Origin: Rhodobacter sp.
GTDB lineage: Bacteria; Pseudomonadota; Alphaproteobacteria; Rhodobacterales; Rhodobacteraceae
Direction of reading: 5' to 3'
DNA length: 64,000 nucleotides
Assembly (NCBI GenBank): GCA_027484145.1
Contig: JAIXUH010000013.1
Coordinates: forward strand, 434,001 to 498,000
Both the position numbers and the translations under genes were made by a program. Shown here in pieces: positions 1 through 64,000 of this stretch; the first letter of the stretch is position 1; each line of letters begins with the position of its first letter. The notes beneath the pieces were generated by a model. That model was not told the origin of the DNA, searched no databases, and saw nothing but the letters and a program-made list of their open reading frames with translations.

Positions 1-980
1 AACGCCGTTTCCATGCTGCCCGCAACGATATGCGCGGCATTGGCAAAGGCGGTGGTGCTGTCACCCTTGATCACGCGCCCTTCGATCAGGCGGTTTGCCG
101 GCCGGTCGGCGTGAACCAGCATGGCCTCGGTTTCGGCCTGCGCGGGCGATATCACCGCCGAAAGGGGCGACCATGAAACCGGGAATTCGGCAAGGTCAGG
201 CTCTGTTCCCGGCTCGAAGGCAACAACGGCCACGCATTCACCACGGAAACGGGCGGGGCTTTCGGCAATGGCGGGTTGGTCGGCAAAGGCCGGGATCACG
301 CCAAAGGCATTGCGGCCGGGCACATCCTTTGCGGTCAAAATAAGGGCCACGCCGGGGCGCGCAGCAAAGGCGGCAAGGTCTCCAAAGGCAAAGGCAGCAT
401 GGGCATGGGGCGACCGCACGGCGCGAACGACAAGCGCCCCATCCGGGGCTTCGTCGTCGCCAAAGCTGTCGCCTGCCACCTTGGCCGCGCCATCGACGCG
501 CGCAACGGCAGCACCGACACCCTGACCAACGACGCTGTCGAGTGCTGTGTTGCAGATGGCGGAAATGATCTTGCGGTATCCGGTGCAGCGACACAGCACA
601 CCGCCAAGCGCATCCTTCGCCTCGTCCTCAGTGGGGTGCGGATTGCGGCGCAGCAGGTCCACCCCGGCCATCAGCATGCCAGGTGTGCAGATGCCACATT
701 GCGCGGCACCATGGCGCAGGAAGGAGTCGCGCAGTTTGTCCAGATCGGCGCTGTCGGATTCAATCGTTTCAAACGTGCAACCATCGGCGCGCGCAGCCGG
801 AATCAGGCAGGCACAGACTTGGTTGCCGTTCATCAACACCGTGCAGGCCCCGCAATCACCGGCGTCACACCCGACCTTGGTGCCCTTTGCGCCCAGACCT
901 TCGCGCAAAACCTCGGTCAGGCGGGCGGTCGGGGCCGCTGTTGCGGTGACGGTTCGGCCGTTCAGGGTAAAGCGGATCAT
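1..980 (-). CDS. Molybdopterin-dependent hydroxylase (CO dehydrogenase/xanthine dehydrogenase type), N-terminal [2Fe-2S] domain fused to Mo-binding domain; 3' end outside window
   Basis: Not in the ORF track because it runs off the window. Reverse-strand translation from ATG at 980: MIRFTLNGRTVTATAAPTARLTEVLREGLGAKGTKVGCDAGDCGACTVLMNG...QCGICTPGML...CRCTGYRKI, then continues without stop into AAKVAGDSFGDDEAPDGALVVRAVRSPHAHA (Mo-binding a/b hammerhead-like). ATGA overlap with the upstream FAD subunit. Confidence 0.85.
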   Translation of the reverse strand, partial: MIRFTLNGRTVTATAAPTARLTEVLREGLGAKGTKVGCDAGDCGACTVLMNGNQVCACLIPAARADGCTFETIESDSADLDKLRDSFLRHGAAQCGICTPGMLMAGVDLLRRNPHPTEDEAKDALGGVLCRCTGYRKIISAICNTALDSVVGQGVGAAVARVDGAAKVAGDSFGDDEAPDGALVVRAVRSPHAHAAFAFGDLAAFAARPGVALILTAKDVPGRNAFGVIPAFADQPAIAESPARFRGECVAVVAFEPGTEPDLAEFPVSWSPLSAVISPAQAETEAMLVHADRPANRLIEGRVIKGDSTTAFANAAHIVAGSMETA

Positions 981-1807
981 GCCAACACCTCGGCAACGGC
1001 GCGTTGCAGCAGGTGGGTGGCTGCCTCAACACGGTATTCGGCTGAGGCGCGGATGTCATCAATGGGCGACAGATGGCTGGCCACATCCGCAGACCGAATC
1101 TGCGCTGCTGCATCCTTTGGCGATGCGCCGACCAAGGCGGATTCGACCCTGTGCAGGCGCAAGGCTGTGGCCGAACAGGCCCCGATGGCAAGGGCCGCCG
1201 TCACGATGCGGCCCTCAGCGACAGTGATCCGGGCCGCCACCATGGCAATCGAGATCACAAGATAGGCCCGCGCGCCAAGCTTGATAAAGGCCGAACGACC
1301 GGTCAGCGCATGATCTGGCAGCACCACGGCTGTCAGCACCTCATCCGCCGCCCGGTCTGTCTGGCGCGGACCCCGCAGGAACTGGTCAAGCGCGACCTGC
1401 CGAACACCGCGGGGCGATGTCAACTCAACCTCGGCATCCAGAATCAGCAGCGGCGGCACACCATCTGCTGCGGGCGAGGCGTTGCACAGATTGCCTCCGA
1501 TGGTGCCCGCATTCTGGATCTGACGGCCACCAACCTGCAAAGAGGCCTGTTGCAAGGCAAGCAGCGCCGGGGGCAGGCTGGACTGTGCGATCTGGGTCCA
1601 TGTGGTGCAGGCCCCGATGCGCAGGCCCTTGTCGCTGTGGACGATGCCTGCCAAGGCGGGAATTGCCGACACGTCCAGCACGTCACCATCCAGTTGCGCG
1701 CCCGATCCGGGGTAAAGGTCGGTGCCACCCGCCATGACCTTGCGCGGACGATCGGCCATCAAGGCCATGGCACCTGCCAGTGTTTCCGGTCGCGCGTAGT
1801 GGCGCAT
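977..1807 (-). CDS. FAD-binding subunit of molybdopterin dehydrogenase (CoxM-like)
   Basis: MRHYARPETLAGAMALM...AGGTDLYP...GGRQIQNAGTIGGNLCNASPAADGVPPLLIL; FAD-binding motifs AGGTDL and TIGGNLCNASPAAD. Confidence 0.88.
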   Translation of the reverse strand: MRHYARPETLAGAMALMADRPRKVMAGGTDLYPGSGAQLDGDVLDVSAIPALAGIVHSDKGLRIGACTTWTQIAQSSLPPALLALQQASLQVGGRQIQNAGTIGGNLCNASPAADGVPPLLILDAEVELTSPRGVRQVALDQFLRGPRQTDRAADEVLTAVVLPDHALTGRSAFIKLGARAYLVISIAMVAARITVAEGRIVTAALAIGACSATALRLHRVESALVGASPKDAAAQIRSADVASHLSPIDDIRASAEYRVEAATHLLQRAVAEVLA

Positions 1808-1950
1808 GGGTCCCCCGATTGTGGTTCCGATTATTGTATGTGTGCAAATTATATTGGAGCCCGAAATCTTGTTCTGTCAACTCTTGCCTTGCTGTAGCCC
1901 TCTGCGTGTTCCGGCTTGCACCGCGGCTGCTGCAGGTCTAATCGAATTGC

Positions 1951-2370
1951 ATGAGCAACCCGCCTGATTATGTGCTGGATGAGCAGATTGGCTTTGTGCT
2001 GCGGCGGGTGACGCAACGGCACCTTGCGCTGTTTTCCGAGGCCATTCCGCATGTGACCACCACGCAGTTTGCGGTCATGGCGCGGCTGGCGCAGTTGGGG
2101 CCGCTGTCACAGAACCACCTTGGGCGCGAAACGGCGATGGATGCCGCAACGATCAAGGGGGTGGTTGACCGCCTTGTCCGGCAAGGGCTGGTCGACACCG
2201 CGCCAGACCCGGATGACCGCCGCCGGATCACGGTCACATTGTCGGCAGCGGGTGCTGCGCTGTTCGAGGCGACCAAGGCAACCGCGCTGGGTGTGTCTGA
2301 CCGCACGCTTGACCCGCTGAATGCCAAGGATCGCGCCGTTTTCCTTGCGCTTTTGAACAAGTTGACCTGA
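1951..2370 (+). CDS. MarR-family transcriptional regulator
   Basis: 139 aa winged-helix pattern: LAQLGPLSQNHLGRETAMDAATIKGVVDRLVRQGLVDTAPDPDDRRRITVTLSAAG; divergent from the Mo-hydroxylase genes. Confidence 0.9.
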   Translation: MSNPPDYVLDEQIGFVLRRVTQRHLALFSEAIPHVTTTQFAVMARLAQLGPLSQNHLGRETAMDAATIKGVVDRLVRQGLVDTAPDPDDRRRITVTLSAAGAALFEATKATALGVSDRTLDPLNAKDRAVFLALLNKLT

Positions 2371-2457
2371 GGCCCGAACAGACACCCAGAGGTCGCTTTT
2401 CTCCCAGTCTTGCCGCCCCAATCGCCCTAGGCTGGCGCAAAACCGTGGGAGAGCCAG

Positions 2458-4491
2458 ATGTCGAACGATCCGCTGTTGCAGCCGTATCAGCTGAAACATC
2501 TGACCCTTCGGAACCGCATCATGACCACGAGTCATGAACCCGCTTATCCCGAAGATGGCATGCCCAAGGACAGGTATCGTTTGTATCACCTGGAACGTGC
2601 GCGTGCCGGTGTTGCCCTGACGATGACCGCCGGATCGGCTGCGGTGTCAAAGGACAGCCCGCCGGTGTTCAACAACATCCTTGCCTATAAGGATGAGGTG
2701 GTGGGCTGGATGAAGCGCCTGGCCGATGATTGCCACGAGGCCGGCGCGGCGGTGATGATCCAATTGACTCATCTTGGCCGCCGCACCCGATGGGACAAGG
2801 GCGATTGGCTGCCCGTTGTCGCTGCAGGTCCGGCCCGCGAACCCAGCCACCGCGCTTTTCCCAAGGTGATCGAGGATTGGGACATTGCCCGCATCATCAC
2901 CGATTATGCCGATGCCGCCGAGCGGATGAAGGCGGCGGGTTTGGATGGGGTGGAGTTTGAATGCTACGGCCATCTGATGGACCAGTTCATGTCGCCCTTC
3001 ACCAATGCGCTGGAAGGGCCTTACGGCGGCAGCCTTGAAAACCGTGCGCGGTTTTCGATGGAGGTGTTGGCCGCCTGCCGCAAGCGCGTTGGGCCGGATT
3101 TCCTGCTGGGCGTGCGATACACGGCGGATGAGGCCGAGGCGGGCGGCATCAGCGCCGACGAAGGCATCGCGATCGGCAAGATGTTCCGCGATTCCGGGTT
3201 GGTGGATTTTCTGAACATCATCAAGGGCCGCATCCATACGGACCCGGCGATGACCGATGTGATTCCGATTCAGGGGATGAAATCCGCGCCGCATCTTGAT
3301 TTTGCGGGCAGGGTGCGGGCCGAAGTGGGTTTGCCGACCTTCCATGCCGCGCGCATTCCCGATGTGGCGACGGCACGCCATGCCATTGCCACGGGCCAGT
3401 TGGATATGGTCGGCATGACGCGGGCACATATGGCCGACCCGCATATCGTGCGAAAGATCATCGAAGGCCGCGAAGAGGATATCCGTCCTTGCGTTGGGGC
3501 AACCTATTGCCTTGACCGCATCTATCAGGGCGGCATGGCCTTGTGCATTCACAACCCCGCAACGGGGCGAGAAGAGACGATGCCGCACAGTATTTCACCG
3601 GCCCCGCAGGCACGGCGGGTGGTGATCGTGGGCGCAGGCCCGGCAGGGCTGGAGGCGGCGCGCGTGGCAGCCGAACGCGGGCACAGCGTGACGGTGTTCG
3701 AGGCGGCACCGCAGGCGGGCGGGCAGGTCCGTCTGACGGCCCAGACCAAACGGCGGGCCGAAATGATCGGGATCGTCGACTGGCGATTGGCGCAATGCGC
3801 GGCGCGCGGGGTCGAGTTCCGGTTCAACACGTGGGCCGAAGCCGAGGATGTGCTGGCGCTGAACCCGGATGTAGTCATCATTGCCACCGGTGGTTTGCCC
3901 ACCACGGATGTTTTGGCAAAGGGCAATGATCTGGTGGTGTCCACTTGGGACATTCTGTCAGGCGACGTGAAGCCCGGCTCCAACGTGCTGCTTTATGATG
4001 ATGCCGGTGACCATGCCGCCATGCAGGCGGCGCAACTGATTGCGGAAAGCGGCGCGCAGGTCGAGGTGATGACGCCAGACCGCACGTTTGCGCCGGATGT
4101 GATGGCGATGAATCTGGTGCCCTACATGCGGGCACTGCAAGACAAGAAGGTGACCTTCACCGTGACCTATCGGCTGCTGGCGGCAGAGCGGGATGGAAAC
4201 CAGATCAAGGCGACGGTCGGGTCAGACTATATGACACTGGCCAAAACCGCACATTACGACCAGATCGTCGTGAACCATGGGACACAACCCTTGGCACAGA
4301 TCTATTTTGACCTGAAACCCCTGTCCAGCAACCTTGGGGCGGTCGACTATGATGCGCTGATTGACGGGCGGGCACAGCAGTTGAACGGCGGGCCGGGGGC
4401 GTTTCAACTGTTTAGAATCGGCGATGCGGTCGAGGCAAGGAACACCCATGCCGCCATCTATGATGCCCTGCGTCTGACCAAGGATATCTGA
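2458..4491 (+). CDS. Old-yellow-enzyme/dimethylamine-dehydrogenase-like NADH:flavin oxidoreductase with C-terminal FAD/NAD domain
   Basis: 677 aa; OYE N-terminal half (LRNRIMTTSHEPAY...IQLTHLGRRT...GPYGGSLENRARF), Cys-containing Fe-S segment (CVGATYCLDRIYQGGMALCIHNP), then RRVVIVGAGPAGLEAARVAAERGHSVTVFE. Confidence 0.88.
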   Translation: MSNDPLLQPYQLKHLTLRNRIMTTSHEPAYPEDGMPKDRYRLYHLERARAGVALTMTAGSAAVSKDSPPVFNNILAYKDEVVGWMKRLADDCHEAGAAVMIQLTHLGRRTRWDKGDWLPVVAAGPAREPSHRAFPKVIEDWDIARIITDYADAAERMKAAGLDGVEFECYGHLMDQFMSPFTNALEGPYGGSLENRARFSMEVLAACRKRVGPDFLLGVRYTADEAEAGGISADEGIAIGKMFRDSGLVDFLNIIKGRIHTDPAMTDVIPIQGMKSAPHLDFAGRVRAEVGLPTFHAARIPDVATARHAIATGQLDMVGMTRAHMADPHIVRKIIEGREEDIRPCVGATYCLDRIYQGGMALCIHNPATGREETMPHSISPAPQARRVVIVGAGPAGLEAARVAAERGHSVTVFEAAPQAGGQVRLTAQTKRRAEMIGIVDWRLAQCAARGVEFRFNTWAEAEDVLALNPDVVIIATGGLPTTDVLAKGNDLVVSTWDILSGDVKPGSNVLLYDDAGDHAAMQAAQLIAESGAQVEVMTPDRTFAPDVMAMNLVPYMRALQDKKVTFTVTYRLLAAERDGNQIKATVGSDYMTLAKTAHYDQIVVNHGTQPLAQIYFDLKPLSSNLGAVDYDALIDGRAQQLNGGPGAFQLFRIGDAVEARNTHAAIYDALRLTKDI

Positions 4492-4629
4492 TCGTCAGGG
4501 ATAACCCATACCGTTGCGGCGTTAACCTGTCCCAAAGGTATAGTGATCCATCCTTATGCAGAGTCGCAACAGGGGGGGCGTATCCCGTATAACCTTTGTA
4601 TGGTTCTAACGTAGGCAGAGGTCGTTGAA

Positions 4630-4830
4630 ATGCATTCCATCCACACCAAACCTGCGTTTGCCATGAAGTCCGGCACCGTTTCCCAGAACTTCGGCCTGAA
4701 TGTTCGTTCCGCGGCCTCTACCCAAGGTCACGACAACGGTCTGTCGATGCCATCCGGCTGGTGGTTGCTTCCGGCAATCCTGCTCGGCGCGGCAATCTGG
4801 GGCTGGGCACTGACGGCACTCTTCATCTGA
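4630..4830 (+). CDS. Small (66 aa) hypothetical protein with one C-terminal TM segment
   Basis: MHSIHTKPAFAMKSGTVSQNF...SGWWLLPAILLGAAIWGWALTALFI; isolated ORF followed by a strong intrinsic terminator. Confidence 0.55.
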   Translation: MHSIHTKPAFAMKSGTVSQNFGLNVRSAASTQGHDNGLSMPSGWWLLPAILLGAAIWGWALTALFI

Positions 4831-4900
4831 AGTTGTCCCTCTTCAGTTGAATACACCCTACCCACACCACCACTCACACACCACCACTTACCCTAAGCAG

Positions 4901-4930
4901 AACAGCCGGACCGCCCAGTCCGGCTGTTTT
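4901..4930 (+). terminator. Rho-independent terminator after the 66-aa small ORF
   Basis: Perfect 11-bp stem AACAGCCGGAC-cgccca-GTCCGGCTGTT followed by TTCTTG. Confidence 0.8.
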
Positions 4931-5016
4931 CTTGTGCGCAAATCCAGTTTCTGTGCTGCGACGCAGCATAAAAACACAGTTTGTCCTTGACCTTTCCATG
5001 ATCTCGACTAACTGCT

Positions 5017-5032
5017 GAATGAACGTTCATTC
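5017..5032. promoter_or_regulatory. Probable TetR operator upstream of the tetR-RND operon
   Basis: Perfect 16-bp palindrome GAATGAACGTTCATTC, 24 bp upstream of the likely tetR ATG. Confidence 0.65.
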
Positions 5033-5055
5033 TTGTGCAGTGCGATGGAATCGCC

Positions 5056-5670
5056 ATGAACCAGTCAAGACCCATCCCGCTGGCCGACCAGCGTACAGCT
5101 GAAATTCTGGAGAGTGCGCGCAGCGCATTCGCCGAGAAAGGTTTTGACGGCGCATCCATGCAGGATCTGGCCCGCAAGGCTGGCATGAGCGTGGGCAACT
5201 TTTACCGCTATTTCCCCTCCAAAGCCGCCATCGTCGAGGCGTTGATCGCCGCCGATCTGGCCGAGATGGAGGGCGACTTCGCTTCGATCCGCGAAAGCGC
5301 AGATCCCTTTGCGGCGCTGCGGGCCAAGATCGAATTTCGCGTTACCGAAGAATCCTGTGCCCGCGACGGCCAACTTTGGGCTGAAATCACTGCAGCGGCC
5401 CTGCGCAAGCCCGAGATCGGCGAGGCGGCCTGCCGGATGGAAGATGCCATCGTTGGTTATCTGTGCGCGATCTTTGCCCAAGCGACCGGCCAGCCCTTTG
5501 CCGAAGCCTGCAGCAAATGGATGGCCCATGCGCACCTGATCGTGATGCTGGTGAAGGCATCGTCGATGCAAAGGCCAGACCTGAATGTCTCTCCTGATCT
5601 GACGCAGTTGGTGCTGCGTACGATTGACCGAACCCTAGATGAAATTACCCGCTCTGCCGCGAAAGGCTAA
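5056..5670 (+). CDS. TetR/AcrR-family regulator (ORF track start 5035 is a GTG; ATG at 5056 preferred)
   Basis: HTH: ILESARSAFAEKGFDGASMQDLARKAGMSVGNFYRYFPSKAAIVEALI. Confidence 0.88.
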   Translation: MNQSRPIPLADQRTAEILESARSAFAEKGFDGASMQDLARKAGMSVGNFYRYFPSKAAIVEALIAADLAEMEGDFASIRESADPFAALRAKIEFRVTEESCARDGQLWAEITAAALRKPEIGEAACRMEDAIVGYLCAIFAQATGQPFAEACSKWMAHAHLIVMLVKASSMQRPDLNVSPDLTQLVLRTIDRTLDEITRSAAKG

Positions 5671-6856
5671 TCCGATGCGTCCCGCTGTTTTCGTTTCCTC
5701 CCTTTTTCTGGTCTGCGGCTTGGTCCAGCCTGCCGTGGCCGAAACTGCTGCCGCTGCGACTGATGGAGCCGCCGAAACTGCAACGACACTTCCGGCGATC
5801 ACGGTATCCGAGGTCGGAAAACGTCTGATGCGTGACCGCGTCATCGCGTCCGGCCTGATTGCGCCAGTGGAAAGCGTGCAGGTTGCCCCCCTGATCGAAG
5901 GCCAGCCGATCGAGGCGCTTTTGGCCGATGTGGGCGATGTGGTGACCGAAGGGCAGGTGCTTGCCATCCTGTCGAAAACCACGCTGGAGCTGCAGAAAAG
6001 CCAGTTCACCGCATCACTGGCATCGGCCGAGGCGACGATTGCCCAAGCCGAGGCACAGATGCTGGATGCCCGAACCTCTGCCGATGAGGCGCAGCGCGTG
6101 AACGAACGCACCGCATCGCTGCGCGCCCAAGGGGCGGCGTCACAGGCAGCAGCGGATACGGCACAATCGAACGCCATTTCCGCGACGGCCCGGGTCACCG
6201 TGGCCGTGCAGTCGCTGGAGGCCGCGCGTGCGCAGCTTGCGCTGGTCGAAGCCCAGCTTGCCAACGTTGACCTGCAACTGAGCCGGACCGAAGTGAAGGC
6301 AGCGGTCGCAGGCGAGATTACGTCGCGCAATGCCGTGATCGGGTCTGTCGCCTCGGCCAGCGGCCAGCCGATGTTCACGCTGATCCGCGATGGTGCGCTG
6401 GAATTGCAGGCTGATGTGGCGGAGAGTGATCTGCTGCGGCTGAAGCCGGGCCAAAAGGCGCTGCTGAACCTTGTCGGCGGGACCGAGCCGTTGACCGGAT
6501 CGATCCGCCTGATCGAGCCGACGATTGACAACGTCAGCCGTCTGGGCCAGGCCCGGATCACGGTGGATGATCCGCAAAGCGTGCGGTCTGGCATGTTTGT
6601 CGATGCCGAAATCCTTGTGGCCGAGCGCGAGGTTGTCGCCGTGCCGGTGACGGCCGTGGGGTCTGCCACGGGCGGGGCAACCGTCATGAAAGTGGTGGAT
6701 GGCGTCGTATCGCGGGTTCCGGTCAAGACAGGTATCCGTGATGGCGGCTGGATCGAGATCACGGAAGGCGTCAGCGATGGCGACGTTGTGGTCGCAAAGG
6801 CTGGGGCCTTTGTGCGTGACGGCGACCGCATCAACCCTGTCCCCGCGACCAACTGA
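5639..6856 (+). CDS. RND efflux periplasmic adaptor (membrane fusion protein, HlyD-like)
   Basis: 405 aa with signal peptide, lipoyl-type GDVVTEGQVLAIL, coiled coil, VKAAVAGEITSRNAVIGSVASASGQPMFTLI; overlaps tetR and precedes the RND permease. Confidence 0.88.
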   Translation: MKLPALPRKANPMRPAVFVSSLFLVCGLVQPAVAETAAAATDGAAETATTLPAITVSEVGKRLMRDRVIASGLIAPVESVQVAPLIEGQPIEALLADVGDVVTEGQVLAILSKTTLELQKSQFTASLASAEATIAQAEAQMLDARTSADEAQRVNERTASLRAQGAASQAAADTAQSNAISATARVTVAVQSLEAARAQLALVEAQLANVDLQLSRTEVKAAVAGEITSRNAVIGSVASASGQPMFTLIRDGALELQADVAESDLLRLKPGQKALLNLVGGTEPLTGSIRLIEPTIDNVSRLGQARITVDDPQSVRSGMFVDAEILVAEREVVAVPVTAVGSATGGATVMKVVDGVVSRVPVKTGIRDGGWIEITEGVSDGDVVVAKAGAFVRDGDRINPVPATN

Positions 6857-6868
6857 TCGGAGGCTGCC

Positions 6869-9800
6869 ATGAATTTTTCCGCTTGGGCCATTCGAAACCC
6901 CATCGCGCCATTGCTGGCCTTCTTTCTATTCATGGTGCTTGGCTGGCAGAGCTTTAACAACCTGCCGATCACGCGCTTTCCCAATATTGACGTGCCCCTT
7001 GTGGCGATCAGCGTGGCGCAGCCGGGCGCGGCACCCGCCGAGATGGAAACGCAGATCACCAAGGAAATCGAGGACGCGGTTGCCGGTATTTCCGGCGTCA
7101 AGAACGTGACCTCCAGCGTGACGGATGGCGTGTCTTCCACCGCGGTTGAATTCCGGATGGAAGTGCCCACCGACAAGGCCGTGCAAGACGTAAAGGATGC
7201 GGTCGACCAGATCCGTGGCGAATTGCCCAGCGATGTCGAGGCGCCCATTGTGTCGCGCATCGATGTTGAGGGTCAGGCGATCATGACCTTCTCGATCTCG
7301 GCTCCGAACCTGACGATGGAAGAGATTTCGTGGTTCGTCGACGATACGGTCACGCGCGCGCTGCAAGGCCGCCCTGGCATTGGCCGGGTGACGCGGGTTG
7401 GCGGTGCTGATCGCGAGATCCGGATCGAACTTGATCCTGTGCGCCTTGATGGCTACGGCGTGACGGCCCAGCAGGTCAGCGCGCAGATTGCGGCCACCAA
7501 CATCAACCTCGGCTCCGGCCGGCTGGACCTTGGCTCTTCTCAGCAGGTGATCCGGACGCTTGGCGACAGCGGAACCGTTGAACGGTTGGCCGCAACGACG
7601 ATTGCGCTGCCATCGGGCCGCTTTGTCAAGCTGAGCGATCTGGGCGAGGTGCGCGACACCTATGAGGACCTGAAATCCTTTACCCGGATCGATGGCGCGC
7701 CGGCAGTCAGCTTCCTTGTGTTCCGTTCCAAGGGCGCGTCCGAGGTCAGCGTGGCCGAGGTGACCAACAAGGTTGTGGATCAACTGCGGATCGAAAACCC
7801 CGACAAAGAAATCACTCTGATCGACGATTCGGTGTTCTACACCTATGGCAACTATACGGCGGCGATCCATACGCTGCTGGAAGGTGCGCTTCTGGCTGTG
7901 ATCGTGGTGATGCTGTTCCTGCGCAACTGGCGGGCCACCCTGATTGCCGCCGTCGCGCTGCCGTTGTCGGCGGTGCCGACGTTCTGGCTGATGGACATGC
8001 TGGGCTTCTCGCTGAACCTCGTGTCCTTCCTTGCGCTGACGCTGGCCACCGGGATTCTGGTGGACGATGCGATTGTGGAGATCGAGAATATCGCGCGTCA
8101 CATCCGCATGGGCAAAACACCCTATCGCGCCGCCATTGAAGCGGCTGACGAAATCGGCCTTGCGGTCATCGCGACCACCTTCACGATTGTGGCCGTGTTT
8201 GTGCCTGTCAGCTTTATGCCCGGGATTCCGGGGCAGTATTTTGAACAGTTCGGACTGACAGTGGCGATTTCCGTGCTGTTTTCGTTGCTTGTTGCCCGAT
8301 TGATTACGCCCATGATGGCTGCCTATCTGATGCGCGGCCATGATGCGGTGGGCCATGGTGAAGGGCACCGCGACGGGTTGTTCATGCGCGGCTATCTTTG
8401 GATGGTCGAGTTGACGACAAAGGTTCGTCAGGTTCCGGGTGTGCGCTGGCTGAAGTTCCCCACCTATTATGCCACTCTGGTTGCCTCGATGATCGTGGTG
8501 ATCTTCTCGGTGCAGGCGATGCTGGCCGTTCCGGGCAGCCTGTTCCCGCCAGAAGACGAAAGCCGCATCACGATTTCGGTTGAACTGCCCCCGGGCGCGA
8601 CCCTCGACGATACGGCCGTTGCAACCGAGGCGATGCGCAAGGCTGTAACCGACATTGACGGTGTGAAATCCGTGCTGGTGGTTGGCGGGTCAACCCCATT
8701 GGGCGACCGTGATATCCGTCGCGCCAGTGTGACGATCATCCTTGACCGTCTGGACAATGGGTTGGAGCGCAAGCTTTCGGACCTGTTCCAAAAGATCCCT
8801 GTGGTCGGACCGATGCTGCCTGTCAGCCCACCCGAAGGCCGCATCCGCCCGCAAGAGGAAATCGAAGCCGTGGTGTTTGAACGGCTGCGCACCATTCCGG
8901 ACATCCGCGCTTTCAAACTGGGCGGTCCGGGCGGTGGTGGGCGGCCCTTCCAGTTCAACATCCTCTCGACTGACGAGGATGACCTGAATCTTGCGGTGCA
9001 AAAGATCGAAGCTGCGGTGCTGGCTGAGCCGATGCTGGTGAACGCCTCGACCGAGTCGGCCTTGCCGCGCCCCGAGATTCAGATCACGCCGCGCGCTGAC
9101 GAAGCCGCACGTCTGGGTGTGACGGTGCAGCAGATTGCCGCCATCGTGCGAGTTGCAACCATCGGCGATAGCTCGGCCGCGTTGGGCAAACTGTCGATCG
9201 ACAACCGCCAGATTGCGATCCGCGTTCAGATGAACGAACTGACGCGGCAGGATATCGCCCGCATCGCCGCCCTGAAGGTGCCAACCGCCACCGGGCCTGT
9301 GCCGCTTTCGGCTGTAGCCTTGGTTGAGGTTTCCGAAGGTCCGTCGATCGTCAAGCGTCTGAACCGCCAGCGTGTGGCCACCATCGGCGCAGATATCGCG
9401 CCGGGTTTCGTGCTGGATCAGGCGACAGCCCGGTTCAACGAGATTTTGCCCACTCTGAACCTGCCCGCATCCGTCAAGGTAACGCCATCAGGCGATGCCG
9501 AGGTGCAGGCGGAACTTCTGAGCAGTTTCGTGAATGCAATGGTCATGGGCGTGCTCTTGATGATGTTCGTCCTGATCCTGCTGTTCAAATCGGTGCTTCA
9601 GCCGGTCACCATCATCTTCTCGCTGCTCTTGTCGGTGGGCGGTGTGGCGGCGGCATTGATCATCACGCAGAACCCGCTGTCGATGCCTGTCCTGATCGGC
9701 ATTCTGATGCTGATGGGGATCGTGGCCAAGAACGCCATTCTGCTGATCGACTTTGCCATTGAAATGCGCGCCCGAGGCATGGGCCGTATCGCCGCAGTGA

Positions 9801-10189
9801 TCGAAGCCGGCCACAAGCGCGCGCAGCCCATCGTGATGACATCCATCGCCATGTCGGCCGGCATGTTGCCGTCAGCTCTGGGTGTGGGCGAAGGTGGGGC
9901 ATTCCGCGCGCCAATGGCCATTGCCGTGATCGGCGGCATCATCGTGTCCACCGTCCTCAGCCTTGTCGTGGTGCCTTCGGTCTATCTGATCATGGATGAC
10001 GTCAGCCGCCTGATGGGTTGGGTCTTCAGCCGCGTTGTCGGCAAGAAAGAGCAAGAGGCTGACCAACCCTCGCCCGAGACTCTGGCCGAACGGATCGCAC
10101 TTCTGGATGCGGAACAGCGGTCCATGCGCGACCGGCTGGAGGCGATCAGCGGGCCAAGGGCGGTCAAACCATTGGAAGCGGCCGAGTAA
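6869..10189 (+). CDS. RND-family multidrug efflux permease (AcrB-like)
   Basis: 1106 aa; FPNIDVPLVAISVAQPGAAPAEMETQITKEIEDAVAGISGVK, GILVDDAIVEIENI, MLMGIVAKNAILLIDFA. Confidence 0.95.
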   Translation: MNFSAWAIRNPIAPLLAFFLFMVLGWQSFNNLPITRFPNIDVPLVAISVAQPGAAPAEMETQITKEIEDAVAGISGVKNVTSSVTDGVSSTAVEFRMEVPTDKAVQDVKDAVDQIRGELPSDVEAPIVSRIDVEGQAIMTFSISAPNLTMEEISWFVDDTVTRALQGRPGIGRVTRVGGADREIRIELDPVRLDGYGVTAQQVSAQIAATNINLGSGRLDLGSSQQVIRTLGDSGTVERLAATTIALPSGRFVKLSDLGEVRDTYEDLKSFTRIDGAPAVSFLVFRSKGASEVSVAEVTNKVVDQLRIENPDKEITLIDDSVFYTYGNYTAAIHTLLEGALLAVIVVMLFLRNWRATLIAAVALPLSAVPTFWLMDMLGFSLNLVSFLALTLATGILVDDAIVEIENIARHIRMGKTPYRAAIEAADEIGLAVIATTFTIVAVFVPVSFMPGIPGQYFEQFGLTVAISVLFSLLVARLITPMMAAYLMRGHDAVGHGEGHRDGLFMRGYLWMVELTTKVRQVPGVRWLKFPTYYATLVASMIVVIFSVQAMLAVPGSLFPPEDESRITISVELPPGATLDDTAVATEAMRKAVTDIDGVKSVLVVGGSTPLGDRDIRRASVTIILDRLDNGLERKLSDLFQKIPVVGPMLPVSPPEGRIRPQEEIEAVVFERLRTIPDIRAFKLGGPGGGGRPFQFNILSTDEDDLNLAVQKIEAAVLAEPMLVNASTESALPRPEIQITPRADEAARLGVTVQQIAAIVRVATIGDSSAALGKLSIDNRQIAIRVQMNELTRQDIARIAALKVPTATGPVPLSAVALVEVSEGPSIVKRLNRQRVATIGADIAPGFVLDQATARFNEILPTLNLPASVKVTPSGDAEVQAELLSSFVNAMVMGVLLMMFVLILLFKSVLQPVTIIFSLLLSVGGVAAALIITQNPLSMPVLIGILMLMGIVAKNAILLIDFAIEMRARGMGRIAAVIEAGHKRAQPIVMTSIAMSAGMLPSALGVGEGGAFRAPMAIAVIGGIIVSTVLSLVVVPSVYLIMDDVSRLMGWVFSRVVGKKEQEADQPSPETLAERIALLDAEQRSMRDRLEAISGPRAVKPLEAAE

Positions 10190-10193
10190 GACA

Positions 10194-10215
10194 AAGGGGG
10201 CCTGCGGGCCCCCTT
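10194..10215. terminator. Hairpin between convergent RND and ureohydrolase genes
   Basis: Perfect 9-bp stem AAGGGGGCC-TGCG-GGCCCCCTT at the convergence point; weak T tract. Confidence 0.55.
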
Positions 10216-11170
10216 ATCGTTTCACGCCCTGCGGCACGCCGGGCAGAACACACAGCATTTCATACAGCAGGTTCGCCCCGATCAGCGCCGTGTTGCCCGA
10301 CGGGTCATAGGGGGGCGACACCTCGACCAGATCGCCGCCCACAAGGTTCAGCCCCGCACAGCCGCGCACGATCTCCAGCCCCTGCCAGATGGTCAATCCG
10401 CCGGGTTCCACAGTGCCGGTGCCGGGTGCAAAGGCGGGGTCAAGGCTGTCGATGTCATAGGACAGATAGACCGGCGCATCACCGATCTTTGCCCGCACCT
10501 CTTCCATCAAGGGTTTCAGGCTGCGGTTCCAGCAATCCTCGGCCTGCACCACTGTCCAGCCGTTCTTGCGACCCCAGTCGAAATCCTCGGGGCTGTAACC
10601 CGTGCCGCGCAGACCGATTTGAAACACCTTGTCGTTCTGCAGGCAGCCATCTTCCCATGCGCGACGGAAGGGGCAGCCGTGGGCGACCTTTTCGCCGAAC
10701 ATGGTGTCGTTGATATCAGCGTGGGCATCGACGTGGATCAGCGCCACAGGCCCATGCTTTTTCTTGATGGCACGCAGAATGGGCCATGTCAGCGTATGGT
10801 CACCGCCAAGGGTCAGCGGTGTGATGCCCGCCGCCAGCACGGTGTCATAATGCGCGGTGATGATGTCGACCGTCTTTTTCAGATCAAAGGTGTTGATCGC
10901 CACATCGCCCAGATCCGCCACCTGCAGATGGTCAAACGGGGCGGCCCCAGTCGCCATGTTGTAGGGGCGCAGCATACGGGATTCGTCCCTGATCTGGCGC
11001 GGGCCAAGCCGCGTGCCGGGGCGGTTTGACGTGCCATGATCCATCGGAATGCCGATGAAACCCACATCGATGCCATCAAGGCTATCTGCGGTCGGCAGGC
11101 GCATCATGGTGGCCGGGCCACCAAAGCGCGGCATGTCGTTGCCGCCCAAGGGTTGATTGAATTGGGTCAT
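10214..11170 (-). CDS. Agmatinase/ureohydrolase-family enzyme (agmatinase or another guanidino hydrolase)
   Basis: Metal motifs GGDHT, DAHADIND, SYDIDSLDPAFAPGTGTVEPGGL. Start at 11170 preferred (SD AGGGGA, ATGA overlap with upstream gene) over track start 11191. Confidence 0.85.
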   Translation of the reverse strand: MTQFNQPLGGNDMPRFGGPATMMRLPTADSLDGIDVGFIGIPMDHGTSNRPGTRLGPRQIRDESRMLRPYNMATGAAPFDHLQVADLGDVAINTFDLKKTVDIITAHYDTVLAAGITPLTLGGDHTLTWPILRAIKKKHGPVALIHVDAHADINDTMFGEKVAHGCPFRRAWEDGCLQNDKVFQIGLRGTGYSPEDFDWGRKNGWTVVQAEDCWNRSLKPLMEEVRAKIGDAPVYLSYDIDSLDPAFAPGTGTVEPGGLTIWQGLEIVRGCAGLNLVGGDLVEVSPPYDPSGNTALIGANLLYEMLCVLPGVPQGVKR

Positions 11171-11898
11171 TGGTCTTTTCCCCTTAGCCACTGCGTTATG
11201 ATCTCTTTGTGCCGCGCGCCCGAATAGCTGGGAAAATGTCCGCCGTGCACTACCCGAACCGGCAGGCGCAGCAGGCGTTCCATCGAACGGCGATATTGGT
11301 CTTGTTCCTGCGCTGTCACGCCTTCGATCAACTCGCCATCATAGACGATGTCGCCGGAAAACAGCACGCCCGTGGCCACCTCCCATAAGGCGATGCCACC
11401 GGGGGAATGGCCGGGGGTGTGAATCACCTCGAACCGCCGGTCGCCCAGATCGATAATGTCGCCATCCCACAGCAAGCGCGTGGCGGGGGCCGCTTTGACC
11501 GCATAGGTCGAGGATTGATAGGGCGCAGGGGGCAGCGCGGTAAAGATGTCGTCCGTCACATACTTGTCGGCAAAGGTGTTGGCACGGGTCGGCGCACGCA
11601 GCAGATGCGCCTCGGCCCCATGGCACAGGCGGCAGGCAAATTCGTGGTGGCAGCCAACATGGTCAAAATGGGTATGGCTCGCTACCGCCTCCATCGGCTT
11701 TTCGGTGACCAGTGGCACCAGATCGCGCAAGCTGACCACCCCCATGCCGCTGTCCACCAGCATATCACGGTCACGTCCCCGCACATGCCAGACGTTGCAG
11801 CGATAGAATTCGACGATATGCGGCTCATCAATCATGGTCACGCCATCGCCCATCGGACGAATGCGCCACCAGTCTTTCGGTTCCATCCGTTGCATCAC
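11167..11898 (-). CDS. Metallo-beta-lactamase-fold hydrolase
   Basis: 243 aa; SHTHFDHVGCHHEF zinc motif, HTPGHSPGGIALWE, SGDIVYDGELI. Confidence 0.85.
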   Translation of the reverse strand: MMQRMEPKDWWRIRPMGDGVTMIDEPHIVEFYRCNVWHVRGRDRDMLVDSGMGVVSLRDLVPLVTEKPMEAVASHTHFDHVGCHHEFACRLCHGAEAHLLRAPTRANTFADKYVTDDIFTALPPAPYQSSTYAVKAAPATRLLWDGDIIDLGDRRFEVIHTPGHSPGGIALWEVATGVLFSGDIVYDGELIEGVTAQEQDQYRRSMERLLRLPVRVVHGGHFPSYSGARHKEIITQWLRGKDQ

Positions 11899-12887
11899 GC
11901 CTCCAGCACCACAAAGTCACGTGCGCCAAGGTCCATCACCTGCCCCTCGGTCACATCTGAACCCTGCGGTAGATGCACCACAAGACGCAAGTCGGGCGCG
12001 GCTTCTGGCACCACATGCGCGCGCACATGGGTGCCAAAGAAAGCCACATCGGCGATCCTGCAAGGCCCGATCCGCAGGGCGCCACCTTCCACGACCGATT
12101 CAGGGCGCAGGCACAGCACGCCCGTGGCGCCCAATTGCGGGAACAAACGTGTGGTGGCCAGGGAGATGCGGTTGACCTCACCCATGAAACCGGCGGTGAA
12201 CAGGCTTTTTGGGCGTAGATAGACCCGTTTTGGCGGGCCTTCATCCTCGATCCGGCCCGCGTTCATCACCACGATGCGGTCGGCGATGGCCATGGCTTCT
12301 TCCTGATCATGGGTCACATGCACAAAGGTTGTTCCCACACGGCGCTGGATCGCCTTCAACTCATCCTGCATCTGGCGACGCAGTTTCAGGTCCAAGGCAC
12401 CCAAGGGTTCATCCAGCAACAGCACATCGGGTTCCACCGCCAAGGCACGTGCCAAGGCAACCCGCTGGCGCTGCCCGCCCGAAAGCTCATGCGGGCGACG
12501 TTCGCCACGCCCATCCAGACCGACCAGAGCCAGCATCTCTGCAGCCCGTGCCAACCGCTCGACCCGCGCCACCCCGCGCATTCGCAGGCCAAAGGCGACG
12601 TTGTCGGCCAGCGTCATGTGGGGGAACAGCGCGTAATCCTGAAACACGGTTGTCGTGGGCCGGTCTTTTGGTGGGATCCCGGCCATGTTGCGCCCGCCAA
12701 TCAGGATCTGGCCCGCGGTCGGCTCATCAAACCCGCCGATCATGTTCAACAGCGTGGTCTTGCCGCACCCCGAAGGGCCAAGCAGCACCACGAATTCCCC
12801 CGCCGCAATCTCAAGCGACACATCCTCCAGCACCGCGGCTGCACCATAGCGACGGCTGACCGCCTGAACAGAAACGCCTGCGGTCAC
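11895..12887 (-). CDS. ABC transporter ATP-binding protein (PotA-like)
   Basis: GPSGCGKTT Walker [16 protein letters not shown] signature, [12 protein letters not shown] Walker B, C-terminal TOBE-like region. Confidence 0.92.
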   Translation of the reverse strand: MTAGVSVQAVSRRYGAAAVLEDVSLEIAAGEFVVLLGPSGCGKTTLLNMIGGFDEPTAGQILIGGRNMAGIPPKDRPTTTVFQDYALFPHMTLADNVAFGLRMRGVARVERLARAAEMLALVGLDGRGERRPHELSGGQRQRVALARALAVEPDVLLLDEPLGALDLKLRRQMQDELKAIQRRVGTTFVHVTHDQEEAMAIADRIVVMNAGRIEDEGPPKRVYLRPKSLFTAGFMGEVNRISLATTRLFPQLGATGVLCLRPESVVEGGALRIGPCRIADVAFFGTHVRAHVVPEAAPDLRLVVHLPQGSDVTEGQVMDLGARDFVVLEA

Positions 12888-13651
12888 TTCTTCCCCCGAA
12901 AAACAAAAAGCTCCAGCGCCAGAACCGCGGTCACGGACACCAAAAACACCAAAGACCCCACGGCGTTGGTCTTGGGAGACAGGCCCGATTTCAACAGCGA
13001 CCAGATTTCGACTGGCAAGGTCACGTCAAAACGCGTCAGCAGGAAGGCGATGATGAACTCATCCCAACTGAAGGTGACGGACAGGAAGAACGCCGCCGCC
13101 ATGGGGGCCGCCAGCATGGGCGCGCTGACAAGGGTCAACACTCGCCATTCCGATGCGCCCAGATCGCGCGCGGCGCGTTCGGCTGATTTCTGATGGTCGC
13201 CCATCGCCGCATACAGAATGGCAAAGCACAAAGGCAGGTTGATGACCACATGCCCCACCCCCGTGGCCCAGAGTGAGGGGCGCAGGCCCATCTGGTTGAA
13301 CTGGTTCAAGAGCCCAAGCGCGATGATCAGGTAGCTGACCGTCATCGGCGCAATCAGCACCCCGCGCATCAGTACAGACCCCGGCAACCGCACCCGCGCC
13401 AAACCATGCGCCGCCAGAAACCCAAGGACAAGCGCTACGGCGGATGACACAACCGCCACCATTGCCGAATTCAATAGCGCCGCGGTCAGGTCGCGGTCGG
13501 CCAGCACCTGCCCGTACCATTTCAATGTGGCACCCTGAAACGGCGGCACGGGAAGACGGCCATCCTGAAAGGAAAACACCACCAGAACGCCCACCGGCAG
13601 CAGGATGAACGCATAGGCCAGTGCCAGATAAAGCCAGGACAGCGCTTTCAT
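12884..13651 (-). CDS. ABC transporter permease (PotC-like)
   Basis: True start MKALSWLYLALAYAFILLPVGVLVVFSF at 13651 (ATGA overlap with the upstream permease); EAA-loop-like ERAARDLGASEWRVLTLVSAPML. Track ORF to 14197 has a spurious N-terminus. Confidence 0.88.
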   Translation of the reverse strand: MKALSWLYLALAYAFILLPVGVLVVFSFQDGRLPVPPFQGATLKWYGQVLADRDLTAALLNSAMVAVVSSAVALVLGFLAAHGLARVRLPGSVLMRGVLIAPMTVSYLIIALGLLNQFNQMGLRPSLWATGVGHVVINLPLCFAILYAAMGDHQKSAERAARDLGASEWRVLTLVSAPMLAAPMAAAFFLSVTFSWDEFIIAFLLTRFDVTLPVEIWSLLKSGLSPKTNAVGSLVFLVSVTAVLALELFVFRGKK

Positions 13652-14517
13652 ACCCGGTCCAACCTCAGCCATTTGGCGCAGGCGAAATAGGCCAGAGTCA
13701 CCACCGCCATCAGCACGACCGACAGGGCCGAGGCGAGGGGGAAGTTCCCCGACCGGCCCAATTGCAGCATGATCAGTTGTGGCAGGGTCAATTCGTTGCC
13801 GCCCCCAAGGATCTGCGGGGTGATGTAATCGCCGATACCCAGCACAAAGGTCAGGAAGGCGCCCGTCACTACCCCCGGCAAGGTCAGAGGCAGGATGACA
13901 TGGGCAAAGACCTGCCAGCGGTTCGCACCCAAATCGGCTGCTGCACGTGCATAGTTGGGCGACAGCTGGATCAGGTTGGCGTAAATCGTCAGCGTCAGCA
14001 GCATGACGAAAAAATGCACAAACCCCGTCACCGTGGCCGCGCGCGACGCGGCGATTTCCAAGGGGCCAAGGCCGACCAGCCCCAGCGTCTTGTTCAGCAC
14101 CCCGTTCTGACCCAACACCAAAAGCCACGAATAGGAGCGCACGACGTAAGACGTCCAGAATGGCAAGACAGCCAGCAGCAAGGCCAGCCGTTGCCATTGG
14201 CGCGGAATGCGAAAGGCGATGATGGCGGCCAAGGGATAGGCCAGCAGGACCGAAATCACCGTGACAATCAGGGTGATCTGCAGGCTGTTCAGCAGCGCCT
14301 GCAACATCACCGGATCGGTCAGAATCCGGGTGTAGTTGCCGGGGTCAAAGGCGGGCACCACGGCCCGCTCTTCCATCCGCGCAAAGGACAGCGCGACCAT
14401 GCCAAGGAAGGGCAGCACAAAGAACAATGCCGTCCACACCAAGGCCGGGGCGACAAGGCCCCAGCCAAGGCGTCGGTCGCGGGTTTGCAGGGTCACTGCT
14501 GCAGCATCTCGGTCCAC
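13648..14517 (-). CDS. ABC transporter permease (PotB-like)
   Basis: 289 aa, multi-TM; ARAAADLGANRWQVFAHVILPLTLPGVVTG. Confidence 0.9.
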   Translation of the reverse strand: MDRDAAAVTLQTRDRRLGWGLVAPALVWTALFFVLPFLGMVALSFARMEERAVVPAFDPGNYTRILTDPVMLQALLNSLQITLIVTVISVLLAYPLAAIIAFRIPRQWQRLALLLAVLPFWTSYVVRSYSWLLVLGQNGVLNKTLGLVGLGPLEIAASRAATVTGFVHFFVMLLTLTIYANLIQLSPNYARAAADLGANRWQVFAHVILPLTLPGVVTGAFLTFVLGIGDYITPQILGGGNELTLPQLIMLQLGRSGNFPLASALSVVLMAVVTLAYFACAKWLRLDRV

Positions 14518-15536
14518 ATATCCTGCATCGCGGTGTCCAGCGCGGCATCGGGAATCGGGTAAAGCTGCGCACGCTTCAGGAACTCGGCCTGCTCATCCCA
14601 GCGCAGAATGGCCTTTTGCTCCGGGGTCAGTACATCGCCCGCCTTGGCATTGGCAGGCATCCCCCAATAGCAGGACGACGTGGCAAGACGGGCCTGCCCT
14701 TCCGGGCTGGTGATGTACTTCACGAACTCCAGTGCCATATCGGGTTGGGTCGATCCTGCGACAACGCCAATCGATTGCGCCCAGCGCAGACCGCCTTGCT
14801 TGGGGATCGTCCAGTCAAGGTTCGGGTTGTCGGCGGCCAGAACGGCAGTCACCCACTCGCCACCACCGATCATGATGTCCACCTCGCCCGTCGCAAGCGC
14901 GGTTTGGGCGGATACCACATCCGACACTTGCTTCGACGCCGCCTTCAGTTTGAACAACGGGTCTTTCAGCGTGGCGAGCGTATCGGCGGTGATATCCTTC
15001 GTGGCCACCCCCTGACCAAGCGCAACCAGACCCAGCACCGGCAGGTAATAGTCATAGATCGCGATGCGCCCATCATACTTGCCGCTGGTCAACGTGGCCA
15101 TGTCGGCCATATCGGCGGGGTCCACCTTGGTTTTGTCATAGGCGATGGTGTTGTAGCCGAATTTCTCGGTCACGGCATAGGTCTTGCCGCCAACCATGTT
15201 GTTTTCAGCCATCACCAGTTCGGGGAAAAAGTCTGCGGTTGCCAGTTGATCGGGCGCGATTTCGGCCAGATGGCCACCTTCCACCGCGCGGCCCACATCC
15301 ACCGCGTCAATCACCAGCACATCCCAGTCGCCGGGCTGCGACTGTTCCAGAATGGCAAGGCCGGCTGCCGTGCCTTCATATTCCTTGAGGTTCACCTTGA
15401 TGCCGTGCTTTTCCTCGAACGGCTGCACAAGCGCCGGATCAGTATGGTCGCACCACACAAGGGCATTCAACTCTTGCGACAATGCAGGGCTGGCGGTCAG
15501 CAAGGCCAGAACGGAAACAGATGCAAAACGGGCCAT
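14493..15536 (-). CDS. ABC transporter substrate-binding protein (spermidine/putrescine family)
   Basis: Signal peptide MARFASVSVLALLTASPALSQELNALVWCDHTDPALVQPFEEKHGIKVNLKEYEGTAAGLAIL; SD aggaga before ATG at 15536. Confidence 0.88.
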   Translation of the reverse strand: MARFASVSVLALLTASPALSQELNALVWCDHTDPALVQPFEEKHGIKVNLKEYEGTAAGLAILEQSQPGDWDVLVIDAVDVGRAVEGGHLAEIAPDQLATADFFPELVMAENNMVGGKTYAVTEKFGYNTIAYDKTKVDPADMADMATLTSGKYDGRIAIYDYYLPVLGLVALGQGVATKDITADTLATLKDPLFKLKAASKQVSDVVSAQTALATGEVDIMIGGGEWVTAVLAADNPNLDWTIPKQGGLRWAQSIGVVAGSTQPDMALEFVKYITSPEGQARLATSSCYWGMPANAKAGDVLTPEQKAILRWDEQAEFLKRAQLYPIPDAALDTAMQDMWTEMLQQ

Positions 15537-15595
15537 TTTTCTCTCCTGTTGGGTGCGCTCTGACGGCGCTCTCGACAAAATAATGAAGTTCGTTC

Positions 15596-15619
15596 AATTT
15601 TGAAGTCAACGTCAAAATT
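15596..15619. promoter_or_regulatory. Inverted repeat between substrate-binding gene and divergent tetR (candidate TetR operator)
   Basis: AATTTTGA-agtcaacg-TCAAAATT, perfect 8-bp arms in the divergent intergenic region. Confidence 0.6.
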
Positions 15620-15637
15620 CAGGCATTGTGAAAACAG

Positions 15638-16249
15638 ATGACAGGCCTGCGCGCCAGACAAAAAGCCGACCGAAACCGCCGGATGCTGGAATCCGCAGCG
15701 ACGCTTTTTCACGCGCAGGGATATGCTGCCGCGCGCATCGAAGATATTGCGGCGGCGGCTGATGTTTCTGTTGGCACCTTCTACAATTACTTTGCCACCA
15801 AGGGGGATGTGCTTTTGGCCATCGTGTCGATGGAGGTGGAAGATGTGCTGGAACAGGGGCGTGCCATCGTCGCCAATCCGCCGCGCGACACAGCCATGGC
15901 CTTGCAGGCGCTGATCAGCGGCTACTACGATCATTCGTTGGTCTATCTGACCAAGGAGATGTGGCGCACAGCCATGGCCCTTTCCATCGAGGCGCCGGAT
16001 ACCCCGTTTTCGCGCCGCTATACCCAGTTGGACGGCCTGCTGTGCGATCAGGTTTGCGCCTTGGTCCGGCAGTTGCAGGCTTTGGGCTGTATTCGCCCCG
16101 ATTGTGATACCCGCGCGATTGGCGAGGTGATCTTTAACAACCTGAACAGCATGTTCACCGAATTTGTGCGCGATGACGCCATGCCTGTGGCCACGCTCAA
16201 TGCGATGGTGGGTCGGCAAAATGCGAGTCTGTCCGTTCTGTTGCGCTAG
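15638..16249 (+). CDS. TetR-family regulator
   Basis: ARQKADRNRRMLESAATLFHAQGYAAARIEDIAAAADVSVGTFYNYFATKGDVLLAIV. Confidence 0.9.
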   Translation: MTGLRARQKADRNRRMLESAATLFHAQGYAAARIEDIAAAADVSVGTFYNYFATKGDVLLAIVSMEVEDVLEQGRAIVANPPRDTAMALQALISGYYDHSLVYLTKEMWRTAMALSIEAPDTPFSRRYTQLDGLLCDQVCALVRQLQALGCIRPDCDTRAIGEVIFNNLNSMFTEFVRDDAMPVATLNAMVGRQNASLSVLLR

Positions 16250-18130
16250 TCAAGTTGTGCGGATCGGGTCCCACAACAGGCGCAACCCGTTCAGCACCAC
16301 CAACAATGTGCCCCCTTCGTGCCCGATCACGGCAAGCGGCAAGGGCAGTTCAAAGAACAGCCCGCCCGTCACCAGCACAACCATCGCGCCGATGGCAAAG
16401 ATCAGGTTTTGTCGGATGATCCGCGCCGTGCGCCGCGACAGGCGATAGGCGGCGGCCAGACGGCCCATATCTTCGGCCAAGAGCGCCACATCAGCGGCTT
16501 GTAAGGCAACCTCGCTGCCTGCAGCCCCCATGGCAATGCCCACATCAGCGCGGGCAAGGGCGGCGGCGTCGTTCACCCCATCGCCGACAAAGGCAACGGC
16601 TCCATCCTTGGCTAGGCGATCCACAAGCGTGACCTTGTCGCCCGGCAACAGGTCGGCGTGCACATCGGTCACACCCAATTCCTGCGCAATGCGCTGCGCC
16701 ACAGGTGAACGGTCGCCTGTCATCATGACAATGCGTGAGACACCTGCAGCGCGCAGGGCCGCAATCCCTTGGGCCGACGACGGGCGCGCCGTATCGGCCA
16801 CCGAAACCGCGCCGATCAGGTGGTTGCCGCGCCCCAGATACACCACGGTCTGCGACGCCCGCTGCAAACCTGCAAGCGCCGGAAGCGTCAGGTCTGCACC
16901 CATGCGGGCGGCCAGACGCGGGTTTCCGGCCCAGACCTCGCCCAGATCATCGCGCCCGATGATCCCTTCGGACGGGGTTGATCTGACATCAAGGATAGGG
17001 GCCAGGACCAGACCACGCGCAGTCGCCTCGCGCCGGATGGCCGCCGCGATGGGATGCTCGGATTGCGCCTCGACCCCAGCCAGAAGTGACAGCAGCGCCG
17101 GTTCGTCGCCCGTCAGCACCACAATGCTTTGCACATCCGCCCGGCCAGTTGTCAGGGTTCCGGTCTTGTCAAAGGCAAAGGTCTTGACGCGTGCCAAGTT
17201 CTCCATCGCGGCACCGCCCTTGAACAGGACACCGCCGCGCGCCGCCGACGACAAGGCCGACAGAATCGCAGCGGGAACCGAGATGACGACGGCACAGGGG
17301 CTTGCCGCCACCAACAGCGTGGCAGCACGATAGAGTGCCACCTGATTGTCCAGACCCCACAGCCGCATGGCACCATAGGCAAGGATCGCACCACCTAGAA
17401 CGGCCCAAGTATAGCGCTGACCAAACCAGTCACTGAACCGTTCCGACGGGGCTTTGGTCGCCTGCGCCTCAGTCACCATCTGGATCATCCGCGCCACAGT
17501 GCTTTCGCCCAAGGCACGCTCCACCTGCATGGTCAGAACGGCGTCAAGGTTGACGGTTGCCTCTTGAACCAAGGCACCGACACCCTTGCTGACAGGCAGG
17601 CTTTCGCCGGTGATCGTGCTTTCGTCCAGCGACCCTTCGCCTGCCACGATCCGACCATCCACAGGCACCCGCGCACCGGGGCGCAGGATCAACCGGTCAC
17701 CGGGGCGCACATCAGAGACCGGCACCTCTTCAACGCCTGCAGCAGTCTCTCGCAAGGCAGTTTCGGGGCGCAGTGCCATCAGCGCCTCAACCGCGCGTCG
17801 GGCCCGGCCCATAGCTCGGTGTTCAAGGGTTCCGGCGATGGAAAACAGAACCAGCAGAACCGCCCCTTCCAGCGTCGCGCCAACCATGGCCGCCGCACCG
17901 GCCGCAATCACCATCAACAGGTCAATGTCCAGAATCCGTTCGCGAAACAATGCGACCATCGCCGTCCACGCCGCCGGCAAACCCGCCGCCGCATAAACCA
18001 CCACCAGCCCAACACCCGCAGCAAAACCAAGCGGGGTCAGGAACGTATCCACTAGTGCAACAAACAGACCCGCCGTTGCCGACCCGGTCAGCCACAATTC
18101 CGCGGGGTGGCTGCTGTCGTGGTCGTGCAT
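16250..18130 (-). CDS. Heavy-metal P1B-type ATPase, probably P1B-4 (Co/Zn/Cd/Fe type)
   Basis: DKTGT phosphorylation motif, TGES, GDGVND, AASPCAVVIS in TM, and HEGGT (16307-16321) in the last TM, diagnostic of P1B-4; N-terminus MHDHDSSH. Start at 18130 preferred over track 18190. Confidence 0.88.
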   Translation of the reverse strand: MHDHDSSHPAELWLTGSATAGLFVALVDTFLTPLGFAAGVGLVVVYAAAGLPAAWTAMVALFRERILDIDLLMVIAAGAAAMVGATLEGAVLLVLFSIAGTLEHRAMGRARRAVEALMALRPETALRETAAGVEEVPVSDVRPGDRLILRPGARVPVDGRIVAGEGSLDESTITGESLPVSKGVGALVQEATVNLDAVLTMQVERALGESTVARMIQMVTEAQATKAPSERFSDWFGQRYTWAVLGGAILAYGAMRLWGLDNQVALYRAATLLVAASPCAVVISVPAAILSALSSAARGGVLFKGGAAMENLARVKTFAFDKTGTLTTGRADVQSIVVLTGDEPALLSLLAGVEAQSEHPIAAAIRREATARGLVLAPILDVRSTPSEGIIGRDDLGEVWAGNPRLAARMGADLTLPALAGLQRASQTVVYLGRGNHLIGAVSVADTARPSSAQGIAALRAAGVSRIVMMTGDRSPVAQRIAQELGVTDVHADLLPGDKVTLVDRLAKDGAVAFVGDGVNDAAALARADVGIAMGAAGSEVALQAADVALLAEDMGRLAAAYRLSRRTARIIRQNLIFAIGAMVVLVTGGLFFELPLPLAVIGHEGGTLLVVLNGLRLLWDPIRTT

Positions 18131-18170
18131 GGGATTGGTCCGTTCTCTGTGGTCGGCATCATCGCTTGTG

Positions 18171-18212
18171 CTGATACCAGCCGCAACCAATGACCACCTT
18201 GACTCAGGTCAA
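18171..18212 (-). promoter_or_regulatory. Candidate FNR/CRP-type activated promoter for the P1B ATPase
   Basis: TTGAC-TCAG-GTCAA at 18199-18212 (palindrome centre 18205.5) and TATCAG (-10-like) at 18171-18176 on the minus strand, centre 32 bp downstream, the spacing of class II FNR promoters. Confidence 0.6.
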
Positions 18213-19222
18213 CGCTTTTCCAGCAAGCTGACCGGCACCAGATAGAACTCGATGTCACCCACGATCACCAAATACTGGTCACCCAGCGATTGTGTTTGCA
18301 CCGGCGTGCCGTCGCGTGCAGCAAAGGTGCGCCCATCAAACACCAGCGTGCGAGAACCGGCGTTGACCGGGTTGCGAACCGTCAGGCTGGTCTGCCGGCG
18401 GTCAAACACGACAGTCACAGCGCAGGTCTTGCGAAATACCGGCAGCAAAAGCGAGCACTTCACTTCGCCCGAAACCTCGACAGGCGGTGGTGGCGCGGGG
18501 GGTTCCACGGGCGGGCGGGGTGGGCGGCCTGCTGCACGAATAAACCGCGCCGATACCCAACCCGACAGCGCGCCACGCTGGTTGCGCGACACTTCGCACC
18601 ATTCGGCCCCGGTTTCCGTCACGGCACAACCAAAGTTGCGCAGCACCGTGCTATTGGCAAAGGTATCCAGCACGCGAAACCGCGTTCCGGGCCCCGCGCG
18701 CATGTTCAGCGTGTCGCCCGCCCGCAGGCCATAGACCTCCCACAGATCGCCGGTTCCGGGCGAAGGTGGTGGCGGTGCAGGCGGCGTTACGTCCCGGCCG
18801 GTGACCCGCACGGTCAGGCGAAAGTTCGCAACCTCGCCCCGGCGCGCGGCCTCTCGGGTCAGGTAAACACGCAGCACATGATCACCGTCGCGCCGCAAAC
18901 GGTTTTCAAACAGCGTGCCCGATACTGAACCGATAAACATGGCATCCCCGCCACCGGGCGGCAGCACGTTGAAGTAATTGTCCAGATTGTCGCTTTCCAG
19001 ACCAACACGCATGGTCTGCCCGGCACTGGCGCGCACGATGTAATCTACGCTTTCCCTGCCACGGATGCTGGCATCAATGGTGATCGAAGTCGCATTGCGG
19101 GCAAAGTTCAGCACTTCGGTCCGCGACTGGGCCATAACAGGTGCCATCGACAGAACGAACAGCCAGCATGCACAAGCGACCATCAGCAGAGGGCGATACA
19201 ACGATGAACCGTGCCGCAGCAT
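18209..19222 (-). CDS. Secreted SH3-like domain protein with N-terminal pre-peptidase-type beta domain
   Basis: Signal peptide (MLRHGSSLYRPLLMVACACWLFVLSMAPVMA), bacterial SH3: YGLRAGDTLNMRAGPGTRFRVLDTFANSTVLRNFGCAVTETGAEWCEV...GWVSARFI. Confidence 0.75.
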   Translation of the reverse strand: MLRHGSSLYRPLLMVACACWLFVLSMAPVMAQSRTEVLNFARNATSITIDASIRGRESVDYIVRASAGQTMRVGLESDNLDNYFNVLPPGGGDAMFIGSVSGTLFENRLRRDGDHVLRVYLTREAARRGEVANFRLTVRVTGRDVTPPAPPPPSPGTGDLWEVYGLRAGDTLNMRAGPGTRFRVLDTFANSTVLRNFGCAVTETGAEWCEVSRNQRGALSGWVSARFIRAAGRPPRPPVEPPAPPPPVEVSGEVKCSLLLPVFRKTCAVTVVFDRRQTSLTVRNPVNAGSRTLVFDGRTFAARDGTPVQTQSLGDQYLVIVGDIEFYLVPVSLLEKR

Positions 19223-19389
19223 TTTCTTCGTCCTTTTGACATCGTCGCGCGCGACTCTGCCGCGCCCTTGTGTCACTAGCTTACGGCAGATTGTGCGTGC
19301 TTGTCGCCGCCCTTTCCGCAGCGGAAGGGGTTACCCTCTTTTACGGCAAGGCGCTTTGCGGCAAACTGAAGCTGACGAAGGAGGGGTGC

Positions 19390-20124
19390 ATGACATCAAA
19401 GCCGACACCGCGCGCCAGCGGACAGCCGCCTTCGCCCCTGCGGTTGTGGCGTGGCGCGGCGCTGTTCGAAGGTGCACCCGATACCGCGTTCGAAGCTTTG
19501 GCTGCCGCCTCTTTGCCGTTTCGGTTCACGGCGGGGCAAATCCTGTTTCAGCGGGGTGATACCGGCGACGGCGTCTTCGTGCTCGCCTCGGGCCGGATCA
19601 AGCTGGCGCTGCTGTCTGCGCAGGGCCGCGAACTGGTTCTGCGCCACGCCGAAGGTGGCGATATTCTGGGCGAGTTGGCATTTCTGGATGGCAGCCAACG
19701 ATCTGCCATGGCGGTGGCTGTCACCCAAGGCGATGGTGTTTTCCTGACGCGGCAGGCCTTTGACCGGATTGCGCCCGATTTGCGCGATACGCTGATTTCG
19801 GCGGCCCTGTCCTATCTGTGCCGTCGTCTGCGCGAAACGACAGACCAGTTGGAATCCATCGCGCTCTATGATCTGCCGGGGCGTCTGGCACGGTTCTTCC
19901 TGCTGACGCTGCAGCAGCTGCATGGCGAAGACCTGCCACCCGACCCGCGCCTGCGGCTTGCCCTGACGCAGGGAGAGCTTGCATCAATTCTCGGGGCCAG
20001 CCGCCCCAAGGTGAACCGCGCGTTGACCGAACTGGAACTGGCAGGCGGGATACGCCGGGATGGAACCGCCCTGATCTGCAACCCGCTGCGGCTGATCGCG
20101 CTGTCGCAGGCATCGGGGGAGTAA
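19390..20124 (+). CDS. Crp/Fnr-superfamily regulator (CRP-like, no FNR-type Cys cluster)
   Basis: cNMP-binding fold: LPFRFTAGQILFQRGDTGDGVFVLASGRIKLALLSAQGRELVLRHAEGGDILGELAFLDG; C-terminal HTH LTQGELASILGASRPKVNRALTELE; SD gaaggagg before ATG at 19390. Confidence 0.88.
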   Translation: MTSKPTPRASGQPPSPLRLWRGAALFEGAPDTAFEALAAASLPFRFTAGQILFQRGDTGDGVFVLASGRIKLALLSAQGRELVLRHAEGGDILGELAFLDGSQRSAMAVAVTQGDGVFLTRQAFDRIAPDLRDTLISAALSYLCRRLRETTDQLESIALYDLPGRLARFFLLTLQQLHGEDLPPDPRLRLALTQGELASILGASRPKVNRALTELELAGGIRRDGTALICNPLRLIALSQASGE

Positions 20125-20128
20125 GCCG

Positions 20129-21949
20129 ATGCGCGGGCTTGCTGGCCTTGCCGCCGCTGTGATCTTTGCGGTGGCCGTGGCCGTGCTGGCCATCTGGCCG
20201 ATGCCGGCCGTCAACGCCCTGCGCGAACGTGGCTTTGATCTGTTCATGGTGGCCCCGGAACAGCGGGCCACCCCGGCTGTCCATGTGATCGAGACGGCAC
20301 GCCAAGGGCCATCTGGCGCGGCATGGTCCCGCCATGATCTGGCCGCCGTCATCCGGCAGGCGGCGGCGTTGAACCCGGCGGTGATCGGGATCGACATCCT
20401 TCTGGCCGGCAATTGTTCGGGCGCGGCGGCCGAGGATCTTGCCCAAACCCTTGCCACCGCTGGTGTGCCCATCGTGCTGGGGTTTTTGCTGGTGGATGAA
20501 CCGTCGCTTTCACCCGGACCGCAGCCACCCCTTGCGGTGATGGAGGGGGCCCCCGCATGGGATGCGGCGGGGGCGGATGGTCCTTGCCCAAACTTTGCCG
20601 CCTCCGCCACGGTTGCGCTGTCGGCGGTGCAGGGCAATGCCGAAGGGCGTGTGCGATGGCTGCCAGCGGCAACCTTTGTGGCCGGGCGGCCCTATCCATC
20701 GCTTTCGGTCGAACTTGCACGTCTTGGCCTAGACCTGCCGCCGGCTACCCTTGGCCACACACCGCCTGACCGCATTGGATGGCTTCGGTTCGGTGACAGC
20801 ACGTTGCCACTGGACCGCTTTGGCCAGTATCGCATTGCGCCGACACCCCCAGACCTTCGCGCGGACCGCACCCATGGGGCGCTTGACGTTCTTGAAACGC
20901 CGCCGCAGATCGCGCCGGGATCTGTGATCCTGATCGGATCGGCGCTGCCCGAGTCCGGTGGGTTGCGGCCCAGTCGCATCGGCCCGCTGCACCCGACGTT
21001 GCATCTGCAGGCGGATGGCGTGGAGCAGGTCATGGCGGGCCAAATTCCGCAACGCCCACACCGCGCCGCCATCGCCGAGGCAGGTGTTGGCCTTGCAGGC
21101 GGGCTGGCGGCAGGCCTATTGGCACAGCACTTTGCGCCGCTGATTGCTATGTCGGGGGCCTTTGCCATGGCCGCCCTTTGGACGGTGCTGGTGATGACGA
21201 TGGCACGGTTCGGCATCTTGCTGGATGCGCTGTTGCCTTCACTGGCGATCCTGGGGGCGGCAGGTTTGTCTTTGGTCATGGCGGCGACTGCCACACGGCA
21301 ATTGGCCGAGCGTCTTGGTGACCGGATGCGGCGACATCTGCCTCGATCCGTCGTGCTGCGCCTGAACCAAGGTGCGACCACGCGGCTGACCAGCGAAACC
21401 CGCGAAATCACCGCGCTTTTCACCGATATTGAAGGCTTTACCGCCCTGACACACCGCGTGCCGACCGCACAGGTGGTGGCTTTGCTTGACCGCTACATGA
21501 CCCTTGTGACCGACCTTGTCGAACGCCATGGCGGCATGGTCGACAAAATTGTTGGTGATGCCGTACACGCCTTTTTCAACGCGCCTGACAACCTTGAAGG
21601 CCATGTGGACCATGCTATTGCCTGCGCGGTGGCCATTCAACAGGCGACACAGGCCTTGCAGGACGACCCGGACTTTGCCGGAGCAGGCTTTGGGCGCACG
21701 CGTATTGGTGTTGAAACGGGCATAGCGCTTTTGGGCGATGTTGGTCGCGGCGGGCGGGTTGACTATACCGCGCACGGAGATGCGGTGAATATGGCCGCCC
21801 GTCTGCAAGAGGCGAACAAGGACCTGGGCACATCGGTGCTAATCGGCCCGCGCGCCGCGACCCTTGCCACCACTGCGCTGCGGCGCGGACCGACGATTGA
21901 TTTGCGCAGCTTTGGGCAGGTGCAAGTCAGCCTGCCCGTCATGGCCTAA
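20129..21949 (+). CDS. CHASE2-domain class III adenylate cyclase
   Basis: N-terminal CHASE2 (HDLAAVIRQAAALNPAVIGIDILL), TMs, then cyclase domain ALFTDIEGFTALTH, VDKIVGDAVHAFFNAP, VDYTAHGDAVNMAARLQEANKD. Confidence 0.9.
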   Translation: MRGLAGLAAAVIFAVAVAVLAIWPMPAVNALRERGFDLFMVAPEQRATPAVHVIETARQGPSGAAWSRHDLAAVIRQAAALNPAVIGIDILLAGNCSGAAAEDLAQTLATAGVPIVLGFLLVDEPSLSPGPQPPLAVMEGAPAWDAAGADGPCPNFAASATVALSAVQGNAEGRVRWLPAATFVAGRPYPSLSVELARLGLDLPPATLGHTPPDRIGWLRFGDSTLPLDRFGQYRIAPTPPDLRADRTHGALDVLETPPQIAPGSVILIGSALPESGGLRPSRIGPLHPTLHLQADGVEQVMAGQIPQRPHRAAIAEAGVGLAGGLAAGLLAQHFAPLIAMSGAFAMAALWTVLVMTMARFGILLDALLPSLAILGAAGLSLVMAATATRQLAERLGDRMRRHLPRSVVLRLNQGATTRLTSETREITALFTDIEGFTALTHRVPTAQVVALLDRYMTLVTDLVERHGGMVDKIVGDAVHAFFNAPDNLEGHVDHAIACAVAIQQATQALQDDPDFAGAGFGRTRIGVETGIALLGDVGRGGRVDYTAHGDAVNMAARLQEANKDLGTSVLIGPRAATLATTALRRGPTIDLRSFGQVQVSLPVMA

Positions 21950-22617
21950 GGAGCAGCACCCAGAACATCGGCAAACACGGTGGCCACACGGTCATCTGTC
22001 CAGCGGTCCGGAATTGCGGGCGGCGCCCCAATCGCCGCGATCTGCGTGCCCTGCCCCGCCAAGACGCGAACAATGCTTCCAGCGGCGGCGACAGTCACGC
22101 TGCCGCGTTCGACAAAGACGGAAAAGCCGTCACCTTCGCGCCCAGCGAAGAACCGCGTTCCGCGTACGCCGATACGACCGTACTCCGTCTGAATTTCCAG
22201 CGCGGGTTCGGTCTTGGCATCGGGGCGGTCAAAGACCAGCGCGCCGTCAAGGTGAATCACCCCGCCCGCACTGGCCAGAAACTCATCAATCCTCAGTTCG
22301 GATTTGGGGCCAAGGTGAATTTCCGTTGCCCGACCCAGACCCAGATGCGCGCGCCCCTCTTCACCCGTCACGGCGCGGTCACCCAGAAAGATCGACATGC
22401 CAGGCTGCATGGCGGGCAAGGGTTCGGCCTTGCCCACGCGCCCCGGCCCGGTGATGCCGCGCACCGTGCCAACGCCGGCGGCTTGCGCAATGGCGGGCGG
22501 GGCAAGCACGGGGCCAGACAACGCAAAAAGCCAGGCGAAACGGGCAAAGAAAGCTCCCCCGCTCAGCAGGCCAATAGCCTGTCTGCGGGGGACGGGGCGG
22601 TTCGGGTTTGAAAACAA
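21946..22617 (-). CDS. FecR-domain protein, exported
   Basis: Signal-like N-terminus, then VGKAEPLPAMQPGMSIFLGDRAVTGEEGRAHLGLGRATEIHLGPKSELRIDEF...TEYGRIGVRGTRFF. Confidence 0.82.
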   Translation of the reverse strand: MFSNPNRPVPRRQAIGLLSGGAFFARFAWLFALSGPVLAPPAIAQAAGVGTVRGITGPGRVGKAEPLPAMQPGMSIFLGDRAVTGEEGRAHLGLGRATEIHLGPKSELRIDEFLASAGGVIHLDGALVFDRPDAKTEPALEIQTEYGRIGVRGTRFFAGREGDGFSVFVERGSVTVAAAGSIVRVLAGQGTQIAAIGAPPAIPDRWTDDRVATVFADVLGAAP

Positions 22618-22738
22618 TTTGCTAACCCTCGGCGGATGCGTCGGAATGATTCCGCCCCGATCCTACCCTGAACCGGCGACAACCGCACCACCTGCCGCAA
22701 AACAGGTGGCGCCGTTGCCTCAGGGCAAGATGACCAGA

Positions 22739-23074
22739 TCAGTGGCCGTAGAAGTAATAGTTGTAATGATAGGAATTGCCCCGCGGATGGTGACGCTTGG
22801 GTGGCGGCGGCGGGGCATAGCAGAAGTCGTCCGAACCCGCCACGAACCGGGCCGAAACCCAGCCTTCGATGCCGCGCCACGTGGCCCGATACCAGCCGTT
22901 ATAGTGTTCATAGACGTGGATACGGGTGCAATAGGGCAGGGCGGCGATCACACCATAGCGGGTGCCGGGGCCGTGCCGAAAGTTCAGGTCTTCGGTGACC
23001 CAACCCGGATTGGCCGAGGCAGCCCCGGTCAACAGGACGGCGGAAATCATGGCTGCAAGAGCGGTCTTGAACAT
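22739..23074 (-). CDS. Small secreted bacterial SH3-domain protein
   Basis: MFKTALAAMISAVLLTGAASANPGWVTEDLNFRHGPGTRYGVIAALPYCTRIHVYEHYNGWYRATWRGIEGWVSARFV; SD gaggag upstream of 23074. Confidence 0.82.
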   Translation of the reverse strand: MFKTALAAMISAVLLTGAASANPGWVTEDLNFRHGPGTRYGVIAALPYCTRIHVYEHYNGWYRATWRGIEGWVSARFVAGSDDFCYAPPPPPKRHHPRGNSYHYNYYFYGH

Positions 23075-23151
23075 GGGTGCCTCCTCAGGCTTTTCATGCA
23101 AGGGGATGTTCCCCCGATGCACTGACATTGCCTGATCCTGCAGATTCGCTC

Positions 23152-23167
23152 TGTTCCCGCGGGAACA
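23152..23167. promoter_or_regulatory. Perfect 16-bp palindrome, candidate operator upstream of the small SH3 gene
   Basis: TGTTCCCGCGGGAACA; additional TGTTCC motifs at 23107 and 23182. Confidence 0.5.
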
Positions 23168-23200
23168 TGGGGAAATCGGCCTGTTCCGCCGTGAAACGCC

Positions 23201-24016
23201 CTAGCGGGCCATCAGCCTTGCATGCAGAATCAGCTCTGGCCGATACTCAAAATGCATGCCGTCAAAGTGGTGCCACTTGCCGCCCCAAATAAAGCCAAAC
23301 CGTTCAAAAACCTCGACAATCTCTTGCGGGATCTTGTTGTCATAGGCACCGGCGTCGCCTTCGGCGCGGTCGGACCAGCGCCAATAGCCACCCAGTTCCG
23401 CGTTCAGATCAAAAGCGATTCCATAGCTGTGGGCAGACAACCGCTTTGTGCCGGCAATGGGCCGCCACGCAAAACTGCCGCCTACATCCTTGAAAAACGG
23501 TGACCAATCGATGCTCAACGCCTCGACCGCCGCCAGCGCTGTCGCCATCTGACAAGCAACACCGTGCTGGCCGTTCATCAGAAAGGTTGCCTTACCTTTG
23601 ATCGCGGCCTTTTCCAGCCTGTCGCGCACCGCAGCTTCGGACTCGCCGTAAAGCGCCTGAAAAAATGCCTCAACGCGCGGGCGGCCGGGATCAAACCACG
23701 GCGTTTCCCGCGCCGCCAGGTCAAAGGCCAGCGGATAGACATCGTGAAACTGCTCGCGCAGCGAAGGGTCCGCCAGACGGTCCGCCGGGGCGCGGCTTGA
23801 GTCTTCGCCCATCAGGAAGGTGGCGCCGCCAGGCAGGGTCACCTTTCCCGCATCAATGGTCAGGCCCGGATAGGCCACGCGCAGGGCGGTTTCCGCCGGA
23901 TCACCGCCAGAAGGCAAAGGCAAGGTCATGAAATCCACGGCGCCGCAATCGGCCCCCAAGGCCGGACTCGCCAAGAATGAGGCCATCAGAACCAGACGCT
24001 TGAACCCGGTCAACAT
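23201..24016 (-). CDS. Exported M15-family peptidase (D-Ala-D-Ala carboxypeptidase/endopeptidase-like)
   Basis: Signal peptide; SAHSYGIAFDLN ... KWHHFDGMHFEYRPEL zinc-ligand pattern of M15. Confidence 0.82.
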   Translation of the reverse strand: MLTGFKRLVLMASFLASPALGADCGAVDFMTLPLPSGGDPAETALRVAYPGLTIDAGKVTLPGGATFLMGEDSSRAPADRLADPSLREQFHDVYPLAFDLAARETPWFDPGRPRVEAFFQALYGESEAAVRDRLEKAAIKGKATFLMNGQHGVACQMATALAAVEALSIDWSPFFKDVGGSFAWRPIAGTKRLSAHSYGIAFDLNAELGGYWRWSDRAEGDAGAYDNKIPQEIVEVFERFGFIWGGKWHHFDGMHFEYRPELILHARLMAR

Positions 24017-25848
24017 CTCTTGGCGCGCTCCTGTTCCTTGATCTGGTTTACTTGCGCCTTTTCAGCCGCCGTCAGGCTGGGGTCAGATGTATAGCAACTT
24101 GCGTTGTCGAACCATTTCTTGCCCTCGCTTGAAGTGAAGCAATAGCCGTTGTTCGCAAAGATCTGGTTGCGCGCATACCACAGGTCAAAGCAGCTTTGCC
24201 CTGTCGTGGAAGGTGCAGGTGCGGCAGGTGCGGGCGCAACCACCTGAACACTTGGCTTGCGTCCGTTGCTGCCCATCAGATACTGGCCAGACACCCAACC
24301 CGACACGTTGTTCCAGCTGATGCTGCACCATGGTACGGGGTTGCCGGCCTGTGCCTGACAATCCGTCACATAGACCCCCGTTGCATCGGGGGGCAGTTCA
24401 GACACCCATGCATATTGTGGGCTTGGCCCAGACTGGACCGGCACCATTCGGTCCAAGGGGTGATCAACAACGGCGTAATATCCGGCTTCGGGCGATGCCA
24501 CAGGTACTGCGCCCTGATCCGTCAGATAGCTTTGGAAGGCGTAGCCGACGGTGCAGCCATATTCGACCTGACACCAGTTGTTCTGGCAGCCGTAATGATT
24601 CAGGCCCGCAGCGTTAAAGGGCAATTCCCCCACCATGGCAGCATTTGCATCTGGCGCGGCCCTGACCGCCAGCGTTTCGCCAAAGGGCACGCCCGCCACC
24701 GAAACGGGGCCCGTCAGGGCGGTACAGCTTCCGGTGTAGGCCGCGGCCGGTGGTTCCGGTGTCGCAGGTGGGGCAAGCGCGGCAAGGCGGGCTTCGGCAT
24801 CGGCCCGGTGCGCGCCTTGCGGAAATACCAGCAGATAATTGCGATAGGCGGCTTCTGTGTCTTCGGTGGTGGCGCTGGCCCAGATCTCTTGTTCGACCAT
24901 GTCCTCTACAAGGGCGCGGGCATCCTTGGCCCGGATATGATCGGGGTAACGGCTGATGAAGTCTTCCAAGGCCGCGCGATCCCGGCTTTGCACCGCCTTC
25001 AGATAGGTCAAAAGCGGATCTTCGATGGCTGTTTTTGGGGCGGGCGGCGGCGTTTGTGGCTGGGTTTGCAACGGCGCTGCACCCGCCACCAGATAGATGT
25101 CCTCGTCCGGCAACTGCGCCTGTTCGATCGGCACCTGCTGGCCGCCCGATTTTTCGCGCACCTTGGCCCGAACGGCGCGGAACATGCGGCCCACTTCCAT
25201 GCCGGGCTGGCCGATCACCTCCAGCAGCGCTTCGGTATAGGGGCTGTGCATGGCCCCGCCGTCATCTGCCGTGCGGCCTGCCTCGGCCGCGAATGAGATC
25301 AGCAGCCCCTTTTCCCCCTCGACCGACACCGGCGCCAACCCGCGTGAGATGGCACGCGTGCCGTTCTTACGCGTCATGGTGGCGGCAAACGGGTTGTCGC
25401 GGCAGGCATCCAGCATGATCATGCCAAGTTTGCGGGCCGAGCGGACCGCGGTCAGAACCTGTTCCAGAGGCACGGTTTCAAACTGTGCCGTCGCTTCGGA
25501 TTTCATCTTGGCATCAACCGGGATCAGAAAGTTCTGCCCCGCCAGCTCGATGCCATGGCCGGCATAGAAGAACAGCGCGATGTCGGCATTCAGAGCGGCT
25601 TCAGAAAACTCGCCCAAGGCCACGCGGAAACCTTGCCCGTCAAGGTCTTCGCGCAAGATCACGTCAAAGCCGATGCCTGCCAGCTTTTCCGCAATGGCGC
25701 GGGCATCGTTACGCGGATTGGCAAGGGCTGATGCGTTCTGATAGGCGGCATTTCCCACCACCAACGCCACGCGGTTTTCGGCGAATGCGGGCCACGCCAT
25801 GATCAGCATGGCCAGAACGAACCGCAGCCCAAGACCTAACCCCCGCAT
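24010..25848 (-). CDS. Exported caspase-like (peptidase C14) protein with SH3-like and C-terminal YARHG domains
   Basis: RVALVVGNAAYQN, catalytic His FFYAGHGIE, catalytic Cys MLDACRDNPF; C-terminal CFDLWYARNQIFANNGYCFTSSEGKKWF (YARHG). Confidence 0.85.
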   Translation of the reverse strand: MRGLGLGLRFVLAMLIMAWPAFAENRVALVVGNAAYQNASALANPRNDARAIAEKLAGIGFDVILREDLDGQGFRVALGEFSEAALNADIALFFYAGHGIELAGQNFLIPVDAKMKSEATAQFETVPLEQVLTAVRSARKLGMIMLDACRDNPFAATMTRKNGTRAISRGLAPVSVEGEKGLLISFAAEAGRTADDGGAMHSPYTEALLEVIGQPGMEVGRMFRAVRAKVREKSGGQQVPIEQAQLPDEDIYLVAGAAPLQTQPQTPPPAPKTAIEDPLLTYLKAVQSRDRAALEDFISRYPDHIRAKDARALVEDMVEQEIWASATTEDTEAAYRNYLLVFPQGAHRADAEARLAALAPPATPEPPAAAYTGSCTALTGPVSVAGVPFGETLAVRAAPDANAAMVGELPFNAAGLNHYGCQNNWCQVEYGCTVGYAFQSYLTDQGAVPVASPEAGYYAVVDHPLDRMVPVQSGPSPQYAWVSELPPDATGVYVTDCQAQAGNPVPWCSISWNNVSGWVSGQYLMGSNGRKPSVQVVAPAPAAPAPSTTGQSCFDLWYARNQIFANNGYCFTSSEGKKWFDNASCYTSDPSLTAAEKAQVNQIKEQERAKRC

Positions 25849-25851
25849 CGG

Positions 25852-27252
25852 TCAGCCCCCAAGTTCGGCGATACGGGCGGCCGTGACCTGATACACACAG
25901 TCATAGACACCCTGCCCCCGGCCTGCACAGGTGGCATCGCGTAACTTGATCCAGTCTCGCTGCGCCGATTTCGTCACGCGGCCCAAGGCAAGGGCGGTGC
26001 GGAAGGCGGCAACGTTGCCGTGGTCTTGCAGGGCCAATTCAGCATTCGAACAGATGGCAACCTCAACCTCGGTCCGGGCAAGGCCACAATCGAATGACGG
26101 GGCAACGTTGCCCCGTTCTGCCTGAACGGCGGCAGGCGGCGTTGCAGGCTGTCTTGCGGCCTGATGCGCCTCAAGCGCAGCTGTGGCCTCGTGCACATGT
26201 GCGCCAGCGGGGAAAACCAGAATGTAGCGGCGCATGGCAGCCTCGGACCCATCGGCGGCCACCATTTTCCACATCGCATCATCTTCGATGGATTCGATCA
26301 GGCGCTGCGCATCGGCAGCCCGCGGATGATCGGGGTAAAGCGCCACAAATTCGGCCAGCTTTGCGCTGTCATTTGCGCGCACGGCATCAAAGAACACCAT
26401 CGACGGCTCTGGCGCTGCCGGTTCTTCGGCTGGCTCCAGCGATGCACTGAACTTTGGGCGCAGGGTCGCTTCTGCCGATGGCAAAACAGCGGGCGTGATG
26501 AAGACATCGGTATCGGGCAATTGTGCCTGTTCCACCGGCACCTGCCGCCCACCGGATTTTTCCCGCACCTTGGCGCGTAGGGTGCGGAACATGCGGCCCA
26601 CTTCAAGGCCGGGTTCATCCAGCGTTTCCAACAGCGCCTCGGTGTATGGGCTGTTGGTTCCGTCGCCGTCATCGGCGGTGCTGCCCGCCTCGGCCGCGAA
26701 GGACACCACGATGCCACCCTCGCCCTCCACCGACACGGGCGCCAATCCACGGGATACGGCGCGCGTGCCTGAACTGCGGGTCATGCTGTTGCCGAACGGA
26801 TTGTCGCGGCAGGCATCCAGCATGACGATGCCCAGTGTTTTTGCCCCGCGAACGGCCTGCAGAACCTGATCGAGAGCAACCGTTTCAAACTGCGCCGTCG
26901 CCTCGCTGCGCATTTCGGAATCGACCGGGATCAGATAGTTGCGCCCCCCCATCTCGATCCCGTGACCCGCATAGAACACAAGGGCGATATCGGCCTGCAG
27001 TGCCCGTTCGGAAAAATCGCCCAGTGCGATGCGAAAGGCCTGACCGTTCAGGTCGGTCTGCAGCATCACGTCAAACCCTAGGACCGACAGCTTTTCCGCC
27101 ACGCGTGTCGCGTCATTCACCGGGTTCGCCAGCATGCTGGCGTTCTGATAGGCCGCGTTGCCAACAACCAGCGCCACCCGCGTCTGCGATGCGGCCGGGG
27201 TCAGCGCCGACAGGATCATCAAGGTCGCAAATGCTATGGCACGAAAGATCAT
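25852..27252 (-). CDS. Exported caspase-like (peptidase C14) protein with C-terminal LprI-like Cys-rich domain
   Basis: VFYAGHGIE / MLDACRDNPF; signal peptide MIFRAIAFATLMILSALTPAASQ from 27252; C-terminus FDCGLARTEVEVAICSNAELALQD...RDATCAGRGQGVYDCVYQVTAARIAEL. Confidence 0.85.
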   Translation of the reverse strand: MIFRAIAFATLMILSALTPAASQTRVALVVGNAAYQNASMLANPVNDATRVAEKLSVLGFDVMLQTDLNGQAFRIALGDFSERALQADIALVFYAGHGIEMGGRNYLIPVDSEMRSEATAQFETVALDQVLQAVRGAKTLGIVMLDACRDNPFGNSMTRSSGTRAVSRGLAPVSVEGEGGIVVSFAAEAGSTADDGDGTNSPYTEALLETLDEPGLEVGRMFRTLRAKVREKSGGRQVPVEQAQLPDTDVFITPAVLPSAEATLRPKFSASLEPAEEPAAPEPSMVFFDAVRANDSAKLAEFVALYPDHPRAADAQRLIESIEDDAMWKMVAADGSEAAMRRYILVFPAGAHVHEATAALEAHQAARQPATPPAAVQAERGNVAPSFDCGLARTEVEVAICSNAELALQDHGNVAAFRTALALGRVTKSAQRDWIKLRDATCAGRGQGVYDCVYQVTAARIAELGG

Positions 27253-27341
27253 GGCGAGGCCCTCACTGGCCACAAACAGTGCCAGCCGATTTGGTCGCTG
27301 TATAGGGCGAAGTCGGGCCACAATCTGGCATTTTCACCCCG

Positions 27342-28919
27342 TCAGCCTTCGGTGAACAGACCAATGCGGCCAAACTGGCAAGCGGTATCTGCCGTCGTTG
27401 CAATGATCTCGGACACCGGAGGAACCGGCAACCCGTTAGCCTGTGCCAAAAGCGCATGAAGGGCCAAGGGCGGCCGACGGCACCAGATCACGATCAACTG
27501 ATCTTCGCCCGTTGGTGGCGCCACGGAAAACCGCAGGGCAAGGCCCTGATCAGCAGGCGCATCCTCACGGAAGCCGGGCGGATACAGACCATACTGCACC
27601 GTTCCGTCCGAGGCGAGGTTGAACAGGGTCAGAAAGTTCAGGTCAGCGGCGGGGGGCGGAAAGTCAAAGCCAACCGTGGCCCCGATGGGCTGGCGCGCGG
27701 CAGATTGGTGCGGAGTCAGTACCACAGGCGGCAGGTTCAGAACCTTGGCGTCGTTCAGATCAATCAGAAAGCGCGCACGTTCAATCTGCGGACGGGCGTC
27801 AGAGTTGATCACCGTCACCCTGTCACCCTGACCGTTGAACACGGCCCAGCCTTCGGCGACCCGTTCAAACATCAGCGACTGCCCCTGATCCACCAGACGG
27901 CAGCCGGGGCATTGACCATTTTCCAGCCCCGGCGGCGGCGCACCCACCACCTTGACAGGCAGTCCGGGCGGCAAGGGGGCGGGTGGCGGCGGGGCTTCGG
28001 CCTGCAGCGACAGCATCACCGACGGGTCGCCGCGCGGCAGAAACCGGGGTTGCTGGTTCTGATCCATATGCGTGAACACGCGGTCACCGACAAAGCTGGC
28101 AATCTCCAGCCGGGTCAGAACACCATCGCTGTTCATATCGGCCTCACCCTCGATCGCCTTGGCAAAGAACCACGACAGGGCGCCATGCGGCTGACCATCG
28201 AAAGCTGTTTCCTGCACCAGCCGGTCGTCGCTTGCAGTGGCCAGAACCTGCGTTACATGCGCCAGACTTGGCGCGCCCGTATCACCCGCCCCAGAGGGCG
28301 CCTCGGTCGGTATCGGGTCAATCGGAATATCCCAGATGCCCCCTGAACGGCTAAGGCCAGCGGCATGGGCAGAAACACTCCGCTCCAGCCCACCGGAATG
28401 GCAACTGTCCATCACCCAGACCACCTGAAGCTGCGGAACGGACGCCAGCATTTCATGCAACTGGTCATCGTTCAGACGACCCGCGCGCGCATTGTTGGGG
28501 TCGAAATCGGCAAACATCAGGGTTTCGTCCAACCCGTCCTTTTCATCAACCGGCTCGGACGCCTCACGCTCTTGCCCGCCATGTCCGGCATAGGTGACAA
28601 AGACCCGGTCGCCCGGTGCGGCCTGTGTCACAACTTCGGTCCAAGCGGCCTGAAAGGCACCAAGGGTTGCGGTCTGGTTCAGCAAGAACCGATTGTCGGG
28701 CAGATCGACCCCGACTTTGCGAAGGGCGGCCGCCACGACCTTGGCATCGTTCACCGCCCCCTGCAGGTCTGTGTGGCCACTGGCCGGGCGGTTGGGATCA
28801 AAGGGTTCGAAATTGATATAGTCATCAATTCCAACCACAATGGCCCAATCGCGCGCCATGGCAGGTCCGGTCAGCGCAACACACGCGACCAGCGCCAGAA
28901 TGAGCGATTTAGTAGCCAA
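27342..28919 (-). CDS. Exported metacaspase-like protein with EF-hand loop and C-terminal DUF4384-like region (TTG start proposed)
   Basis: DWAIVVGIDDYINF, His FVTYAGHGGQ, Cys VMDSCHSGG; EF-hand loop DMNSDGVLTRLE at 28104-28139. TTG at 28919 gives signal peptide LATKSLILALVACVALTGPAMA; track start 29120 overlaps the OmpA gene by about 200 bp. Confidence 0.82.
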   Translation of the reverse strand: MATKSLILALVACVALTGPAMARDWAIVVGIDDYINFEPFDPNRPASGHTDLQGAVNDAKVVAAALRKVGVDLPDNRFLLNQTATLGAFQAAWTEVVTQAAPGDRVFVTYAGHGGQEREASEPVDEKDGLDETLMFADFDPNNARAGRLNDDQLHEMLASVPQLQVVWVMDSCHSGGLERSVSAHAAGLSRSGGIWDIPIDPIPTEAPSGAGDTGAPSLAHVTQVLATASDDRLVQETAFDGQPHGALSWFFAKAIEGEADMNSDGVLTRLEIASFVGDRVFTHMDQNQQPRFLPRGDPSVMLSLQAEAPPPPAPLPPGLPVKVVGAPPPGLENGQCPGCRLVDQGQSLMFERVAEGWAVFNGQGDRVTVINSDARPQIERARFLIDLNDAKVLNLPPVVLTPHQSAARQPIGATVGFDFPPPAADLNFLTLFNLASDGTVQYGLYPPGFREDAPADQGLALRFSVAPPTGEDQLIVIWCRRPPLALHALLAQANGLPVPPVSEIIATTADTACQFGRIGLFTEG

Positions 28920-30114
28920 AGGCGACCTCCACCCGCCGCGCAATCGTCCGCAGCTCATCGATCGAGTATACAGCGGCATCGGTATAAAGTGGGGGTTCGC
29001 TCTCCCCTTTGCCCACCACGGTAATCCGTGTCTGGACCCCATCGCTGAGCAGGAAACCGGCAAGGCTTTCGGCGCGGCGCAGCGACAGATCAAGGTTATA
29101 GTTGCCATCGCCGACATCATCGGTGTGCCCGGTGATCACCAGTTGGCCAACGGCATTCGCCTTCAGAAATTCGCCCAGACGCAGCGCTTCACGCACGCCA
29201 GAGGCGTCAAGCTGGTCACTGTCAAAGCCAAAGCGGATGGGCAGGAACACGCTGTCCACCTTTTCCGCTGCCGCCGAGATCACGTTGTATTCCTGCGGCG
29301 CCGGTTGATAGGCAGGTTGCGCCGGGGCATTGGCATAGGGGTCGGCGGTCGGTTCGGGTGCGGCAGGCTGAACATAAGTGGTCACCGCTGAGTCTTCGGA
29401 CTGTGCAGTATAGGTGTCAGCGGCCGGTTGCGGCGGTTGGGCCACATAAGCATCGTTTGCGGGCTGCTGCGTCGCATATGTATCCGTGGTTTGTCCGGCT
29501 GCGGGTGCCGTTGCGACCTTTTCCACCGCAAGGCCGCGTGCTGCCATCGCCATGACGCCCGAGGCACCGCCACCACGCGTCACCGTGCTTTCCATGCTGC
29601 CGGCCAGCATCATGTTTTCCTGCGCCAGTGCCGAAAGCCGCTCGGCCACCGGCACCAGTTGTTCATTCTGAACGGTCTGCACCGGGTCGCCCAGTGTATC
29701 AAGGGCAGCGTTATACATCTTGGCGGCCTCGGCGCGATTGCCGCGTTTTGCGGCGATGTCACCGCGCACGGCCTGTACGGCCCAATGCACACCGGGGGCC
29801 TGCAGCACCAGTTCTTCAGCCCCGTCAACATCGCCGTTCGTCAGCAGACCCTGCGCCGCCCGCGCGATCAGGGCCGAGGTTTGCGACCGAGCGCCGCGCA
29901 GTTGGGCATCGTCACAACCCGCCGGAGCAACAGCCTGCCATGCTGCAAGGATCGCGGCAGAGTCGGTTCCACCCGACGCCACTTGCAGCGCCGTCAGAGC
30001 CGTTTCACAGGTGCTTTGTGCGGTTGCTGCCGCCGGAAGCCCGGCGAGCAGCGTTATCATTGCCATGCCTTGCCAAACCTGGCGCGGCAGGGGAAGTCGA
30101 GAACGTAGGGTCAT
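28909..30114 (-). CDS. OmpA-family (peptidoglycan-associated) protein
   Basis: Signal peptide; C-terminal FLKANAVGQLVITGHTDDVGDGNYNLDLSLRRAESLAGFLLSDGV. Confidence 0.9.
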   Translation of the reverse strand: MTLRSRLPLPRQVWQGMAMITLLAGLPAAATAQSTCETALTALQVASGGTDSAAILAAWQAVAPAGCDDAQLRGARSQTSALIARAAQGLLTNGDVDGAEELVLQAPGVHWAVQAVRGDIAAKRGNRAEAAKMYNAALDTLGDPVQTVQNEQLVPVAERLSALAQENMMLAGSMESTVTRGGGASGVMAMAARGLAVEKVATAPAAGQTTDTYATQQPANDAYVAQPPQPAADTYTAQSEDSAVTTYVQPAAPEPTADPYANAPAQPAYQPAPQEYNVISAAAEKVDSVFLPIRFGFDSDQLDASGVREALRLGEFLKANAVGQLVITGHTDDVGDGNYNLDLSLRRAESLAGFLLSDGVQTRITVVGKGESEPPLYTDAAVYSIDELRTIARRVEVAFGY

Positions 30115-30131
30115 TCCAGTCTTCCTTTGAT

Positions 30132-33100
30132 TTAATGCGATACGTTGAAAGTGACGGCATTGGTGGCGCTTTGGCCATTGTCCTTTGCCACCTGATCTGT
30201 CCGCTCAATCACCAGACCGCGCGACAGCGGCTGGAAACGTTCCTTTGCATAATCGACGGCGCCCTGCCCGCTGATCCGCTTGTCGCCAAGTCCGCCTTCG
30301 CGGCAGAAGGCCACCATCGTTTCACCCTTGCCGGGAGTGTCAAAGCGCAGTTGCAGACCCGATCCGGGGAAGGGAATGCGCCGCGTTTCACCAGCCTCAA
30401 GGAATACCGGGCCAAGCACTTCGGGCGGCAGTTCCTCGACCGTCTTGGTCTCTTCGACGTACAGCACCTGCAACTCACACTTGCGGTTGGCGCGCACATC
30501 GAATTCCAGCAGATCGTTGACCTTGACCTCAACCTTCGGCACCCAAAGTTCAAGGATCAGCGGATCGGCCGCCTTTACCGGGGGCTGATAGGGCGGCAGC
30601 GCGCTTTCCGGCTGCGGCACATAGGCGACCTGAGCCTGTGTGGCCTCATACTGCAGGGCCTCGGTCGCCTGCTGGTCATAGTTCGCAACAGGCTGCGGCT
30701 GATAGTCGTTCTGACCGGGCCGATAGGGGCGCAGGTCGGTCAGACGCGGCAGAAGGTCTGGCCAAACCGCCTCGATCTCGGACCGGCTGACATAGAGGCC
30801 GTCATCGACACGCTGCACCCACTGGTCAACCGTCTGCATCAGCAGCGGATCACCCATTTCGCGCATACGTTCGCGGAATTCTTCTTCGGTCAGGAAGAAG
30901 GTCCGCGCCACTTCGGCCAGATCAAGGTTGTCGAACTGAATGTCCGACAGATACGTCATGATCTCACCCCCGCCGGCCTTGGCCGGAGCCGCCATCGAAA
31001 CCTCCAGTCCGGCTGCGTTGGTTTCAGTGATTCCCAGCGTTTCCAGCGCGCGGCGGAAGGTTTCCGCATCCTTGGAGTAATACTCCTCCATCTCTTCGGC
31101 GGGGATATACATCTCCAGCAGCACCTCGCGCTGATCGCGGGTCAGGCGGTTGCTGGATTCGATGAAGCGGCGGATTTCATCGGTTTTGCGGATCATACCG
31201 TTTTCGTGGCAGTCAAAGCAGGACCGGCCATTCTCGATCTCGACGCCCTTGCCGATGGGCTTGTTGCGGTACGACACAATCGAGGTGGGGCCGACAAGCA
31301 AGCGTTCGCCTGCTGCGGTGGACAGGTAATAGCCCTGCAATCCGTTGGCGAGGCTGAAGATCATCTCGCCGCCGTCATGTTCGAAGGGTTCGGTGCCAGA
31401 TGGCAGCGGCATCGCTTCGGCCGGGCCATCGGGGTGCAAAAGCAGCGATTGCACGCCGTCACTGCCGGCAAAGTCATACGACTTCCAGTAGTAGCCACCG
31501 CGTGGCAGGTCCATCCGTTCCAGCATGCGGTTGTGGTCCGACACGCCTGATGTACCTTCGCCAAATCCGGCGCGGACAACTTCGCCTTGCTGGATCAGCG
31601 AATTCACATCGACACCCATCCGAACCTCAAGTTCCTTGATGTCGGCAGGCAGGCGCAGAAGCAGGTCATAGAACGGCGCTTCCGAGGCGACATGGGTGAA
31701 CCAGCTTGCCCCCAGAATTGGCACAGGCGCGCCGGTGCCATCCGCCAGAACCTTCAGCAGGCTGTCCGACGCTGGGTCCATCGCATAGGGGTAAAGGCGG
31801 GCCAGATCCCTCCAGCCTTCTTCGGTAAAGCCAGCCTCGACCGACCCTTGGGTAAAGGCGCCGGTCGACAGAGAGGCCCAGTCGTCAAGCGTCCAGCCAT
31901 AGTCGCGGATATCAACCCGGACCAGAGCGCCATCTGTGCCAGCCACAGGTGTGACCTTGGCCAAGGTTGCCGCGCGGCTGACCGAGTTGATGAACTTGTT
32001 CAGGCCCGCGTGCAGAAATGCCATCGGGTTTGCCCGCATTCCGGTCTGCGTGCAGTCAACTTCCGGAATTTCGGTATCGGCAAAGCTGAAATAGCGGATG
32101 AAGGCGCGGTCGCGTTCCTCTTGCGCCTGCAAGTCACCCACCGCTGCCAGCATGATCTGGTTGAAGTCGCCCCCCACGAACCGAGGGATTGCCACTTCGG
32201 GGCGGGGCAAGACCACTTCGGCGGCAGCCGTAGCCGTGGCCGCAGGGGCGGCGGGGGCGGCAGCCTCAACCGGGGCGGCGGCCTTGGCCTTTTCCACCTC
32301 GCCCAAAGCCACGATCCATGCCTTGATCGAGTCCAATTCCGCCGTCGTCAGCTTTGCGCCAAGGGGCATGCGGTTCAGCGCAATCGAGGCATAAAGCGGC
32401 GACTTGTCCGGATCGCCCGGAATAACGTGTGTGGTCTGCACCGCCATATCGCCAATGTCATGCATCGGGAAGGTGCGGTCGTTGCGTTGACCGGGGCCAT
32501 GGCAGGTGCGGCACTTGTCGTCCATCACCAGATCGGCGGCACGCTCAATCTCGGCCGGCACGCCAGCCACAGCCGCAGGTGCTGCAGGCGCCGGTTCCGG
32601 CGTGGCGACAGCTTCCAAAACTGGGGCAGCCGCCGGGGGTTCGCAGGCGGCGGCAACAATCTGCATCAGGCCTTCGGAGGCGGTCTGCTTGCCAATTTCG
32701 ACCGGGTCGATCTTGGCCACAGTCGCCACTACATCAGCGGCGGGTGCTGCATCTGTCGTGGTGGCAGGCGCATCGGCGACGGTTGTCACTTCGGCCTGCA
32801 CCAGTTGCACCGGTGCCTGCGGCAGGGTGGCCACATCGATCGGCTTGCCACTCAGATAGGCAAAGATCGCAGCACGGTCCTCAAGGCTCAGCTTTGCCGT
32901 TTGTTCCGCAACGCGGCGCATCGATCCGGCGGCCAAGGCCTTGCCGTTCAGCTTTTTGCCTTCGGCAAGGGTGCCGATGATAAACGCCTCGGGCCCGACC
33001 TTTTCCAGCCGCGCGGCCGAGATGTCGGGTGAATAGTCACCGAAAAAGCCCATAAATCCGGTGTAGGCATTGGCCGTGTCCAGATCAAAGCCGTCACGCG

Positions 33101-33716
33101 GCGTATGGCATTCGGCACAGTGGCCCAGCGCCTCGACCAGATACTGGCCGCGGGCCAATTGCGGGTCTGTTGGCGGGGTCAGCGCGGGACGCTCGACGTT
33201 CAGCAGCACGAGTGCCGAATGGCTGAATACGTTCACCTCATTCTCTTTCGAGGGGAGGTCACTGGTTTCCATCGTTTTCAGGTAGGCGCGCAGATCAAGG
33301 GCATCTTCCGGCTTCATCCGGGCATAGGCCGGAAACGGGAAGAAGGCACCATAATAGGGTTCACCTTCGGGCGACACGCCGCGCATCAGGGCGTTCAGGA
33401 ACTGGGCATCGGTCCAGCTACCAATACCCGCCACAGGATCATGCGTGATGTTGGGCGCGTAGACCTTGCCGAGGCGGTTTTCAAACACCCGCCCCCCGGC
33501 AAGGATCATCATCTCGCCCTCAATCGAGTGGCACGTGGCACATCCGGCGGCGTTATAGACCACCTCGCCATGCGCCGCGTCAGGTTTGTAGCTGTCGAAC
33601 TGCCCTTCCGTAAACTCCGGAAGCTCTGCCATGGCCGGGGTCGAAAACAGGGCCAGTGCGAGGATGCCGATGCTTGTCTTCAGTCGAATTGCCGTGATTG
33701 CCATGATGTTCTCCAT
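30132..33716 (-). CDS. Large exported multi-heme c-type cytochrome (four CXXCH) with C-terminal DUF4384-like domain
   Basis: 1194 aa, signal peptide; CATCH (33528-33542), CAECH (33105-33119), CRTCH (32499-32513), CFDCH (31206-31220); C-terminal LELWVPKVEVKVNDLLEFDVRANRKCELQVLYV. Confidence 0.88.
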   Translation of the reverse strand: MENIMAITAIRLKTSIGILALALFSTPAMAELPEFTEGQFDSYKPDAAHGEVVYNAAGCATCHSIEGEMMILAGGRVFENRLGKVYAPNITHDPVAGIGSWTDAQFLNALMRGVSPEGEPYYGAFFPFPAYARMKPEDALDLRAYLKTMETSDLPSKENEVNVFSHSALVLLNVERPALTPPTDPQLARGQYLVEALGHCAECHTPRDGFDLDTANAYTGFMGFFGDYSPDISAARLEKVGPEAFIIGTLAEGKKLNGKALAAGSMRRVAEQTAKLSLEDRAAIFAYLSGKPIDVATLPQAPVQLVQAEVTTVADAPATTTDAAPAADVVATVAKIDPVEIGKQTASEGLMQIVAAACEPPAAAPVLEAVATPEPAPAAPAAVAGVPAEIERAADLVMDDKCRTCHGPGQRNDRTFPMHDIGDMAVQTTHVIPGDPDKSPLYASIALNRMPLGAKLTTAELDSIKAWIVALGEVEKAKAAAPVEAAAPAAPAATATAAAEVVLPRPEVAIPRFVGGDFNQIMLAAVGDLQAQEERDRAFIRYFSFADTEIPEVDCTQTGMRANPMAFLHAGLNKFINSVSRAATLAKVTPVAGTDGALVRVDIRDYGWTLDDWASLSTGAFTQGSVEAGFTEEGWRDLARLYPYAMDPASDSLLKVLADGTGAPVPILGASWFTHVASEAPFYDLLLRLPADIKELEVRMGVDVNSLIQQGEVVRAGFGEGTSGVSDHNRMLERMDLPRGGYYWKSYDFAGSDGVQSLLLHPDGPAEAMPLPSGTEPFEHDGGEMIFSLANGLQGYYLSTAAGERLLVGPTSIVSYRNKPIGKGVEIENGRSCFDCHENGMIRKTDEIRRFIESSNRLTRDQREVLLEMYIPAEEMEEYYSKDAETFRRALETLGITETNAAGLEVSMAAPAKAGGGEIMTYLSDIQFDNLDLAEVARTFFLTEEEFRERMREMGDPLLMQTVDQWVQRVDDGLYVSRSEIEAVWPDLLPRLTDLRPYRPGQNDYQPQPVANYDQQATEALQYEATQAQVAYVPQPESALPPYQPPVKAADPLILELWVPKVEVKVNDLLEFDVRANRKCELQVLYVEETKTVEELPPEVLGPVFLEAGETRRIPFPGSGLQLRFDTPGKGETMVAFCREGGLGDKRISGQGAVDYAKERFQPLSRGLVIERTDQVAKDNGQSATNAVTFNVSH

Positions 33717-33727
33717 GACGTGTAATC

Positions 33728-35098
33728 TTATCTGAATTCAAAACGTTCGAAGTGGATGGCGCGGGGCACCTTGCCCGACGCCTTTAGGTCTTTGACAAGG
33801 CCTTCGCGCATGGGCGCCGGGCCGCAGAACCAGAAGCTTGCCTGCGCGATCTCGAACGGCAGGTAACTGACCAGTTTTGCCGCATCAAAGCGGCCGTCTG
33901 TGTCACTGCAATGAAGCTTCAGGGTAAATCCTGGCACCCGTTCGGCCGCGGCGCGCAAGCGGTCCAGCGCCACGCCTTCGGCCTCATTGCGGATACAATA
34001 GATCATGCAGATCTGCTCGGCGTCGCCCGGCTTCAGGTGGTCAGCCCAGGCGATGAATGGCGTCACGCCGATGCCCGCAGCCACCCACACCTGTTTGGGT
34101 CCACCGCGGTGATGATGAAACCGCCCATAGCCCCCTTCGACCTTTGCCGTGTCGCCCACCGAAAGCGCGTCGCGCAGGTGGCGCGTGTAATCGCCCAGCC
34201 CCCGGATCGAGAACTGTATCCCCCCGTTGGGCCGCACCTGCGACACAGTAAAGGGATGCGGCTCGCCCAGACCCTTGGCCGAGAATTTGACGAAAGCGAA
34301 ACTGCCGGGGCGGACTGACACGCCGCGCCCTGCGGGTTCCAGATCGACAATCGTCGCAGCAGGGTGCTTGGTGACGGCCGTTACCTTGTAGGCGCGGCGG
34401 CGCACCAGAAACCCGAACTGCGACCACAAGAACGCCGCCGCCCCGACCGCAGCCGCGCCGTTCAAGTAATAGGCCAGCAGCGCATTGTTATCGAACGGCG
34501 CCTTGACGAAGAACTGGTGAAACGCAATGCCAAGAAACACAACGCCCAGCAGGCGGTGACTTTGTCGCCAAATTCCATAGGGGATTTCCCATGTGATCTT
34601 GGGCATCTTCGGCACCCGTTTGAAAAAGCTGATCAGAACAAGAAAGACCATCAGGTAAAACGAAATTTCGGCCACTTGGATGGCAAGCTCGCTGATCGCG
34701 GCCATCACCTGCAGCCCATCTGTGGCGATCTTGATCTGCTGGTGCAGGAACGCGCAAGTCAGGATCAGCATACCCAGCCACTTGTGGACCCAGTAAACCT
34801 GATCAAGGCCATCGAACATGGCATCGATTCCGGGCAGGCGTGCGGCCATCACAAGATTGATTGCCATCAGGGTGAACGCGGTGGCCCCAAGCGCAATCAC
34901 GGGCCAGGTGGTTCCGGGCAAATGGCCCGCTGCGGCAAAGGCGAGTGCCACGGGCAGTAAAATACCAACGATGATGACCAAGATCTTGCCAAGCAAAGGA
35001 AGCGTCCCATCAAAAGAATCTGACCGCTCCAGCAATCGTGAACGGCAGGTGTAGCTTAGTGAAGGAAAGCGGATTCCCGCAAAGCCTTTTTGTTGCAT
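33728..35098 (-). CDS. Ferric-reductase/NOX-like transmembrane flavocytochrome (TM heme domain + FAD/NAD module); start uncertain
   Basis: TM region with VHKWLGMLILTCAFLHQQ and RQSHRLLGVVFLGIAFHQF; FAD HPFTVSQ; NAD VAAGIGVTPFIAW; C-terminal SFWFCGPAPMREGLVKDL. Track start 35530 adds an unsupported N-terminus; ATG 35098 or a nearby TTG is more likely. Confidence 0.85.
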   Translation of the reverse strand: MQQKGFAGIRFPSLSYTCRSRLLERSDSFDGTLPLLGKILVIIVGILLPVALAFAAAGHLPGTTWPVIALGATAFTLMAINLVMAARLPGIDAMFDGLDQVYWVHKWLGMLILTCAFLHQQIKIATDGLQVMAAISELAIQVAEISFYLMVFLVLISFFKRVPKMPKITWEIPYGIWRQSHRLLGVVFLGIAFHQFFVKAPFDNNALLAYYLNGAAAVGAAAFLWSQFGFLVRRRAYKVTAVTKHPAATIVDLEPAGRGVSVRPGSFAFVKFSAKGLGEPHPFTVSQVRPNGGIQFSIRGLGDYTRHLRDALSVGDTAKVEGGYGRFHHHRGGPKQVWVAAGIGVTPFIAWADHLKPGDAEQICMIYCIRNEAEGVALDRLRAAAERVPGFTLKLHCSDTDGRFDAAKLVSYLPFEIAQASFWFCGPAPMREGLVKDLKASGKVPRAIHFERFEFR

Positions 35099-35155
35099 GA
35101 GGGAAAGCGTGTTCCATAGGTAACCGGGTTTGCGCGCGGCTGAAATTCGTATTGA

Positions 35156-35170
35156 ATAACAGTCTGTTAT
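35156..35170. promoter_or_regulatory. Perfect 15-bp palindrome, candidate operator upstream of the flavocytochrome-cytochrome-caspase operon
   Basis: ATAACAG-T-CTGTTAT in the roughly 330-bp gap between 35098 (minus) and the small ORF at 35432 (plus). Confidence 0.5.
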
Positions 35171-35431
35171 GATGTTTCGCAGGACAAAATGTCTGGGCTC
35201 TGGGGCCGGAAGGATTGTTTTCTCGGTGCGAATCTGTGTTCGGGCTGCTGAAAACCGGGCCGAAACTGTAGACGTTGAACAACAACTTCGCCCTTCGGCA
35301 TCCCCTCGCAGGGGGTCCGCCGACGGCGAGGTCAAGACCGAAAAGCGGCTTTGGCATGCGGCATCGGGATTGGTCGTTGCGCCAAAGGGGCTATGGGTGC
35401 ATCCTTTGCACGTCACGAGTAAGGGTTTGCG

Positions 35432-35575
35432 ATGTTGGATGCCGATCAGATCGACGCGTTCCGGGATATGTGCGTCCCTGACCCTGCCAAGGTGCTGCCT
35501 GTGGTGAATCCCGCAAAACGTGCCGCACAACCGAAGCCGGCCGCCGCAGTAACGACCCCGGTCCGCACAGCCTGA
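35432..35575 (+). CDS. Possible small ORF (47 aa), not in the supplied track
   Basis: SD-like AAGGG then ATG: MLDADQIDAFRDMCVPDPAKVLPVVNPAKRAAQPKPAAAVTTPVRTA, ending 3 bp before the convergent kinase stop. Confidence 0.4.
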   Translation: MLDADQIDAFRDMCVPDPAKVLPVVNPAKRAAQPKPAAAVTTPVRTA

Positions 35576-35578
35576 CGC

Positions 35579-37027
35579 TCAGCCCTCTTGGCGCTGGTCT
35601 TCTGAAGGGGCGATTTCGGGTTCTGCCACAACGCCGTGTTGCGGCAACCGGATCACGCTGACGCTACAGGGTGCTTCGGCAACGACATGGCTGGACACAG
35701 AGCCAAGATAGCGCCGAGTGGCCGAATGGCTGCGCGCGCCCATCATCACATGGTCGACGTGGTTCTTTTGCACATAGTCGATGATGGCCTGCCCGGGATC
35801 GGGCCCTTCCAGAACGGTAAAGGTCAAGCGGTCTTCGGGCAGTTGCAATGACGCGGCCCAATCGCGCAACGCCAGAAGTCGCGATACATGCAGGTGTTCG
35901 CCGTTGTCGTCGGTGGTTTGGTCAATGCCCATACGGGCGGTCTTAATCACGTTCACACAGGCCACGCGCGCATCGGGCTGAATCACCAGCATCTGCTTGG
36001 TCGACAGCAACAGGTGCTGGCCCAGTGCTTCCATATCCGGCGCAAGGTCGACTGCCACCATAAGAACGGGTGCCTTGCTGATCTGGGCACCGGTGCTGGG
36101 AGGGCTGGCAAAACCGCGCACCTTTCGCATCACGCGCCATCGCCGGAACACCACCATGGCGCCGTCCCGCGCGGTGCGCTGGGCGCGTGCGGTCAGACGC
36201 ACCTGACGCGGGTGTTGCAGATCGAACATCATCTGCGCCGCCGACTGATAGCGGTCTTTGGGGTCAACCTCCAATGCGCGCAACACAATTTCCTGCATCC
36301 ATTCGGGGATGGTGCGGTCAAGGCCACGTGGCGGCACAGGATCACGCCACAGGCGTTTGCGCACGGCAGTGAGTTTTTCCGGCTGTCCGAACGGCAGTTT
36401 TCCGGTCAGCAATTCGTACAGGATTGCGCCAAGGGCAAAGATGTCGCTGCGCAAATCGCCCCGCTGCCGCAGGAACTGTTCCGGCGCGATATAGGGAAAC
36501 GTGCCCATCGGAATGGTAAACTCTTCATCCAGCAGGTCGGGCAAGTGGTCATGCCGTGACAGGCCAAAATCGATGCAAACCATCTTGCCGTTTTCGCGCT
36601 GCAGGAAATTGGCAGGCTTCAGGTCAAGGTGGATGACGTGCTGCTTGTGCAACTCATGCACCGCTTCGGCCATGCGGGCGGCAATCTCAACCGCTTCGGA
36701 CACCGGGCGCGGTGCGGTTGAAAACAGCGTCAGCAGCGAAGGCCCCGAAATGCGTTCGGTCACGATATAGGGCATTTCCGAAAAGTCGCCGATCGCGATC
36801 AGGCGCGGAACATGCGGGCCGGACAGGCGTGGCATGATCATCTGTTCCACTTCGAACCCCACGATTGTTGGGGCATCATAACCATCAAGAAGCGTGGGCA
36901 CCTTCATGATCAAGGGATGCGTGTGGTCGGGGTGGTTCACATCCCAGATTGTGGCAAAACCACCTTTGTGGAGGCACTCGCCCAAGGTAAAACCGTCAAT
37001 CTCCAGACCTGGCCGCGGGCGGTGCAT
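35579..37027 (-). CDS. Serine/threonine protein kinase fused to a C-terminal universal stress protein (Usp) domain
   Basis: HKGGFATIWDV, VIHLDLKPANF, VCIDFGLSRHD, GTFPYIAPEQF, DLRSDIFALGAILYELLTG; C-terminal VLMVAVDLAPDMEAL...VDHVMMGARSHSATRRYLGSVSSHVVAEAPCSVSVIR. Confidence 0.9.
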   Translation of the reverse strand: MHRPRPGLEIDGFTLGECLHKGGFATIWDVNHPDHTHPLIMKVPTLLDGYDAPTIVGFEVEQMIMPRLSGPHVPRLIAIGDFSEMPYIVTERISGPSLLTLFSTAPRPVSEAVEIAARMAEAVHELHKQHVIHLDLKPANFLQRENGKMVCIDFGLSRHDHLPDLLDEEFTIPMGTFPYIAPEQFLRQRGDLRSDIFALGAILYELLTGKLPFGQPEKLTAVRKRLWRDPVPPRGLDRTIPEWMQEIVLRALEVDPKDRYQSAAQMMFDLQHPRQVRLTARAQRTARDGAMVVFRRWRVMRKVRGFASPPSTGAQISKAPVLMVAVDLAPDMEALGQHLLLSTKQMLVIQPDARVACVNVIKTARMGIDQTTDDNGEHLHVSRLLALRDWAASLQLPEDRLTFTVLEGPDPGQAIIDYVQKNHVDHVMMGARSHSATRRYLGSVSSHVVAEAPCSVSVIRLPQHGVVAEPEIAPSEDQRQEG

Positions 37028-37034
37028 GGTCGTC

Positions 37035-37775
37035 TTACGCTCCTGTATTCAGACGTATCGCCAAAGACTCGGGCAGGCCCAGCCGCCGAATCTTGCTGAC
37101 CGTGGCCGACACGTCATAGGCGATGCGGCGAAAGGTCAGTTCGTTCGTGTCGGTGTCTAGGATGGCATAGGCCGCCTGCGGCTCCCCATCTCGTGGCTGA
37201 CCGACCGAGCCGATGACCGCAAGCCAGCGCCGCGTGCGGATCAGCGGGATCGCCATGCCGGGGGGAATGCGCTGTTGCTTGATACGACCGCCCAGATCCT
37301 CACTGAACAGCGTCGGAACATGGCAATGGCCGCAAAAGATCAGCCGCGCCTTGCTGACCTCGAAAGACCCGATGGCACGGGTTTCGCTGGAGACATAATT
37401 CCAGTCGGCGGGATCATTGGCACTGGCATGGACGAACAAGATGTCATCCAGCTGCTTTGTCAGCGGAAGGCGATCCAGAAATTCGCGCTGCTCATCGGAC
37501 AGGATGGGCCGCGTCCAGTTGACGATGCGGCGCGCAGTAATGTTCAGCGACTCGGCCGGGTTGGCGATGGCGCTGTCATGGTTGCCCTTGATGCACCATG
37601 CGCCGGCGGCCACCAGTTCCATCGCGCGGTCCACGCACCACTCGGGATCAGGGCCATAACCGACGATGTCACCCAGCAGGGCATAGCGATCAATACCACG
37701 GTCGGACAGGTCGGTCAGAACGGACTGGAACGCCTCGCGGTTGGCATGGATGTCCGTTAGGATGGCTATACGCAT
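37035..37775 (-). CDS. Metallophosphoesterase (calcineurin-like)
   Basis: MRIAILTDIHANREAFQSVL, LLGDIVGYGPDPEWCV, CIKGNHDSAI, FCGHCHVP. Start 37775 preferred over track 37874. Confidence 0.9.
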   Translation of the reverse strand: MRIAILTDIHANREAFQSVLTDLSDRGIDRYALLGDIVGYGPDPEWCVDRAMELVAAGAWCIKGNHDSAIANPAESLNITARRIVNWTRPILSDEQREFLDRLPLTKQLDDILFVHASANDPADWNYVSSETRAIGSFEVSKARLIFCGHCHVPTLFSEDLGGRIKQQRIPPGMAIPLIRTRRWLAVIGSVGQPRDGEPQAAYAILDTDTNELTFRRIAYDVSATVSKIRRLGLPESLAIRLNTGA

Positions 37776-38065
37776 GTTCTCCCCGCATCTGGGCGGGTTT
37801 CGCCCCGCCCCTACCCTAGGGTTCAGGGTTGCGCACCACAATGCCGCTGTGGGCCATCGCCGGAATGGGGCCAATTGTGGTGCGACTCAGTCTGCCAAAT
37901 GGCGCGATCATGGCAAAGGAAAGGCTGCGGCAGTTTGCCCGATCCCGTCAGGCACAGAGGGCCGCGATCTGGGATATCACGAACACATGGATTCCCATCA
38001 CGGTGGCGTGAGGACTCAGGGCATTGAAAATCATGCGTATTCGCCGACCGTGAAAAGTCAATTTA

Positions 38066-38110
38066 CAGATTTCCTGAAAATCTGAAAATAGATTAACAAG
38101 AAAATCTATT
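38066..38110. repeat. Two adjacent perfect inverted repeats in an AT-rich region upstream of acsA
   Basis: CAGATTT-cctga-AAATCTG (38066-38084) and AATAGATT-aacaagaa-AATCTATT (38087-38110). Confidence 0.6.
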
Positions 38111-38246
38111 ATTCGTAATTAGTTGCACAGAACTTCACATTTCGGTTAAGCTGCAGGTGAGTTGGAGCATTTCTGTCGCCACTGGCCCGGTTGACAGAAT
38201 CACAGAATAGCGAGCCCGCGTTGGTTCGCACCTAAGGAGGAGCCGA

Positions 38247-40211
38247 ATGTCAGAGCAAGGTTCAGCACAGGGCGTCTACACCGCCTCGGACGAATTCATC
38301 GCCAAGGCGCACATCACGGCGGACCGCTATGCCGCGATGTACGCAGATTCGGTCAGCGACCCTGATGCCTTCTGGGCCAAGCATGCCCAGCGGATCGACT
38401 GGATCAAGCCCTTTACCAAGGTGAAGGACAGCAACTTTGAATTCGGCAAAGTCTCGATCAAGTGGTTCGAAGACGGCGCGCTGAATGTCTCTGCAAACTG
38501 CATCGATCGGCACATGCTGACCCGCGCGAACCAGACCGCGATCATCTGGGAGCCGGATGATCCAAAGACCCCGGCGCAGCATATCACCTATGCGCAGCTT
38601 CTGGAAAACACGTCGCGTATGGCCAATGTGCTCAAGGCGCATGGCGTGACCAAGGGTGATCGCGTCGTTCTTTACATGCCGATGATCCCCGAAGCGGCCT
38701 ATGCCATGCTGGCCTGTGCGCGGCTTGGCGCGATCCACTCGGTTGTGTTCGCGGGTTTTTCGCCAGACGCTTTGGCAAACCGCATCAATGACTCAGAGGC
38801 AAAGGTTGTCATCACCGCCGACTACGCCCCGCGTGGTGGCAAGAAAACGGCGCTGAAGTCGAACACCGACAAGGCACTGTTTGATTGTTCCGACCGCGTG
38901 AAATGCTTGGTGGTCAAGCATACCGGCGACCAGATCACATGGATCGAAGGGCGCGATGTTGACCTGAAGGCCGAAATGGCCGCAGCGAAACCCTATTGCC
39001 CCTATGTCGAGGTTGGTGCCGAAGATCCGCTGTTCATTCTGTATACCTCGGGGTCAACCGGGCGGCCCAAGGGCGTGGTGCACACCTCCGGCGGCTACCT
39101 TGTTTATGCAGCGATGACGCACGAATACACCTTTGACTATCAGGAAGGTGACGTCTTCTGGTGCACCGCCGATGTGGGTTGGGTGACCGGGCACAGTTAT
39201 ATCGTCTATGGCCCGCTGGCCAATGGCGCGACCACGATCATGTTCGAGGGCGTGCCGAATTTTCCCGATGCCGGTCGCTTCTGGGAAGTCTGCGCCAAGC
39301 ACAAGGTCAATCAGTTCTATACCGCGCCCACAGCCATTCGCAGCCTGATGGCGCAGGGCACGGAGTGGGTGGAAAAGCACGATCTGTCATCGTTGCGGCT
39401 TTTGGGTTCGGTGGGCGAACCGATCAACCCCGAGGCATGGAACTGGTACAACACCAACGTCGGCAAAGGGCGCTGCCCGATCGTCGATACCTTCTGGCAG
39501 ACCGAAACCGGCGGCCACATCATCACCCCGCTGCCGGGAGCCATTCCGCAAAAGCCGGGCTCGGCCACGCTGCCGTTCTTTGGCGTGCAGCCCATCGTCC
39601 TCGATCCGGCTAACGCGCAAGTGCAGACGGCGACAGTGACCGATGGCGTGCTGTGCATTGCTGACAGCTGGCCCGGCATGATGCGGACGCTGTGGGGCGA
39701 CCATCAGCGGTTCGAAGAGGCCTATTTTGGCCAGTATCGTGGCTACTACTTCACCGGTGACGGCTGCCGCCGCGACGCAGACGGCTATTACTGGATCACC
39801 GGACGCGTCGATGACGTGATCAACGTCTCGGGGCACCGCATGGGCACCGCCGAGGTTGAGTCCGCCCTTGTCGCGCATGAAAAGGTGGCCGAGGCCGCCG
39901 TGGTGGGTTATCCGCACGACATCAAGGGTCAGGGCATCTATGCCTATGTCACGCTGATGAAGGGCGTGGAACCCAGCGAACCTTTGCGGAAAGAGCTGGA
40001 AGCCTGGGTCCGGACCGAAATCGGGCCGATTGCCAAACCCGATCTTATCCAATGGGCGCCCGGCCTGCCGAAAACACGGTCCGGCAAGATCATGCGTCGC
40101 ATCCTGCGCAAGATCGCCGAAAACGATTTTGGCGCGCTTGGCGACACCTCGACCCTTGCCGATCCGGCTGTGGTGGAAGAGTTGATCGAAAACCGGATGA
40201 ACCGGGCCTGA
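38247..40211 (+). CDS. acsA: Acetyl-CoA synthetase
   Basis: 654 aa; [81 protein letters not shown]-terminal acetylatable-Lys motif [11 protein letters not shown]. Confidence 0.97.
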
Positions 40212-40229
40212 AACGTGGAGAACGAATCC

Positions 40230-40898
40230 ATGACACAGCCCGCCGTCGTTATTCTGCTGGGTCCCCCGGGAGCCGGGAAGGGAACTCAGGCCCGGATGCT
40301 TGAGGATGATTTTGGCCTGATCCAACTTTCGACGGGTGATCTGTTGCGGGCGGCAGTTGCTGCCGGAACCACCGCAGGGAAAAAGGCAAAGGAGGTCATG
40401 GATGCCGGGCTTCTGGTCAGTGACGATATCGTTCTGGCTGTTCTGAAAGACCGGATGGCGCAGGATGATGTGCAGAATGGCATCATCCTTGACGGCTTTC
40501 CACGCACGGACGGGCAGGCGAGTGCTCTGGACGGGCTGCTTGCGGCCGTTGGCCAACGGGTGACGGCGGCCATCAGCCTTGAGGTGGACGACCATGCGAT
40601 GGTTGGCCGTGTGGCCGGTCGCTACACCTGCGCCGGCTGCGGCGAAGGCTATCACGACGAATTCAAGACGCCTGCGCGTGCAGGCACTTGTGACAAATGC
40701 GGCGGCACGGCGTTCAAGCGCCGGGCCGACGACAACGCCGAAACGGTGCGCGAACGGCTGAAGGCCTATCACGCCCAGACGGCACCGCTGATCGCCTATT
40801 ACGACGGCAAAGGGGTTCTGCAACGGATCAATGCAATGGGTGCCATTGCTGACATCCGGGCTGAACTGGGTGCCATCGTGGGGCGCGTGTCAGCGTGA
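40230..40898 (+). CDS. adk: Adenylate kinase, long form with Cys4 (zinc-type) lid
   Basis: VILLGPPGAGKGTQARMLEDDFGLIQLSTGDLLR, ILDGFPRTDGQASAL, lid CAGCGEGYHDEFKTPARAGTCDKCGG. Confidence 0.95.
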   Translation: MTQPAVVILLGPPGAGKGTQARMLEDDFGLIQLSTGDLLRAAVAAGTTAGKKAKEVMDAGLLVSDDIVLAVLKDRMAQDDVQNGIILDGFPRTDGQASALDGLLAAVGQRVTAAISLEVDDHAMVGRVAGRYTCAGCGEGYHDEFKTPARAGTCDKCGGTAFKRRADDNAETVRERLKAYHAQTAPLIAYYDGKGVLQRINAMGAIADIRAELGAIVGRVSA

Positions 40899-41088
40899 AG
40901 GGGGGCCAAGTCCGCGCAGCGGGCCTGGCAGGACGGGAGGCGGATCGCGACGAGCGTGACGCGCAATGCACGCCCATTTCGGCGCAAGCCGGAAAAAGGG
41001 GCCCGAAACGGCGCAAGCAACAGCGGGCTTCGTGCGATCAAGACAGTGGATGGGTCCCAAAGGCCCGAAAAAACAAGGAGGAAAGCCA

Positions 41089-43098
41089 ATGGCAATAACT
41101 AGCACGGATGTGCGCGATCGCTCGCGTCCGATGACGGGGGAAGAGCGCAAGGTCATCTTGGCCTCGTCCGCCGGGACCATCTTTGAATGGTACGACTTCT
41201 ATCTTTACGGCTCGCTGGCCGCGATCATCGGCGCACAGTTCTTTACGCCCTTCCCGGAAGCCACGCGTAACGTGTTTGCGCTGCTGGCCTTTGCCGCAGG
41301 CTTCATCGTGCGCCCGTTCGGCGCGCTGGTGTTCGGCGCGCTGGGTGACCTTGTTGGCCGGAAATACACCTTCCTGATGACGATCGTCATCATGGGTACG
41401 TCGACCTTCCTCGTTGGCCTTCTGCCGAACTACTATTCCTGGGGTGCCGCGGCACCGATCATCCTGATCGCGCTGCGGATGTTGCAGGGTCTGGCACTTG
41501 GCGGCGAATACGGTGGGGCCGCAGTCTATGTGGCCGAGCATGCGCCAGCAAACCAGCGCGGCTTCTTTACCGCCTTCATCCAAACGACCGCGACGCTGGG
41601 CCTCTTGCTGTCGTTGATCGTGATCCTGTCGGTACAGGGCTACGTGAACGGCGCCTATCCTGACCAGCCGGTTCTGGATGCCGCCGGTGTGGCCCTGATG
41701 AACGCGGACGGAACACCGCAGATGATGAAGGCGTTCAACGCCTGGGGCTGGCGGATCCCGTTCATCGGCTCGATCTTCCTTCTGCTCATCTCGCTTTACA
41801 TCCGTCTGCAGATGAATGAATCCCCGGCCTTCAAGAAGATGAAGGAAGAGGGTGCCGCCTCGAAGGCGCCGCTGACCGAGGCCTTTGGCCCCGGCAAGAA
41901 CGCCCTTGCACTGCTGATCGTCCCGGCCCTTCTGATCATCCTTGCCTTCTCGGGCATGCTGACCGGATCGATCGTGATGTACCTCGGGATCGCCTTTGCA
42001 GTGATCGCCGTTGTCTGGGGCTGGCTGAACGCCAAGATCGCGCTCATCGCGCTTCTCGGCCTTGTCGCCGGTCAGGCTGTTGTCTGGTACACTGGCCAGT
42101 TCTACGCGCTGTTCTTCCTGCAGAACGTGATCAAGGTTGATGCATTCTCGGCCAACGTCTTCGTGGCTTGGTCGCTGATCATCGGCACGGGTGGCTTCCT
42201 CTTCTTTGGCGCGCTGTCCGACCGTATCGGCCGCAAGCCGATCATCCTGGCGGGCTGCCTGATCGCGGCTGCCACCTATCAGTTCGTGTTCCCGCTGCTG
42301 ACGGCCACCGCAAACCCGATGCTGCACGCCGCGCACCAGGTTCCGGTCGTCGTGACCGCCGATCCGGCAGACTGCTCGTTCCAGTTCAACCCGGTCGGAA
42401 CGGCAAAGTTCACCAACTCTTGCGACATCACCAAGGCACTGCTGTCGCGCGCTTCGGTGAACTATGAAACGGTGGACGCCCCTGCAGGTAGCGTCGCCAG
42501 CGTCAAGATCGGTGAGACAGAGATCCCGGCCTATGTCGGTTCTGTTAACGCTGCTGCCGTGAAGGAACTGACCGCTGCTCTGGAAACCGCCAAAGCGGGA
42601 ACCGACCAAGCGGCCATCGACGCTGCTCAGGCCGCGCTTGATGCCGAAAAGGGCGTGCCTGCCGCCTTTACCAAGGCTGTGAACGCTGCAATCGCTGCTG
42701 CGGGCTATCCGCTGGTGGCGAAAGACAACACGACCGTCGCTGTTGCGGCAAACTTCGTCGACATCTTCACCGCGCAAAAGCTGACGATCATCGCCATCCT
42801 GACCTACCTCATCATTCTGGTGACGATGGTCTATGGCCCGATCGCTGCCATGCTGGTGGAACTGTTCCCGACGCGTATCCGCTATTCGGGTCTGTCGCTG
42901 CCGTATCACATCGGCAACGGCTGGTTCGGTGGCCTGATGCCCGCAACCGCCTTTGCCATCTCGGCGCAGACCGGTTCGGTTTATGGTGGTCTGTGGTATC
43001 CGATCATCATCGCGCTGGCGACCGTTGTCATCGGCCTGATCTTCGTGCCGGGCAACACCCACAAGAAGTCGATCTTCGCGGACGATAGTGTGAAGTAA
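41089..43098 (+). CDS. MFS transporter, metabolite:H+ symporter-like, with a large extramembrane insertion
   Basis: SSAGTIFEWYDFYLYGSLA, ALGDLVGRKYTF, LGGEYGGAAVYVAEHAP, SDRIGRKPIILAG; about 150-aa hydrophilic insertion. Start 41089 follows an AAGGAGG SD. Confidence 0.9.
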   Translation: MAITSTDVRDRSRPMTGEERKVILASSAGTIFEWYDFYLYGSLAAIIGAQFFTPFPEATRNVFALLAFAAGFIVRPFGALVFGALGDLVGRKYTFLMTIVIMGTSTFLVGLLPNYYSWGAAAPIILIALRMLQGLALGGEYGGAAVYVAEHAPANQRGFFTAFIQTTATLGLLLSLIVILSVQGYVNGAYPDQPVLDAAGVALMNADGTPQMMKAFNAWGWRIPFIGSIFLLLISLYIRLQMNESPAFKKMKEEGAASKAPLTEAFGPGKNALALLIVPALLIILAFSGMLTGSIVMYLGIAFAVIAVVWGWLNAKIALIALLGLVAGQAVVWYTGQFYALFFLQNVIKVDAFSANVFVAWSLIIGTGGFLFFGALSDRIGRKPIILAGCLIAAATYQFVFPLLTATANPMLHAAHQVPVVVTADPADCSFQFNPVGTAKFTNSCDITKALLSRASVNYETVDAPAGSVASVKIGETEIPAYVGSVNAAAVKELTAALETAKAGTDQAAIDAAQAALDAEKGVPAAFTKAVNAAIAAAGYPLVAKDNTTVAVAANFVDIFTAQKLTIIAILTYLIILVTMVYGPIAAMLVELFPTRIRYSGLSLPYHIGNGWFGGLMPATAFAISAQTGSVYGGLWYPIIIALATVVIGLIFVPGNTHKKSIFADDSVK

Positions 43099-43106
43099 AT
43101 CCCACT

Positions 43107-43140
43107 TGGTCAGGCCGGGATGATTGCCCCGGCCTGACCA
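43107..43140 (+). terminator. Strong hairpin after the MFS gene
   Basis: Perfect 13-bp stem TGGTCAGGCCGGG-atgattgc-CCCGGCCTGACCA; no clear U tract. Confidence 0.55.
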
Positions 43141-43221
43141 CCTTCCATGTTGAACGTCCGCTTTGATGCGTTCGCCATTTGCTCAGACAGATCAGAAAAA
43201 CCGCCGCGCCCCGAGGGAAGC

Positions 43222-43611
43222 ATGACCGATCGACATGGATTGCGTGTTGTTCTGGTGATCGAAGACGAGGACAACATCGCCACGGCGCTGGAATATGTCA
43301 TCGTGCGCGAAGGGTTTGAATATCGCCGCATCGACAGTGGGGCCAAGGCGGTTGCCGCCATCCGGACCGAAAAACCCGACCTTGTGCTGCTGGATGTGAT
43401 GTTGCCCGAAATGTCGGGCTATGACATCTGCCGCGAGGTTCGCAGCGACCGAACATTGCAAAAGACCAAGATCATCATGATGACGGCCCGCGGATCAGCC
43501 GTGCAGCGCGCCAAGTGCCTTGACCTTGGGGCCGATGGCTTCATCACCAAGCCTTTTGATCTGCAATCGCTGCGAAGCGAGATCAATCGCCATATCCTTC
43601 GCCAGAACTAG
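43222..43611 (+). CDS. Single-domain response regulator (REC only)
   Basis: VVLVIEDEDNIATALEYVI, PDLVLLDVMLPEMSGYDIC, MMTARGSAVQ, DGFITKPFDLQSL; no output domain. Confidence 0.88.
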   Translation: MTDRHGLRVVLVIEDEDNIATALEYVIVREGFEYRRIDSGAKAVAAIRTEKPDLVLLDVMLPEMSGYDICREVRSDRTLQKTKIIMMTARGSAVQRAKCLDLGADGFITKPFDLQSLRSEINRHILRQN

Positions 43612-43617
43612 GCATAT

Positions 43618-43890
43618 TCAGCGGCGTAACCGCGTGTAGGCCTCCCAGATGCCAAGGCACAGCGCCAGCAGGGCCGCATTCGCCACAACACCCATCACGA
43701 ATGCCTGCATCAGGTTTGGGGCCAGCCCGAGCCCCATGGTGGATGGCAGCAGAAAGGCGATGAAGCCAACACCAGCCACCAGCGGGATCAGCATTCCGGT
43801 TGCGGCGCGGTTGCGCAACGCGGTTGCCAACAACCCAACAATCAACCCGATGCGAAACGGGTCTAGCAACTGGGAAATCAACAGATCCAT
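43618..43890 (-). CDS. Small hypothetical membrane protein
   Basis: MDLLISQLLDPFRIGLIVGLLATALRNRAATGMLIPLVAGVGFIAFLLPSTMG...; three hydrophobic segments. Confidence 0.6.
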   Translation of the reverse strand: MDLLISQLLDPFRIGLIVGLLATALRNRAATGMLIPLVAGVGFIAFLLPSTMGLGLAPNLMQAFVMGVVANAALLALCLGIWEAYTRLRR

Positions 43891-44037
43891 CGGCAACTCC
43901 TGCGCGGCAATTGCCCCTGTGTGCGGCGGCGGCGATGCGAAAGCAAGCCCTTGGCTGCGGCTTTGGCTTGCACGCCGTGGTGAAAGGCGATCAGACTTTG
44001 GCAGCAGCCACCACTGGCAAAAGCGCGAGATAAACCC

Positions 44038-45132
44038 ATGACCCTTGAACACCGTTTGAATACCGTCATCGATGCCGCGCTTGGGTCACGAATCATTGGC
44101 TGCGTGGTGCGGGTGAACCAGAATGGCCAGACCGTCTTTTGCCGCGCGGCGGGCTATGCCGACCGGGAAAAGGGCATGGCGATGGCGGTGGACAGCATCT
44201 TCCGCCTTGCGTCGGTGACCAAGCCAATTGTTTCGACAGCAGCGCTGCGGATGATGGAGCTTGGCCGTTTGCAACTGGACGATCCGGTCACACGGTTCCT
44301 GCCGTGGTTCACGCCCATGGCTCCGGACGGGTCTGTCCCGGCCATTTCGCTGCGGCATCTGCTGACGCACACATCAGGCATTACATATGATGTACCTGCC
44401 ACGGTGGCTGGGGGGCTGTCGGGGCCGAACATCGCGCTGGAAGAAAACCTGCGCCGTTTGGCACAGGTGCCGCTTGCCTTCATGCCGGGCTCCAGATGGG
44501 CTTATGGAATGGGCATTGACGTGATCGGCGGAGTTCTGGCCGCAATCCACGGATCAACCCTTGAAGACGCTGTGGCAACCCATGTGACCGGACCATTGGG
44601 AATGAAGGACACGCATTTTCACGTCACAGACCGCGCGCGCCTGACTGTGCCCTATGCCGACGGCACCCCGCCCATGCCGATGGGAGAAAATGAACCCGTG
44701 CCGGGCCGGTCGGGCGGTGTGACCGTGTTTTCCCCGGACCGCATCCATGACCCCAATGCGCCGCAGTCGGGCGGGGCCGGGATGGCGGGCACGGCGGGCG
44801 ATGTAATGAAACTGCTGGAGGAGTTCAGCGGGGCCGGCAAATTGCTTCGGCCTGAAACGGTGGCCATGGCGCTGTCCAACCAGATCGGTGCCGTCCCGCG
44901 CGACCCTGCCGACCCCGGCAAGCGGTTCAGCCTGATCGGGGCACGGCTGGAAGACCCGCATCTGGCAACATCGCCTTGCCCCGTTGGCACCGCCGATTGG
45001 GGCGGTGCTTATGGGCATAACTGGCTGATCGACCCGACCAACCGTATCAGCATTGTCACCTGCACGAACACAGCGTTCGAAGGCTGCAACGGGCCCTTCC
45101 GGGAAGAGGTGCGCGACGCCGTCTACGGCTGA
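44038..45132 (+). CDS. Serine beta-lactamase/esterase-family hydrolase (class C-like fold)
   Basis: SVTK nucleophile motif in FRLASVTKPIVSTAALRMMELG; ISLRHLLTHTSGITYD. Confidence 0.88.
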   Translation: MTLEHRLNTVIDAALGSRIIGCVVRVNQNGQTVFCRAAGYADREKGMAMAVDSIFRLASVTKPIVSTAALRMMELGRLQLDDPVTRFLPWFTPMAPDGSVPAISLRHLLTHTSGITYDVPATVAGGLSGPNIALEENLRRLAQVPLAFMPGSRWAYGMGIDVIGGVLAAIHGSTLEDAVATHVTGPLGMKDTHFHVTDRARLTVPYADGTPPMPMGENEPVPGRSGGVTVFSPDRIHDPNAPQSGGAGMAGTAGDVMKLLEEFSGAGKLLRPETVAMALSNQIGAVPRDPADPGKRFSLIGARLEDPHLATSPCPVGTADWGGAYGHNWLIDPTNRISIVTCTNTAFEGCNGPFREEVRDAVYG

Positions 45133-45138
45133 CAGTCA

Positions 45139-46581
45139 CTAGCCGTGTTTCACCATGACGTGCCGCACGACGGTGTAGTCTTCCAGCGCATAGGATGACA
45201 GGTCCTTGCCATAACCGGATTGCTTTAGCCCGCCGTGCGGCATTTCGTTGACCAGCATGAAATGTGTGTTGACCCACGTGCAGCCATAGCGCATGCGCGC
45301 CGCTGTCGCCATGGCGCGCCCCACATCCCGCGTCCAGACCGACGAGGCAAGGCCATAGTCACTGTCGTTTGCCCATGTGATCGCATCTTCGGGGTCGGTA
45401 AACGGTGTGATCGACACGACGGGGCCAAAAACTTCGCGGCGCACGATTTCATCTTCCTGCCGCGCCCCGGCAATCACCGTGGGCTGATAGTAAAAACCGT
45501 TCGCCATGGCCGCGCCACCTGTGGTGACCTCGACATGGCTCAACTCGCGTGCGCGATTCACGAAGCTCGCCACGCGGTCGCGTTGACGCATGCTGATCAG
45601 TGGGCCGATTTCGTTGGTCGTATCATCCTCGGCCCCGAGGGTGATGGACCCTACGGCCGAGGACAGATCAGCCACCAGCCGATCATAGATCTTGGGCCCG
45701 GCGTAAATGCGGCAGGCGGCGGTGCAATCCTGCCCGGCATTGTAATAGCCAAAGGCACGCAGTCCCGAAACGACCTCATCAATATCGGCATCGTCAAACA
45801 CGATGACCGGGGCCTTGCCGCCCAGTTCCAGATGCGTGCGCTTGACCGTGCGCGCGGCGGCATCCAGCATCTTCTTTCCGGTGGCCACGTCGCCCGTCAA
45901 GCTGATCATATCCACCTGCGGATGATTGATCAGATAGTTGCCCACGGTCTGCCCGCGCCCCGTGATGACGTTGACCACACCTTCGGGCAACACATCGGCC
46001 AGAATGCGCGCCATCTTCAGCGCGGTCAGCGGCGTCTGTTCCGATGGCTTGAACACAATAGTATTGCCGCCTGCAATGGCAGGGGCCAATTTCCAAGCCA
46101 TCATCATCAGCGGATAGTTCCATGGCGCAATCGACGCCACCACGCCAATCGGGTCGCGCCGGATCATGCTGGTGTGACCGGCCATATACTCTCCGGCCAC
46201 TTGCCCATGCTGGGTACGGACAGCCCCGGCAAAAAAGCGATAGCAGTCTACGACCGCCGGAATTTCGTCATTGCGGGCAGCATTGATCGGCTTGCCGCAG
46301 TTCAGGGCCTCAAGCGCGGCAAAGGCATCAGCCTCGGCCTCGATCCGGTTTGCGATCTGCAAAAGGGCGGTGGCCCGTTCGGCGGGCGTGGTGCGCGACC
46401 AGGTTTCAAAGGCCTTGCGCGCCATTGCCACAGCGCGGTCAACCTGCGCGGTCGAGGCCTCTGGCACCTCAAGGATCAGGGCACCCGTGCGCGGGTTCAG
46501 GATCTGCTCTTTCGCATCCTGACCCGCCTCAAAGCTGGGTCCGATCAAAAGGGCCGTATCAATCGTGGAAAGCGTGTCCAT
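45139..46581 (-). CDS. Aldehyde dehydrogenase, gamma-aminobutyraldehyde dehydrogenase-like
   Basis: 480 aa; [63 protein letters not shown]; next to polyamine-type ABC genes. Confidence 0.88.
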
Positions 46582-46595
46582 GGGTTCTCTCTCCC

Positions 46596-47402
46596 TTATT
46601 TGCCCGAACCGGCAATGTCAGAGCCGTTTCGTGTCAGGTAATAGGCGATCAGGATTGGTACGAAGGTGGCTATGAAGACCACAATCGCGACCACGTTGGT
46701 CACCGGGCGTTGCCGGGGGCGCACCAGTTCCTGCAGCATCCAGATCGGCAGGGTCGATTGCTGGCCCGCCGTAAAGGTGGTCACGATCACCTCATCAAAC
46801 GACAGGGCAAAGGCCAGCATGCCACCGGCCAGCAAGGCCGTGCCAAGATTGGGCAACAGCACATAGCGAAAGGTCTGAAAGCCATTGGCACCCAGATCGG
46901 CTGACGCCTCCATCACGCCACCCGAAAGCCGCCGGAACCGTGCCACGGCGTTGTTGTAGACGATCACGATGCAGAAGGTCGCGTGGCCCAGTATGATGGT
47001 CCAAGTCGAAAACGGGATGTCCATGATCGAAAACGCTGATCGCAGCGCCATTCCCGTAATCACCCCCGGCAGCGCAATCGGCAAAAGGATCAGCAGGCTG
47101 ATCTGTTCGCGGCCAAAGAACTTTGTCTGTGCCATTGCGGCAGACACCAGCGTGCCAAGGATCATGGCAAGGATGGTCGAAATGCTGGCCACCCAAAGCG
47201 ACAACCACAGGGGCGGCCAGATATCCTCACGAGACCACGCCACGCCAAACCATTGCAGCGTCAGGCCGGGGGGCGGGAACTCATAGCTCTTTTCTTCGGT
47301 GGTGAAGGCATACAGAAAGATCAGCAGGATCGGCAGGTGCAGGAACAACAGGCCAGCGATCGCGGAGGCCCGAAGGCTGAGTGAAGCGCGATCAGAGTGC
47401 AT
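46596..47402 (-). CDS. ABC transporter permease (YdcV/PotC-like)
   Basis: [62 protein letters not shown]. Start 47402 preferred. Confidence 0.88.
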
Positions 47403-48333
47403 CGAACGCCCCCTTCCGCTTGGCCACCCACAGATAGACAAGCATGACCACAATCGGAACCACGGCAAAGGCGGCGGCGAGCGGCGTGTTTCCGGCCGTG
47501 CCCTGCAACTGATAGACAGCCAGCCCGATGAAACGCGACGAATTGCCCACGATCTGCGGAATGATGTAATCGCCCATCGTCAGTGAAAAGGTAAAGATCG
47601 ACCCCGCGATGATGCCTGGCATGGCCAATGGAAAGATCACGGTGCGAAAGGTCTGGCTGCGGCTTGCACCAAGGTCGGCGCTCGCCTCCAGCATCGAGGT
47701 GGGCACACGTTCCAGCGCAGCCTGCATGGGCAGGATCATGTAGGGCAGCCAGATATACACAAAGACCAGAAAGGTGCCGATGTAGCTGGTGGACAATGAA
47801 TTGCCGCCGATGCCGGGAATGGACAGCACGGCATCCAGCACAGGCACTAGGCCCATGCCATCCGCGGCCCATGTCACGATGCCCTCTTTGGCAAGGATCA
47901 GTTTCCACGCATAGACCTTGACCAGATAGGACGACCACAGCGGCAGCATCACGCCAAGGTAGAAGATCGCCTTCCATTTGCCGCGGGCAAATCGGGCGGC
48001 GTAATAGGCGATGGGAAAGGCAAGGATGGCACAACCGACCGTCACAACAGCCGACATCAGCAGCGTGCGAATGATGATGTCCATGTTTTGCGCACGGAAC
48101 AGTTCGCCATAAGTTTTCAGGGTGAATTCCTCTTTCACCACGCCAGAAAACTCATCAATCGAATAGAAGCTTTGCAGCAAAAGCGCGGCAAGAGAGCCAA
48201 GATAGACCACACCCAGCCACAGGAGCGGCGGGGTCAGCAACACGGCCAGCAACAGGCGCGGGTGCCGCCAGAACAAGGCCGTCAGCCGGTCAGCCAGCCC
48301 GCGTTCGGGCAGGATGGCGGGGGCGGGGCTCAT
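47392..48333 (-). CDS. ABC transporter permease (YdcU/PotB-like)
   Basis: 313 aa multi-[36 protein letters not shown]. Confidence 0.9.
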
Positions 48334-49325
48334 CCCTCGCCCTCCATCACATGCAGGGAAGCCGGGTCAAAGCGAAGGCCAACCGTGCTGCCCGTGGCGG
48401 GAACGGGCTGGCCCGCCGGCACAAGGGCGGCCACTTCGGCCCCGGCCACATCCAGCGTCAACCGCGATCCTGCCCCAAGATAGCGCAGGCCCGTGACAGT
48501 GCCCGTGGGTGTGGCCCCTTCGGCCACACCCACGTGCAGGCTTTCTGGCCGCAGCGACGCCCAAGCCGCTGGTCCGCCGAAAGCACGCGTCACATCGGGC
48601 GGCAGCACGTTGGACGAGCCGACAAAATCAGCCACGAAACGGGTGCGCGGGCGGGCGTAGACATCATTCGGGGTGCCGATCTGGGCGATGCGCCCTTCAT
48701 TGAACACGGCAAGACGATCCGCCATGCTCAGCGCCTCACCCTGATCGTGGGTCACGAAGATAAAGGTGATGCCAAGGCGCGCCTGCAACGCCTTCAACTC
48801 ATCCTGCATCGCCTCGCGCAGTTTCAGGTCCAGCGCGCCAAGGGGTTCGTCCAGCAGCAGCACACGCGGTTCGTTGACCAAAGCGCGTGCAAGGGCCACG
48901 CGCTGCCGCTGCCCGCCCGAAAGCTGCGCCGGCTTGCGGTCGCCATAGCCCGACAGTTTGACCAGTGCCAACATCTCTTCGGCGCGGTCGTTGCGTGTGC
49001 GGCGGTCAACTCCTTTGACCATCAGGCCATAGCCCACGTTGTCACGCACGTTAATGTGCGGAAACAGGGCATAGTCCTGAAACACCGTATTCACGTTGCG
49101 CCGGTTGGGCGGCACATCGCCCACATCCTGCCCAAAGATGCGGATGCTGCCATCATTCGGTTTTTCAAAGCCTGAAATCAGCCGCAAGCAAGTGGTCTTG
49201 CCCGAACCCGACGGCCCAAGCATGGCAAAGAACGACCCTTCTTCGATGGTCAGGTCAACACCATCCACAGCGCGGACGTTGCCAAAGTGGCGTGTGACGG
49301 CACGAAATTCGACAGCAGCTGTCAT
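48330..49325 (-). CDS. ABC transporter ATP-binding protein (YdcT/PotA-like)
   Basis: [50 protein letters not shown]. Confidence 0.93.
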
Positions 49326-49404
49326 GTTCGTCTTTCAGGCATGGCAAAAGCGGCCCGGCCAGAACGGCCGGGCACAAGGTGTGGCAAATGCGGAAAGACC
49401 GGGT

Positions 49405-50571
49405 TTAGCGGCCGCCGATCACGCCAATGTAGTCAGACACCCAGCGGTAATAGGGCACGCAAGCCCCTTCGCCCTGCGAGCAGTTTGACACTGGCGTGGT
49501 CCAGAACTTGATCTTGTCAAAGTCATCCAGACCATTGGCCGTGCAGCCTTCGGCGGTCTGCATGCCACGCCCATCGGTACAGGCTGCGGGAACAGCCGGG
49601 TTGGCACCGAACCAGACCGACAGATCAGACTGCAGGTTCGACGACAGCTGATGTTCGAACCACATATAGGCGCAGTTCGGGTGCTTGCTGTCGACATGCA
49701 TCATTGTGGTATCTGCCCAACCCGTCGCGCCCTCTTGCGGGATGGTCGAAGCGATGGGCTGATTGTCCGCCTTCAAGAGATTGACCTGAAACGGCCAAGA
49801 CCCGGACGCCACGACGCCTTCGTTCTTGAAGTCATCAATCTGGATAAAGGCATCATGCCAATAGCGGCTGGTCAGAGTCCGTTGAACGCGCAGCAAATCC
49901 AACGCCGCCTTGTACTGGTCTTCGTTCAGCTCATAAGGGCTTGTGATCCCCAGTTCCGGCTTGTGGAACATCAGGTACTGCGCAGCGTCGGCCACATGGA
50001 TCGGGCCGTCATAGGCCTGCACCCGGCCTTCGTTCGATTTGCCGTCCGGCAGATCCATCTTCTCGAACACCACGTTCCAGCTGGTAGGCGGTTCCTTGAA
50101 GACTTCAGTGTTATACATCAGGACGTTCGGCCCCCACATATAGGGTACGCCGTAATGTTTGCCGTCGACCATGTGCCAGCCCGCATCCTGCAGGCGCGGG
50201 TCGATAGTCGACCATGACGGAATCAGATCCTTGTTGATTTCCTGCACGCGCCCCCCAGCGATCAGGCGCAGCGACGCATCGCCCGAGGCGGTGACAAGGT
50301 CAAAGCCGCCTTCGTTCATGAGGGCAACCATTTCGTCCGAGGTGTTTGCCGTCTTGACGCTGACCTTGCAGCCCGAGGCGGCTTCGAACTTGGTCACCCA
50401 GTCGAACGCCTTGTCGGTTTCGCCACGTTCGATATAGCCAGCCCAGGCGACGATCGACAATTCGCCTTCGCCCGGGCCGATGGAGGTCATCTGTGCCATG
50501 GCGGGGGTCAGGCCGGTAATCAGGGCAAGGGTCGTGCTGCCCAAAAGCTTCAGGGTCGTCCTCGTTGTCAT
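49405..50571 (-). CDS. ABC transporter substrate-binding protein (YdcS/PotD-like)
   Basis: Signal peptide MTTRTTLKLLGSTTLALITGLTPAMAQ; ELSIVAWAGYIERGETDKAFDWVTKFEAASGCKVSVKTANTSDEMVALM. Confidence 0.9.
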   Translation of the reverse strand: MTTRTTLKLLGSTTLALITGLTPAMAQMTSIGPGEGELSIVAWAGYIERGETDKAFDWVTKFEAASGCKVSVKTANTSDEMVALMNEGGFDLVTASGDASLRLIAGGRVQEINKDLIPSWSTIDPRLQDAGWHMVDGKHYGVPYMWGPNVLMYNTEVFKEPPTSWNVVFEKMDLPDGKSNEGRVQAYDGPIHVADAAQYLMFHKPELGITSPYELNEDQYKAALDLLRVQRTLTSRYWHDAFIQIDDFKNEGVVASGSWPFQVNLLKADNQPIASTIPQEGATGWADTTMMHVDSKHPNCAYMWFEHQLSSNLQSDLSVWFGANPAVPAACTDGRGMQTAEGCTANGLDDFDKIKFWTTPVSNCSQGEGACVPYYRWVSDYIGVIGGR

Positions 50572-50706
50572 GCTGAAATCTCCCTGTGAGAGCACCCGCA
50601 ATATCTGCGGGCGTGCCGGTTCATCCGATCATGGCGAAAGCCTATGCCAGACTTGCCGTTTCGCAATATCAAAACGCTGATGGCTCGTATCGGTTTTTCC
50701 GATAGT

Positions 50707-51609
50707 TCAGCGTGGGGGCACCGCACTTTGGGCAGACCGCACAAAGTTTAGCGCCGGCGCAGACAGGGGCGCGCCCCGCCGCCATGCGAGCCCGACCTGC
50801 ACTGTCGGCAGATCGCCCGACACATCCCTGATCTCGATCCGGTCGCCTTCCAGCGACCAAGGCCGGTAAACCAGGCTGGGCAAGATCGCCAACCCCGCAC
50901 CCGTGGCCACCAACGACCGCACCGCCTCCACCGACCGGGTGCGAAAGGCGGTTTCGGGCTTGACCGGCAGGGCAGCAGTCAGGCGTCGGGTCGATTCCTC
51001 GATTTCGTCCACCATCAGTTGAATCATCGGCTGACCAGCCAGTTGCTCCAGCGCAATCGCCTCTTGATCGGCCAGTGGATGACCCAGCGGCAGCCACAGC
51101 CGATAGGGCGACACCAGAAGTGTTTCCACCTGCAGGGCCATCCGGTCCTTGACCGACGAGGTCAGCAGAACGGCTACATCCAACTCTCCGCCAATCAACA
51201 GGTGCTGAAGGTAATCACCGCTGTCTTCGATCACGTTCAGGTCCACCAGCGGATAGGCCCTGCGAAACCGTTGCAGAATATCGGACAAGACATATCCCGC
51301 CACAAGCGAGGTGACGCCCAGCGACAACCTGCCCGGCACCGCCTCGGCGTCGCCACGAAAGGCGGTGCGGGCAATCGCGACATCCGCCAGTATCTGGCGC
51401 GCATGGCGCAGAAACGCCGAACCGCGATGCGTGATCAACAAGCCGCGCGCCTGACGGTCAAACAGCAAAACGCCCAAGTCTTCTTCCAGCGCACGAATGG
51501 CTTCGGTGACAGAGGACTGTGAGATCGACAGAACGCGGGCCGCCCCCGAAACGGAACCTGCCTCGGCAGCGGCGACGAAAAACTGAAGTTGGCGAAGCGT
51601 AAAGGCCAT
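50707..51609 (-). CDS. LysR-family regulator
   Basis: MAFTLRQLQFFVAAAEAGSVSGAARVLSISQSSVTEAIRALEEDLGVLLFDRQARGLLIT; track start 52041 adds spurious sequence. Confidence 0.92.
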   Translation of the reverse strand: MAFTLRQLQFFVAAAEAGSVSGAARVLSISQSSVTEAIRALEEDLGVLLFDRQARGLLITHRGSAFLRHARQILADVAIARTAFRGDAEAVPGRLSLGVTSLVAGYVLSDILQRFRRAYPLVDLNVIEDSGDYLQHLLIGGELDVAVLLTSSVKDRMALQVETLLVSPYRLWLPLGHPLADQEAIALEQLAGQPMIQLMVDEIEESTRRLTAALPVKPETAFRTRSVEAVRSLVATGAGLAILPSLVYRPWSLEGDRIEIRDVSGDLPTVQVGLAWRRGAPLSAPALNFVRSAQSAVPPR

Positions 51610-51701
51610 GGGCGCAGCCTGCCGAAACAGGCGCTTGCGGGCAAGGGCCTGTGCAAATGCCACAAAAGGCGGCACTTGCCGCGCCTCTGGCATCGCCAGC
51701 C

Positions 51702-51725
51702 TGCCACTTTCGCAGGCAAGTGGCA
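51702..51725. promoter_or_regulatory. Inverted repeat upstream of lysR, candidate LysR-type box
   Basis: TGCCACTT-tcgcaggc-AAGTGGCA, perfect 8-bp arms, about 95 bp upstream of the lysR ATG. Confidence 0.45.
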
Positions 51726-52032
51726 CAAAATCGCCGGGGCTAGTGCGGATCAAAGCGGCACTTCGCGACTTCCCGCTCAGGCTGTGTTGGCCCCACTTTA
51801 CACATAGCGGCCGACACCGCATGTCAGTGCTGCGTTGCAGAAATCTGACCATCCCGTCCAGGATGGCGGATGCACGCCGATCAAGCAAATGGGAACGACG
51901 GCCACTTGACCGCAGCCGACAAAAGTAGAAAAGACACATCAAAACAGAGGCATCTTCGGGCATGGCACAAAAGTCACCGAAACAGCGCCACGGCTTGGGG
52001 CTGTACAAGGAATAGGCAGCAGTTTGGTTGGG

Positions 52033-52055
52033 GTGCAGCAATTCTTATGCTGCAC
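52033..52055. promoter_or_regulatory. Inverted repeat upstream of opgG
   Basis: GTGCAGCA-attctta-TGCTGCAC perfect 8-bp arms; a further palindrome TGGCGA-g-TCGCCA lies at 52095-52107. Confidence 0.4.
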
Positions 52056-52155
52056 GTGCATATCGGCCTTGTTTCTGGCGCATGAACTCCCACATGGCGA
52101 GTCGCCAAAAACCCTGCCACTGGTGCCACGCAAATAAAGGGAGTCGATAGTTATC

Positions 52156-53754
52156 ATGGCGTCCGTTCCGACACAGTCGGTCCACACCACCCGCCGGTTC
52201 GTTCTTGGGGCAATGGCCGCACTTGGCGCGTCCACCGTGCTTGGCGGCCGTGTTCACGCGCAAGTTGCACAGTCTGCGCCTGCGCCCGTCGAAGGCAAGC
52301 CCTTTTCGTTCGATATCCTGACCGAACAGATGAAGGATCTGGCCACGCGGCCGCATCAGGTTGCGACAAAGGCGGAAAGCTTCCTCGATCAGTTGACCTA
52401 TGACGACTATCAGAAGATCAAGTTCCGAGACGCGTCTGCGCCATGGATCGCCGAAGATTCGTCATTCCGCGTCTATCCGTTTCATATGGGCTGGCTGTTC
52501 GAAGAGCCGGTTCTGGTGTTAGAAGTGGTGGATGGCACGGCCACGCCCATGCAGTTTTCCACCGATGATTTCGAATACATCGGTGACCTTGCCGCCCGCG
52601 TTCCCGAACATGGCACCCTGCCCGGCGTGGCCGGCTTTCGTCTGAACGCGCCGCTGAACCGGGCTGATCTGTTTGACGAAGTTGTGGCCTTTCTGGGCGC
52701 GTCCTATTTCCGCGCCTTGGGCCGTGGCAACTCTTATGGTCTGTCGGCGCGGGGGCTGGCGATCAACACCGCACTTGCCGCAGGCGAAGAGTTCCCCCGC
52801 TTCTCGCGGTTCTACCTTGAAAAGCCTGTGCCGTTTGCGCGCGAAGTGGTTGTCACGGCAGCACTGGAAAGCGCGACCTGCACAGGCGCTTACCAGTTTG
52901 TCATTCGCCCCGGCACCGAAACGGTGATGGAGGTGACGGCGCGTCTGTTCTTCCGCAACGCCGTGGATGAAATCGGCGTGGCACCCCTGACGTCGATGTT
53001 CCTGTTCTCGGAAAAGAACCGTGCGTCCTTTGACGATTACCGCCCGAACGTGCACGACAGCGAAGGGCTGATGATTGTGCGCCGCGATGGTGACGTGATC
53101 TGGCGACCGCTGAACAACCCGGTTCGTCTGACCGGATCATACTTTGCCGAAGATGGCCCGCAGTCATTTGGGTTGATGCAGCGCAGCCGCGATTTCGAGG
53201 CCTATCAGGATGCGTCGGCGCATTATGAAAAGCGGCCTTCGCTGTTGATCGAGCCGATGTCGGACTGGGGCAAAGGTGCCGTGCGTCTGGTCGAGATTCC
53301 GACCGATCTGGAGGCGAATGACAACATCGTCGCCTTCTGGGTGCCCGAAGCAAAAGTGCAGGCCGGCGAGATGCGGGAATTTGCCTATCGCATGCGCTGG
53401 GGCATGATCGAGCCGGATTGGAACGAAGATCTGGCGTTTGTTTATGAAACGCGGTCCGGCGTTGGCGGTGTTTCAGGTGTGGAAAACACCGATGGCAGCC
53501 GCAAGTTCGTGGTCGATTTTGGCGGCGGACTGCTGGCCACCCTGCCGGATGACGCAAAGGTAGAGGCTGTCGTCAACATTTCCGGTGGCGAGATCGTGTC
53601 GCAAACGCTGTCCAAGATTCCCGGGGAACCGATCTGGCGCGTGGTGATTGATCTGAAGGGCACCAAAGACAGCGTTGTGGAAATGGGCGCCCATGTGCGC
53701 GGCTATGGCCGCAAACTGACCGAAAACTGGCTTTACCAATGGATCGTGGCATGA
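52156..53754 (+). CDS. opgG: Periplasmic glucan biosynthesis protein G
   Basis: Tat-like signal (TTRRFVLGAMAALGASTVLGG), KPFSFDILTEQMKDLATRPHQ, WIAEDSSFRVYPFHMGWLFEEPV, SMFLFSEKNR. Confidence 0.93.
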   Translation: MASVPTQSVHTTRRFVLGAMAALGASTVLGGRVHAQVAQSAPAPVEGKPFSFDILTEQMKDLATRPHQVATKAESFLDQLTYDDYQKIKFRDASAPWIAEDSSFRVYPFHMGWLFEEPVLVLEVVDGTATPMQFSTDDFEYIGDLAARVPEHGTLPGVAGFRLNAPLNRADLFDEVVAFLGASYFRALGRGNSYGLSARGLAINTALAAGEEFPRFSRFYLEKPVPFAREVVVTAALESATCTGAYQFVIRPGTETVMEVTARLFFRNAVDEIGVAPLTSMFLFSEKNRASFDDYRPNVHDSEGLMIVRRDGDVIWRPLNNPVRLTGSYFAEDGPQSFGLMQRSRDFEAYQDASAHYEKRPSLLIEPMSDWGKGAVRLVEIPTDLEANDNIVAFWVPEAKVQAGEMREFAYRMRWGMIEPDWNEDLAFVYETRSGVGGVSGVENTDGSRKFVVDFGGGLLATLPDDAKVEAVVNISGGEIVSQTLSKIPGEPIWRVVIDLKGTKDSVVEMGAHVRGYGRKLTENWLYQWIVA

Positions 53755-53918
53755 TCGACGCACAGACAATGGATTATTCCGAAGATGATCTGGTGGCAGG
53801 CCTGCCGCTGGCGCCACTGGCCATGCCAAAGCAGGTGCTGGAAGGCCATCGGTCCGGCGGAATTTGGGCTGGCCTTTTGGCCCGCTTTGCGGCTCTGACG
53901 ACGCGGTCACAGGGCTAA
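53751..53918 (+). CDS. opgI: Small 55-aa protein between opgG and opgH (OpgI-like position); not in ORF track
   Basis: ATGA overlap with opgG stop; MIDAQTMDYSEDDLVAGLPLAPLAMPKQVLEGHRSGGIWAGLLARFAALTTRSQG, 6 bp before opgH. Matches the opgGIH layout known in Rhodobacter sphaeroides. Confidence 0.65.
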   Translation: MIDAQTMDYSEDDLVAGLPLAPLAMPKQVLEGHRSGGIWAGLLARFAALTTRSQG

Positions 53919-53924
53919 GCCCCG

Positions 53925-55715
53925 ATGGAACGGCTTGGGGCAAGCAACACGGGCGCGGAAACATTCTTTGCGCGCCTTATGGTGCTTGCCGCCAGCATCG
54001 TAGCGGCCATTTCCGCCGGACTTGTGTTCTACAGCTATGGCACCGCCGATGGGCCGGATGGCGTAGATGTGGTGCGCGCGGCACTGATCACCATTTCGAC
54101 ATGGTGGCTGGCATGGGGCGCTGCGCAAGGCCTGCTGGGCCTGACGACTCGCGCGAAGCCACCCGCTGCGCGCCACGAAGGCCCGATCCGGGGGCGAACC
54201 GTCATTATCGTGCCGGTCTACAACGAAGACCCGCAGGTCACCTTTGCCCGCATTGCCGCGATGGATGCTTCGCTTGTCGCGACAAACGAACGGGCGGTGT
54301 TTCACTTTGCGGTCCTGTCCGACACCCGCAACGACCTGATCGCGCGCGACGAACGCCGCTGGTTTGCAAGGCTGGTTCTTGAGCGCAACGCGCAAGGGCG
54401 CATGTTCTATCGCCGCCGCGCCCAAAACACCGGCAAGAAGGCGGGCAACCTTGAAGATTTCATCGCAACATCGGGCGCGGCCTATGATTACGGACTGATC
54501 CTTGATGCCGACAGCCTGATGGAGGGTGCCACCATTGTGGAAATGGTGCGCCGGATGGAAGCGGACCCCGGCCTTGGGCTGCTGCAATCCTTGCCAAAGA
54601 TTGTGCGGGCAAGGTCACGCTTTGGCCGCGCCATGCAGTTTTCGGCGGCCTTCTATTCGCCGGTGTTCGCCCGTGGTCTGGCCATGATGCAGGGTCGTAC
54701 CGGGCCGTTCTGGGGGCATAATGCGCTGGTGCGGATACGCGCCTTTGCCGAAAGCTGCGGATTGCCGGTTTTGTCGGGTCCGCCGCCCTTTGGTGGCCAT
54801 ATCCTGAGCCATGATTACGTCGAAGCGGCGCTGCTGGCGCGGGCCGGGTGGCGCGTGCGGCTGGATGATGATCTGGAAGGGTCCTTTGAAGAAGGGCCAG
54901 AGAACATCATCGACCACGCCAAACGCGACCGGCGGTGGTGTCAGGGCAACCTGCAGCACATGCGCCTGATCACTGCGCCCGGCTTGTGGATGTGGAGCAG
55001 GTTTGTCTTTGTGCAGGGTATCTTTGCCTATGTCGCGCCAGTGTTCTGGCTGGCCTTTATCCTTGCCTCGATCGCTGCGCCGCATTTTGCTCCCGGGCCA
55101 GATTACTTTCCCAACCCGCTCTGGCCATTTCCAGTGTTTCCGCCCGATGCCACGTTCAAGGCGGTTGGCCTTGCGGTGGGTGTGTTCGGGCTGCTGATCC
55201 TGCCGAAACTGCTGATCGTCATTGATGCCACGGCGTCCGGCCGCGCAGCAGGGCATGGCGGTGGGTGGGGTGCAGGGATTTCAACGCTGTCAGAGCTTGC
55301 GTTTTCATCGCTGACCGCACCGATCTTTCTGCTGTTCCAGACGCGATCCGTTGCGCAGGTTCTGATGCGGCGCGACGGTGGCTGGCCTGCCAACAACCGT
55401 GGGGACGGCAGTCTTTCCATAGCGGAATCCTGGTCCGCGTCATGGTGGATCACGGCCACCGGGGCACTTGCGCTGGCCATGACATGGGTCTGGGCCCCTG
55501 CCCTGCTGCTGTGGATGCTGCCAGTCGCAGTGCCGATGCTTCTGGCCCCGGTGATCATCGCGTGGTCGTCGCTTGCCCCGCTGACGCGGCTGTATCGGGT
55601 TCCGTCGGATGGTCATTTGCCGCCAATTGTGCAATTGCACGATTCTTGGCTTGCCCGCTGGTCCGCGCCAGCCGCATCTGACCCTCCGACGGAGTTTACC
55701 CGCCTGAATGCCTGA
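53925..55715 (+). CDS. opgH: Glucosyltransferase for osmoregulated periplasmic glucans
   Basis: GT2 family: VIIVPVYNEDPQVTFARIAA, LDADSLMEG, GPFWGHNALVRI, HDYVEAALLARAGW, KRDRRWCQGNLQH. Confidence 0.93.
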   Translation: MERLGASNTGAETFFARLMVLAASIVAAISAGLVFYSYGTADGPDGVDVVRAALITISTWWLAWGAAQGLLGLTTRAKPPAARHEGPIRGRTVIIVPVYNEDPQVTFARIAAMDASLVATNERAVFHFAVLSDTRNDLIARDERRWFARLVLERNAQGRMFYRRRAQNTGKKAGNLEDFIATSGAAYDYGLILDADSLMEGATIVEMVRRMEADPGLGLLQSLPKIVRARSRFGRAMQFSAAFYSPVFARGLAMMQGRTGPFWGHNALVRIRAFAESCGLPVLSGPPPFGGHILSHDYVEAALLARAGWRVRLDDDLEGSFEEGPENIIDHAKRDRRWCQGNLQHMRLITAPGLWMWSRFVFVQGIFAYVAPVFWLAFILASIAAPHFAPGPDYFPNPLWPFPVFPPDATFKAVGLAVGVFGLLILPKLLIVIDATASGRAAGHGGGWGAGISTLSELAFSSLTAPIFLLFQTRSVAQVLMRRDGGWPANNRGDGSLSIAESWSASWWITATGALALAMTWVWAPALLLWMLPVAVPMLLAPVIIAWSSLAPLTRLYRVPSDGHLPPIVQLHDSWLARWSAPAASDPPTEFTRLNA

Positions 55716-56841
55716 TCCTTCAACGGTCGTAAGAACGGCTGCCCCGCGTGACCTGCGCCTTGATGCGTTCCGGGGGCTTTGTCTGGTGATGATCTACATC
55801 AACCATGTTCCCGGCACGATCTATGAGAACCTGACCTCGCGCAATTTTGGCTTTTCGGATGCCGCCGAAGGCTTTGTGCTGATGTCGGGCATTGCGGCGG
55901 GTCTTGCCTACTCGGCGCCGTTTCGCGCGGGGTTCGGCTGGCAGGCGGTTGGCCGGGTGTGGCGGCGGGCGTGGACGCTTTACATGGTTCACGCAATGCT
56001 GACGCTGATGGCCTTGGGTATCCTGTCATTTGGGGCACTGCATCTGGGCGCGGGCGAGATCCTGACGCGCAACGGGTTTGGCAGCTTTCTGTCACGCCCT
56101 TTGGCCATTCATGCCGCCCTACCGGTGCTGACCTATCAGCTGGGCTATGTGAACATTCTGCCCATGTATATGGTCATGCTGTTGATGGCACCCTTCATGC
56201 TTTGGATGGCCCTTCGACGGCCCTATCTGACGTGGGTCTTGTCGGGACTGGTCTGGCTGGGCGCGGGGATGTTTTACTGGAACCTGCCCAACCGCCCGAT
56301 TGGCGGCGGCTGGTTCTTCAACCCGATTTCGTGGCAGTTCATCTTTTGCACCGGGTTACTGACGGGCGTTGCCCTGAAGGAGGGGCAGAGGTTTTTGCCA
56401 AAACGGCTTTGGCTGCAAGTCCTGACGGGGCTGTTCGTCGGGCTGGCGCTCGCCTCGTCGCAGATCAAGATGGTGGCCGAAACGTTGGGCCAAACCTTGT
56501 GGGCCATTCAGGAACTTGGCGTTCCGCGCATTTTCACTGTCTTTGACAAGACCTATGCCAGCGGGCCACGGCTGTTTCACATCCTTGCGCTGGCCTACCT
56601 GCTGTCGACCTTTGCATTCGTCAAGCGCTGGTCGGCCGCGCCAGCCATGGCACCCTTTGTGCTGCTGGGCCGAAACGCCCTTCCGATCTTTGCGCTTGGG
56701 TCGATGCTGGCCCTGTCAGCACAGGTCATAAAGACAGCGATGCCGCCCAGCCTTGCCTTGGATAGCGTGCTGATTCTGGGGGGGCTTGGCCTGCAGCTGC
56801 TGTTCGCTTGGGCCTTGGAAAAAGGCCGCCTCAAGCGGTAG
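55708..56841 (+). CDS. opgC: OpgC-type membrane acyl (succinyl) transferase
   Basis: RDLRLDAFRGLCLVMIYINHVPGTIYENLTSRNFGFSDAAEGFVLMSGIAAGLAY; multi-TM; directly follows opgH. Confidence 0.88.
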   Translation: MPDPSTVVRTAAPRDLRLDAFRGLCLVMIYINHVPGTIYENLTSRNFGFSDAAEGFVLMSGIAAGLAYSAPFRAGFGWQAVGRVWRRAWTLYMVHAMLTLMALGILSFGALHLGAGEILTRNGFGSFLSRPLAIHAALPVLTYQLGYVNILPMYMVMLLMAPFMLWMALRRPYLTWVLSGLVWLGAGMFYWNLPNRPIGGGWFFNPISWQFIFCTGLLTGVALKEGQRFLPKRLWLQVLTGLFVGLALASSQIKMVAETLGQTLWAIQELGVPRIFTVFDKTYASGPRLFHILALAYLLSTFAFVKRWSAAPAMAPFVLLGRNALPIFALGSMLALSAQVIKTAMPPSLALDSVLILGGLGLQLLFAWALEKGRLKR

Positions 56842-56885
56842 CGCGAACCGCAGACTCATGTACCGCTTGTTCCAGAGGAGAGAAG

Positions 56886-56961
56886 TGGTGCCGGAGAAGG
56901 GACTCGAACCCCCGACCCCATCATTACGAATGACGTGCTCTACCAGCTGAGCTACACCGGC
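56886..56961 (-). tRNA. tRNA-Thr (anticodon CGT)
   Basis: Minus strand GCCGGTGTAGCTCAGCTGGTAGAGCACGTCATTCGTAATGATGGGGTCGGGGGTTCGAGTCCCTTCTCCGGCACCA; anticodon loop TTCGTAA, encoded CCA. Confidence 0.93.
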
Positions 56962-57073
56962 ACTTCTCTGCGCGGAGCCTTACTATAGCCCCGCAATCTT
57001 CGCAAGTTGCCGGAAACGGGCGTGTTACGAAGATTGCCGCGCTGATAGCACTGCCATGGTGCGGTGTGTAGCC

Positions 57074-58522
57074 CTATTTTGACGGCTTTGGAACGCTAAC
57101 ACCTTCGATTACGTCGCCTTCATCCGGCGGGGTCATCGGCGCGGCCCTTTGACCGACGATCAGGGGCAAAAGCTCTGTCCCGGTGGCACTTGCACCGGTT
57201 TGCTCGGTGGCTTCCCGCCACGACAGCGTATCAAAACCACCGCAATTGTCGCAGATCGGATGCCATGTCGCGTGGATCGCATGGCACTTGTCGCAGCACC
57301 ATTGTGGTCCGCGTGGTGCGGTCAGCGCACGGGTCAACCAGCCGCGCACAACAGCGTCATCCGCGCCTTCGCCCCGCTCCACCGCCGCCATGATCGCAAG
57401 GCTGCGCTGGGTGGGGTGTTTGGTGACGATATCGCCAAGGCTGCGGCGCGCGGCAGGGAAATCTTCGGCGGCCACGAACAGTTCAGCCAGCAAAAGCCGC
57501 GTTTGTTCGTGGTCAGGATGGCTGGAGGTCAACAGCTTGAACCGCTTGAGCCTTGCCTGCGGAGTCTCTTCCGGCTCGATCTCGGCAAAGGCGGCGGCAA
57601 GGTCCGGATGCGGCGTGATATCCCACGCCTTTTTCAGCACCCGCGATGCTCCCTTGCGGTCGCCCTTGGCAATCAGGCCGCGGGCCGCCATCGCGGCTGC
57701 GGGGATCAGGTCAGGCGACAGGCGGTTGGCTTCGATCGCAGATTCGCGCGCTTCGATGGTGGACGATTCGTCGATGACGGTCTTTGCCTCTTGCAACGCC
57801 AGCACGGCGTCGCGGCGGCGATAGACATCACGCGGCAACTGCCCGGTCTTGAGTTGCGCGCCAAGCGTGGTGCGCGCGCCTTTCCAATCGGCCTGTTCGG
57901 ATTGCAAACGCAGCAAGATATCCTGCGTTTCCGCATGCCGTGGTTTCAGCGCAAAAGCCTTCTCCGCCAGTTTCAGCGCGGTTTCAGAATCGCCTTCGGC
58001 CAGCTTTTGCTTCAAGAGGCCCCGGATGGCGACAAAGCGGGTCTTTTCATTCGGCAAAAGGCGCTTGTATGCCTCGACCGCGCGGGCCCCATCGCCAGAG
58101 GCTTCTGCAGCCTGCGCCACCAGAAGGTTCGTCAGTTCGGGCCGACCCAGATACTTTTCGGCCTTTTGGGCCCGCGACATTGCTGTTCGGTTTTCTCCGG
58201 CAGCTAGGGCAAGCAAGCCTTCGTTCAGCGCCTGATAGCCTTTGCGTTCCCGGTTCCGGTCAAAATACCGCGAAATTGCGGTTTCATCGCCGTTCAGAAA
58301 GCGCAACGTCGCGACCACGAGTCCGACAAGCCGCATCAACAGCCAGATCGTCGCAACCAGCACCAGCGACAGGATGACAGCCTGCAGCGGGCCGAGGGTA
58401 AGTTCCCACCCGGCCACCGCGATCCTGACACCACCGCCGGTGTCGAGAAGGATACTGGCGCCAAAGGTCAGCCCAGCCACCAGAACAACGAAAATCACGA
58501 TCTTCAAAAGGGACCAAAGCAT
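57074..58522 (-). CDS. HemY-like N-terminal domain/TPR inner-membrane protein
   Basis: MLWSLLKIVIFVVLVAGLTFGASILLDTGGGVRIAVAGWELTLGPLQAVILSLVL; TPR-like repeats; C-terminal Cys4 CDKCHAIHATWHPICDNCGGFDTLSW. Confidence 0.85.
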   Translation of the reverse strand: MLWSLLKIVIFVVLVAGLTFGASILLDTGGGVRIAVAGWELTLGPLQAVILSLVLVATIWLLMRLVGLVVATLRFLNGDETAISRYFDRNRERKGYQALNEGLLALAAGENRTAMSRAQKAEKYLGRPELTNLLVAQAAEASGDGARAVEAYKRLLPNEKTRFVAIRGLLKQKLAEGDSETALKLAEKAFALKPRHAETQDILLRLQSEQADWKGARTTLGAQLKTGQLPRDVYRRRDAVLALQEAKTVIDESSTIEARESAIEANRLSPDLIPAAAMAARGLIAKGDRKGASRVLKKAWDITPHPDLAAAFAEIEPEETPQARLKRFKLLTSSHPDHEQTRLLLAELFVAAEDFPAARRSLGDIVTKHPTQRSLAIMAAVERGEGADDAVVRGWLTRALTAPRGPQWCCDKCHAIHATWHPICDNCGGFDTLSWREATEQTGASATGTELLPLIVGQRAAPMTPPDEGDVIEGVSVPKPSK

Positions 58523-58528
58523 GGACGC

Positions 58529-59818
58529 TTATCCTTCGAGCGCGGCTGCCAGATCGGCCACCGCTTTGGTTGCGTCAATGCGCGTCTGCGCTTTTGCGAT
58601 CCAGTCTGCCATTGCCGCCTGACCTTGGGGCGGCAATCCCTGCAGTTCGGTCAGGGCAAGGGAAAGGTCATCGGCCCGCGCTGCCGCTTCGGCACGCGAA
58701 AGAACAGCATCGGGGTCGGTGCCCTCACGCGGTTCAAGCGACCTTGCGCCCGTGGTGCTTTGCAGGAAAGACCCAACCCGCTCGGACCAGCTTTCACCGG
58801 CATTGGCACGCAACGATGCATCAAGGGCGGCGCGTGCTGCGTCGGGAAAGGAAGAAACAAGGTCTGCAGCGGTAGGAATGCCTTTGGCAGCATTGGCAGT
58901 CAGCACATCGGGAATGGCCGGGCCTTCGATGCTGGACAGCGCGGCCGCAAAGGGCGATCCGCTTTCCAAGGCCGATGTCAGACGAACAATCGCGGCCTCG
59001 GCCAGGGCCAGCCGCGATGATTTTTCGGCATCGGCCTTCAGTTGCATCGCCATTTCCTCAGCCTCGGCGATGCGGGCGCGGGTCTGGTCGGCCAAGGCTG
59101 CAAGTTCCGACGATGCGGCGTTGCCAGCACCCTTCAGGGCCTGAACTTCGTCCTTCAGGGTTTCCAGCGTGGACGTGATGGCTGGGGAGATTCCGCCACC
59201 TTCGCCAATCGGCATGCTCTCGATCGCCGCAAGACGCGCTTCGAGTGCGGCAACAGACTCGGTGACCGGGGTCAGATCAGGCGCGGCGGGGGCTTCGGAC
59301 AGCTTCGATTCCACTGCGGTCAAGCGATCTGCAAGGGTGGTGTCCACGGGAGCGGCGGCAGGGGCTTCTTCAAGCGCGGTCAACCGGCCTGCGATATTGG
59401 CCACAGCGGCCTCTTGCGCCGCAAGACGGGATTCAAAGCCCGCGGTCTGCGTCTGCATCATCAGCGTGGCTGCACCAAAGCCCACCGCAACGGCAACTGC
59501 GCCACCAATGAACATGCCAAGAAAGCCATTGCCCTGCTTTGCAGCGGGCGGCTCCGGGGTCAGCCAGTTCGGGGCGGGCGGTGTATCAGCCTTTGGTTCC
59601 GACGTGGGCGCCGCTGGCGTCTCGGTGCCGTCGGCCTCTTCGCGCGGCGGTTCAGTGGCGCTTGCACCATCTGGAACTGTGTCGTCCGGTGTTGCCGGCG
59701 AAGCGGCGGCCTCGGGCTGGTTTTCGCCCGGCTCTGGCTGCACGACGGGTTCGGTCGCTTCAACCGCCTGAAGAACGTCGTCCTTGTCTTCGGGTTTGGT
59801 GCGATCTGATTTGGCCAT
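58529..59818 (-). CDS. Mitofilin-like/COG4223-type coiled-coil membrane protein
   Basis: Acidic N-terminus, single TM (GFLGMFIGGAVAVAVGFGAATLMM), coiled coil, C-terminal Ala-rich helical domain; lies between hemD and the HemY-like gene. Confidence 0.7.
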   Translation of the reverse strand: MAKSDRTKPEDKDDVLQAVEATEPVVQPEPGENQPEAAASPATPDDTVPDGASATEPPREEADGTETPAAPTSEPKADTPPAPNWLTPEPPAAKQGNGFLGMFIGGAVAVAVGFGAATLMMQTQTAGFESRLAAQEAAVANIAGRLTALEEAPAAAPVDTTLADRLTAVESKLSEAPAAPDLTPVTESVAALEARLAAIESMPIGEGGGISPAITSTLETLKDEVQALKGAGNAASSELAALADQTRARIAEAEEMAMQLKADAEKSSRLALAEAAIVRLTSALESGSPFAAALSSIEGPAIPDVLTANAAKGIPTAADLVSSFPDAARAALDASLRANAGESWSERVGSFLQSTTGARSLEPREGTDPDAVLSRAEAAARADDLSLALTELQGLPPQGQAAMADWIAKAQTRIDATKAVADLAAALEG

Positions 59819-59893
59819 CACGAACAATCCTATGCGGGCCCGACACGATCACCGGGGCTGTTGCGCAACTGTATTCCCCCCCCTTGGGAAGGT

Positions 59894-60628
59894 TCAAGCA
59901 CCGAACAGGCAAAGCTCGGTCATATCCAGCATGCCCGAGGCATCCGGCGTGGACGCAACATGCAGCGCGGCGTGGGGAAACTGCTGCGCCACGGCAGCAA
60001 CGGCGGCACTGATTGCGGCGATATGAAGCTGTGCCGCGATAGGAAGCAAGGTGGTTTGCCGGTGCAGAATCTGGGCCGACCGTGGCGAGAACAATGGCAG
60101 AACAAGCCGCCCTTCCAATGAAAACAGCGACAGCGCCGCAGCGGTCAGCGGCTGTGGCTGCTGGGTATAGACGATGGCCTCATCTGCGCTGATTCCGGCG
60201 GAATTCAGCGCATCACAGACCGCGCCAGCCGCCTCAGTGCCGCGTAGGTGCAGCAAGGGGGCCGAATCAGGGTGCTCACGTACCAGCCTGATCAGGGCAT
60301 GCGCGTCCCCATTGGCGGATATCGCATCAAACCCGGCCTTGGTGGCCAGAATTGCGGTCTGCCCCCCCACGCAAAAGGCGCGTCGTGGCAGCAGCACCCC
60401 GTCCGCCTGCAAACGGGTGGCGGCACGAATCCCGGTCTGCGACGTGAAGATGACCGCGGCAAACAGTCCGGGCGGCAGCACGACTGGCAGAAACTGCGGC
60501 GCCATCAGGGGCGATATTACCGGCACAGCCCGAGAACGGAAGCGCTCGGTCACCAGATGGGCGAAATCATCCGCCTGCGGCTGCGGGCGTGTGATCAGCA
60601 CAGGCGTGGCGCGGGATTGCAGGGCCAT
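59894..60628 (-). CDS. hemD: Uroporphyrinogen-III synthase
   Basis: [71 protein letters not shown]; start 60628 preferred. Confidence 0.85.
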
Positions 60629-60673
60629 GGCAGCGGTGTTACCTGCGGACGACCTTTCGCGCAACGGCGGACC

Positions 60674-61765
60674 ATGCAGCACAGGCTGACCTTTCTGGGA
60701 ATCGAATCAAGCTGCGATGATACGGCGGCGGCCGTTGTCCGGGTTGATGATGCGGCGCAGATCCTGTCATCTGTGGTGGAAGGGCAGGTTGCGCTGCATG
60801 CGGCCTATGGTGGCGTCGTGCCGGAAATTGCCGCCCGCGCCCATGCTGAACGTCTGGATGGCTGTGTCGACCAGGCCTTGCAGCTTGCCGGACTTGGATT
60901 TGCGGATCTGGATGGCATCGCAGTTACCTCTGGCCCAGGTCTGATCGGCGGGGTGCTGTCGGGTGTGATGCTGGCCAAGGGCCTTGCGGCTGGCACGGGT
61001 TTGCCGCTGATCGGGGTCAACCACCTGGCGGGCCATGCCCTGACGCCAAGGCTGACGGATGGGCTGGCATTTCCCTATCTGATGCTGCTGGTATCTGGCG
61101 GGCACTGCCAGTTTCTGATCGTGAATGGTCCGCAATCCTTTCGCCGCATCGGTGGCACGATCGACGATGCCCCCGGCGAGGCGTTTGACAAGACAGCAAA
61201 GTTGCTGGGTTTGCCCCAGCCCGGTGGCCCCGCAGTTGAGGCCGAGGCCGTTCAGGGTGACGCACGAAGATTTGCCTTTCCGCGCCCGCTTTTGGACAGG
61301 CCAGGCTGCGACATGTCATTCTCCGGGCTGAAAACGGCCCTGCTGCGCGCGCGCGATACGCTGATTGCGGTGCAGGGCGGCCTGTTCATGCAGGACCGCC
61401 GCGATTTGTGCGCAGGCTTTCAACAAGCCGTAGCCGACGTTCTGGTAGAAAAGACGCAGCGTGCGCTGACGCTTTATCTGGAGGCAAACCCAGCCGCGCC
61501 GACGCTGGCGGTGGCCGGGGGGGTCGCCGCCAACCGCGCCATTCGAACCGCGCTTGAAGCGACAAGCGTGGCCATGGGCGTCCGCTTTACGGCACCCCCA
61601 CTAAGGCTTTGCACGGATAATGCCGCGATGATCGCCTATGCCGGAATCGAACTGTTCCGGGATGGGCAACGCGATGGGTTCGGCCTGATCGCCCGCCCGC
61701 GCTGGCCGCTGGATGCAACAGCGCCGGCCGTGCTGGGGTCCGGCAAAAAGGGGGCAAAGGCGTGA
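60674..61765 (+). CDS. tsaD: tRNA N6-adenosine threonylcarbamoyltransferase
   Basis: [88 protein letters not shown]. Track start 60248 is an artefact. Confidence 0.97.
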
Positions 61766-62724
61766 TCGGCATTGTCGGGGCAGGTGCCTTCGGGACCGCG
61801 CTTGCCATCGCCCTTGGGCGCGAGGGGCGCTCCGTCACGTTTTGGACACGCGACAGTGCCCATGCCAACGATCTGACGCGCCACCGTTGCAATGACAGAT
61901 ATCTGCCGGGTGCAACGATTCCGGCAAGCGTTGCCGTAACGTCCGATCTTTCGGCGTTGCGTGGTGTGAAAACAGTTCTGATCGCCCTGCCTATGCAGCA
62001 ATTGGCGGGGTTTGTGCAGCAACATGCGGCAACATTTGCCGAAACGCGGCTGGTGGCCTGCTGCAAGGGTGTTGATTTGGCCTCTCTGAACGGGCCCACC
62101 CGCGTGATCGCTGCCGCCTGCCCCGGCGCATCCACGGCCATCCTGACCGGCCCAAGCTTCGCGGCCGATATCGCCCGCGGCCTACCAACGGCGCTGACGC
62201 TGGCCTGCAAAGACCCTGACATGGCCGAATCGTTGCAGGCCACGTTGTCCACCCCGGTGCTCCGGCTGTATCGCACAACCGATGTGGTTGGCGCAGAACT
62301 GGGCGGCGCCTTGAAAAACGTGATCGCCATCGCCTGTGGTGCCTGCATCGGGCAAGGCATGGGCGACAGTGCCCGCGCCGCCCTGATGACCCGTGGCATG
62401 GCAGAGATGATGCGGCTGGCAACAGCCTTGGGCGGTCGGGCCGATACGCTGATGGGCCTGTCCGGCTTTGGCGATCTTGTGCTGACCTGCACGTCAGAAC
62501 AATCGCGCAACTTTCGCTTCGGTCTGGCGCTTGGAAGGGGCGAGGGGTTTGACCCCGGGATGACAGTCGAGGGGGCGGCAACGGCCCATGCCGTCGCGCG
62601 ACTGGCGCATCAGCGCAAGATTGATCTTCCGATCACACAGATGCTTGCCGGTTTGCTGGAGGGGCGCTCTAGTGTGGCCGAGGCGATTCAGGCGCTGCTG
62701 GCGCGGCCGTTGAAACAGGAGTAA
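61762..62724 (+). CDS. gpsA: Glycerol-3-phosphate dehydrogenase [NAD(P)+]
   Basis: [85 protein letters not shown]. Confidence 0.96.
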
Positions 62725-62727
62725 CCC

Positions 62728-63000
62728 ATGCGCGTGGCGCTGTTCTGCAAAGACAAACCCGATGCCCTTGCCATCCGGATCGAAAACCGCCCAGCCCATC
62801 TGGCGCATATCGAAGCGACGGGTGTGGTGGAAATGGCCGGCCCCCTGATCAGCCCCGAGGGGCAGATGTGTGGATCGCTGATCATTCTTGACGTCGTGTC
62901 ACTGGCCGAAGCACAGGATTGGGCGGCACGCGACCCCTATGCACTGGCCGGGTTGTTCGAGTCTGTCGCCATCTCCGAATGGAAAAAGGTGATCGGCTGA
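62728..63000 (+). CDS. YciI-like protein
   Basis: MRVALFCKDKPDALAIRIENRPAHLAHIEATGVVEMAGPLISPEGQMCGSLIILDVVSLAEAQDWAARDPYALAGLFESV. Confidence 0.88.
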   Translation: MRVALFCKDKPDALAIRIENRPAHLAHIEATGVVEMAGPLISPEGQMCGSLIILDVVSLAEAQDWAARDPYALAGLFESVAISEWKKVIG

Positions 63001-63416
63001 TGCCTTGGCTGTTCAAATCCGAACCAGACACATGGAGTTGGGACCAGCAAGTCTCACGCGGGTCTGCCGGCGAAGAATGGCATGGCATCCGCAACTATCA
63101 GGCGCGCAACAACATGCGGTCGATGAAGGTGGGTGAGTTGGGGTTCTTTTACCACTCTAACATCGGCAAGGAGATTGTCGGCATTGTCGAGGTCAGCCGT
63201 GAAAGCGCGCCTGACAGCACGACCGATGATCCCCGCTGGGATTGTGTTTGCCTGCGCGCCGTGCGGGCACTGGTAAAGCCTGTCAGCCTTGAGGTGTGCA
63301 AGACTGCGCCCGGGTTGGAAAAGATGGTGCTGGTCAACAACTCGCGCCTATCGGTGCAGCCAGTGACAGATGACGAATGGCGCATCATCTGCACGCTGGG
63401 TGGCATTTCCAGCTAA
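63000..63416 (+). CDS. EVE-domain protein (PUA-like fold)
   Basis: MPWLFKSEPDTWSWDQQ...WHGIRNYQARNNMRSMKVGELGFFYHSNIGKEIVGIVEVSRESAPD; TGATG overlap with the YciI gene. Confidence 0.9.
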   Translation: MPWLFKSEPDTWSWDQQVSRGSAGEEWHGIRNYQARNNMRSMKVGELGFFYHSNIGKEIVGIVEVSRESAPDSTTDDPRWDCVCLRAVRALVKPVSLEVCKTAPGLEKMVLVNNSRLSVQPVTDDEWRIICTLGGISS

Positions 63417-63597
63417 GGGAAAACCACCGGGTTTGCCGTGCACATTGTTGACGCGATCGACGGAGCGAGTCATTTGGCGCAGCGCATCCATGACGATGCA
63501 TCCATCCCAACGGGAAATGGAGGGCCCCGACCCCAACAGGACCCTCCATCCACCCCACGCGCTCCCCTAGCACCGCACGTGTTCCTGAAAAGGGTCC

Positions 63598-63631
63598 GGG
63601 CATACTGCCCTGTCTTGATCCGAGTATGCCC
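63598..63631. repeat. Inverted repeat in the intergenic region after the EVE gene
   Basis: GGGCATACT-gccctgtcttgatccg-AGTATGCCC, perfect 9-bp arms. Confidence 0.6.
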
Positions 63632-63682
63632 TATCCAGCCTAGTGGGCAACGGCCAAGTTCCTAAAATTAAAGGCTTATCAT

Positions 63683-63710
63683 AAAGAAAACCCCGCGCTG
63701 CTGCGCGGGG
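63683..63710 (-). terminator. Rho-independent terminator of the DUF2853-like gene
   Basis: Stem CCCCGCG-ctgctg-CGCGGGG; on the minus strand it is followed by TTTTCTTT. Confidence 0.85.
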
Positions 63711-63731
63711 CCTTGGGTTGGGCGAAGGGCT

Positions 63732-64000
63732 TTACTTGTAGACGGCTTCCTTGCCGAAATGCTTGACCAGCATGTAGTAGACAACAGCACGGTACTTGTT
63801 CCGCTCGGACCGGCCATAGGTGTCGATGACGGCATTGATCGCTTCCATCAGCTTCGGGCTGTCATCAAGGCCGAGTTTCTTCATCAGGAAATTGGCCTTG
63901 ACGGTCGCAAGCTCTGAGTCATCGGAGCCAGCAACCGTGGCGCTGTCAGCGTTATAGATCGCCGGTCCGCATCCGATTGTCACCTTGGTCAACAGCGCCA
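63732..64000 (-). CDS. DUF2853-like small protein, 5' end outside window
   Basis: ...ALLTKVTIGCGPAIYNADSATVAGSDDSELATVKANFLMKKLGLDDSPKLMEAINAVIDTYGRSERNKYRAVVYYMLVKHFGKEAVYK; reading frame stays open to the window edge. Confidence 0.8.
   Translation of the reverse strand, partial: ALLTKVTIGCGPAIYNADSATVAGSDDSELATVKANFLMKKLGLDDSPKLMEAINAVIDTYGRSERNKYRAVVYYMLVKHFGKEAVYK

Follow-up and report, generated by a model that had tools for sequence, protein, structure and literature searches.

A stretch of 64,000 nucleotides from Rhodobacter sp. (GCA_027484145.1, contig JAIXUH010000013.1, positions 434,001 to 498,000), here called the window, carries a run of nine minus-strand genes that brings a flavocytochrome and a multihaem cytochrome together with three caspase-like proteins. 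Do these genes form one unit, which of them belong to it, and what might the unit do? For most bacterial caspases, to our knowledge, no role has yet been assigned. All nine genes were recovered by Pfam and by a check of the sequence, with the positions, strand and domains given in the initial annotation, which had been made from the letters alone.

Genes of the window and limits of the unit

The true unit is NOX, tetrahaem cytochrome, OmpA, caspase C, caspase B and caspase A, with an M15 peptidase as an optional last member, running from 35098 to 23201 in the window. The first gene (33728..35098, minus strand like all the others) encodes NOX, a membrane flavocytochrome b of the NADPH-oxidase type that carries an FAD and an NAD(P)H domain (Pfam Ferric_reduct, FAD_binding_8 and NAD_binding_1), for which a later TTG near 34997 is a possible alternative start. 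It is followed by an exported tetrahaem cytochrome of 1194 amino acids (30132..33716) and an exported OmpA-family protein with a peptidoglycan-binding motif (28909..30114, Pfam OmpA 1.9e-12). Caspase C (27342..28961) is an exported C14 protease identified by Pfam and alignment; its longest open reading frame extends to 29120, the true start being 28961 or 28919. Caspase B (25852..27252, longest open reading frame to 27321) is an exported C14 protease with an LprI-like C-terminus (LprI 1.4e-6), and caspase A (24010..25848) an exported C14 protease carrying SH3_3 (5e-13) and YARHG (2e-15). The last gene (23201..24016, Peptidase_M15_4 3e-22) encodes an exported D-Ala-D-Ala carboxypeptidase-like accessory protein. 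Export signals of the module proteins were judged by eye.

The junctions from NOX to M15 measure, in order, 11 bp, 17 bp, an overlap, about 90 bp (taking the inner ATG as the start of caspase B), 3 bp and a 7-bp overlap. The near-gapless run described earlier therefore holds from NOX to M15 and does not extend to the kinase gene, which is set off by a gap of 480 bp (35099..35578). This gap likely holds the module promoter; a sigma-70 promoter scan of it gave no site, and motifs of FNR, LexA, EcfG, RpoE, RpoH, CtrA, ChvI and other regulators were not enriched upstream of NOX.

Beyond the gap lie a Ser/Thr kinase-Usp fusion (35579..37027, Pkinase and Usp) and a metallophosphoesterase (37035..37775, Metallophos). 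Both were dropped as members: neither has a counterpart in any other related locus, and the kinase was found in none of 15 congeneric genomes. The cytoplasmic kinase/phosphatase sensing that the initial annotation had built into its model is thereby left unsupported. Its inclusion of the M15 peptidase survives in part, as the gene is present in a few relatives (L031/L072, L050, L051 and L098, besides the window) and is an occasional addition, not a constant member.

Recurrence in two bacterial orders

A scan with the cytochrome only retrieved 197 relatives, from Rhodobacterales and Rhizobiales, and the counts of NOX, OmpA and protease genes near it rest on 83 non-redundant loci retrieved in this way, by the cytochrome alone. 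Its first 300 residues were dropped as family-defining, since about 140 genomes have common dihaem cytochromes that match them. In 78 of the 83 loci the gene directly upstream, on the same strand, is NOX; most exceptions are contig edges, and one is a broken gene. OmpA is found within 2.5 kb of the cytochrome in 75/83, and 78/83 have a protease of the C14 or CHAT class no more than 6 kb away; two of the five loci with no visible nearby protease are at contig ends. The caspase background was 92 genes in 16 related genomes (78.2 Mb), which gives about 0.026 expected per random 22 kb. Since the same gene order occurs in two orders, and proteases are present in 78/83 loci against this expectation, the clustering goes beyond chance. 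Flanking genes vary from genus to genus. That the genes stand together only by chance or by shared horizontal transfer, being common caspase, OmpA and cytochrome genes, is highly improbable: some of these genomes are indeed rich in caspases, and movement between orders would fit such a reading, but the background count, the 4-bp gene overlaps and the loci with altered gene order and retained members all speak against it.

The module has moved between bacterial orders. A plasmid search gave a single match, on one Neorhizobium plasmid.

NOX and cytochrome co-evolve, as judged from their distance matrices (r = 0.98 overall, 0.92 within Rhodobacterales). Among 199 Rhodobacteraceae genomes, a close NOX (46-49% identity) was found exactly in those with a four-haem, full-length cytochrome, and four of the five genomes having both also carry a close caspase C; other NOX homologues in this family have different neighbours and no caspases. 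Rhizobiaceae, sampled directly, were positive in 14 of 151 genomes. When Alphaproteobacteria and the phylum were sampled widely, hardly any matches came from beyond Rhodobacteraceae, because few genomes were drawn per family.

The initial annotation had proposed a single envelope system uniting electron export to a periplasmic cytochrome with caspases, and the common gene order in two bacterial orders bears out one conserved module of this kind. A neighbourhood search, suggested there with lack of synteny beyond close relatives as the result that would count against the proposal, found synteny reaching well beyond them. Searches of the accessible literature for a caspase-cytochrome-OmpA or a caspase-NOX gene cluster returned none, and the module is apparently undescribed.

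Proposed electron transfer and protease control

The best PDB match of the window NOX is SpNOX (8qt6, E 3e-36). Four haem-ligand histidines, forming two bis-His pairs (H-X13-H and H-X12-H), are invariant in 83/83 NOX relatives, among which HPF[TS] is found in 83/83, GxGxTP in 82/83 and CGP in 82/83. Such intact signature residues, together with the ability of bacterial NOX to reduce O2 (PMC5676040), could be taken to mean that superoxide or peroxide is made as a deliberate trigger or weapon, the cytochrome being just a sink or a protective peroxidase. We consider this very unlikely, as NOX is paired one to one with a dedicated tetrahaem cytochrome and co-evolves with it, which favours direct transfer.

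The cytochrome comprises an N-terminal dihaem c domain, a third CXXCH, a large central domain closing with the fourth CXXCH, and an Ig-like DUF4384 C-terminus, the last a weak Pfam match (1.8e-5). No NCBIfam family covers the 1194-residue protein, central domain included, and a PDB sequence search returned FoxE and c6-like fragments only, with no whole-length match. The AlphaFold model of residues 392-1194 (pLDDT 87, pTM 0.84) gave nothing at E<1e-3 in a Foldseek search against PDB, with weak Ig-like matches only, so that the central domain, as modelled, resembles no solved fold. The module also defines a family of large multihaem cytochromes that has no name as yet.

In a sister type, OmpA and an exported trypsin accompany a cytochrome with two haems and without the dihaem domain, and NOX is absent (8/8 loci); the association of trypsin, missing NOX and two haems corresponds to one deep split in the tree and counts as one contrast, not eight. 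NOX and the dihaem domain thus appear to be gained or lost together. As cytochrome core, OmpA and protease are kept without NOX, those three form the constant unit.

The OmpA motif TD..G...LS..RA is present in 86/87 relatives. The three window caspases match Peptidase_C14 with E-values of 1.5e-37 (A), 1.8e-37 (B) and 9e-14 (C), and their C14 p20 scores are 130, 129.7 and 52.1 bits against a cut-off of 21.4. The His-Cys dyad is intact in all three and in about 147 of 151 caspases in relatives; among alphaproteobacterial metacaspases generally the figure is 75% (PMC3501461). Between loci the protease class swaps (C14 or CHAT) while cytochrome and OmpA remain, and a locus may hold up to four proteases that are catalytically intact by their residues. 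OmpA and caspase-C-like genes are also found with other upstream partners, as expected for an effector cassette.

Alignment identifies caspase C as orthologous to the first rhizobial caspase and reveals an EF-hand-like D-x-N-x-D-G loop, a candidate calcium-binding site as in metacaspases that depend on calcium, for which the Pfam EF-hand match is weak. By hhalign, DUF4384 is clearly common to the cytochrome and the second rhizobial caspase; the comparison with the C-terminus of caspase C or of the first rhizobial caspase was not convincing, and the DUF4384 similarity in caspase C is weak.

The existence of the module is well supported by what the sequences establish, namely gene content, order, co-evolution, intact catalytic and haem-binding residues, and export signals judged by eye; from these we infer its function. 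Our tentative preference, which we put at somewhat under an even chance, is a redox-gated envelope protease module in which NOX feeds a periplasmic cytochrome that gates wall-anchored caspases. NOX would draw electrons from cytoplasmic NAD(P)H via FAD and two b-haems and, on the periplasmic side, would deliver them to the dihaem domain at the N-terminus of the cytochrome. The cytochrome core, with two further haems, the central domain and DUF4384, may serve as redox sensor and docking platform and, together with the wall-anchored OmpA, would control the exported caspases, which would cleave envelope proteins upon a change of redox state. In some species the M15 enzyme may also act on peptidoglycan. 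NOX may plausibly be paired with caspases because a catalytic cysteine would need control in an oxidising periplasm, and the output may be envelope remodelling, a stress response or cell sacrifice. Against such gating, NOX could reduce O2 instead of the cytochrome.

The same genes could also be an electron-transfer branch in which NOX and cytochrome reduce an acceptor in the periplasm or outside the cell, OmpA ties the assembly to the wall, and the caspases merely mature or turn over the cytochrome. NOX with a multihaem cytochrome makes an obvious conduit for electrons, no other conserved part is as large as this cytochrome, and SpNOX can donate electrons to cytochrome c (PMC5676040). We regard this as a serious but doubtful candidate: the sister type retains cytochrome core, OmpA and exported protease with no NOX, up to four intact proteases per locus are excessive for maturation, and their class is swapped among C14, CHAT and trypsin.

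It is a long shot that cytochrome c and caspases, fed by NOX, form one periplasmic, redox-triggered death or defence switch in alphaproteobacteria. Such a switch would correspond in bacteria, through shared logic or through descent, to the link between cytochrome c and caspases in animal apoptosis; as a compartment, the periplasm is the equivalent of the intermembrane space of mitochondria.

Comparison with known systems

In MsrPQ periplasmic repair a haem membrane protein likewise gives electrons to a periplasmic partner; MsrQ, however, lacks flavin domains, its partner is a molybdopterin enzyme and no proteases are involved, whereas the module NOX has FAD and NAD domains. By analogy, NOX and cytochrome might supply reducing power or remove peroxide while the caspases clear oxidised envelope proteins, a form of oxidative-damage control we hold to be unlikely. 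The layout of membrane flavocytochrome and periplasmic partner recalls MsrQ-MsrP (PMC5676040), and a link of bacterial metacaspases to oxidative stress has been reported (PMC3501461, PMC7889975), but Pfam finds no molybdopterin methionine sulfoxide reductase domain in the module proteins and the scan for FNR, LexA, EcfG, RpoE, RpoH, CtrA and a few other regulators gave no stress-regulator signal upstream.

Caspase, CHAT and trypsin are interchangeable as effectors in death and conflict systems such as bacterial gasdermin loci and Craspase (see PMC9612521, PMC9729208), and in the module the same three protease classes substitute beside a constant partner. Those systems act in the cytoplasm, whereas the module proteases appear exported and are accompanied by no gasdermin (Pfam, window module genes), CRISPR or nucleotide-binding sensor. 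The PADLOC 2.0 anti-phage catalogue matched no system, with weak generic 'caspase' and MotB-like matches only.

The predicted fold of caspase C is closest to GSU0716, MALT1 and Arabidopsis metacaspase 9 (E about 1e-8 to 1e-10), to which it would add the EF-hand-like loop, a DUF4384-like C-terminus and an export signal. Prokaryotic metacaspase and orthocaspase operons (Asplund-Samuelsson et al. 2012, PMC3501461) share C14 proteases with the His-Cys dyad; that survey recorded OmpA in 14 metacaspase operons, as well as operons with several metacaspases in Alphaproteobacteria. Cytochromes are unmentioned in its main text, and neither the NOX-cytochrome half nor a module common to two orders is described there.

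With SpNOX and the bacterial NOX family (Hajjar et al. 2017, PMC5676040) the module NOX shares enzyme architecture and the motifs for bis-His haem, FAD and NAD(P)H. Direct reduction of cytochrome c by SpNOX was seen in vitro, no phenotype is reported for the SpNOX knockout, and acceptors other than O2 have been suggested (PMC5676040). SpNOX has no known physiological partner, whereas the module NOX is fixed beside one tetrahaem cytochrome and proteases. The module ties the question of the bacterial NOX partner to that of the bacterial caspase role, names a specific candidate electron acceptor, and makes both questions testable in common laboratory species, for example Shinella, Ensifer or Rhodobacteraceae.

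The gene run and its boundaries

Every gene named in the initial annotation of this window, which lies in a Rhodobacteraceae genome of 4.97 Mb, was confirmed by ORFs and Pfam. The near-gapless minus-strand run proposed there holds from the NADPH-oxidase-type flavocytochrome b (NOX, start 35098) through the 1194-aa tetrahaem cytochrome, OmpA and caspases C, B and A to the exported M15 protein (end 23201); the kinase-Usp gene, which had been counted as part of the system, is uncoupled from it and ends 480 bp upstream of NOX. We exclude this gene and the phosphoesterase from the module: neither is present in any other locus, and the kinase has no counterpart in 15 congeners. Signal-peptide-like N-termini were recognised by eye on OmpA, the cytochrome, the caspases and the M15 protein. 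Three of the genome's 11 caspase-domain genes belong to the module, and caspase C has no close paralogue in the genome. Beside the module, at 19270-22617, adjoining genes for a CRP/FNR-type regulator, a CHASE2-adenylate cyclase and a FecR-domain protein likely form a separate cAMP-type signalling unit.

Distribution and gene order

A sample of 199 Rhodobacteraceae genomes, with about one for each genus, contains full-length cytochrome relatives at 52-55% identity in four genomes besides that of the window, and eight further genomes held a C-terminal relative. NOX at 46-49% identity occurred only in genomes with the four-haem full-length cytochrome, and close caspase C (>800 bits) only in four of these five. 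Synteny beyond close relatives, which the initial annotation had called for, was seen in 20-kb stretches around the cytochrome relatives: the order NOX-cytochrome-OmpA-caspase C-caspase B-caspase A, with M15 as an accessory, is kept in three other genera, and variants of it occur in two.

An alignment of the cytochrome core (A1), scanned against a set in which each species is represented by one genome, gave 197 relatives. Loci were fetched for the best 80 of these, closest to the window, which are spread over Rhodobacterales and Rhizobiales (Rhizobiaceae, with Shinella, Rhizobium, Ensifer, Pararhizobium and Hoeflea; Stappiaceae, Devosiaceae, Xanthobacteraceae, Chelatococcaceae, Pleomorphomonadaceae and others). 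In a quick cytochrome tree the four-haem type of both orders forms one group, and because the cytochrome of Chthonobacter (Rhizobiales) is nested with strong support within Rhodobacterales, the module has probably moved horizontally.

The composition is conserved across 83 non-redundant loci (numbered L, coordinates within each), as counted by local profile searches and gene calling. In 78 of them the gene directly upstream of the cytochrome, on the same strand, is NOX; OmpA is no more than 2.5 kb away in 75, and 78 have a protease of the caspase type (C14) or with a CHAT domain no farther than 6 kb away; 70 have at least two proteases. The background is 0.026 C14 genes per 22 kb, from 92 counted over the 78.2 Mb of 16 of these genomes. 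Where upstream NOX is missing, the reason is a contig end in L053, L102 and L127, a broken cytochrome gene in L098 and an inverted NOX in L035. CHAT-domain proteins of 1400-1650 aa, of the same protease clan as C14, replace it beside OmpA, NOX and cytochrome in Roseibium and Hoeflea (L121, 1657-6612; L128, 1782-6752; L125, 3309-7607), and no protease was visible nearby in L120, L123 and L126. Flanking genes are not alike among Rhizobium, Shinella, Ensifer and Rhodobacterales. On a Neorhizobium plasmid, the NCBI annotation lists caspase, OmpA, 'ferredoxin reductase family' (NOX) and c-type cytochrome consecutively. We consider this very probably a functional module.

Two side observations concern variants and neighbours. 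A serralysin-like M10/RTX protease gene lies on the opposite strand just upstream of the module in 24 rhizobial loci (L074-L101; e.g. L085, 5345-7165). The Zongyanglinia-group variant (L034/L056, L059, L060, L071) has an exported YARHG protein of about 490-500 aa (cluster c26), part of which weakly resembles a Clp protease, found with caspases, one of which has a NADase-translocation domain.

Components and sister types

Active sites and haem motifs are intact. The haem-ligand histidines of NOX, whose nearest solved relative is SpNOX, are invariant (83/83), its flavin and NAD(P)H motifs are kept in 82-83 of 83, and the peptidoglycan-binding motif of OmpA in 86 of 87. Of 151 caspases, about 147 retain the His-Cys dyad. 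The rhizobial caspase adjoining OmpA is orthologous to caspase C, and the two share an EF-hand-like loop; the model of caspase C matches caspase folds. NOX and cytochrome have co-evolved (distance matrices, r = 0.98; 0.92 within Rhodobacterales). The next NOX group (about 41%) has other neighbourhoods, with PepSY-like, ApbE-like and two-component genes and without caspases; at L134-L138 the surroundings of this subfamily are repeated and plasmid-like, with response-regulator genes besides the PepSY-like and ApbE-like ones.

The N-terminal dihaem domain of the cytochrome is akin to common dihaem cytochromes. After a third CXXCH comes a central domain of ~470 residues, which contains the fourth (GGExIFxLPNG...SCxxCHxxG), and DUF4384 follows it. 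The predicted structure of the cytochrome is confident (pLDDT 87, pTM 0.84); searched with Foldseek, this model had no solved relative below E = 1e-3, and the weak matches were all Ig-like.

In eight Rhodobacteraceae loci an exported trypsin-like SH3 protein clusters with OmpA and a two-haem cytochrome relative lacking the dihaem domain, and NOX is absent. This separate, conserved trio, whose cytochrome carries DUF4384, is found at L036-L042 and L148 (e.g. L037, 6462-11776), often adjoined by an amino-acid ABC transporter. The constant unit is thus cytochrome core, OmpA and exported protease. NOX and the dihaem domain are both present or both absent, which points to direct electron transfer from one to the other. 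NOX is present in cysteine-protease modules and absent from serine-protease modules; redox control of the catalytic Cys would fit this distribution, although phylogenetically it counts as one contrast.

In other genomes OmpA and caspase-C-like genes adjoin FGE-sulfatase or two-component genes, the pattern expected of an effector cassette whose inputs can be exchanged. At L156, L158, L159 and L160 neither NOX nor cytochrome accompanies them; beside them lie either FGE-sulfatase proteins with tad-type secretion genes or a two-component system and a solute-binding protein.

Possible mechanism and relation to known families

A redox-gated protease mechanism, from NOX over the cytochrome to docked proteases, is put forward tentatively, at slightly less than even confidence. 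By analogy with SpNOX, which reduces cytochrome c in vitro (PMC5676040), NOX would reduce the cytochrome. The latter would sense or store redox state, dock proteases via DUF4384 and OmpA, and then release or activate them; candidate outputs are envelope remodelling, stress response, defence or cell death.

Bacterial NOX is a known family (PMC5676040), as are the prokaryotic caspases (PMC3501461), and OmpA adjoining metacaspases was already counted in 2012 (PMC3501461). No description of a NOX-cytochrome-caspase module was found in the literature searched, which excludes most subscription papers. The enzymes of the system, the cytochrome core excepted, come from known families.
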